From IMG/VR virus record IMGVR_UViG_3300028590_000076, positions 1 through 26,620 of that record: 26,620 nucleotides of DNA, one strand, 5' to 3'. This document shows, in pieces, positions 1-26,620 of this stretch. The notes under the pieces were generated by a model. It ran no database searches and was not told the origin of the DNA. It worked only from the letters and a program-made list of their open reading frames with translations. Made by a program: the position numbers and the translations under genes. The stretch is from a virus. The number at the start of each line of letters is the position of its first letter. The first letter of the stretch is position 1.

Positions 1-21
1 GACGCTATAATTCGAGGCTGT

Positions 22-97
22 TCCCTGATAGCTCAGTCGGTAGAGCGACGGACTGTTAATCCGCAGGTCCCTGGTTCGAGTCCAGGTCGGGGAGCCA
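22..97 (+). tRNA. tRNA-Asn (GTT anticodon)
   Basis: A complete cloverleaf can be drawn. The acceptor arm TCCCTGA (22-28) pairs with TCGGGGA (87-93), followed by discriminator G and an encoded CCA (95-97). The D stem is GCTC/GAGC (31-34/43-46). The anticodon loop CTGTTAA (53-59) gives GTT at 55-57, so it reads Asn codons. The TPsiC arm carries GGTTCGAGTCC. The integrase gene lies just downstream and reads toward it, so this tRNA is the probable integration site and its 3' part the probable att core. No second copy of the tRNA 3' end is visible inside the window. Confidence 0.97.
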
Positions 98-116
98 GAA
101 TTTACCTTATGAATCA

Positions 117-149
117 AGCGTCTTGACTTTGCGGTCAAGGCGCTTTTTT
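117..149 (+). terminator. Rho-independent terminator after tRNA-Asn
   Basis: An 11-bp stem, AGCGTCTTGAC (117-127) with GTCAAGGCGCT (134-144), contains one T-G wobble. It closes a 6-nt loop and runs into six T residues (144-149). It is correctly placed to end the tRNA transcript. Confidence 0.9.
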
Positions 150-202
150 CTTGCCTGTTGGATAGTTGTTGGAAAGCTTCCAATATCCAGTACTGGCGAT
201 CA
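150..202. other. Intergenic attachment-end region with two short palindromes
   Basis: The stretch between the tRNA terminator and the integrase stop codon carries two adjacent inverted repeats: TTGGAA-AGC-TTCCAA (169-183) and the perfect 10-mer CCAGTACTGG (187-196). They could be integrase or accessory-protein sites at the phage-host junction, or chance. The exact att core cannot be set without the other prophage end. Confidence 0.35.
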
Positions 203-1303
203 TCACATGGCTACGCGGTTTGGCTCCACGGTTTCACGCCACCTCTGCTTCACGTAGATCTCGGTGGTCGCCTTGTCTTCGTGGCCGCAGAGGGCCTGGA
301 TCTCCTCGATCGGCACCTTCGCCAGCCACATGTCGGTGGCACCCTTGCCCTTGAGGTCACGGAAGCCGAAGCTCGGCATGGCCTCGATCCCTTTCTTCGC
401 ACGTGCCTTGTTGGCCTTGGCGATGCAGCGCTTGAGCATCGCGCTCAGGCCGTCATAGGTGTAGGGCTCGCCGTCGCGCGTGCGCACGATCGCCTGGCGC
501 AACTTGGGCACGTCACCGAGACTCGCGCGAATCAAATCGTTGAGCTCGTCGTCGACACCGACCTGCATCCACTTGCCGGTCTTGCCTTGGCGGAACTTGA
601 GCACGCGGCGGCCGTGCACTGTGGCCAGCACGCGGTTGTCCCAACCAATGATGTCGCTCTCGGGCCGCTGTAGCGTGCGGTAGGTGAGGGCCATCATCAG
701 GCGCACGGAAGTGCCGGCGACGGCCCAGACCTCGCGGTACTCGTCATGTGTCACGTACCGGTCCCGCTTCGCCTCTGGGTTGCGTTGGATGCCGCTGGCG
801 CGCAGGCATGGGTTGACCATCAGCCCGGGCACCTTCTCACCGCGGAGCAGCCAGCCGAAGCAACTGGAGAGGGCGGCCTTCTCGCGGTTTGCTGGGACTG
901 GCCGGCCCAACTGGGCATTCAGCTCGAGGAACTCCTGGATGTTGGCGGGCGTGACGTCGAGCGGCGTCATGGGGGGCGCGAAGTAGAGCGAGAGCGCGCC
1001 CTCGCGCGCCTTGTTGCCCTTGATGGCGTCGGTGTAGTCATCGAGCGTGCGCTGGGAAAGTGTGCCGGCCTTCACGCGCGCCTCGCAGTCCACGAGGAAC
1101 AGGCCCAGCCAGTGCACCATGGTGCCGTACTGGCCTTCCGGGTCGTTGAACAGGCGGGCCTTCTCGTTGGCGGCGGCCATGTCCTGGCCCAGGTTCTCCC
1201 ACTTGCCCGTGCGGTGGACGTAGTAGTAGGACCCGCTGCGCATGTAGACGCGCGGCTCCAGTCCGGAATCGGGGTTCTTGCGGCGGCGGCCCATGGGCGG
1301 CAT
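203..1303 (-). CDS. int: Tyrosine site-specific integrase
   Basis: A 366-aa phage integrase that would catalyse recombination between attP and the tRNA-Asn attB. The start at 1303 is chosen because AGGAG sits 5 nt upstream; the frame stays open further upstream but the extra residues look like out-of-frame GC-rich translation. Visible parts are an Arg/Lys-rich N-terminus, a core-binding region (about 60-170) and a catalytic domain with Arg213 in TLQRPESD, Lys241 in GKTGK, His341 in CGHED and Tyr350 in EIYVKQ. The usual HxLR box reads FRDLKGKGATD (314-324), so the box histidine is Arg and the second catalytic arginine is Lys318. A Lys here occurs, as far as I recall, in a proteobacterial phage subfamily with HDLKAKG-type boxes. 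It lies 14 nt after the DUF4224 gene, probably in one transcript. Confidence 0.93.
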   Translation of the reverse strand: MPPMGRRRKNPDSGLEPRVYMRSGSYYYVHRTGKWENLGQDMAAANEKARLFNDPEGQYGTMVHWLGLFLVDCEARVKAGTLSQRTLDDYTDAIKGNKAREGALSLYFAPPMTPLDVTPANIQEFLELNAQLGRPVPANREKAALSSCFGWLLRGEKVPGLMVNPCLRASGIQRNPEAKRDRYVTHDEYREVWAVAGTSVRLMMALTYRTLQRPESDIIGWDNRVLATVHGRRVLKFRQGKTGKWMQVGVDDELNDLIRASLGDVPKLRQAIVRTRDGEPYTYDGLSAMLKRCIAKANKARAKKGIEAMPSFGFRDLKGKGATDMWLAKVPIEEIQALCGHEDKATTEIYVKQRWRETVEPNRVAM

Positions 1304-1317
1304 AGTAGCTCCTGGCC

Positions 1318-1596
1318 TCAAGGGGCCGATTTCTGGAAGGCCAGCACCAGGGCCGACCGATTGGGCTTGGCGCCGGCGGGCGCGGGATTGACGGCAGTGC
1401 CTTGGACAGGGGCAGGGAGGCCCGACAGCACGCGCTCGGCGTGGTCGCGCATCACCAGCGGGCGGCCATTGGGCTTGGTGGTCACCGTCAGGCCCTGGCT
1501 GCGCAGGAACTTCACGCGGGCGGCGTTCTGTGTCAGGCCGGCGCACAGGTCGTCGACCTCGCTGTCGGAAAGCCATGGGATGGTCACAGCGTTCAT
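1318..1596 (-). CDS. DUF4224 domain protein upstream of integrase
   Basis: A 92-aa protein whose residues about 10-58 match the DUF4224 pattern: a short helical segment with LTQNAARVKFLRSQG, then KPNGRPLVMRDHAE. DUF4224 proteins are commonly encoded immediately upstream of phage tyrosine integrases. Their role is not established; an accessory or excisionase-like DNA-binding role is a guess from position. The C-terminal third is Ala/Pro-rich. The ATG at 1596 is preferred because the conserved domain begins right after it. No strong ribosome-binding site is seen. Its start codon lies only 25 nt from that of the divergent gene at 1622, so the two promoters must overlap one another or lie inside the opposing gene. 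Confidence 0.82.
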   Translation of the reverse strand: MNAVTIPWLSDSEVDDLCAGLTQNAARVKFLRSQGLTVTTKPNGRPLVMRDHAERVLSGLPAPVQGTAVNPAPAGAKPNRSALVLAFQKSAP

Positions 1597-1621
1597 ACTG
1601 GTGTCTTCAAAGGAGATGGCC

Positions 1622-1843
1622 ATGGATGTCAGCGAAGTCAGGAAGCGGTGGTCGGCTCTGCACGACCAGTGGGCGGAGGCGCACGTCGACGCCCAGACCG
1701 CGCGCGGCTTGTGCACGGCGAAGTTCCGCTCCGGCGAAGGACCGTCGATCGCCGAACTCGACAGGGCCGATTCGCTGGAGGCGCGCGCGGAAGATCTGCG
1801 CGGAAAGATGGACGAATTCACCAGCACTCACCTGGGCGAGTGA
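1622..1843 (+). CDS. Small helical hypothetical protein
   Basis: A 73-aa protein, mostly charged and helix-forming, with no domain I recognise. AAAGGAG (1609-1615) lies 6 nt before the ATG at 1622 and decides this start over the in-frame ATG at 1616, which abuts the Shine-Dalgarno sequence. With the next gene it forms a two-gene plus-strand island between the integrase module and the early-left operon, both of which run leftward. Confidence 0.62.
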   Translation: MDVSEVRKRWSALHDQWAEAHVDAQTARGLCTAKFRSGEGPSIAELDRADSLEARAEDLRGKMDEFTSTHLGE

Positions 1844-1873
1844 CGTACTCGCCTTTTCAAATGGAGGGGACCC

Positions 1874-2101
1874 ATGGAGGAAGTTAGCGGCTTCTACACG
1901 CGCAAGAGCGACGGCGCGCAGTTCACATTCAACGCAACCTACACGTCCACCTCGTGGGATGCAGCCGTTCGGAAGGTGGACGGCAGCTACCACGCCTTCA
2001 TTCGCAACTCGGTGTCCGATGGGCTGAAGGGAGAGGCACTTAAGGACGCCGTGCGGGATTGGGTTCATGGCTGCATCGAGGACCGAGTGGGCGTGGACTG
2101 A
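1874..2101 (+). CDS. Small hypothetical protein, likely beta-rich
   Basis: A 75-aa protein with a strand-rich N-terminal half (GFYTRKSDGAQFTF) and an amphipathic C-terminal helix. I do not recognise the family. GGAGGGG (1863-1869) lies 4 nt before the ATG. It follows the 1622 gene by 30 nt, so the two are probably cotranscribed. It is convergent with the ASCH-like gene, whose stop codon is only 5 nt away, and no terminator is evident between them. Confidence 0.68.
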   Translation: MEEVSGFYTRKSDGAQFTFNATYTSTSWDAAVRKVDGSYHAFIRNSVSDGLKGEALKDAVRDWVHGCIEDRVGVD

Positions 2102-2106
2102 TCGCA

Positions 2107-2706
2107 TCACAGCCTCCGAAATGAGACGACCCACACCCACGGATTCAAAGTCCATGATCCGGCGCCATTGATCTGCTCCCACAGCCCGGCGTACCACCGG
2201 CGCGGATCGTCGCCTTGCGTCATGTTCGGGAACGGGCATCCTTCGGCCATCGCATCGCCGCGGCTGATGTCCTGCAGGCGCTCCACGCGCACGGCGGTGA
2301 CCTCCAGCACCAGGCGGCAGGCCCAGCGCGGCATGTGGATGCTCGGGCGCCAGACCTTGCGGCCGTCATCGCCGTCGGCGCGGTACTCCACGTCCTCGAT
2401 GGTCAGCTTCGGCGGGAAGTAGCCGGTCTCGTGGTCCGGCTCGTCCTTGAACCACCAGTGAGATTCGCGCACCCACAGCCGGTCGCTGCGGCCGCCGTAT
2501 GGGCTGGAAAATTGCACTTCGCCATCTTCGTCGCCGAAGTGTGAGCCGTTGTACAGCTGGCCCTTCTCCAGCGGATCGGGCACTTCGACAACGGACGAAA
2601 GCGAGTAGAACTGCGCTGGCTTGCACACCCGCCGCGTCTGGGTCTTCGACCCGTCCAGGATGGCGCGCACCATGGCGCCTTGAAAGAGAATCGGGCGCTC
2701 GGCCAT
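2107..2706 (-). CDS. ASCH-like phage protein
   Basis: A 199-aa protein of a family widespread in phages. Its signature is the N-terminal PILFQGAMVRAILDGSKTQT followed by RRV, with a later DRLWVRE segment and a C-terminal WVWVVSFRR strand. The fold is ASCH/PUA-like, suggesting nucleic-acid binding; the precise role is unknown, and databases sometimes carry an unsupported morphogenetic-protein label. The start at 2706 is set by GGGAGGT five bases upstream. Its ATG shares one base with the stop of the preceding 36-aa gene (TGATG). It is the last gene of the early-left operon. Confidence 0.78.
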   Translation of the reverse strand: MAERPILFQGAMVRAILDGSKTQTRRVCKPAQFYSLSSVVEVPDPLEKGQLYNGSHFGDEDGEVQFSSPYGGRSDRLWVRESHWWFKDEPDHETGYFPPKLTIEDVEYRADGDDGRKVWRPSIHMPRWACRLVLEVTAVRVERLQDISRGDAMAEGCPFPNMTQGDDPRRWYAGLWEQINGAGSWTLNPWVWVVSFRRL

Positions 2707-2816
2707 CACAGACCTCCCATCCGCCACCACTTAGCCCACTGGGCGCGGGTGTCTGGGTGCCACAGGAACAGCAGGCCTACGACCAGCAGCAACAATCGAA
2801 AGAGCAGCTTGGTCAT
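2706..2816 (-). CDS. 36-aa single-pass membrane mini-protein
   Basis: A short frame with a Leu/Val-rich hydrophobic segment at about residues 4-18 (LLFRLLLLVVGLLFLW), preceded by MTK and followed by a Trp- and Arg-containing tail. That is an N-terminal membrane anchor with a short polar end. GGGAGGT precedes the ATG at a good distance. The ATG overlaps the upstream stop (ATGA) and its own stop overlaps the next start, so it fits the operon precisely. Function unknown. Confidence 0.65.
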   Translation of the reverse strand: MTKLLFRLLLLVVGLLFLWHPDTRAQWAKWWRMGGL

Positions 2817-3007
2817 GGCCGACCTCCCCAGATCAGGACGAAGCCGCCTTCGTTGCGCACGTCATCGGCAGCAAGGGCGTCTTCCTCGGTCAGGCGCTCG
2901 GACCAGTCGCCTTCCTCGCCAAGCATGGTGACGGTTCGCAGGCAGACCATCACTTCCTTGCCGGGCGGGTGCTTCTGGAGTTCGGTGATCAGTTCGGCGG
3001 CTGTCAT
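2813..3007 (-). CDS. Small hypothetical phage protein
   Basis: A 64-aa protein beginning MTAAELITELQKHPPGKEVMV and ending in a hydrophobic GGFVLIWGG strand. This layout (an AELI..L...P....V opening and a later strand) is common in small accessory phage proteins of unknown role. AAAGG lies upstream of the ATG. Its start overlaps the preceding stop by four bases (ATGA), and its own stop overlaps the 36-aa gene. Confidence 0.75.
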   Translation of the reverse strand: MTAAELITELQKHPPGKEVMVCLRTVTMLGEEGDWSERLTEEDALAADDVRNEGGFVLIWGGRP

Positions 3008-3330
3008 CGCATGGCCTTTCCGATTTCAGCGGCAGCGCGCACGATGGCTCGGCGGGTGGCTGCGGCTGGGTCGCCTTGGTCGGTCTCATCGACATAGGCG
3101 TTCGGCCTCCCAGGGACGCCTATCTGAACGCATGGGCTTCCCATGTAGCAGCGCACGGTCATATGCAGCTTCACAGCCAGCCGCAGCGCATCGCCGTCGT
3201 CGGTGAGTGGGTTCCATGGCCTTTCAGCAACGCCAAACCCCTCGCTGTAGTAGTTGCCGTCAATGTCAGTCCACACGGAAACGCCAGCAGCCTTAGCCGC
3301 CAGCTCCAGAAGTTCACGATCTGTGCTCAT
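3004..3330 (-). CDS. Phage hypothetical protein with WNPLxDDGDALRLAVKL motif
   Basis: A 108-aa protein. The N-terminal MSTDRELLELAAKAAGV and central WNPLTDDGDALRLAVKL are familiar from small phage accessory proteins. The central motif resembles the opening of the phage ABA-sandwich domain, but I hold that only loosely. The C-terminus is a helix (RRAIVRAAAEIGKAM). AAGGAGG is well placed before the ATG at 3330. It overlaps both neighbours by four bases. Role unknown. Confidence 0.75.
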   Translation of the reverse strand: MSTDRELLELAAKAAGVSVWTDIDGNYYSEGFGVAERPWNPLTDDGDALRLAVKLHMTVRCYMGSPCVQIGVPGRPNAYVDETDQGDPAAATRRAIVRAAAEIGKAMR

Positions 3331-3878
3331 CCCTTGCCTCCTTGTTCTGGAGGGGCGGGAATAGCGCCGATCCGTTGCCAGTGGGTGTACGGCGCGTTCT
3401 CGGAAGGGCCGCGACTCCCTGGCGGCGCGACCATCAGGAAGTGCTCATGGTCGGCGCTGTGCTTCTGCCACAAGCCTTCTTCCAGCCAATCGAAGTCGTG
3501 ACGCTCCGGGTGCTCGGTGTCTTCGGAGTCCAGCCAGCCGACAACGACAAGCTCAGCCTCAGGCGCTGTGCTGATCGGTTGCCACCCTTGCGGAGTGCTG
3601 GGGTGGGAGAGGGCGGCACGGGTGTTCCAGTTTTCGATTGCCTCGGTCACCGTAAGCTTGAACCCGCCCTGTGCTCCGCAGCCGCCCGGGCCGTCTGGCC
3701 TACTCGCATCGCAGACTACCGCGTAGCTATCGGAGTGCTCCCAAGGATCTTGGTCGTCGTCACCTTCGTTTGCAAGTTCCTCGGCGCTGACGACCTTGAG
3801 TGAGCGCACCATGCCGCAGAACGGGCACGGCAGCAGCTCCCTCTCGCTTGCTTGTGGAATGGGGGTGGTGTCAGACAT
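3327..3878 (-). CDS. Lar-like zinc ribbon fused to a DUF551 domain
   Basis: A 183-aa two-domain protein. Residues about 15-90 look like the Lar (restriction alleviation) family: LLPCPFCG, a second cysteine group (CDA...GGCGAQGG) and the closing AIENWNTRA. Residues about 98-175 begin GWQPISTAPEAELVVVGW and end THWQRIGAIPAPP, the DUF551 pattern. Lar-family proteins alleviate type I restriction in Rac prophage, but most relatives are untested and this could be just a zinc-ribbon binding module. The start at 3878 has GGAG upstream. It overlaps both adjacent genes. Confidence 0.82.
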   Translation of the reverse strand: MSDTTPIPQASERELLPCPFCGMVRSLKVVSAEELANEGDDDQDPWEHSDSYAVVCDASRPDGPGGCGAQGGFKLTVTEAIENWNTRAALSHPSTPQGWQPISTAPEAELVVVGWLDSEDTEHPERHDFDWLEEGLWQKHSADHEHFLMVAPPGSRGPSENAPYTHWQRIGAIPAPPEQGGKG

Positions 3879-4116
3879 TGCTGGTCTCCAAACGGGCGCG
3901 CAGGGCGTGGATGGCTTCGTCTGTTGCGGCGTTTGCGCAAGGCCAATCGACGCACTTCCTCAGCTCATACAGGGCAGTCCGCATCAGCGCTTCGTCGGCC
4001 TCGATGCGGGAGTGCTGGCGGCGGAGTTCGTTCGCGGCTGAACGCTCTATCGGACCGCAGCCCATAGAGCATTCCATGTATGTCGCCAGCCTCAGCGCTT
4101 CAGGTTGGTCTCTCAT
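3871..4116 (-). CDS. Small hypothetical phage protein
   Basis: An 81-aa helical protein opening with MRDQPEALRLATYME and followed by AANELRRQHSRIEADEAL, an arrangement common in short phage proteins with a coiled-coil-like middle. AAGGAG precedes the ATG at 4116, which overlaps the preceding stop codon (ATGA). No function can be assigned. Confidence 0.7.
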   Translation of the reverse strand: MRDQPEALRLATYMECSMGCGPIERSAANELRRQHSRIEADEALMRTALYELRKCVDWPCANAATDEAIHALRARLETSNV

Positions 4117-4838
4117 GTGCTCTCCTTGGTGACGATGCCATGGGCGTGCTCAGCCGCACGGACCGCCTTGCGCATGGACTTGCTGTCCACCGGGCAAAAC
4201 GGGTTGTTGATGCTGAAAGTGGCATCGCGCAGCTTCTCGATCTGCTCATCCGACAGCGGCACCCTCTCTGCAGGGGTGGATGCGCGGAGAGCGGCGAGCA
4301 CTGGTCGGAGTAAATCGACTGCCTCGGTGGCAACGTAGCGCGGGCGGTCGGTGTTGTTCCACGCGATCTGATTCAGGAGATCGATCGCCGCTTCAATCGC
4401 CCCTGCTGTTGCTGCCTGCGGGGATGGGGTGGCGGCTTCTCCAACGAAACACAGCATTCGCCCATCGTCGATGCGGCCAGCGTCAACCAAAGCTTCGGAG
4501 AGGCCCCAATGCACGTCTGCGGCTTGCTCTGGCGTCAGGGTTGGCAGGCGAACCGTCACCAGTTCCCCCTGCACTCGCTCGGGTGACTCCAGGGCGGCGC
4601 GCTCGTTCCATTTGGTGGTCAGCGCTGCCCGCATTTCTGCATCACGGTGTTTGACCGTCATGTCTCGGGCTTTGTTCCAGCCGATACTTGAGGTCATCGT
4701 CGAGCAGCATCTGAGCTTCAACTGCACGTAGCGTCTGTCGTCATGCCACTCAGCGGCGTCTCCCTCAAACCATGGCTCTCCGCCGCAGAATGGGCAAGGC
4801 AAGAGCGCTGCCAGCTCGGTGTGGGATGGGTTGGTCAT
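4113..4838 (-). CDS. Second Lar-like zinc-ribbon protein, extended
   Basis: A 241-aa protein. Residues about 12-85 carry a Lar-type zinc ribbon: LLPCPFCGGEPWF, a cysteine pair in LKLRCCSTM, and the end motif ALTTKWNERAA. The remaining roughly 150 residues are an unrecognised, mostly helical extension, including SDEQIEKLRDATFSI near the C-terminus, a phrase that recurs in modular phage proteins. The start at 4838 is set by AAGGAG, about 6 nt upstream; the frame stays open for 24 more codons upstream, but those overlap the neighbouring gene. It is the second Lar-like gene in this operon. Anti-restriction is possible from the family, not shown. Confidence 0.78.
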   Translation of the reverse strand: MTNPSHTELAALLPCPFCGGEPWFEGDAAEWHDDRRYVQLKLRCCSTMTSSIGWNKARDMTVKHRDAEMRAALTTKWNERAALESPERVQGELVTVRLPTLTPEQAADVHWGLSEALVDAGRIDDGRMLCFVGEAATPSPQAATAGAIEAAIDLLNQIAWNNTDRPRYVATEAVDLLRPVLAALRASTPAERVPLSDEQIEKLRDATFSINNPFCPVDSKSMRKAVRAAEHAHGIVTKEST

Positions 4839-5014
4839 TGGTCTTGCTCCTTCTGCTGCCGCATAGCCAAGTAGTCGCGGATCGTTCCTTTGATCGCGAG
4901 CATCCAGCACTCGGCCATTGCGCCTTCTGGCGTGTCTTTTCCCTTTCGGGCTAGGGCTTCGCGTGCCTCGTTGAGCCGATGAAACTCTTTGTCCAAGAAT
5001 TCGAACTCAGTCAT
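4835..5014 (-). CDS. Small helical hypothetical protein
   Basis: A 59-aa charged, helical protein (MTEFEFLDKEFHRLNEAREA and onward). The ATG at 5014 has GAGGGAG at a good distance; the alternative in-frame GTG at 5029 would consume that site and is rejected. It overlaps the preceding gene by 8 nt and the next by 4 nt. No recognised domain. Confidence 0.7.
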   Translation of the reverse strand: MTEFEFLDKEFHRLNEAREALARKGKDTPEGAMAECWMLAIKGTIRDYLAMRQQKEQDQ

Positions 5015-6410
5015 GGCGCGCTCCCTCACCCCGGGCGCGGGCTGCGCCCAGAGGCTTCATTGCCCGGTGCCAGTCGCTGTGTTCGCGTGACCAGACGCGG
5101 CCAGTCTTGGCGCTGCGGTAGATGATGCGAGGCGGGCGGCGCTGGTGGCTGTCGCTGAACATGTCCGCGTAGCCGGTCACCGTGTAGGTGTCGCCGTTGG
5201 AGTGGCCCCACTGCGAGTCAATGGGCGGCACGTCAATCTCGATGTCACTCGGATAGGCGCTGTCCTGCGCCACCTGCTCGGGCTGCGGCTTGCATGCAAA
5301 GCAGTTGTACGGCCCCGTGCCATCCGTTGCTGTGATCGACCCTGCGCCACCACACTGCGCGCAAGCGGCGGTCTCCTGACCCTCGATCCTCACGCCGTTG
5401 ACCGAAGCGAACTGCCGCTGCACAGCGGAAGCTGATGCTTGCCCACCCAGGCCCAGCGTGCATCGCTGCACCTCCTGCGCGGTCAGCAGGCGCGCCACCG
5501 GCTTCTGCTCCCCGGCAGGCGGCTTGGTGGCGAGGGCGGCGCGATAGCCCAGGTGCATCGCATGTAGCCCGCTGTGGGTATCTGGGGCCCCTTCCGTCTC
5601 CGACAGCCAGGGCACGAGGTCTGGGTGCTCACGGATGATCCACGACGCGAACGCCTCCCGCTCTCCCGCATTGCTGGCCGTGGGCTGGGTGGCGAGCTTC
5701 CTCTCGGAGACGATTGCGCGACCCTGCCAGTAATCGGCGCGGTCCTTGTCGCTCGGCGCTTCTGCCTGCTCGGCCTTGCTGGCAGCAAAGTCATCGCATT
5801 CAAGGCAGTTCGAGCCGTTGCAACCAGGCGGCGTGTCACAAGGCCGTTTGGCTGCTTTGGGCTGACCGGCAGCGCACTCATCGTCCGGCCCCATAGCCAG
5901 TTTTTCGGCAAGCCATTCTTTCGAGGGGACGCGATCCTGCTCGGCCTTGCCATCTGGAGAGGGTGCGGCGGCGAGGAACTTGTCGATGTCGTCAAGCAGG
6001 CTCACAGCGGGCGCCACGTCCCTCCACATAAGCAGCGTGTTGCGGGATTCGCGCAGCAGGGCGAGTGCACGACTGTCGGCCAGCACTGCTTGGGGAGCAG
6101 GAAGGGAGGCATGCTTGTGCACGAGCTTGATCAGGCGTTTGGCTTCGTCCTCGTATTTCAGCCAGCGCTCGCCCCACGGTTCGGGAGCAGGCCCGCCTTC
6201 CCAGATCAACTCGTTACAGGACTCTTCGCCGTTTTCTTCGGCGCACAACTCCCACGCCAGAGGCTCCCAGCCTTCGCCCCCTTCCCACGCCACCGCCTCA
6301 CCGGCCTGCCGCTCTCGGTCGGCGAGGATGGCGCGGGCGAGCGTTCCGCAATCGTCAGCGCGTCCCTTGAATTGCTCGGCCAGGCGCGTCAGGTCATTGG
6401 TGTTGGTCAT
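5007..6410 (-). CDS. Large modular hypothetical protein with a CxxC zinc-knuckle segment
   Basis: A 467-aa protein that looks like a chain of short accessory-protein modules rather than one enzyme. The N-terminal 110 residues are acidic and Trp-rich. A helix follows (ADSRALALLRESRNTLLMW), then cysteine-rich pieces near 190-210 (CDTPPGCNGSNCLEC) and a DnaJ-type CAQCGGAGSI...CFAC zinc knuckle near 345-370. The C-terminal strand-rich domain contains GDTYTVTGYAD and RIIYRSAKTGRVWSREHSDW, faintly like DUF1653. The start at 6410 has a weak GAAAGAA upstream. Phage proteins of this composite kind vary greatly by module shuffling. No function can be named. Confidence 0.72.
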   Translation of the reverse strand: MTNTNDLTRLAEQFKGRADDCGTLARAILADRERQAGEAVAWEGGEGWEPLAWELCAEENGEESCNELIWEGGPAPEPWGERWLKYEDEAKRLIKLVHKHASLPAPQAVLADSRALALLRESRNTLLMWRDVAPAVSLLDDIDKFLAAAPSPDGKAEQDRVPSKEWLAEKLAMGPDDECAAGQPKAAKRPCDTPPGCNGSNCLECDDFAASKAEQAEAPSDKDRADYWQGRAIVSERKLATQPTASNAGEREAFASWIIREHPDLVPWLSETEGAPDTHSGLHAMHLGYRAALATKPPAGEQKPVARLLTAQEVQRCTLGLGGQASASAVQRQFASVNGVRIEGQETAACAQCGGAGSITATDGTGPYNCFACKPQPEQVAQDSAYPSDIEIDVPPIDSQWGHSNGDTYTVTGYADMFSDSHQRRPPRIIYRSAKTGRVWSREHSDWHRAMKPLGAARARGEGARHD

Positions 6411-6419
6411 GGTGTTCTT

Positions 6420-6629
6420 TCAGAGGACAGCGACGACGCGGCGCATGGCCACGCGCGTGAGATTCATGCCCAGGTAGGAGGCCGAGCAGCCGGCGAACCG
6501 TCCCGGGCACCACCAGTCGCCGCGCTTCATGGCGTGCTCCAGGGAGTCGTGCAGTTCGTCCTCGTGCTTCGTGGGGCACTCCACGCGCACGAGTTCGCCC
6601 CCATCAAGGACCAGGTCGACGAAGGTCAT
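6420..6629 (-). CDS. Small hypothetical protein
   Basis: A 69-aa protein starting MTFVDLVLDGGELVRVECP, with two cysteines in WWCPGRFAGCSASYLG and a basic, hydrophobic C-terminus. The ATG at 6629 has AAGGAA upstream and overlaps the stop of the preceding gene (ATGA). The family is not recognised. The upstream open frame is discarded because it runs inside the neighbour. Confidence 0.68.
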   Translation of the reverse strand: MTFVDLVLDGGELVRVECPTKHEDELHDSLEHAMKRGDWWCPGRFAGCSASYLGMNLTRVAMRRVVAVL

Positions 6630-7090
6630 GGCGTTTCCTTGGAGAGTTGCAGGCGCGCCATCTGCGCGTTCGACCACAGGGCCGCGCGCACGGCGAACCC
6701 GAAGCGGTCCATTTCGATGAGCTGGTCCATCACCTCGGCGGCGGCCCGCGCGGTCAGGAGCTGGGCGCTGTTGAAGCCCACGCGCCCGGTGGTGCGGAAT
6801 CGCTCGAGCACGCCGGTGTAGGTTTCCAGCTGCTCGGCGATCGCGGCCTTGGCCTCTTCAGTGAAGGGCGTGCCGTCGGCCTCCAGCAGGCGCATCAGCT
6901 CGATGTAGGTCAGGCCCGTCTCGATCCAGTCCAGCAGGTCACCCTGCGTGGCCCGGCCGCTGGTGAAGCGCTCGATCAGATCCCAGTGCGCCAGCTTGCA
7001 GGTGGACACCTGCGCGGCGGTGATGGTGGGCTGCCAGAACTTGGGCAGCTCCCGCTTGGCGTGCGCGGCGCGGCGGTGTGCGGTCTTCAT
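6626..7090 (-). CDS. Helical hypothetical phage protein
   Basis: A 154-aa, almost entirely helical protein with a basic N-terminus (MKTAHRRAAHAKREL). The middle (ATQGDLLDWIETGLTYIELM) and the C-terminal pattern (LLTARAAAEVMDQLIEMDRFG) recur in uncharacterised Burkholderiales phage proteins. The start at 7090 lies inside the end of the methyltransferase gene with GAGGG upstream. Its position directly after the methyltransferase is consistent with translational coupling, but gives no functional link by itself. Confidence 0.75.
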   Translation of the reverse strand: MKTAHRRAAHAKRELPKFWQPTITAAQVSTCKLAHWDLIERFTSGRATQGDLLDWIETGLTYIELMRLLEADGTPFTEEAKAAIAEQLETYTGVLERFRTTGRVGFNSAQLLTARAAAEVMDQLIEMDRFGFAVRAALWSNAQMARLQLSKETP

Positions 7091-8763
7091 GCTGCGGCCC
7101 TCACGCTGACCATTTCGGCGTAGTTCGCGGCCACCAGCGCGCGCGCCAGCGGCGGGCAAACGCTGTTGCCGCACATGCGCACCTGGGCCGTCTTGGTCAG
7201 CGGGCGGCCATCGGCGCCCAGGTCGATGCGGTAAGTCTCGGGGAAGCCCTGGGCTCGGTAGAGCTCGCGCGGTGTGAGCATGCGCAAGCCGATGTCGACG
7301 ATCGCATAGGGCTCGCCCTTGACCATCACCAGGCCGAAGCGGTCCTTCGTTGTGACCGTGTGCAGCGGCTCGCGCAGTGCTGGATCCTGATCGGTGCCGT
7401 AGTACTTGATCAGGAAGGCCTGCACCTCTGCGTGGTGGGTGCCCTGGGCGCTGATGGTGTGCAGGGGTTCGTCGGCACCGCTGCCCACGTTGTCGCCTCG
7501 CATCTTCAGCATGTGGCTGGTGACGATACCGGCGGGCATGCCGCTGGCCGCCACGGTGTTCAGCGGCTGCTCGACATCGCGCACGCCGTGGCTGAACCGC
7601 TTGGTGCCGTCCTTGCCCTCACCGTGGCCCATGTGGATCAGGTTGGCCGCCACCAGGCTGTGGTGGTCGACCGTGGTGGCGGTGCCCATGGGTGCGCCCA
7701 AGTCGCTGCCCACCACGCCGGTGTAGTGCTTGGCGAGGAATGCCGACACCAAACCCTGGTGCTGGCCTTGCGCCGTGATCGTGCTCAGCGGCACCTCGAT
7801 TCCTGGCACGCGCGGTTGCTGGCCTGGGCGCTCGCCGTAGCCCATGCTGATGATGGTGGGCACAGACAGAGCAAACCCGGGCGCGCTGGTGGCGGTGCGC
7901 AGCGGTTCGGTGAGCGGCCAGTGATTCGGGGCCCTCCCGGTGGTCTTGCTGTTCGCCGTGTTCACGATGAACGGCTCGGCCGCGTCGATCACGTACCGCA
8001 CGATGCCCTTGGCGATGCGCCTGCACGTGGCGTCGGCCAGTGGCCGGGTGCGCTCGAAGATGCTGGGCGCGGCCACGCTCCAGTCGATGCACTCGGCGGC
8101 CGTGCGCCATGGCTTTAGCTTCTTCTGGCGCACCGGCAGGCTGTCCGGTGCCGCGTGCGTGGCTTCGGGCCACACCACCGGCTGGCCATCGCGCCGCGCC
8201 ACCAGAAACAGGCGCTTGCGGATGGTGGGCGCGCCGTAGTCGCAGGCCCGCAGCTCGCGGTGCTCGACCACATAGCCAAGGCTCTCCAGGCTGCGCTTCC
8301 AGCGGGCGAAGGTGGCGCCCTTGCGGCGTGGGCACGGCATGTTGTCGGCACCGAGCGGTCCCCAGGTCTGGAACTCTTCGACGTTCTCCAGGCAGATCAC
8401 GCGAGGGCGCACTGCCTTCGCCCACTTCACCACCACCCAGGCCAGGCTGCGGATCTTCTTGCTCACGGGCTTGCCGCCCTTGGCCTTGCTGAAATGCTTG
8501 CAATCAGGGCTGGCCCAGAGCAGGCCCACCGGCTGGCCGTCGGTGACCACCAGCGGATCCACTTCGAACACGTCCGACACGAAGTGGCGAGTCTGCGGGT
8601 GGTTCGCCTCGTGCAGGCTCACGGCCTCGGGGTCGTGGTTGATGGCGATGTCGACGTGCCGGCCGATGGCCTGCTCGATGCCGGTGCTGGCACCACCGCC
8701 ACCGGCGAACAGATCCACCACCAGTTCACTGGCGATGGGCAGGATGAACTGGGGGTTCAACAT
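7087..8763 (-). CDS. Orphan C5 cytosine-specific DNA methyltransferase
   Basis: A 558-aa enzyme transferring a methyl group from S-adenosylmethionine to cytosine C5. Motif I is DLFAGGGG (17-24). Motif IV is the variant SPDCKHFS with catalytic Cys88. Motif VI is ENV (126-128), motif VIII lies in YGAPTIRKRLFLVAR (176-190), motif IX in RELYRAQGFPETY (499-511) and motif X in GNSVCPPLA (532-540). The target-recognition region holds six copies of a PLxT-starting repeat, at residues 287, 325, 358, 400, 433 and 466, which account for its length above typical Dcm-like enzymes. No restriction enzyme gene is adjacent, so self-modification of phage DNA against host restriction is the likely role. Target sequence unknown. 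Confidence 0.95.
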   Translation of the reverse strand: MLNPQFILPIASELVVDLFAGGGGASTGIEQAIGRHVDIAINHDPEAVSLHEANHPQTRHFVSDVFEVDPLVVTDGQPVGLLWASPDCKHFSKAKGGKPVSKKIRSLAWVVVKWAKAVRPRVICLENVEEFQTWGPLGADNMPCPRRKGATFARWKRSLESLGYVVEHRELRACDYGAPTIRKRLFLVARRDGQPVVWPEATHAAPDSLPVRQKKLKPWRTAAECIDWSVAAPSIFERTRPLADATCRRIAKGIVRYVIDAAEPFIVNTANSKTTGRAPNHWPLTEPLRTATSAPGFALSVPTIISMGYGERPGQQPRVPGIEVPLSTITAQGQHQGLVSAFLAKHYTGVVGSDLGAPMGTATTVDHHSLVAANLIHMGHGEGKDGTKRFSHGVRDVEQPLNTVAASGMPAGIVTSHMLKMRGDNVGSGADEPLHTISAQGTHHAEVQAFLIKYYGTDQDPALREPLHTVTTKDRFGLVMVKGEPYAIVDIGLRMLTPRELYRAQGFPETYRIDLGADGRPLTKTAQVRMCGNSVCPPLARALVAANYAEMVSVRAAA

Positions 8764-8767
8764 GGCG

Positions 8768-9376
8768 TCAGGCCTCTGCAGTCGCGCCGCGCTTCGAAGC
8801 CTTGCCCAGCGCCTTCTCGGGCGTGAGCGGGTCGGCCTCGATCTCGCGCTGCTGTGCGCTCACCGCCTTCGCGGCTTCGAGCTCAATGTCGCGGGTCAGG
8901 CTCTTGAGCACGCCCAGCGCGCCGATCGTGTGCTCGTCCACGTCGGCGGTGTAGACCTCCATCTTCCATTCGACGGCGCCGCCTTCTTTCGGCTCGACCT
9001 TCACCTTGCGCACGGTGCAGTCGCTCAGCGTGATGTCCTGGTCACCGGTCACACCCTGGTAGATCTTGAGCGTGGCGCCGGTCTGCTCGCCGTCCCAGTT
9101 CAGGGCACCCAGGGCCATGGCGGCATCGGTGAGCTGCGGCAGATCGGACACCACGGGCACGCCGTCCAGCACCTGCTGCTGTGCAGCGGCTGGCAGGCCC
9201 TTCTCGAACAGGAAGTTCAGGAGGGTGGGGTCCAGCATCTTCAGGGTGCTGTTGGCCAGGGTGAGCTTCAGGGTGAGGCACACGGCTGGCACCACGTCGG
9301 TCTGGCCCATCTTGAGGGACTGGATGTCGATGTCGCTGATGATGGCTTTGTGCTTGCCGGCGAATTCAATGCGCAT
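8768..9376 (-). CDS. Hypothetical protein in the recombination module
   Basis: A 202-aa protein of unknown family. The N-terminal 130 residues look strand-rich (MRIEFAGKHKAIISDIDIQS, later GATLKIYQGV, ITLSDCTVRKVKVEP, WKMEVYTADVD). The last 50 are a helical, charged tail. It follows the RecB-like nuclease and Sak4-like ATPase genes, where other phages place a single-strand-binding or DUF669/DUF2815-type protein. An OB-fold accessory role is therefore a reasonable hypothesis, but no diagnostic motif is visible. The start at 9376 has only a weak GAAAG upstream. Confidence 0.78.
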   Translation of the reverse strand: MRIEFAGKHKAIISDIDIQSLKMGQTDVVPAVCLTLKLTLANSTLKMLDPTLLNFLFEKGLPAAAQQQVLDGVPVVSDLPQLTDAAMALGALNWDGEQTGATLKIYQGVTGDQDITLSDCTVRKVKVEPKEGGAVEWKMEVYTADVDEHTIGALGVLKSLTRDIELEAAKAVSAQQREIEADPLTPEKALGKASKRGATAEA

Positions 9377-9409
9377 GGTGGTCTTTCAGGTTGGTGGTGG
9401 GGGAAGGGG

Positions 9410-10006
9410 TCAGGCGGCCACGGCGGCGTGCTCGCGCACGAACCGGGCGAAGCGCGTCACGAGCGCCTGGCAGTCGGCGGTCATGGCGGGGTAGCGGAAC
9501 TGCTCCAGCGTGTGCTGGTCGCGCACCTCGTAGAAGCCGGGGGCGTCCAGCTCGGACAGCTCAAACACGTTCCAGCGGAACTGCGAGGCGCCGAAGATGT
9601 CGAGGTACAGCCGCCACTGGTATCCGCTCATGAAGCGGTCAGGGTCGAAGCGGCTGGTGGTCTTGTGGTCCTCGATGCGCAGGCCCTCCAGGGCGTCCAC
9701 CTGTCCGCTGATCACGATGGGCTGGCCGTCGACCATGTAGGTCTTCGAGGCGCGCAGTTCGCGGATCACCGGCAGGCGCACTTCGAAGTCGCCCCGGAAG
9801 GTGAAGGTGTGGCCCAGCGCTTCCAGGGTGGACACGGTGAGCCCGGTGGGCGCATCCTCCAGCGCCTTGTGGAAGGCAGTGCCGGCCAGCATGGCGGGCG
9901 AGGGCTCGAAGCCGTGCAGCAGCTCGTCCACGAACGGCTCCAGTTCGGCTTCCTCGTCGGCCTCCCACTTGCGGAAGGCCTCCACGTTGGAGACACGCCA
10001 CCTCAT
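9410..10006 (-). CDS. PD-(D/E)XK nuclease, RecB/Cas4-like
   Basis: A 198-aa single-domain nuclease. The family motifs appear in order: GTAFHKALE with His46, GQVDALEG with Asp104, the (D/E)XK signature DHK (113-115) in RIEDHKTTS, and the QxxxY motif (Gln130-Tyr134) in YQWRLYLDIFG. All catalytic positions of the RecB/PDDEXK_1 family are present. The start at 10006 overlaps the stop of the ATPase gene by four bases (ATGA), indicating coupled translation. The likely role is end resection or trimming of DNA in partnership with the Sak4-like recombinase, by analogy with phage exonuclease-annealase pairs. Confidence 0.92.
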   Translation of the reverse strand: MRWRVSNVEAFRKWEADEEAELEPFVDELLHGFEPSPAMLAGTAFHKALEDAPTGLTVSTLEALGHTFTFRGDFEVRLPVIRELRASKTYMVDGQPIVISGQVDALEGLRIEDHKTTSRFDPDRFMSGYQWRLYLDIFGASQFRWNVFELSELDAPGFYEVRDQHTLEQFRYPAMTADCQALVTRFARFVREHAAVAA

Positions 10007-10896
10007 GCTGTCACCGCCTCGGTGTACTGCTTTGCCTTCGCGTCGAAGGTCAGTCCGTTGATCTTGGCGGCATCGGCCAGCATGGCCTGGGCTGCCTTGG
10101 GTGCCAGCTTCACCTCGGCCAGCGCGGCGTTGAAGTCCTTGGCGCTGCCCATGCCGGCGATGCGCTCGCGCCACTGCACCAGCACCTGCTGCGCGGCGGC
10201 CTGTTCCTCGGTGAGCGAGTTCAGCCGGTCCTTGATCGACTGCACCACGCCGGACAGGAACTGAGGATCGCGGTCGGGGTGCACGATCTCCAGTGGCTCA
10301 AGCTGGCCGGGGTTCTTGCCGAACGCCGCATCGGTGGGCGAGAAGTTCAGCAGGCGCTTGCCTTCGCGGATCACCAGCCGGCCCATGGCGTCGGCGGCCT
10401 TGTAAATCTCGCCCTTGCTGCCGCCCTGCACGTCCAGGCGCTCGACGATCTCGTCACCGTTGCGCTGCTCGTCCATGTGGGCAATCAGGATCACGTCCTT
10501 GCCCAGCGTGTTGAGCATCTTGAGCCAGGCCACGAACTCAGCCTTCAGCGTGCCGTAGCCCTGCAGGGTGAGTGCACCACCGCGGCCGGCCTTGGGGTTG
10601 CGCCGGATGATGTCGGCGGTGAGCTGGTCCAGCGCGCGGCCGGCGGTGTCCACCACCACCGTGCTGTAGGGCTCCAAGTCTTCGGCCTTGATGCTGGCCA
10701 CGTCTTCCCATGCGGTGACGCGCACGGTGTCCTTGCGGTTCGCCGCGCGGTGGGCGCCCTGGTCGAAGTCCAGCAGCAGCGGGGCCGCGGCGGTGAACGC
10801 CAGCGAGGTCTTGCCCACGCCGGGCGGGCCGTACAGGCAGAGGTTGAGGCGGTCGACCTTGATCGGGTCGGAGGAACGAAGGATGCGAAGGGCCAT
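10003..10896 (-). CDS. Sak4-like AAA (RecA-type) ATPase, probable single-strand annealing/recombination protein
   Basis: A 297-aa P-loop ATPase. Walker A is GPPGVGKT (23-30) and Walker B lies in YSTVVVDTAG (about 79-88). The core up to about residue 215 matches the AAA_24/Sak4 type (LLLDFDQGAHRA, VILIAHMDEQ). The C-terminal 80 residues are a helical extension. Sak4 proteins are short RecA-like recombinases of phages. The adjacent PD-(D/E)XK nuclease supports a recombination pair. GGAG lies about 7 nt before the ATG at 10896. A 30-nt gap separates it from the mini-genes upstream. Confidence 0.9.
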   Translation of the reverse strand: MALRILRSSDPIKVDRLNLCLYGPPGVGKTSLAFTAAAPLLLDFDQGAHRAANRKDTVRVTAWEDVASIKAEDLEPYSTVVVDTAGRALDQLTADIIRRNPKAGRGGALTLQGYGTLKAEFVAWLKMLNTLGKDVILIAHMDEQRNGDEIVERLDVQGGSKGEIYKAADAMGRLVIREGKRLLNFSPTDAAFGKNPGQLEPLEIVHPDRDPQFLSGVVQSIKDRLNSLTEEQAAAQQVLVQWRERIAGMGSAKDFNAALAEVKLAPKAAQAMLADAAKINGLTFDAKAKQYTEAVTA

Positions 10897-10926
10897 GAAG
10901 GTCTCCAGTGGTTGCGGGTGGGTTGA

Positions 10927-11025
10927 TCAGTACGTGCGCCGAGCGGCTCGGATGGCTTTGCGCATGGCCGGCCACAAGGGCAGGCCGCTGCGGCGGTAGA
11001 AGGCGAAGAGGCGAAAGATGATCAC
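10927..11025 (-). CDS. 32-aa basic mini-protein (GTG start)
   Basis: A 32-residue frame, MIIFRLFAFYRRSGLPLWPA followed by a helix rich in Arg. It starts at a GTG that overlaps the stop of the 27-aa gene (GTGA), the same coupling used by its neighbours. Short proteins with an FRLxxFYRR start and a basic tail are a recurring type in phage early regions. Hydrophobic N-terminus and strong positive charge suggest membrane or nucleic-acid contact; function unknown. Confidence 0.55.
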   Translation of the reverse strand: MIIFRLFAFYRRSGLPLWPAMRKAIRAARRTY

Positions 11026-11105
11026 GACAGGTACTCCAGAAGGCCGTAGGCCAGGGCGATGCCCAGCACCACGGCGGTCGACACGTTGAGGACGGCGCGG
11101 CTCAT
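11022..11105 (-). CDS. 27-aa membrane mini-protein
   Basis: A 27-residue frame whose middle (VSTAVVLGIALAYGLLEYL) is a continuous hydrophobic segment, so a single membrane span is likely. Its ATG overlaps the preceding stop (ATGA) and its stop overlaps the next GTG. No independent Shine-Dalgarno site is clear, so expression would rely on coupling. Function unknown. Confidence 0.5.
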   Translation of the reverse strand: MSRAVLNVSTAVVLGIALAYGLLEYLS

Positions 11106-11266
11106 TTCTTGAACGCCGGCACCAGGGGCAGCTCGGGGCGCTTGGAGAGTTCGCGCAGCAGGGTCTGGACGGTGCGCGCGCCTTCGGACTGCTTGCATCC
11201 AGCGCCGCGCGGGGTGCGGTCCTGGCACACGCCCAGCTGGTCGCAGGTGCGGGCGGGCGCGTTCAC
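11102..11266 (-). CDS. 54-aa cysteine-containing mini-protein (GTG start)
   Basis: A 54-residue protein starting at a GTG that overlaps the SGNH gene stop (GTGA). Three cysteines are spaced in CDQLGVCQDRTPRGAGCK, possibly a metal-binding knuckle or disulfide motif. Similar short CxxLGVCQ proteins are common in Burkholderiales prophages, as far as I recall. The C-terminal half is a helix and a hydrophobic tail ending AFKK. Confidence 0.62.
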   Translation of the reverse strand: MNAPARTCDQLGVCQDRTPRGAGCKQSEGARTVQTLLRELSKRPELPLVPAFKK

Positions 11267-11844
11267 AGTGCATCCCCGATGCACGCAGCCAGGCGCTTCT
11301 GCTTCGCCTCGTAGCCTGCAGCGGTAGGGTGGGCGCCGTCCGCCAGCGGCACATCCGGCTGGGCGCAGAAGTACACGCCCTCGGCGGCGGCCAGCGGCCC
11401 CATGGCGGCGCGGCGTTCGTTGAACTTCGCCAGGTCGAACCCGGCGTGTGCCGCCGCGTTGTTCGGCTGCTCCAGGATGAGCTGCTTGCGGTAGGCCCGG
11501 GTGATGCGCACCAGCTCGCGCAGCGCGTGCTTGTACTCGTCCAGGGTCAGGCCGCCATCGTTCAGGCCGCCGTTGTAGATCACGATCGGCGCCTTGGTGG
11601 CCGCCAGTTCGTCGAACCACTTCGCCAGCCACTGGGCCGTGGACGATCCGCTGATGCCCTTGTTCTCGATCGTCCAGCCCGGCCGGCTCGCCGCATGCGG
11701 GTTGCCGTGCGCGGCCTGGGTGCTGTCACCGAACGCCACGATGTGCACCACCGGCGCGGGCAGGTTGCTCTCGGTCGGGGTGCTGGAGCCGCCACCGCCG
11801 CACGCGGCCAGCAGCATGGCCAGGGGGAAGGTGTGGCCCTTCAC
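11263..11844 (-). CDS. SGNH/GDSL-family hydrolase, predicted lipoprotein (copy 1)
   Basis: A 193-aa probable envelope esterase or deacylase. A short signal peptide ends in the lipobox LAAC with Cys15, followed by a Gly/Ser linker, so lipid anchoring is predicted. The catalytic domain has GDST (Ser41), a block II glycine in KGISG, block III GLND (Asn95) and the Asp169-Gly-Ala-His172 pair. The GTG start at 11844 overlaps the preceding stop (GTGA); the open frame upstream lies inside the neighbour and lacks a signal peptide. It lies in the repressor-controlled early-left operon. It clearly resembles the protein at 13626-14294. Substrate unknown; surface polysaccharide acyl groups are a plausible target. 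Confidence 0.88.
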   Translation of the reverse strand: MKGHTFPLAMLLAACGGGGSSTPTESNLPAPVVHIVAFGDSTQAAHGNPHAASRPGWTIENKGISGSSTAQWLAKWFDELAATKAPIVIYNGGLNDGGLTLDEYKHALRELVRITRAYRKQLILEQPNNAAAHAGFDLAKFNERRAAMGPLAAAEGVYFCAQPDVPLADGAHPTAAGYEAKQKRLAACIGDAL

Positions 11845-12134
11845 GGCGTCACCTCGTCGGCCAGGATCTCCAGCGATTCGCACACTTCGGGGAGGTGGGC
11901 TTCCTGCGCCTTGCAAGCCAGGGTGTTCAGCACCGAGCCGATAAAGGCCGGGGTGACCAGGTCGAACGGCGTGCGCTGAATGGCCGTGCACGCGGCGTTG
12001 ATGTGGTGCTCGTAGGCCGCTTCGTTCTCGGCCCGGCGCTCAGCGTCCAGCGCCTCGTCCACCTGCTGGGGGGACAGCCGGGGGCAGCTCTCCCGGCGCT
12101 CCACGTTGTCGATGACCATGGTGATCTGGGACAT
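11841..12134 (-). CDS. Hypothetical protein
   Basis: A 97-aa soluble, mostly helical protein with three cysteines and an acidic C-terminus. No family is recognised. Its ATG at 12134 shares one base with the stop of the 312-aa gene (TGATG), and its stop overlaps the SGNH start, so it is fully embedded in the operon. GAGGT just before its stop codon may act as the ribosome-binding site of the SGNH gene. Confidence 0.7.
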   Translation of the reverse strand: MSQITMVIDNVERRESCPRLSPQQVDEALDAERRAENEAAYEHHINAACTAIQRTPFDLVTPAFIGSVLNTLACKAQEAHLPEVCESLEILADEVTP

Positions 12135-13072
12135 CAGGCCCCCTGAGCAACGAGGCCAGAGGCCACACCGATGGCGGTGGCGTTCCGGAAGGCCTGCCAT
12201 GCGCCCACGCTCGGAGCCCACCGGAAGCCGCACGACTTGAGCTTGGTGCGGACCTCCTCGGCGGGCTTGCCAGGGAAGAACAGCCGTACCCGGTTGGCGG
12301 GCGGGTCGTCTTCCATCCGCACGCCGTTGGCGCCCTGTGCTTCGGTCACGGGCATCGCCGCCGCGCGCTCGATCTGCTCGAAGCGCTGCTGCATGCGGCG
12401 GATGTTGGCCTGGTTGTTCGTGAGGCGAAACGACGGGTAGCCCTGGCCGTAGGTGCTCTCGAACTTGGGGCTGACCAGCTCGCGCGCCCGGTCTTCGGAG
12501 AGGCCGAGGTCGATCAGCGCGGCGGTCTGCGCGTCTTTGCCCGCCTTGCCCGTCTTGCGCAGCGCGGCGTTCACCGCCTTCATCTGCGTCTGCAGGCGCT
12601 GGGCCTCGCTGATCTCTGCAGCCAGCCGGTCGAGCGCGTCGGCATCGCCGGCCATGATCGGCCGCAGGTCCGGGCGCAGGCGCCGCATGACCGCGCGCTT
12701 GGCCATCTCGCGCCAGGTGAACAGGTCATTGAGGCGCCGGTCGGCGACGGCGGAGCGCTTCTGCGCCCTGGCGACAGGGAAGTTCGAGGGGCCGACGATG
12801 AAGGAAGAGACGCACCGGCTGCTCGACTGCAGGTAGGCGATGTAGCGGCGGCGGAGGCCATCCCGGTAGCGGGCGAACTCTTCGGCGACGAGTGCTTGGG
12901 TGTTGCCGCGTTCGGCTGCGGCGGCGAAGGCCGCGAGATCGTCGGCCAGCAGGGCCGCGTAGTCGCTGCGGGCGCGCTCGCCACGCTGCTCCGGCGTGAA
13001 GCTCACCAGGGAAAAGGCGGAAACTGCCAACGACACAGGAATGTCGCCGCTGTATTCGTTCGATTGATTCAT
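12134..13072 (-). CDS. First gene of early-left operon, unknown 312-aa protein
   Basis: A 312-aa protein. The N-terminal 100 residues are helical, then comes SNFPVARAQKRSAVADRRLN, a phrase I associate with a conserved phage/plasmid family. A coiled-coil stretch follows at about 150-185. The C-terminal 60 residues form a small domain (NRVRLFFPGKPAEEVRTKL, then GFRWAPSVGAWQAF) also seen at the ends of mobile-element proteins of unknown function. AAAGGAGAG is well placed before the ATG. It is the first gene after the operator-bearing promoter, so it should be among the earliest expressed on induction. No enzymatic motif is visible. Confidence 0.8.
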   Translation of the reverse strand: MNQSNEYSGDIPVSLAVSAFSLVSFTPEQRGERARSDYAALLADDLAAFAAAAERGNTQALVAEEFARYRDGLRRRYIAYLQSSSRCVSSFIVGPSNFPVARAQKRSAVADRRLNDLFTWREMAKRAVMRRLRPDLRPIMAGDADALDRLAAEISEAQRLQTQMKAVNAALRKTGKAGKDAQTAALIDLGLSEDRARELVSPKFESTYGQGYPSFRLTNNQANIRRMQQRFEQIERAAAMPVTEAQGANGVRMEDDPPANRVRLFFPGKPAEEVRTKLKSCGFRWAPSVGAWQAFRNATAIGVASGLVAQGA

Positions 13073-13114
13073 GCTTCTCTCCTTTGCGGACCCCGATCTG
13101 GAGTCGATGGAGAG

Positions 13115-13143
13115 AATTTAGCGCAGCGCTAATGATGCGTCAA
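13115..13143 (-). promoter_or_regulatory. Early-left promoter (PL-like)
   Basis: On the minus strand TTGACG (13143-13138) and TAAATT (13120-13115) are separated by exactly 17 nt. The predicted start lies near 13108, giving a leader of about 36 nt to the ATG at 13072. One operator covers the spacer and part of the -10 box, and a second abuts the -35 box, so repressor binding should block the promoter. Confidence 0.8.
13118..13132. promoter_or_regulatory. Repressor operator OL1
   Basis: The perfect 15-bp palindrome TTAGCGCAGCGCTAA lies over the spacer and -10 of the early-left promoter. The identical 15-mer occurs at 15240-15254 beside the repressor gene. Confidence 0.85.
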
Positions 13144-13157
13144 TAGCGTAGCGCTAA
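13143..13157. promoter_or_regulatory. Repressor operator OL2
   Basis: ATAGCGTAGCGCTAA is an imperfect copy of the operator with one intact half-site (GCGCTAA). Its centre is 25 bp from that of OL1, and it touches the -35 box of the early-left promoter. Confidence 0.75.
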
Positions 13158-13173
13158 ATATTTTTCGCAGACG

Positions 13174-13197
13174 AAAAAAAGCCCGCAGGCCGCGGGC
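13174..13197 (-). terminator. Rho-independent terminator of the repressor operon
   Basis: On the minus strand a 6-bp GC stem (GCCCGC/GCGGGC, 13181-13197, loop of 5) is followed by seven T (13180-13174). It begins 4 nt past the SNase stop codon and insulates the early-left promoter from repressor-operon transcription. Confidence 0.88.
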
Positions 13198-13200
13198 AGA

Positions 13201-13629
13201 TCACGGGGTTGGCTTTCGCCTCCATTCCCATGGCGGGATCGGGGTGGGGTCGGCCCACAGTCCGATGCGCTCAGCGCGTGCTGCCGTTTCCTTGCGAGCC
13301 ACAGCCGGGTCGGTCAGGTATTTCTTGAACGCCCAGGCCATGCCGGCGCGCACCTGCTGCAGGTTGGCGTCCTGGCCGCGGCACTCGACACGAGCAAGGG
13401 TGCGCCCGTAGCGATCGCGGCCGGCGGCCCGGATGGTTGCCTCCTGCTGGAAACACAGGTCGGCCAGGTGCTGGCGGCTGCGCTCGCCGAAGGGCTGCTT
13501 CTTCTCGGGTGCGTCGATCTCGGTGAGGCGCACCGTCACCTGTTCATAGGCTCCGGGCGCGCCGCAGCGGGCTTTGAGGGTGTCGCCGTCGCTGATGGCT
13601 ACCACGAGGCAGAGAAGGGGAGCGATCAC
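13201..13629 (-). CDS. SNase-like (thermonuclease) nuclease
   Basis: A 142-aa staphylococcal-nuclease-type phosphodiesterase. The three catalytic positions of the family are present: Arg34 with Asp39 and Glu42 in VRLTEIDAPE, and Arg76 in RDRYGRTLARV. The fold starts at once with VVAISDGDTL after a brief hydrophobic N-terminus (IAPLLCLVV), which looks like a shortened or fused export signal. The GTG start at 13629 overlaps the SGNH stop (GTGA) as elsewhere in this phage; an ATG at 13668 would add 13 residues and a basic n-region, and cannot be excluded. It is the last gene of the repressor operon, followed directly by the terminator. If exported it would degrade nucleic acid at the cell envelope. 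Confidence 0.88.
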   Translation of the reverse strand: MIAPLLCLVVAISDGDTLKARCGAPGAYEQVTVRLTEIDAPEKKQPFGERSRQHLADLCFQQEATIRAAGRDRYGRTLARVECRGQDANLQQVRAGMAWAFKKYLTDPAVARKETAARAERIGLWADPTPIPPWEWRRKPTP

Positions 13630-14294
13630 GACTTGAGACCAGCCGTGGCCTTGAAAGCGCCGATGCACTGAGCGAGACGTTCGGCCTTGATGGCATAGCC
13701 CACAGACGAGGGGTGCACGCCGTCAACCAGGGGCACATTGGGCTGTTCACACAGGCTGGTGCCGTACTTCTTGGCGACTTCCTTCATGACCTCGACGCGC
13801 CTTTCGAACGCAGGCACATCGAATTCCCCATGTGCCTGCACTCCGCCGCTGGGCGTTTCCAGCATCACGCTGCGGCCGGACGCCAGTGCCACACGAACAA
13901 GGGTCGACAGGTGCCGCGTGTAGTCCTCGTTCGTGGTCCCGCCGCTGATGTTCAGCGCGTGGTTGATGATCACAAGCTCCGCCTGAGTTGCCGCCATTTC
14001 CTCAACCCAGGGCCTGTTCAGACCGTCTTTGCCCTCTAGGAGTTGCCCCGCTGTCGTGCCGATCACCCCTCGATTGAGGATCGTCCAACCTGGCCGATCT
14101 GAAGCGTGAGGCATTCCGTGGGCGAGCTGGGTGCTGTCGCCGTACGCCGCTACGACCCCTTGGACTGGAGGGCTGATGTTAGGCGGCAGGGTGAAGCGTT
14201 CTTCCGGTGACTTGGTGCAAGCCGAAAGGACAACAGCTGCACACGCAGCCATGCTGAGCTTGGCCGGGATCAGCCAAAGGGCAACTGTCCGCAT
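13626..14294 (-). CDS. SGNH/GDSL-family hydrolase, predicted lipoprotein (copy 2)
   Basis: A 222-aa protein with a signal peptide and lipobox LSAC (Cys26). The catalytic domain has GDST (Ser54), a block II glycine (NRGVIG), a changed block III (HALNI instead of GxND) and DGVH (Asp191, His194). It shares with the copy at 11263-11844 the GDSTQ.AHG.PHA..RPGWTI stretch, the QPxVPLxDGxHP stretch and the C-terminal CIG segment, so the two are paralogues. No clear Shine-Dalgarno precedes the ATG at 14294, which lies 10 nt after the membrane-protein gene. Being in the repressor operon it should be made in the lysogen, which suggests surface modification as lysogenic conversion (inference). Confidence 0.87.
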   Translation of the reverse strand: MRTVALWLIPAKLSMAACAAVVLSACTKSPEERFTLPPNISPPVQGVVAAYGDSTQLAHGMPHASDRPGWTILNRGVIGTTAGQLLEGKDGLNRPWVEEMAATQAELVIINHALNISGGTTNEDYTRHLSTLVRVALASGRSVMLETPSGGVQAHGEFDVPAFERRVEVMKEVAKKYGTSLCEQPNVPLVDGVHPSSVGYAIKAERLAQCIGAFKATAGLKS

Positions 14295-14304
14295 GGGGGG
14301 CGTG

Positions 14305-14496
14305 TCAATCGCGGCGGGTGGGCCACTTGACGAACGCCAAGTACCAGACGAACAAGATGTTCACGATGGGGATGTGGAAAGCGATCGACAGCGCGGGGTG
14401 ATGGCCCGTTTTCTGAACGACTCGCCAAAGTGGCCACGCCACTGCGACGATGTAAATCAGAATCACCAACCAGTGCCAAATCGAGAAACTTCCCAT
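14305..14496 (-). CDS. Small two-span membrane protein
   Basis: A 63-aa protein with two hydrophobic segments, roughly residues 6-24 (IWHWLVILIYIVAVAWPLW) and 38-57, separated by a short polar loop with QKTGHH. Similar small proteins with an IWHWL start are widespread in Proteobacteria with unknown function. GGAGGG lies 6 nt before the ATG. It follows the repressor gene by 12 nt, so it is cotranscribed with it and likely expressed in the lysogen. A superinfection-exclusion role is possible from position only. Confidence 0.8.
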   Translation of the reverse strand: MGSFSIWHWLVILIYIVAVAWPLWRVVQKTGHHPALSIAFHIPIVNILFVWYLAFVKWPTRRD

Positions 14497-14508
14497 CTCT
14501 TCCCTCCG

Positions 14509-15180
14509 TTAAAGCATTGATCCGGTCCAAACCGCGCGGCCAATCACGTCGATCTCGCCCGTGCTCGTGTTCGAATAAACCCGCGTCTTTGGCTTGAAGT
14601 TGGGGTTCTCGGCGGTGGCCAGCACGCCCACGCCGTCGACGCTCTGAAGGCGCTTGATCAGCAGTTCCCCGTCATACCGGAACGCGAAGAAATCGCCGTC
14701 CAGGTGCTCACGGTCGCCTCGGTTCACCAAGACCACTGACCCATCGACGATCTTGGGCTCGTTGCTGATGCCCTGAGCATCCACCACCACCGCGTTGCCA
14801 GGCGCGATGCCCAGCCGGCGCAGGAAGTCGCTGCGGAACACCAGTGGCGGCTTGTCGTCCTCGTGGTAGACCACCTGGCCCAGGCCGTTGGAAAAGGCCA
14901 CGTCAGCGCGCCGCACTGGCGTGAAGTCGTTCGGGTTGTAGCCCGAGTCCTCGACTGGCTGGTCCATCCAGCCGTCCGGCTTGCCGCACTTCTTTTCGAT
15001 TTCTCGGGCGGTGGATCGATCCATGGCGCGAGGCTTCCCCGTTCGTGAGTCTTTGGACGCATTGATCCACTGGCTCACCTGGGCAGGCGACTTGTCCAGC
15101 ATGGCGGCGAGCGCCGACTGGGAGCCAGCTTCGGCAGCCAGCATCTTGAGGCGCGCTCGGTAGATCTCTTCGATTCGCAT
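14509..15180 (-). CDS. CI-like repressor (HTH plus S24/LexA-type domain)
   Basis: A 223-aa lysogeny repressor. Residues about 8-60 form an HTH (SQSALAAMLDKSPAQVSQWI). Residues about 113-215 are an S24 peptidase-like domain with Ser139 in GISNEPKIVDG and Lys176 in ELLIKRLQ, the expected Ser/Lys dyad, although the usual GDSMEP reads GISNEP. No Ala-Gly lies in the linker and the only Cys-Gly is at 65-66, at the HTH edge, so RecA-stimulated self-cleavage is uncertain. The ATG at 15180 is chosen from the HTH start; AGGGAG is about 15 nt away, too far, and the promoter prediction gives almost no leader. It faces the Cro-like gene across three operators. Confidence 0.93.
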   Translation of the reverse strand: MRIEEIYRARLKMLAAEAGSQSALAAMLDKSPAQVSQWINASKDSRTGKPRAMDRSTAREIEKKCGKPDGWMDQPVEDSGYNPNDFTPVRRADVAFSNGLGQVVYHEDDKPPLVFRSDFLRRLGIAPGNAVVVDAQGISNEPKIVDGSVVLVNRGDREHLDGDFFAFRYDGELLIKRLQSVDGVGVLATAENPNFKPKTRVYSNTSTGEIDVIGRAVWTGSML

Positions 15181-15188
15181 GGCGCGAT

Positions 15189-15217
15189 TGTTTAGCTCCC
15201 TGCTAACCAGGGGAATT
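15189..15217 (-). promoter_or_regulatory. Repressor promoter (PRM-like)
   Basis: On the minus strand TAAACA (15194-15189) is a fair -10 box. With a 17-nt spacer the -35 would be AATTCC, which is poor, as expected for a promoter needing activation by bound repressor. The predicted start is near 15182, so the repressor mRNA would be leaderless or nearly so. Confidence 0.5.
15192..15206. promoter_or_regulatory. Repressor operator OR3-like
   Basis: TTAGCTCCCTGCTAA is a degenerate match to TTAGCGCNGCGCTAA, overlapping the repressor -10 box. Its centre is 24 bp from that of the next operator. Occupancy here should shut off the repressor promoter. Confidence 0.65.
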
Positions 15218-15230
15218 CGCGTAGCGCTAT
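15216..15230. promoter_or_regulatory. Repressor operator OR2-like
   Basis: TTCGCGTAGCGCTAT has one good half-site (GCGCTA) and one weaker half. It is centred 24 bp from both flanking operators and just behind the -35 box of the rightward promoter. Confidence 0.65.
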
Positions 15231-15257
15231 TGACAACGTTTAGCGCAGCGCTAACAA
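15230..15257 (+). promoter_or_regulatory. Early-right promoter (PR-like)
   Basis: A consensus TTGACA (15230-15235) and TAACAA (15252-15257) are 16 nt apart, with the perfect operator between them. The predicted start falls at about 15263-15265, on or next to the ATG of the Cro-like gene, implying a leaderless message. Confidence 0.75.
15240..15254. promoter_or_regulatory. Repressor operator OR1-like
   Basis: The perfect palindrome TTAGCGCAGCGCTAA, identical to the operator at 13118-13132, lies between the -35 and -10 boxes of the rightward early promoter. Confidence 0.85.
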
Positions 15258-15264
15258 TCGGCGC

Positions 15265-15531
15265 ATGAACCTCCCCGACTACATCAATTCCGAGCCCGGC
15301 GCCCAGGCGCGTCTCGCCAAAGAGCTGGGCATTCCCGCGCCCCTGATGAGCCAGTGGAAGACCGGCGAGCGCCGTGTGCCGGCAGAGCGCTGCCCGCTGA
15401 TCGAGCGCGCCACCGGCGGACTCGTGAGGTGTGAAGACCTCCGCCCCGATGTCGCCTGGGACGTCCTCCGTTTGCAAGCAGAACCCGCAGCCGCGGGCAT
15501 CACACCCGAGCCCGCAGGGCAGGGCACCTAA
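15265..15531 (+). CDS. YdaS/Cro-like HTH regulator
   Basis: An 88-aa protein. Residues 1-68 match the YdaS/Cro-like pattern: MNLPDYI, an HTH ARLAKELGIPAPLMSQWKTG, then the typical RRVPAERCPLIERATGG and DLRPD. These proteins act as Cro-type early repressors opposing CI at the shared operators; the YdaS name comes from an antitoxin annotation in Rac prophage. The C-terminal 20 residues are a Pro/Ala/Gly tail. No Shine-Dalgarno is present before the ATG, and the promoter -10 box is only 7 nt upstream, so the message looks leaderless. It is the first gene of the rightward operon. Confidence 0.88.
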   Translation: MNLPDYINSEPGAQARLAKELGIPAPLMSQWKTGERRVPAERCPLIERATGGLVRCEDLRPDVAWDVLRLQAEPAAAGITPEPAGQGT

Positions 15532-15540
15532 ATCGATCGA

Positions 15541-15578
15541 GAGGCTGGTGGTCTTCATGGCCGCCAGTCTCTTTTTTT
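15541..15578 (+). terminator. Rho-independent terminator between Cro-like and CII-like genes (tR1-like)
   Basis: GAGGCTGGTGG (15541-15551) pairs with CCGCCAGTCTC (15561-15571) through 11 positions including two G-T wobbles, with a 9-nt loop, followed by seven T (15572-15578). It lies in the early-right transcript, so read-through or antitermination is needed for replication genes. Confidence 0.82.
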
Positions 15579-15589
15579 CGCCCATTTTC

Positions 15590-15627
15590 GAGATGGCAAC
15601 AGACAGCAAGAGCCGTTGCCATCTCCC
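15590..15627 (+). promoter_or_regulatory. Leader hairpin before the CII-like gene
   Basis: A perfect 11-bp inverted repeat, GAGATGGCAAC (15590-15600) and GTTGCCATCTC (15617-15627), with a 16-nt loop and no T-run. It ends just before the ribosome-binding region GAGAGGTG of the CII-like gene. It could stabilise the 5' end, bind a protein, or be part of an antitermination or processing site. Confidence 0.55.
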
Positions 15628-15643
15628 ACCTGAGAGGTGAAAC

Positions 15644-16009
15644 ATGAGCCAACTGACACTGAATTTCGAGCCTGCGCTGCCTGAGCGCTTTCGCTCGCTG
15701 CGAGCGTTCGTCGCACATCGCTCGGCGGTGGTGGACAAGAAGCAGGGCCAGCAGGCCGCCGACATGGATCTGGCGCCCAGCACGCTCAGCCGGAAGCTGA
15801 ACCCGTCCGATGGTGACACCCAGCGCTTCAACGTAGACGACCTGGAGTCGTGGCTGGAGAGCACTGGCGATGCCGCTGCGGTGGTCGAGTACATCGTGGC
15901 CAAGTACATGGACTGCGACAAGGCGCGCCACCAGCGCACCCTGGCCAACGCAGAGCGCCTGATCGCCGAACTGGCGAAGGTGCTGCCCGGCCTGAGGGCT
16001 GCAGCATGA
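15644..16009 (+). CDS. CII-like HTH regulatory protein
   Basis: A 121-aa protein at the CII position. A helix-turn-helix is suggested at about 32-52 (KKQGQQAADMDLAPSTLSRK), followed by NVDDLESWLESTGD and a helical C-terminus with a leucine-rich pattern (LANAERLIAELAKVL) that may mediate oligomerisation. The content fits the CII/CP76-type phage regulators, which influence the lysis-lysogeny choice. The assignment rests on architecture and position more than on a diagnostic motif. GAGAGGTG precedes the ATG by a good distance. Confidence 0.72.
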   Translation: MSQLTLNFEPALPERFRSLRAFVAHRSAVVDKKQGQQAADMDLAPSTLSRKLNPSDGDTQRFNVDDLESWLESTGDAAAVVEYIVAKYMDCDKARHQRTLANAERLIAELAKVLPGLRAAA

Positions 16010-16281
16010 CCCACTGCTGGCCCGGCACCACCATCCCGATCAGCCGCGGCAACGGCTTCGACCTCGCTGCGCGCGCGTCGCGCGGACCCAGCATCTTCTG
16101 CAACCTCACCAGCAAGCAGGCCACGGCCGGTGCGCATGGTGGCCACAAGAGCGCGTCCGTGGTGCCTGTGGTGGCCGGCCTGTCCAAGCGCGCGCAGAAG
16201 CAACTCAAGGCCACCGGGGTGCAGATGTCCACGAAGAGCGACCCGGTGAAGGCCCGGCGCATGGCGAAGGCGGCGATCTGA
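16006..16281 (+). CDS. Hypothetical protein
   Basis: A 91-aa basic protein with no recognised domain. Its ATG overlaps the CII-like stop (ATGA). The C-terminus is Lys/Arg-rich (SKRAQKQLKATG, KARRMAKAA), which hints at nucleic-acid binding. It is coupled to the next gene by TGATG. Confidence 0.62.
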   Translation: MTHCWPGTTIPISRGNGFDLAARASRGPSIFCNLTSKQATAGAHGGHKSASVVPVVAGLSKRAQKQLKATGVQMSTKSDPVKARRMAKAAI

Positions 16282-16538
16282 TGGACACGACCACCGAAGC
16301 CACGCGCCAGCCGCTCAGCGAGGACGAACTGGACCTGCACATCCGCGACTGCGGCCGCCGCATGACCGCCGCCTTCGCTGCCGGTGACCGCGACGACGGA
16401 TGCCAGTGGCGTGACCGCATGTACGAGGCGATCCGCAGCCGCACGCCTGAACACCAGGCCCGGCTCACTGCGCGCATCGACTCGGCAATCTGGTTCCAAA
16501 GCCCGGAGGCGCTGGCCATGGGGAAGGCGGCGCCTTGA
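16281..16538 (+). CDS. Hypothetical protein
   Basis: An 85-aa acidic, helical protein. The central part (RMTAAFAAGDRDDGCQWRDR, then MYEAI) resembles small phage proteins of unknown role. The ATG shares a base with the previous stop, and its stop overlaps the TTG start of the replication protein. Confidence 0.65.
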   Translation: MDTTTEATRQPLSEDELDLHIRDCGRRMTAAFAAGDRDDGCQWRDRMYEAIRSRTPEHQARLTARIDSAIWFQSPEALAMGKAAP

Positions 16539-17524
16539 ACTTCTACGAGCGCCACATCGGCGACTACATCAAGAAGACGTCGCACCTGTCGCTGCTGGAG
16601 CACGGGGTGCTCACGCGCCTGCGCGACGTGTACCTGGACCGCGAGGAACCGATCCCCGAGGCAAGGGCCGCTCGCCTGGTCGGAGCGCGGACGGAACCTG
16701 AAACGGAAGCGTTGCAGGTCGTGTTGCAGGAGTTCTTCCAACTGCGCGACGGCATGTGGGTGTGCGACGAGTGCGAGGCCCTGATCGCGGCATATGCGGC
16801 TGGCGAACCCGAGCGCGAGGTGAAAAAGGCCAACGAAGACAACCGCCTGAAACGCCACCGACAGGAGCGGGCAGCACTGTTCAAACTGCTCACTGACAGA
16901 GGGGAACACGCCCCTTGGAACATCGGAATGGAGGAGCTTCGGCAGCGCGTTGCAGCGTTGCAGGTTCCGGGGCCTGAAACGCCTGCTGCAACGCAACCTG
17001 CAACGGCACCTGCAACGCCTGCAACGGCTACCCACTACCCACTACCCACTACCCAATCCCCAGGTATAGGGAAACAGGGTGCTGACGCACCCTTGTCGCC
17101 AGCTGCGCCGACGACGCCGACACCGCCGCCAATGGCCGACCTGCTGGGTGAAGGCACTGGCGAACCCGCTGCCATCCCACCGTGCCCGCTCAAGCAGCTG
17201 GTCGCTCTGTTCGCGGCCAGGGTGCCAGAGCTTCCGAAGCCACGGTTCGAGATGTGGAAGGACTCGGCCGGCGCCGAAGCCATGCGCCAGCGCTGGAAGT
17301 GGTTGCTCGGCCCGGATGCCGTCCGCGAAGACAACACCCGCTACGCCTCGAACGCTGCCGAGGCCATCGACTGGTTCGGCCGGTTCTTCGACACCGTGAA
17401 GGCGTCGGACTTCCTGACCGGCCGCCGAGGCGACTGGAAGGCCTGTGACCTTGCCTGGCTGATGAAGCGCGAGAACTTCATGAAAGTCGTTCAGGGCAAC
17501 TACACCAACCGAGAACACGCATGA
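16535..17524 (+). CDS. DUF1376 replication-associated protein (probable initiator or helicase loader)
   Basis: A 329-aa protein. The N-terminal 80 residues (NFYERHIGDYIKKTSHLSLL, then EHGVLTRLRDVYLDREEPIP) are a clear DUF1376 domain, typical of phage replication proteins upstream of a helicase or loader gene. A basic coiled stretch (95-115) leads into a Pro/Ala/Thr linker (about 148-205) encoded by short DNA repeats. The C-terminal domain (about 215-325) contains LPKPRFEMWKDSAG and the WFGRFFDTVKASDFLTGR segment often seen at the C-terminus of such proteins. The start is TTG at 16535, overlapping the previous stop; no usable ATG lies near. With DnaB directly downstream, an origin-binding or loading role is likely. 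Confidence 0.88.
   Translation: MNFYERHIGDYIKKTSHLSLLEHGVLTRLRDVYLDREEPIPEARAARLVGARTEPETEALQVVLQEFFQLRDGMWVCDECEALIAAYAAGEPEREVKKANEDNRLKRHRQERAALFKLLTDRGEHAPWNIGMEELRQRVAALQVPGPETPAATQPATAPATPATATHYPLPTTQSPGIGKQGADAPLSPAAPTTPTPPPMADLLGEGTGEPAAIPPCPLKQLVALFAARVPELPKPRFEMWKDSAGAEAMRQRWKWLLGPDAVREDNTRYASNAAEAIDWFGRFFDTVKASDFLTGRRGDWKACDLAWLMKRENFMKVVQGNYTNREHA
16948..17026 (+). repeat. Iteron-like TGCAACG repeats within the replication gene
   Basis: TGCAACG occurs at 16987, 16999, 17011 and 17020, and its complement CGTTGCA at 16948 and 16956. CGTTGCAGGTT (16956-16966) and AACCTGCAACG (16995-17005) form a perfect 11-bp inverted repeat. Two further GTTGCAGG copies lie at 16711 and 16723. The position inside a replication gene recalls the lambda origin in gene O, but the direct copies also encode a repeated Pro-Ala-Thr, so they may only reflect linker coding. 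Confidence 0.55.
17028..17055 (+). repeat. Four tandem CTACCCA heptanucleotide repeats
   Basis: CTACCCA is repeated four times without interruption, starting at 17028, 17035, 17042 and 17049. It is inside the coding linker (THYPLPTTQS). Since 7 is not a multiple of 3, gain or loss of a unit would shift the reading frame of the replication protein. Confidence 0.9.
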
Positions 17525-18945
17525 ACATGACCGAACCTGAAGGCTTCATGGCCGACCCCGAGGCCGCCACCCTGCGCGTGCCGCCGCACTCCATCGAGTC
17601 CGAGACGGCTGTACTGGGTGCGCTGCTGATCAACAACGCCGCCTGGGACCGCGTGGGCGACCTGCTGACCGAGGCGGACTTCTACCGCAGCGAGCACCGC
17701 CTGCTGTTCGGTGCAGTCGCGGCGCTGATCAACGCGAGCAAGCCGGCCGACGTGGTGACGGTCTTCGAACGGTTGCGCGACCAAGGCAAGGCGGAAGAGG
17801 CCGGCGGCCTGGCCTACATGAACCAGCTGGCGCAGTACCTGCCCAGCGCGGCGAACGTCCGGCGCTACGCCGAGATCGTGCGCGAGAAGTCGGTGCTGCG
17901 GCAGCTGGTGGCCGCCAGCGACGAGCTGGCCAGCGCCGCATTCAACCCGGGCGACCGCACCGCCGCCGAGCTGCTGGACCACGCGCAGCAGAAGATCATC
18001 GCCCTGGGCGACCAGGGTGCACCGCGCGACGACTGGGAAGACACGGACGCCGGAATGGACGCGCTGCTCGACCGGATCCAGGACCAGGCGCACGGGGAGG
18101 GCGGCAACACCTTCGTGCCCACCGGCCTGACCGAGCTGGACGAGCTGCTGAATGGCGGGTTCCGCGAGGGCCACCTGATCGCCCTGGGTGGTCGCCCGAG
18201 CATGGGTAAGACTGCCCTGGCCATGTCGATCGGCAACACCTTCGCCGAGGCCGGCCACGCTGTGGGCATGCTGTCGATGGAGATGCCGCGTACCGAGGTG
18301 CACGAGCGCCGCATGTCCATGGTGTCGCACATCCATCTGAGCCGCGTGCAGCGCGGCGAGCGCCTGCGGGATTTCGACTGGCCGAGCATCACCGCCGCCA
18401 CCGAGCGCCTGCGCAACACGCCCTTCTACACCAGCGACCAGGTGGGCCTGAACATCAACCAGGTGCGCGCCAAGGCGCGCGCACTCAAGCGCCGTCACGG
18501 GCTGCGCCTGCTGATCGTGGACTACCTGGGCCTGATGACCGGCACCGACGCCAAGGCGCCGCGCGCCTACCAGCTCGACGAGATCACGAAGGGCCTCAAG
18601 GGCCTGGCCAAGGAACTCGGCATCACGGTGCTGATGCTCGCCCAGGTCGGGCGCGAGGTGGAGAAGCGGCCGGACCAGCGCCCCCTGATGTCCGACTTCC
18701 GCGACAGCGGCTCGGTGGAGCAGGACGCCGACGTGTGCATCTTCGTGTACCGCGAGTGCCGCGCCAAGCCCGGCCTGCCCAAGGAATGGGACTACATCGC
18801 CGAGCTGATCGTGCCCAAGCAGCGCGGCGGTGCCGCCGGCAAGGTGGAGGTGATGTACGTGGGCGAGAACACGCTTTTCAAGGACTGGCCCGAGGACCAG
18901 CCGAAGCCGGAATCCCGGGTTCGGGTGAAAGGCGGTGACCTGTGA
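17521..18945 (+). CDS. dnaB: Replicative DNA helicase, DnaB family
   Basis: A 474-aa hexameric 5'-3' helicase of the phage fork. The N-terminal DnaB domain covers about 20-125 (PHSIESETAVLGALLI). The RecA-like ATPase domain starts near 198. Walker A is GRPSMGKT (224-231), Walker B lies in LLIVDYLGLM (330-339), and later come the conserved VLMLAQVGREVEKRPDQRP, SDFRDSGSVEQDAD and LIVPKQRGG segments. The length is that of bacterial DnaB. The ATG at 17521 overlaps the previous stop (ATGA); a second ATG lies two codons later. It pairs with the DUF1376 protein as the replication module. Confidence 0.97.
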   Translation: MNMTEPEGFMADPEAATLRVPPHSIESETAVLGALLINNAAWDRVGDLLTEADFYRSEHRLLFGAVAALINASKPADVVTVFERLRDQGKAEEAGGLAYMNQLAQYLPSAANVRRYAEIVREKSVLRQLVAASDELASAAFNPGDRTAAELLDHAQQKIIALGDQGAPRDDWEDTDAGMDALLDRIQDQAHGEGGNTFVPTGLTELDELLNGGFREGHLIALGGRPSMGKTALAMSIGNTFAEAGHAVGMLSMEMPRTEVHERRMSMVSHIHLSRVQRGERLRDFDWPSITAATERLRNTPFYTSDQVGLNINQVRAKARALKRRHGLRLLIVDYLGLMTGTDAKAPRAYQLDEITKGLKGLAKELGITVLMLAQVGREVEKRPDQRPLMSDFRDSGSVEQDADVCIFVYRECRAKPGLPKEWDYIAELIVPKQRGGAAGKVEVMYVGENTLFKDWPEDQPKPESRVRVKGGDL

Positions 18946-19457
18946 TCGTGCTCGGCATCGACCCCGGCCTGACCGGCGCGTGCGCCGTGCTGGGCCACAA
19001 CGGCCTGCTGGCCGTCTTCGACCTGCCGACCATGCCCATCCCGGGCGTGGGCCCGAAGGCGCTGGTGCAGCGGAAGCTCGACGGGCTGGCGCTGCGCACC
19101 CAGATCCTGGCAGCGTGCCCGGCCGACGAGCCGGTGGCGGCCGTGGTGGAGGCGGTGGGCGCCATGGGCGGGAAGAACAACAGCGTGCAGACCCAGGGCT
19201 CACTGCTGCGCACGCTTGGCGCGATCGAGTGCGTGCTGGAGTGCCTGCGCCTGCCGGTGGCCTACGCCAACACCACGACGTGGAAGTCGTTCTACGGACT
19301 GATCGACTCGACGCTGGGCCAGACCGAGCGCAAGGCCAAGGCGCTGGCCATGGCCCGCACGCTGTATCCGGGGTGCACCGACATCGCCCGGGCCAAGGAC
19401 CACAACCGCGCCGAGTCGATCCTGATCGCGCACTGGCAGATGAGGACCGCTGCATGA
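18942..19457 (+). CDS. RuvC-like Holliday-junction resolvase
   Basis: A 171-aa RNase H-fold endonuclease. Acidic catalytic positions are visible: Asp7 in GIDPGLTGA, Glu70 in AVVEAVGAM, and Asp153 and Glu158 in KDHNRAESILIA. The length matches RuvC. It would resolve branched DNA during phage replication or before packaging. The GTG start at 18942 overlaps the DnaB stop (GTGA). Its place after the helicase and before NinB-like genes is a common phage arrangement. Confidence 0.9.
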   Translation: MIVLGIDPGLTGACAVLGHNGLLAVFDLPTMPIPGVGPKALVQRKLDGLALRTQILAACPADEPVAAVVEAVGAMGGKNNSVQTQGSLLRTLGAIECVLECLRLPVAYANTTTWKSFYGLIDSTLGQTERKAKALAMARTLYPGCTDIARAKDHNRAESILIAHWQMRTAA

Positions 19458-19693
19458 CCGGCCTGGAGCAAATCGGCATCGCCCTTTTCGGCGTGGCCGC
19501 CATCAGCCTGAGCCAGGACCACCGCGCCCACGTGCAGCGCTGGGCCTGCATCAGCGGCCTGTGCGCTCAACCATTCTGGTTCTGGACCACCTACACGAAC
19601 GAGCAGTGGGGCATCTTCGCCCTGTGCTTCCTCTACTCGTGGGCCTGGGCCAAGGGCGTGCGCACCCACTGGATGCAACGGAGGACCACATGA
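19454..19693 (+). CDS. Small membrane protein
   Basis: A 79-aa protein with hydrophobic segments at about 5-20 (EQIGIALFGVAAISLS) and 50-66 (EQWGIFALCFLYSWAWAKG), separated by an aromatic loop QPFWFWTTYTN. The QPFW...QWGIF...YSW pattern recurs in phage and bacterial membrane proteins of unknown role. The ATG overlaps the resolvase stop (ATGA). A membrane protein in the middle of replication genes may be a moron, but nothing else supports that. Confidence 0.75.
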   Translation: MTGLEQIGIALFGVAAISLSQDHRAHVQRWACISGLCAQPFWFWTTYTNEQWGIFALCFLYSWAWAKGVRTHWMQRRTT

Positions 19694-19866
19694 ACCCCGC
19701 CGACTTTGACCTGCAGCCATCCGACGTGCCCCAGCCCAAAGAGGTGGACGAGGAGCTGGCCACCCGTGACTGGCCCATGCCGGCCGCCAAGCCGTGGGCG
19801 CCCGAGCCGCGCAAGGAATCGTTGGCCCAGGCGATTCGGCAGGTCTTCCGGCGGAGGGGGCGGTGA
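19690..19866 (+). CDS. Small hypothetical protein
   Basis: A 58-aa, Pro-rich, probably disordered protein with a basic C-terminus (AIRQVFRRRGR). The ATG overlaps the preceding stop (ATGA), and its stop overlaps the next ATG (TGATG). No domain recognised. Confidence 0.65.
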   Translation: MNPADFDLQPSDVPQPKEVDEELATRDWPMPAAKPWAPEPRKESLAQAIRQVFRRRGR

Positions 19867-20291
19867 TGCGACACGCCTACGACGTAGCCAGCCCACGCCA
19901 GGCCCACGAGGCCGTCAACCACCTGTTCCAGCAGGTGATCAAACCCCACACGCGCACCGGCGCCGCCGGCCGGGTGATCTTCGAGACCGTGAACACGCAC
20001 CTGCGCCACGAGCTGCGCAAGATGTTCCACGGCCCGATCCTGAACGACTTCGCGTGGCAGGTCTGGCTCCCCGACCCGGCGACAGGGGGCATGCGCCGCT
20101 ACACGCCGCGCGTCTGGAAGCAGCACCTGAAAGACGTCTTCTGCCCGGCCCAGTTCGACGACGTGACCGGCGCCGAACTCGAGAAATCCACCGAGCGGCT
20201 GAGCGACGACGAGTTTTCGGAGTTCATCGTCGCGGTGCAGGCCTATGGCGTGGTGGAACTCGGAATCACCTTCACCGAGAAGGACCAGTAG
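19866..20291 (+). CDS. NinB-like recombination protein
   Basis: A 141-aa protein resembling lambda NinB/Orf in length and layout: an N-terminal strand-helix part, a central WLPDPATGGMRRYTPRVWKQ, then HLKDVFCPAQFDD, and a C-terminal STERLSDDEFSEFIVAVQAY helix pair. NinB binds single-stranded DNA and acts in RecFOR-like mediator steps. Sequence agreement is by pattern only. The next gene is HNH-like, as in lambda-type nin regions. Confidence 0.78.
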   Translation: MRHAYDVASPRQAHEAVNHLFQQVIKPHTRTGAAGRVIFETVNTHLRHELRKMFHGPILNDFAWQVWLPDPATGGMRRYTPRVWKQHLKDVFCPAQFDDVTGAELEKSTERLSDDEFSEFIVAVQAYGVVELGITFTEKDQ

Positions 20292-20293
20292 CC

Positions 20294-20593
20294 ATGCAGT
20301 CCAAGAACAAGAAGGCCCAGACCGTGGCCGAGGCCGAATACGTGCGCTCCGTCGCGCTGCAGCCCTGCGCGGTGTGCGATGCCGGCGGCGGGGAAGCCGC
20401 TCCGTCCGAGGTGCACGAGATCGAACAGGGCAACTGGTGGCTGTCCATCGCCCTGTGCGGCGGATGCCACCGGGGCCCCATCAACGGCCTGCACGGCCAG
20501 CGCCGCATGTGGATCCTCAAGAAGCTCGACGAGCAGAAGGCCCTGGCCATCACCGTCCGCCGGGTGTTCCTGGCAGCGAGGAGGGCGGCCTGA
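20294..20593 (+). CDS. HNH/Ref-like zinc-binding nuclease candidate
   Basis: A 99-aa protein with CAVC near residue 26, VHEIEQGNWW in the middle and CGGCHRGP followed by NGLHGQRR. Two CxxC pairs with following His residues fit a treble-clef HNH-type zinc site, and the tail (GLHGQRRMWILKKLDEQKAL) recalls the RecA-dependent Ref nuclease and NinG-like families. The usual second catalytic His is replaced by HEIE, so activity is uncertain. The ATG lies 3 nt after the NinB-like stop. A role in recombination is likely from context. Confidence 0.72.
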   Translation: MQSKNKKAQTVAEAEYVRSVALQPCAVCDAGGGEAAPSEVHEIEQGNWWLSIALCGGCHRGPINGLHGQRRMWILKKLDEQKALAITVRRVFLAARRAA

Positions 20594-21024
20594 TGACGGT
20601 GGCGATCTCGACCGAATGCCGCGCGCAGCTCGAGGCGTTGGGCCTGTGGCCCCTCGTCTCGGTGGCGCTCGCCCGGTCGCGGTCCTCGCGCGATCGCGCA
20701 CAGCGCTGCCTGCAGGAAGCGACAGCCCGAGCCCGCCAGCTCGACCTGTTCGACGAACCTCTGCCCCAAGCCCGGACCGCCCGCATCCCCAGGCCCATCG
20801 ACGTGGAAAGCGTCCCCATCGGCTCAACCGTCCGAACACCAACCGGCGCACTCGCCGAGGTGGTCGCATACCGTGGCGGTCGCCGCATCGGTGGAGGGCA
20901 GAAGGACGACCACGAGCGCCTCGTCTGCCGCTACCTCACCGCCAAGAACCGCCGATTCGGCACCCTCGTGATCAAGCCTGAGCTGGTCCAAGTAGTACCA
21001 AAGGAAGTAAGCCATGGGGCGTAA
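20593..21024 (+). CDS. Hypothetical protein
   Basis: A 143-aa protein. The first 55 residues are helical (ECRAQLEALGLWPLVSVALA and onward). From about 75 the protein turns strand-rich (VPIGSTVRTPTGALAEVVAY, GTLVIKPELVQVV), like a small SH3-type barrel. It lies in the slot where lambdoid phages place the late antiterminator Q, but nothing in the sequence identifies it as such. The ATG shares a base with the previous stop. Its 3' end overlaps the terminase small subunit by 11 nt. Confidence 0.68.
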   Translation: MTVAISTECRAQLEALGLWPLVSVALARSRSSRDRAQRCLQEATARARQLDLFDEPLPQARTARIPRPIDVESVPIGSTVRTPTGALAEVVAYRGGRRIGGGQKDDHERLVCRYLTAKNRRFGTLVIKPELVQVVPKEVSHGA

Positions 21025-21640
21025 GGCAGCAACGAAAGCAACGTCTGAAAAAGACCAGAACGACCTGTCCATGCTGGTTTTCCTGCAGGCGCTGTCCGAA
21101 GGGGCCACGATCAGCGAGGCCTCCCGCGAGGCTGGGATCAACCGCGTGACGGCGTACCGCTGGAAGGAAAGCGACGCGGAGTTCGCCGCCGCCTGGGATG
21201 AGACCTTGGAGGAGGGCACCGAGCTGCTGGAGCGCGAAGCGGTGCGCCGGGCCGTACATGGCGTGGAGGAGCCGGTCGTCTACCAGGGTCAGCTCACCCC
21301 AATCTACGAGCACAACCCGGACGGCACGCTGAAGCTGGTCAAGACGCGCGAGCCCAACGCCAAGGGCCGCATGGTGACGGTGCACAAGCCGGTGCAGGCG
21401 GTAGACGCCGATGGCAACCCGCGCTTCCTGACGGTGCGCAAGCCCAGCGACACGCTCATGATCTTCATGCTGAAGAGCCGGCGGCCCAATACCTACCGTG
21501 AGCGCGGGAGCATCGAGCACACCGGCGCCGGGGGCAAGCCGCTCGCGCCGGTGGTTGGTGGCGGCGTGCTGGTGGTGCCGGGGATCATCACCGATGCGGC
21601 GGCGTGGTCAGCGCAGGTGCAGAAGGTGACCCCCGAGTGA
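21014..21640 (+). CDS. terS: Terminase small subunit
   Basis: A 208-aa DNA-recognition subunit of the packaging motor. The N-terminal HTH (SEGATISEASREAGINRVTA followed by YRW) and the subsequent AAWDETLEEGTELLEREAVR helix are typical of small terminases with a resolvase-like HTH. Towards the C-terminus the SDTLMIFMLKSRRPNTYRER segment is characteristic of this family. AAGGAAG lies before the ATG at 21014, inside the end of the preceding gene. The large subunit follows after an inserted minus-strand gene. Confidence 0.9.
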   Translation: MGRKAATKATSEKDQNDLSMLVFLQALSEGATISEASREAGINRVTAYRWKESDAEFAAAWDETLEEGTELLEREAVRRAVHGVEEPVVYQGQLTPIYEHNPDGTLKLVKTREPNAKGRMVTVHKPVQAVDADGNPRFLTVRKPSDTLMIFMLKSRRPNTYRERGSIEHTGAGGKPLAPVVGGGVLVVPGIITDAAAWSAQVQKVTPE

Positions 21641-21648
21641 CCGCAAGC

Positions 21649-21939
21649 CTATTCCTTGATCAGCTTGCCCCAGTCTTCGTCGGTTTCCTCGACCACGATG
21701 TTTACCCCGCAACCTTGCTTGCCATCTGCGCTCACCCAGTAGCTGAACAGTCGCGAACGCACGCGGCCCGCGAAATTGGCATGCGTCCCGTTGCTCGACA
21801 TGATGTTCACGAAGTCACCGACGTTCGGGATTGGCGGGTCCGGTTCACCGGCCTTTCCCTCCACACCCACGATCACGCCGTCATCAATTGGCCGCGCTGC
21901 GCCCTTGGGCAGGTACTGGAAGTCGAAGCTGTAGTCCAT
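21649..21939 (-). CDS. Lone minus-strand gene between the terminase subunits (moron-like)
   Basis: A 96-aa acidic, strand-rich protein starting MDYSFDFQYLPKG, with IPNVGDFVNI, SRLFSYWV and an end CGVNIVVEETDEDWGKLIKE. Short proteins of this pattern are found in mobile elements, function unknown. GAGGGAA precedes the ATG well. TATATT (21975-21970 on the minus strand) could be a -10 box, but no good -35 accompanies it. It faces against the whole right arm and its stop lies 9 nt from the small-terminase stop, with no visible terminator between. This placement is that of an independently transcribed moron. Confidence 0.72.
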   Translation of the reverse strand: MDYSFDFQYLPKGAARPIDDGVIVGVEGKAGEPDPPIPNVGDFVNIMSSNGTHANFAGRVRSRLFSYWVSADGKQGCGVNIVVEETDEDWGKLIKE

Positions 21940-21989
21940 AGTTCCCTCTCAACAGTTGGTGAAGCGGGCAATATAGCCGCTCGAGCGCC

Positions 21990-23444
21990 ATGAACCTCCC
22001 GTCGAGCACCAGCGTCGCCTGGCAGCCTCACCCCGGAAGCCAGACCATGTTCCTGGCCTGCCCGGTGTTCGAGTGCCTGTACGAGGGCACGCGCGGCCCG
22101 GGCAAGACCGACGCCCTCCTGATGTCCTTCGCCCAGTTCGTCGGGCGCGGCTTCGGCGCTGAGTGGCGCGGCATCCTGTTCCGGGAGACCTACAAGCAGC
22201 TGGCCGACGTGGTGAAGAAGAGCAAGCGCTGGTTTCGCAAGTTCTTCCCCAACGCCCGCTTCCTGGAGAGCCACGCCGACTTCAAGTGGATCTTCCCCGA
22301 CGGCGAGGAGCTGCTGCTGCGCGTGGGCGTGAAAGAGGACGATTACTGGGACTACCACGGCCACGAGTACCCGTGGATCGGCTTCGAGGAGCTCACCAAC
22401 TGGCGGGACCTGAACTTCTTCGAGATGATGCACAGCTGCTGCCGCAGCTCGGTGCCAGGCATGCCTCGCATGGTGCGCGCGACGTGCAACCCCTACGGCC
22501 GCGGCCATGCCGTGGTGAAGGCGCGGTATCAGCTCGGCCGCATGGGCGTGCCGCCCGGCACCATCATCCGCGACGGCGACACCGGCCGGGAGCGCACCTA
22601 CGTGCACGGCGACATCCGCGAGAACACCACGCTGCTCGCCAACGACCCTGAGTACATGGCGACCCTGGAGGGCACGAAGGACCCGAACCGCCGCAAGGCC
22701 TGGCTGTATGGCGACTGGGACATCCACATCGGCGCGTTCCTGGAGGGCGCGTGGGATCCGGAGCGGCACATAGTCAAGCCGTTCCCCATCCCCGCGCATT
22801 GGAAGCTGTGGCAGGCAATGGACTGGGGGTATGCCAAGCCCTACGCCGTCGGGTGGTTCGCCAAAGACCCCGAGGGCAAGACGTACCTGTGGCGCGAGCT
22901 GTACGGCATCGCCACCGACGACAAGGGTCGCATGCTGGCGAATACCGGCACGAAGGAAACGCCCGACAAGGTGGCCGCCCGCATCATCGCGCGCGAAGCC
23001 CATGACGCGCGCCTGGGCTACGACATCAACCTGCGCCTGACCGGACCCGACCTATTCGCCAAGGGTGGCGCGCAGTACGGCGCCCAGAACACCCACAGCC
23101 AGACGTTCCGCCGCGCCGGGCTCAACTTCCGGCCCTGGTGGGCCGGACCCGGGAGTCGCAAGGCCGGCGCGCTCCTGGTGAAGCAGGCGCTGGAGCTGGA
23201 CGAACTGGCCATCTTCGCCAGTTGCGAGCACACCATCCGCACGGTGCCGGCCATCGAGCCGGACCCGGATGACCCGGACGACGTGGACACCGAGGCCGAA
23301 GACCACTGCTTCGACATGTTGAAGGCGGGTCTCATGCGCCGCACCAGCACACCTGCGGAGGCCGTGGGCAGCGACAGCCCGGACCCGGCCACTGCGGGCG
23401 GTGCGCAGGTGCTCGACGACGGCCGCCACCTGGTCGCGCGCTGA
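21990..23444 (+). CDS. terL: Terminase large subunit
   Basis: A 484-aa packaging ATPase and nuclease. A Walker-A-like GTRGPGKT (33-40) follows FECLYE, and the acidic Walker B pair is in WIGFEEL (Glu133-Glu134). The RNase H-like nuclease domain begins with AMDWGYAKPYAVGW (Asp278) and has a late conserved acidic residue in HCFDMLKAGLM. The length is usual for the family. The ATG at 21990 has no clear Shine-Dalgarno but is preceded by the palindrome CGCTCGAGCG (21978-21987). Confidence 0.94.
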   Translation: MNLPSSTSVAWQPHPGSQTMFLACPVFECLYEGTRGPGKTDALLMSFAQFVGRGFGAEWRGILFRETYKQLADVVKKSKRWFRKFFPNARFLESHADFKWIFPDGEELLLRVGVKEDDYWDYHGHEYPWIGFEELTNWRDLNFFEMMHSCCRSSVPGMPRMVRATCNPYGRGHAVVKARYQLGRMGVPPGTIIRDGDTGRERTYVHGDIRENTTLLANDPEYMATLEGTKDPNRRKAWLYGDWDIHIGAFLEGAWDPERHIVKPFPIPAHWKLWQAMDWGYAKPYAVGWFAKDPEGKTYLWRELYGIATDDKGRMLANTGTKETPDKVAARIIAREAHDARLGYDINLRLTGPDLFAKGGAQYGAQNTHSQTFRRAGLNFRPWWAGPGSRKAGALLVKQALELDELAIFASCEHTIRTVPAIEPDPDDPDDVDTEAEDHCFDMLKAGLMRRTSTPAEAVGSDSPDPATAGGAQVLDDGRHLVAR

Positions 23445-23512
23445 GTCACTTTTCGGCGTTCGCCAGGGCTTCGCGGCCCACATTACCGCCGACGACAGCC
23501 ACAGGACCGACC

Positions 23513-25576
23513 ATGCAGCAACCCCTTGACGCGCCCGCGCCCAGCGTGAACCCCTCCTCGATGGAGGCGCCCAATAATCAGACCAGCACCGACCCACAGG
23601 CCGACCCGTTGGTGAAGACGTGGATGAACCGCGTCAAGGCGTCGGAGAAGCACTGGGGCACCTTCCATAAGCGGGTCGCCCACAACCGCAAGGTGGTGCG
23701 CGGCATCGACGACAAGGCCGAGCCCGACACCGCCGCGTACAACAAGGACCGGGCGAACCTGATCGCCTCGACCATCTCCGTGGTGCTGTCCAAGGTCTAC
23801 GCCAAGAACCCGGAAATGTCGGGGGAGCCCACGAACAAGTCGCGCCCGCTGCGCCTGTTCGCCGACACCGTGAGCACGGTGACCCAGACCATGCTGGAGG
23901 ACGCCAAGCTCAAGCAGAAGGCCAAGCGCGCAGTGAAGGCGGCCATGACCTGCAGCTTTGGCGTGGTCAAGGTGCAGTGGCAGCGCGACATGAAGGTCGA
24001 CCCGATCATCAAGGCGCGGATCGAGGACACGCAGGACAACCTGGCGCACATCGACGCGCTGCTGGCCGAGATTGAAGACCCCGAGCAGCGCGGCGACCAG
24101 GAGGCGCAGAAGCGCGAGCTCGAGCAGGCCATCGCCGGCCTGGAGGCCCAGCGAGAGGTGGTGGCCGCCGAGGGCCTGACCATGGATATGGTGCGCACCG
24201 AGCGGCTGCTGCCCGATCCGGCCGTGGAGGACATTTGGGATTACGCCATGGGCGACTGGCTCATCGAGAAGATTCCCATGCGCAGGTCCAAGGCGAAGGG
24301 CCTGTTCCCCGACCTGACCGGGGCAGACGGGGCGAGCCTGCTGGACCGCGCCACCACTTTCAAGGTGGGCAAGGACGTGACCGACGATGCCCCGCGCCGG
24401 GGGATGTACGCCGGGGCCGCGCTGGTGGCTGGTGGCGAAGACCCCATGGTGATGGTGTACGAGGCCTGGAGCAAGGTCGACAACACCATCTACACCATGG
24501 TGGCGGGCATCGAATCGAAGTTCGCGCGCGCACCCTATCACCCCGAGCGCCTGGGTGAGCGCTGGTACCCCTACTTTCTGCTGCCGTTCCAGTCGGTCGA
24601 CGGCGAGTTCGTGGCGCAGAGCATGGTGGACGTGCTGGAGAAGCTGCAGATCGAGCACAACGAGACGCGCGACAAGTTCGCTGAGGTCCGCAAGAACATC
24701 CGGCCGCACTACATCGTGGGTGCTGACGTTCCCGACAAGGCCATCACGAAGCGCGTGCACCCGGAGATCGGCGAGTTCGTGTCAATCGACACAGGCGGGC
24801 AGCCACTCGGCAGCCAAGTGGAAGTCGCGGTGCAGCTGCCGATCGACCCGGCGGTCTACGACACCAGCCCGATCCGCAACGATTGGGAGATGGTGTCAGG
24901 CCTGCAGGATGCCGCGCGCTCGGTGGTGGTGCAGGCAAAGACCGCCACGGAGGCAGCCATCTCGGACCAGTCGCTCGCCGCGCGTGTGGCCGAGTTCCGC
25001 GACCAGATCGAGGACTGGCTGACGGAGATTGCCCAGTTCGCCAGCGAGGTGTGCCTGCTGTCGATGACGCCGGCCATGGTCGAAACCATCATGGGCCCGC
25101 AGCCCACGCCACCGGAGCCGCCGAACCCGATCATGGCGATGGCCAGCGCCGCCATGGGTGCGCCCATGCCCCAGCCTGAGCCGCCGCCGCCGCCCACCTA
25201 CGAGTGGCCGGCGCAGGCCTCGCCGGAGACGGTCTTCAACCTGATCATGATGAAGATCCGGGCCGGCTCCACTGCGGCACCGAACAAGCTGCAGGCGCAG
25301 GAGACCTGGACGCGCGCGCTCCCCCTCATCCGCGAAATGGTCATGGCCATCCGCCAGATCGACACCATGGGCGGTGACAGCACGCCTGAGCGCGAGCTGG
25401 TGCGCGAGACCGCCGCACGCTTCGACGAGACGATCGACGTCGACCGCTTCCTCCCCGCCAAGCCAGCAGCGCAGCCCGCAGAGCCCGCGCTTGGCGCTCC
25501 CCCGATCCCCGGCGCCCAGCCGGGCATGCCGACGCCAGGCGGCCCAGCCCTGGCAAATCCTGCCACCCTGCAGTAG
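23513..25576 (+). CDS. Portal protein (large, P22-like size)
   Basis: A 687-aa protein following the large terminase, as expected for the dodecameric portal that forms the DNA entry vertex. Features in line with large portals are the N-terminal ASEKHWGTFHKRVAHNRKVV, a helical region with long coiled-coil character near 185-220 (DNLAHIDALLAEIED, then ELEQAIAGLEAQRE), the LEKLQIEHNETRDKFAEVRK helix at about 380-400, and SLAARVAEFRDQIEDWLTEI. The C-terminal 100 residues are Pro/Ala-rich. AGGA lies just before the ATG. The size and gene order suggest a podovirus-like head module; the identification is by architecture and position. Confidence 0.85.
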   Translation: MQQPLDAPAPSVNPSSMEAPNNQTSTDPQADPLVKTWMNRVKASEKHWGTFHKRVAHNRKVVRGIDDKAEPDTAAYNKDRANLIASTISVVLSKVYAKNPEMSGEPTNKSRPLRLFADTVSTVTQTMLEDAKLKQKAKRAVKAAMTCSFGVVKVQWQRDMKVDPIIKARIEDTQDNLAHIDALLAEIEDPEQRGDQEAQKRELEQAIAGLEAQREVVAAEGLTMDMVRTERLLPDPAVEDIWDYAMGDWLIEKIPMRRSKAKGLFPDLTGADGASLLDRATTFKVGKDVTDDAPRRGMYAGAALVAGGEDPMVMVYEAWSKVDNTIYTMVAGIESKFARAPYHPERLGERWYPYFLLPFQSVDGEFVAQSMVDVLEKLQIEHNETRDKFAEVRKNIRPHYIVGADVPDKAITKRVHPEIGEFVSIDTGGQPLGSQVEVAVQLPIDPAVYDTSPIRNDWEMVSGLQDAARSVVVQAKTATEAAISDQSLAARVAEFRDQIEDWLTEIAQFASEVCLLSMTPAMVETIMGPQPTPPEPPNPIMAMASAAMGAPMPQPEPPPPPTYEWPAQASPETVFNLIMMKIRAGSTAAPNKLQAQETWTRALPLIREMVMAIRQIDTMGGDSTPERELVRETAARFDETIDVDRFLPAKPAAQPAEPALGAPPIPGAQPGMPTPGGPALANPATLQ

Positions 25577-25582
25577 GACACC

Positions 25583-26620
25583 ATGCACATCAAAAACCTC
25601 ATCCGACGATTCTTCAACGACGAACCCGGCGCGGCCGGTGGTGGCGTAGCTCCATCGCCCGCACCCAGCCCGGACGCCAATGCCGATGCGGCCGAGGCGC
25701 CGGCCGCCGCGCCCGCCGAAGCTCCAGCCGCTGACGCGCCAGCAGACCCCTTCCAGGGCCTGAACACGCTCCTAGATGCAGTCGGCACCGATCCTGCCGC
25801 AGCACCTGCCGCCGCAGGCACGCCGGCAGCGCCTGCGCCTGCCGCTGGCGCGGCTCCAGCAGCACCTGCTGCTCCTGCGCCGGCAGCTGCAGCGCCCGCA
25901 GCTCCAGCAGGTGCGCCTGCAGCCCCTGGCCAATTCGACATGACGCCGCCTGAGGGCATCACCGAGCGGGCGAAGGCACGCTGGACTGAATTGACCGACC
26001 GCGTGAAGGCCGTGCCGGAGCTGGAGCGCCGGGCCACCGAGGCCACGCAGCAGCTCGACAGCGTGCGCCGCATGGTCAGCGACAGCGGCCTGGCGCCCGA
26101 GGAGTTCAACACCGTCCTGACCCTGGGCCGGCTGTACAAGTCGAGCAACCCACAGGAACTCCAGAGCGCGCTGCAGCAGATCGAGGGCCTGCGGGCCGAC
26201 ATCGCCACGCGCCTGGGCACCGAGGTTGCCGGCGTCGACCTGCTGGCACAGCACCCGGACCTGAAGGCGCGCGTGGACGGCATGACCCTGTCGCGCGAGG
26301 ACGCCCTGGAGATGGTCCGCCTTCGCACGCAGAACCAGACGGCGCAGCGCACCCAGCAGCAAACCCAGGACTTCCAGCAGTTCCAGGCCACGGTCCAGCA
26401 AGCCGCTACGCAAATGGACGCCACGCTGGAGCAACGCAAGCACCAGCCCGGGCACGAGGCCAAGGTCGCCTTCATCAAGGGCCAGTTGGCCGACCCGGTG
26501 AAGCTGCAGCAGTTCGTCACCACCTACGAACCTCACCAGTGGCAGGCCGCCGTCCTGATGATGTACGACGCCTTCACGCCGCCGGCAGCGCCTGCGCCTG
26601 CCACTGGTGAGGTTCGTAGG
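25583..26620 (+). CDS. Probable scaffolding protein, 3' end beyond the window
   Basis: The frame stays open from the ATG at 25583 to the last base (346 codons). Residues 1-12 are basic. About 20-115 form an Ala/Pro-rich, disordered linker made of APA and AAP runs. From about 120 the protein is helical and charged, with heptad-like stretches (RRATEATQQLDSVRRMVSDS; QNQTAQRTQQQTQDFQQFQA). Position after the portal, disorder and coiled coil fit a head scaffold. The last 25 bases repeat, inverted, an earlier stretch of the same gene, so the final codons may not be genuine. Confidence 0.7.
   Translation, partial: MHIKNLIRRFFNDEPGAAGGGVAPSPAPSPDANADAAEAPAAAPAEAPAADAPADPFQGLNTLLDAVGTDPAAAPAAAGTPAAPAPAAGAAPAAPAAPAPAAAAPAAPAGAPAAPGQFDMTPPEGITERAKARWTELTDRVKAVPELERRATEATQQLDSVRRMVSDSGLAPEEFNTVLTLGRLYKSSNPQELQSALQQIEGLRADIATRLGTEVAGVDLLAQHPDLKARVDGMTLSREDALEMVRLRTQNQTAQRTQQQTQDFQQFQATVQQAATQMDATLEQRKHQPGHEAKVAFIKGQLADPVKLQQFVTTYEPHQWQAAVLMMYDAFTPPAAPAPATGEVRR
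26523..26620. repeat. 25-bp perfect inverted repeat at the window end
   Basis: Bases 26523-26547 are the exact reverse complement of 26596-26620, separated by 48 nt. The right arm ends on the last base of the window. A 23-bp direct repeat (25821-25843 and 26580-26602) overlaps the right arm. This could be a real hairpin in the coding sequence or a fold-back assembly artefact. Confidence 0.95.

Follow-up and report, generated by a model that had tools for sequence, protein, structure and literature searches.

Two distantly related SGNH lipoprotein genes on opposite arms of a temperate phage switch as possible editors of the host surface

Why would a temperate phage carry two genes for predicted lipid-anchored hydrolases of one superfamily, one next to its repressor and one in an early operon? 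The question is raised by the viral record IMGVR_UViG_3300028590_000076 from IMG/VR, of which positions 1 to 26,620 (here called the window) were analysed. The two genes lie on the minus strand and encode predicted lipoproteins of the SGNH/GDSL hydrolase type, SGNH1 with 193 aa (11263..11844, -) and SGNH2 with 222 aa (13626..14294, -). The answer to which we incline, tentatively and with somewhat less than even confidence, is that both are envelope-anchored O-acetyl (or short-acyl) esterases, carried by the phage as host-modifying cargo which alters phage receptors.

The initial annotation had described both genes as SGNH lipoproteins, and the open reading frames, the lipoboxes, the catalytic residues and the predicted fold agree with that description. 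SGNH1 starts with GTG, overlapping the TGA of the upstream gene, and SGNH2 with ATG. The key residues are Cys15, Ser41, Gly66, Asn95, Asp169 and His172 in SGNH1 and Cys26, Ser54, Gly79, Asn115, Asp191 and His194 in SGNH2. In both copies the Ser of block I, the Gly of block II, the Asn of block III and the DxxH of block V are invariant columns; Ser, Asn, Asp, His and the lipid Cys are also invariant in an alignment of seven phage lipoproteins. The common motifs GDSTQ.AHG.PHA..RPGWTI and QPxVPLxDGxHP, noticed before, are real in both proteins. SGNH1 matches the Pfam family Lipase_GDSL_2 (PF13472) with 42.4 bits, above the gathering cut-off of 32.9, and SGNH2 with 23.5 bits (E 9e-5), under that cut-off.

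Lipoproteins were recognized by a PS51257-like rule, which comprises a charged N-terminus, a hydrophobic stretch, a lipobox, a Cys at position 15-35 and no Asp at +2. SGNH1 passes with Cys15 (LLAAC-G) and SGNH2 with Cys26 (VLSAC-T). Altogether 10 of 1098 candidate starts in the window passed; since by inspection all the remaining ones lie in ORFs that shadow another gene, SGNH1 and SGNH2 are the only real genes of the window that obey the rule. A conserved Cys pair (C160/C188 in SGNH1, C182/C210 in SGNH2) fits an exported protein and was counted toward a location in the envelope. PADLOC assigned neither protein to a known defence system.

According to BLASTP the two proteins are homologous, with 43% identity over 197 columns (E 4e-50), and SGNH2 as a query against its own viral record matched only itself and SGNH1. 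The earlier statement that they descend from one gene stands only in the sense of distant homology, as the tree does not resolve the two as sisters. The branch uniting them has a support of 67/55, the alternative topology has an AU p of 0.42, and base composition is strongly different (third-position GC 0.92 vs 0.72). SGNH1 is 53% identical to a relative in phage L004 vs 43% to SGNH2. As judged from their sequences, SGNH1 and SGNH2 are distant homologues of old divergence. A recent tandem or in-genome duplication is unsupported because the copies are old and unlike in their third-position GC.

Copy 2 had been singled out for an altered block III. Its block reads NHALNIS, in which the neighbouring Gly and Asp are indeed changed but the catalytic Asn is kept; a loss of activity of SGNH2 was weighed and set aside, as every catalytic residue is present. 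The clearer structural change is found in SGNH1, which is without the 7-residue loop GTDGxN. That loop is present in SGNH2 (as GKDGLN), in the relatives from phages L004, L006, Magia and PBR31, and in the tail spike of phage PP99 as GTDWAN. By its missing loop SGNH1 rather than SGNH2 is the more unusual copy in the alignment. A changed block III with a lower Pfam score in the one copy and a lost conserved loop in the other would also suit generic host-fitness cargo, such as a nutrient esterase with no tie to phage competition, or the decay of one copy after its replacement by the other. We regard this as unlikely, as the full set of catalytic residues is present in both copies and codon differences are concentrated at third positions (0.59 vs 0.38-0.43); the copies are conserved across a long divergence.

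The AlphaFold2 models of both proteins (pLDDT 74-75, pTM 0.71-0.73) show the three-layer alpha/beta/alpha fold of SGNH hydrolases. Foldseek relates them to GDSL hydrolases, SGNH1 with E 3.7e-9 and SGNH2 with E 5.2e-7. In the VIA comparison the aryl esterase of M. smegmatis superimposes on SGNH1 with Z 19.2 (rmsd 1.9, 162 aligned) and on SGNH2 with Z 17.2 (rmsd 2.4, 164 aligned); the carbohydrate acetylesterase Est24 ties with it, and TesA is also among the matches. Fold and sequence do not distinguish a carbohydrate acetylesterase from a lipid esterase or thioesterase. At the sequence level the only matches of SGNH2 among solved structures are phage tail proteins.

Among homologues whose substrate is known, the tail spike gp55 of Pectobacterium phage PP99 is the closest (hhalign probability 98.6%, E 9.5e-16, 29% identity); it was demonstrated to deacetylate O-polysaccharide (PMC6989608). 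The SGNH domains are homologous, as compared for PP99, but gp55 belongs to a lytic phage, in whose virion it is the tail spike, and is not a lipoprotein of a lysogen. The spike of phage G7C (gp63.1) is likewise an SGNH deacetylase (PMC13123978), and E. coli 4s mutants without O-acetylation are fully resistant to G7C (PMC10743462), which makes receptor deacetylation biologically plausible. The fold matches of SGNH2 also include SGNH structures of PatB, and the lipoproteins may face the periplasm, as would be expected of Ape-like esterases of peptidoglycan or other periplasmic O-acetyl groups which tune the murein to phage or host lysozyme instead of acting on the cell surface. The PatB matches are weak (8-10% identity) and rank below those to tail fibres and acetylesterases, and a peptidoglycan-binding part is absent; we consider such a role very unlikely.

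The two genes belong to separate transcription units, as had been proposed. The repressor operon comprises, in this order, the repressor, a small membrane protein, SGNH2 and a nuclease, followed by a terminator. The CI-like repressor (14509..15180, -) contains a YdaS-type HTH region (below cut-off) and a Peptidase_S24 domain. The small membrane protein of 63 aa (14305..14496, -) has a good ribosome-binding site, GGAGGGAAGAG, and the start of the staphylococcal-nuclease-like nuclease (13201..13629, -; PF00565, 1.7e-21) overlaps the stop of SGNH2 (GTGA). The operon ends at an intrinsic terminator (13181..13197, -) formed by GCCCGCGGCCTGCGGGC and a T run. It is followed by a predicted pL-like leftward early promoter (13115..13143, -; TTGACG-17-TAAATT) with two predicted operators. 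Left operator 1 (13118..13132) is the perfect palindrome TTAGCGCTGCGCTAA and lies over the -10 region of pL, and left operator 2 (13143..13157), with one mismatch, touches the -35 region. SGNH1 is the third gene of this leftward early operon. The first (12134..13072, -) belongs to a primase-annotated PHROG family and has a 4-nt overlap with the second (11841..12137, -), which in turn overlaps the SGNH1 start with its stop and has a 53% homologue in phage L011. A Sak4-like recombinase gene (10003..10896, -) is located downstream of SGNH1 and belongs to the same operon.

The palindromic operator is common to the left early promoter and to the rightward promoter beside the repressor. This predicted pR-like promoter (15230..15258, +; TTGACA-17-AACAAT) precedes the gene for a Cro-like regulator (15265..15531, +), the first of the rightward arm. 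Right operator 1 (15240..15254) is identical to left operator 1, right operator 2 (15216..15230) has two mismatches, and a possible third operator (15192..15206) with three mismatches lies just upstream of the repressor start. These sites support the earlier assignment of the genes to opposite arms of the switch, with SGNH2 in the repressor operon and a repressor-type operator at the predicted promoter of SGNH1, whose operon should be held off by the dormancy repressor. Within the repressor operon no strong terminator was seen between the repressor and SGNH2, and a consensus promoter search found no promoter. Transcription of SGNH2 in the lysogen, from an operon which stays on during dormancy, is predicted by analogy with pRM.

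The SGNH genes are accessory and cargo-like, since close relatives do not have them at these loci. L011, a close relative of this phage (83-85% at the nucleotide level), lacks SGNH at both loci and has a different lipoprotein in its repressor operon; L028 has neither gene at those loci, and none of 50 kin records encodes a stand-alone SGNH protein above the family cut-off. Searched directly with the SGNH1 sequence, neither 50,697 phage records nor 72,556 plasmids gave a match; SGNH2 yielded only matches of less than 32% identity in phages and none in plasmids, and two pattern-based scans of 84,980 bacterial genomes found no relative.

At least five other phages, L004, L006, Magia, PBR31 and L078, carry a relative in single copy, which adjoins endolysin, holin or spanin genes. 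Because of this neighbourhood a role in lysis was suggested by others, namely the authors of PBR31 (PMC10975493), and the Magia protein is annotated as outer membrane-associated lipid esterase. Such accessory acylhydrolases would weaken the outer membrane or envelope late in infection. All five relatives, however, are oriented against the lysis genes and hence outside the late transcript, and the copies in the window, in the repressor operon and an early operon, do not occupy a late lysis position either; this role appears improbable to us. Xanthomonas phage PBR31 gp40, a putative deacetylase and possible O-antigen modification protein, is likewise an SGNH hydrolase that is secreted, has a Cys15 lipobox and comes from a phage with an integrase. 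It is 33% identical to the L004 relative, but is a single copy between the integrase and convergent lysis genes, and its function is putative. Gp029 of Burkholderia phage Magia, an SGNH lipoprotein with 28% identity to SGNH2, differs as a single copy convergent with lysis genes, and its function is known by annotation only.

In Magia a stand-alone AT3 acyltransferase gene is convergent with the SGNH lipoprotein gene. Such a neighbour brings to mind classical serotype conversion, in which an SGNH protein assists a membrane acyltransferase in putting acetyl onto a surface glycan, as in AT3-SGNH or PatA/PatB. AT3-SGNH enzymes require the SGNH domain for transfer, and soluble PatB can accept acetyl from an AT3-only protein (PMC9558356). 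We hold such a partnership to be decidedly unlikely for SGNH1 and SGNH2. No AT3 gene (PF01757) was found in this 26.6-kb record, which is a fragment, nor in L004, L006, PBR31 and L078, several of these records being fragments; the lipoproteins are probably on the outer membrane, apart from an inner-membrane AT3, and of the characterised homologues the nearest one, gp55 of PP99, deacetylates its substrate.

In the preferred reading, that of receptor-altering esterases, SGNH2 would be made together with the repressor in the lysogen and would remove ester groups from O-antigen, capsule or another surface glycan of the host. The receptor layer would thereby be altered, and phages which need the ester-decorated polymer would adsorb more poorly. 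SGNH1, kept off by the same repressor, would be produced early upon induction or infection. Being divergent and one loop short, it may have a different target position or polymer in the lytic cycle, where it may keep rivals off the infected cell or release progeny from receptor-bearing debris. The receptor deacylation, the superinfection exclusion and the pulse upon induction put forward with the initial annotation are hypotheses as well. A further-reaching version, which we consider rather unlikely, holds that the phage acquired two surface deacetylases of distinct structure separately and has them tied to opposite states of the switch: SGNH2, the nuclease and the small membrane protein would form a constant exclusion cassette of the lysogen, SGNH1 would be pulsed on derepression, and the ester pattern of the host would be edited differently in each state.

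Most of what is known of O-antigen conversion by phages concerns the addition of glucose or acetyl. The Oac, OafB and GtrABC-type conversion genes of temperate phages likewise change a surface polysaccharide and thereby phage sensitivity, but their products work in the inner membrane and attach acetyl or glucose, whereas SGNH1 and SGNH2 are predicted to be anchored at the surface and to take esters off. Another surface lipoprotein made by a prophage is Ltp of S. thermophilus phage TP-J34, which acts in superinfection exclusion (PMC3952083); it is not known to belong to the SGNH enzymes, and exclusion by SGNH1 and SGNH2 is hypothetical. The open-licence papers searched contained no description of a prophage-encoded SGNH lipoprotein which deacetylates the host surface. 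If the preferred reading is true, a lipoprotein esterase that removes groups, found in several phages and doubled here across the lysis-lysogeny switch, would represent a little-studied way of editing receptors. Such esterases could account for the recurrence of SGNH genes, labelled 'lipase' or 'esterase' in annotations, beside integrase and lysis genes, and this phage may change the coat of its host against rival viruses both in dormancy and during its multiplication.

Two genes for predicted SGNH lipoproteins, as the initial annotation had observed, are present in the 26,620 bases (66% GC) of this virus record, namely SGNH1 (11263-11844, minus strand, 193 aa) and SGNH2 (13626-14294, minus strand, 222 aa). 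The proteins are 43% identical over 197 columns (E 4e-50), and no further match to the pair was found elsewhere in the record. Both N-termini conform to the lipoprotein rule; the remaining matches to that rule in the window are open reading frames shadowing other genes or an alternative SGNH1 start. SGNH1 scores over the curated cut-off of the Pfam family Lipase_GDSL_2 and SGNH2 under it. AlphaFold2 models, calculated with an alignment of four phage relatives, are usable (mean pLDDT 74 for SGNH1 and 75 for SGNH2), and among the PDB structures that match them best nearly all are GDSL/SGNH hydrolases. In VIA-align the aryl esterase of M. smegmatis fits the SGNH1 model with Z 19.2 and rmsd 1.9 (162 aligned) and the SGNH2 model with Z 17.2 and rmsd 2.4 (164 aligned), and for both models the carbohydrate acetylesterase Est24 ties with it. 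TesA-like lipid esterases also match the fold, and lipid esterase activity is a possible alternative. Across a four-member group none of the catalytic residues (Ser, Gly, Asn, Asp, His) varies, and Ser, Asn, Asp and His together with the lipid Cys are also constant in seven phage lipoproteins. An extra cysteine pair (C160/C188 in SGNH1, C182/C210 in SGNH2) is invariant in the four-member group, as would be expected of an exported protein.

The altered block III previously noted in SGNH2 exists in so far as NHALNIS replaces NxGxND and the flanking Gly and Asp differ, but the oxyanion Asn is present. Judged by sequence, the more marked change is in SGNH1, which misses a seven-residue stretch kept in SGNH2 (EGKDGLN) and its relatives. 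This stretch reads AGTDGxN in the phage records L004 and L006, NGTDGxx in Burkholderia phage Magia and Xanthomonas phage PBR31, and SGTDWAN in the tail spike of Pectobacterium phage PP99. SGNH1 is nearer to the L004 protein (53%; 50% in the best segment) than to SGNH2 (43%), and third-position GC is 0.92 in SGNH1 and 0.72 in SGNH2. The tree joins the two with low support only (67/55) and the alternative is not rejected. The two copies are old homologues, which may have been acquired separately. Their codon differences are concentrated at third positions (0.59 versus 0.43 and 0.38), which is consistent with selection for protein function in both.

The repressor operon starts with the leftward S24 repressor gene (14509-15180), followed by a 63-aa membrane protein (14305-14496, minus strand), the leftward SGNH2 gene and, as last gene, a staphylococcal-type nuclease (13201-13629, minus strand). 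The genes are separated by 10-12 bases or have overlapping starts, and an intrinsic terminator (13197-13181) closes the operon, whose own promoter was not found by consensus. The first 19 residues of the membrane protein are TatA-like (NCBIfam E 7e-5, below cut-off), the remainder is not. Past the terminator lies a second, predicted leftward promoter (TTGACG-17-TAAATT) with predicted left operators at 13118-13132 and 13143-13157, while a rightward promoter (TTGACA-17-AACAAT) is predicted in front of cro. The predicted right operator (15240-15254) is a perfect palindrome, TTAGCGCTGCGCTAA, which is the same as at the left promoter; a second site is predicted at 15216-15230, and there may be a third at 15192. 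When up to three mismatches are allowed, the operator motif gives nine strand matches at six places in the whole window (0.8 expected), and five of these places fall in the two promoter intergenic regions, an arrangement resembling OL/OR of lambda. Because both promoters share these operators and SGNH1 is the third gene of the left operon, with a start that overlaps the preceding stop, the proposal that the copies belong to opposite arms of the switch has good sequence-level support. The predicted regulatory frame is firmer than the initial annotation could know.

Since a tRNA-Asn gene (22-97) at the start of the record is followed by an integrase (203-1228, minus strand) reading away from the repressor, a Sak4-type recombinase, the repressor/Cro switch and replication genes, and the record stops after terminase and portal, the window most likely represents the left portion of a temperate phage whose integration site is a tRNA gene or close to one. 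The region for lysis and tail falls beyond the record; it may hold a third SGNH copy or an acyltransferase gene. The early operon also encodes a Lar-like restriction alleviation protein (4113-4838, minus strand), whose neighbour (3327-3878) carries an ALSHPSTPQGW motif also seen in L004 proteins and, as a variant, in L006. In a cytosine-5 DNA methyltransferase (7087-8763, minus strand) a long run of repeated segments separates the N-terminal catalytic part from the C-terminal end.

L004, L006, Magia, PBR31 and the phage record L078 each encode one SGNH lipoprotein of this type, and in all five the gene lies after the integrase or early genes, head-on to the lysis genes. A role in lysis, as put forward for PBR31 gp40 (PMC10975493), fits poorly with this constant direction against the lysis genes and with the location of the window genes in the repressor and early operons. 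No second phage with two SGNH lipoproteins was found among the phages compared, including 50 whole records drawn mostly from a set of sixty fetched Sak4-sharing phages. The GDSL family search on these 50 records matched two, both within 534-aa open frames which are probably tail proteins. Single genes of this kind have been annotated before; a divergent pair, with one copy on each side of one switch, is a new arrangement with one example found. A lipoprotein distantly related to these, near a ParA-like gene in another record (L079, 9995-10819), reads YGNPLAG at the GDS motif; it has apparently lost the catalytic Ser and is possibly a non-enzymatic descendant.

L011, a close relative (83-85% identical DNA over matching stretches) with a 9.3-kb record, lacks both SGNH genes there, and the homologues of the SGNH1-flanking genes are 344 bases apart there versus 787 in the window. 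Directly behind its repressor, where the window has SGNH2, it encodes a DUF4156-like lipoprotein (6509-6817). In the same place, directly behind a related repressor, L075 encodes an exported DUF2511 protein (6681-7046), and the early operon of the relative L028 contains a Gly/Ser/His/Lys-rich lipoprotein (9113-9436) near the place of SGNH1. Therefore, both the space behind the repressor and the part of the early operon that holds SGNH1 look like sites where envelope cargo recurs.

The nearest homologue with known substrate is the PP99 tail spike (hhalign probability 98.6%, E 9.5e-16, 29% identity), which removes acetyl from a side-chain sugar of the O-polysaccharide (PMC6989608), and by sequence alone the solved-structure matches to SGNH2 are phage tail proteins only. 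SGNH-domain proteins are frequent in Klebsiella prophages and two are active esterases; in contrast to the predicted lipoproteins of the window these are virion receptor-binding proteins (PMC13123978). Acetyl transfer with AT3 partners is another reaction in which SGNH proteins can take part (PMC9558356), and the Magia gene has an AT3 neighbour, whereas none was found in the window. In Magia the SGNH lipoprotein gene lies beside and converges with that of a stand-alone AT3 acyltransferase (7884-9848), possibly as an acetyl-removing and acetyl-adding pair in one phage. E. coli 4s without O-acetylation is fully resistant to phage G7C (PMC10743462), and an esterase anchored on the lysogen surface could yield the same resistant state. 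We infer that such a surface esterase, which would confer phage resistance, is the most likely explanation. The nuclease of the repressor operon is staphylococcal-nuclease-like with a hydrophobic N-terminus, a putative signal peptide, and if exported it could act beside SGNH2 as a second exclusion factor.

Follow-up and report, generated by a model that had tools for sequence, protein, structure and literature searches.

The right end of a virus contig is very probably a fold-back chimera within a probable scaffold gene

Does the long inverted repeat at the right end of the virus record IMGVR_UViG_3300028590_000076 belong to the genome of a phage, or did it arise on the way from DNA to contig? 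The stretch analysed here (the window) is the whole record of 26,620 bases, so the place where the right arm finishes, position 26620 (the final base of G000:C1), is also the end of the assembled contig. Positions 26596-26620 are the perfect reverse complement of positions 26523-26547 (25/25 positions), with a spacer of 48 nt between the arms, which bears out the claim of a first-pass annotation of this DNA that a perfect 25-bp inverted repeat ends at the last base, and places it beyond chance. These 25 bases are the longest suffix of the window whose reverse complement lies inside the window. In 200 random sequences with the dinucleotide make-up of the window the longest such suffix was 11 (mean 7.8), and a chance repeat was rejected on these numbers. 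As DNA, positions 26500-26620 fold with an energy of -39 kcal/mol, whereas their shuffled versions average -20.6 (z -6.4). At the left end of the window there is no comparable terminal inverted repeat (6-7 nt only).

The repeat falls in an ORF that begins at position 25583 and stays open up to the end of the record. Its genuine part (25583-26602, plus strand; 340 codons) comes after the portal gene and is cut by the contig end. It is a probable scaffold gene, a label that we infer from its position between the portal gene and, in the matching contig L005 described below, the gene for the major head protein. Neither the ORF nor its longer L005 form matched any Pfam or PHROG family, and a protein search of the phage collection with the ORF gave no match. 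Upstream of the ORF lies the gene for the terminase large subunit (21990-23444; best PHROG E value 8e-29), and the portal gene (23513-25576; PHROG 156, E value 1e-4) precedes the ORF and codes for a protein with 24% identity to the annotated portal of Microcystis phage Mae-Yong1326-1 (E value 6e-25). Two Ala/Pro-rich stretches occur in the probable scaffold gene, a long one within the N-terminal third and a short one ahead of the C-terminus, and they have 23 identical bases in common, in frame.

A contig with the same sequence made it possible to tell the genuine bases at this end from the foreign ones. The search of the viral contigs with the ORF protein returned two loci; L005 is IMGVR_UViG_3300038441_000374, a contig of 4,221 bases. 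It is identical to the window at 2,911/2,911 bases over positions 23692-26602 and diverges exactly at 26603, 14 of the 18 positions that follow being different. Past the divergence the same frame continues in L005 to a stop codon, giving a gene of 379 codons, and the next ORF matches the major head protein family PHROG 9953 (E value 6e-24). The arm sequence is present in L005 as one copy, the left arm, and in the window as two. L005 was the only identical contig that turned up, and the two samples may or may not be independent. The 27-mer that spans the junction was not found in viral_contigs, a set from which the window's own and very near records may be excluded.

The anatomy of the junction can be read from this comparison. 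The left arm (26523-26547, plus strand; codons TYEPHQWQ) is genuine coding sequence, which occurs once in L005 at 100% and whose protein stretch is conserved in relatives. Its last bases, GGCAGGC (26541-26547, plus strand), form a natural 7-nt site that pairs with GCCTGCC at 26596-26602. This is the sole exact inverted pair of at least 7 nt in positions 26423-26602, and both halves fall inside the stretch identical to L005. GCCTGCC also forms the last 7 bases of an Ala/Pro linker (26580-26602, plus strand) which, as the first-pass annotation had stated, is a 23-bp direct repeat of 25821-25843 and overlaps the right arm at 26596-26602. The two copies share a reading frame at a distance of 759 bases (253 codons), and the linker is found letter-for-letter in L005 and in similar form in the Hydrogenophaga locus L011; judged by these sequences, the 23-bp repeat in the linker is genuine and coding. 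Of the 25 bases in the right arm, the foreign part comprises only the final 18; the first 7 (GCCTGCC) are genuine and are the likely annealing site. The 18 bases (26603-26620, plus strand) are the reverse complement of 26523-26540, and through them the ORF gains six false residues, TGEVRR. Within 4 mismatches, their reverse complement matches the window at 26523 and nowhere else. The microhomology at the junction is 7 nt, and an overlap of at least 7 nt appeared in 0.1% of 200,000 simulated random local strand switches, a rarity that points to annealing.

More distant relatives tell the same story as L005. Eight relatives were aligned (L005, L011, L012, L013, L016, L019, L020 and L021), chosen as contigs that hold the gene by tblastn, with one locus per contig; L020 and L021 do not differ in the final 900 bases of the gene, so at most seven of the eight are independent. 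The genome collection contributed a locus from Hydrogenophaga sp. 2FB (L011, portal 86% identical), one from a Hydrogenophaga MAG (L012, portal 76% identical) and one from a Bacteroidetes MAG (L013, portal 46% identical), and additional viral contigs came from the terminase search. In 8/8 aligned relatives the C-terminus holds QPLR and is followed by a stop codon; the TGEVRR end occurs in the window alone. In the relatives we scanned the final ~350 bases of the gene together with the next 100, and in the window the last 453 bases, for exact inverted repeats: the longest has 25 nt in the window versus 8 nt in L011 and L013, 9 nt in L020 and L021, 10 nt in L005, L012 and L016, and 11 nt in L019. 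A genuine hairpin should be present in identical or related genomes, and 8-11 nt is the maximum in 8/8 of them. The 25-mer itself (up to 3 mismatches) was found in 1/8 records searched, the contig of L005, in one copy, a search that alone says little for the distant relatives because their sequences have drifted. Comparison with the scaffold gene of close relatives had been proposed in the first-pass annotation as a check, and its outcome is clear: L005 runs past 26602 with the arm present once, and the seven more distant relatives have a normal C-terminus and no exact inverted repeat above 11 nt.

We conclude with good confidence that a fold-back (snap-back) chimera, without function in the phage, forms the right end of the record. 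The inverted repeat is very probably not genomic and represents an artefact of an already described kind. What speaks for this is that the terminal bases mismatch L005 (14/18) while the inner part matches it (2,911/2,911), that 25/25 positions at the end are the reverse complement of a stretch close by on the same strand, and that a short natural inverted repeat of 7 nt sits at the switch point. The fold-back or chimeric contig end preferred in the first-pass annotation thus gains support from the continuation of L005 and from the relatives, and the stable hairpin in the scaffold gene that it named as the alternative finds none, L005 and the relatives being without it.

We propose that a single strand with the 3' end ...GCCTGCC would have folded onto GGCAGGC of the same strand, leaving a loop of 48 nt, and that a polymerase would have extended the annealed 3' end by copying from 26540 back to 26523, with the left arm as template. 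Library end repair or strand-displacing amplification could have provided the setting; the chimeric read or molecule would end there and the assembler would have retained it at the contig end. We infer this molecular step, be it end repair, amplification or the assembler. The 25-nt arm could reflect the 5' end of the molecule at 26523, which would give a hairpin fragment of 98 bases, or a read or contig that merely ended at that point.

Could the assembler, and not a reaction in the tube, have made the join? Merging of a read pair or an incorrect route through the k-mer graph might produce such an end. The junction does sit in a repeated GC-rich Ala/Pro linker with a 23-bp direct repeat, and the last base of the arm coincides with the contig end, as if a graph path had re-entered an existing node. 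We nevertheless regard this misjoin as unlikely, as the opposite strand would have been reached via a shared word of only 7 nt. Usual assembler word lengths are far above 7 nt, so a read that carried the junction would still be needed, and we know of no default assembler word length that a terminal overlap of 25 would fit. We also looked for a systematic fault in IMG/VR contig ends and found none. Terminal inverted repeats of at least 12 nt were present at 0/124 other contig ends, both in the nearest 1 kb (best 10) and over the whole locus, and at 96 control cut ends there were none within 1 kb (best 9) and one further away in the locus. This survey covered 113 loci, counted ends with the same last 60 bases once, left out the genome loci L011-L013 and L007-L010 and the window's own loci, and drew its sample from relatives and not at random. 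The fold-back end seems to be an isolated event rather than something that the pipelines do regularly; since such repeats are absent from the other contig ends, the survey adds no support for the artefact.

The remaining explanations place the repeat in the phage itself. Living cells do produce inverted duplications with microhomology, and a real rearrangement, in the phage variant or in a minority of its population, could have formed a hairpin in the gene, which would agree with the perfect repeat and with an ORF that is open to the last base. Were this true, it would be an unusual hairpin in a probable head-assembly gene. Such a rearrangement is highly improbable, however, being absent from the matching contig L005, and the seven relatives are without a comparable inverted repeat; it would replace the QPLR C-terminus present in 8/8 relatives, the copied stretch ends at the last base of the record, and the junction is not found in viral_contigs. 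The specific case of a population minority with a true fold-back inverted duplication at the 7-nt pair, a new C-terminus after the second Ala/Pro linker and a strong hairpin we consider more improbable still. Two inverted arms around 48 bases also recall an invertible (phase-variable) segment between inverted repeats, to which we give almost no credence. L005 has the same orientation and lacks the second arm beyond its 7 genuine bases, and if GGCAGGC and GCCTGCC were the sites of inversion, the 48 bases would be turned round with no change in the flank, a pattern that differs from the one observed. Such a segment should be seen in both orientations with intact arms, and they were not found in the comparison with the one identical contig, L005.

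The fold-back chimera that we favour resembles artefacts known from sequencing libraries. Star et al. 2014 (PMC3946424) propose fold-back extension for reads carrying 'interrupted palindromes', artefacts that derive from single-strand hairpins in library preparation. The artefacts treated there share with the present end a short natural reverse-complement stem, a genuine inner sequence and artificial bases at the 3' end for which the 5' part of that strand was the template. Unlike them, ours is found in a contig and not in reads, and in a virus contig collection and not in museum DNA, and its arm has 25 nt versus an average of 11 bp given for the historic cod libraries in that account. Strand-switching chimeric reads at natural inverted repeats after fragmentation by sonication are explained by the PDSM model in PMC10908179, and the strand switch at a natural inverted repeat is common to both cases. 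As outlined there, the model also pairs strands of different molecules, which from the contig alone is indistinguishable here, and the finder described requires inverted repeats of at least 8 bp in total. Finally, PMC9484634 reports inverted-repeat chimeras from strand-displacement amplification by the T7 replisome and also discusses phi29 MDA. In those chimeras, as proposed here, a short inverted repeat lets a 3' end anneal, and extension follows; the present record may or may not come from an amplified sample.

For curation, positions 26603-26620 are unfit for annotation, for folding or as evidence of a hairpin, and the last six residues of the ORF are false. When a terminal inverted repeat is met on a fragment record, the first reading should be a chimera, of which this record is an example.

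Other features of the record bear on the phage that it represents. At the extreme left, a tRNA-Asn (gtt) gene (22-97, plus strand) stands beside a tyrosine integrase gene (203-1576, minus strand; PF00589). This arrangement resembles a prophage attachment site, and the left contig end may lie near a prophage-host border. Within positions 17519-26601, the replication, packaging and portal-scaffold blocks are 80-85% identical to a contig of 40,165 bases from Hydrogenophaga sp. 2FB (L011, L014 and L039), a similarity that suggests a temperate phage of Hydrogenophaga. Relatives of the portal and scaffold genes are also carried by JAIXUS010000065.1 (L013), the contig binned as a Bacteroidetes MAG, which points either to a distant host or to a mis-binned contig. 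An ORF of 564 aa with a TTG start (14509-16203, minus strand) shows Peptidase_S24 near its C-terminus and YdaS below the curated cut-off; it is a probable phage repressor, and its start may have been called too early. A match to a Lar-like restriction alleviation protein (4113-4910, minus strand) and a C-5 cytosine DNA methylase (7087-8763, minus strand) could offer protection against host restriction.
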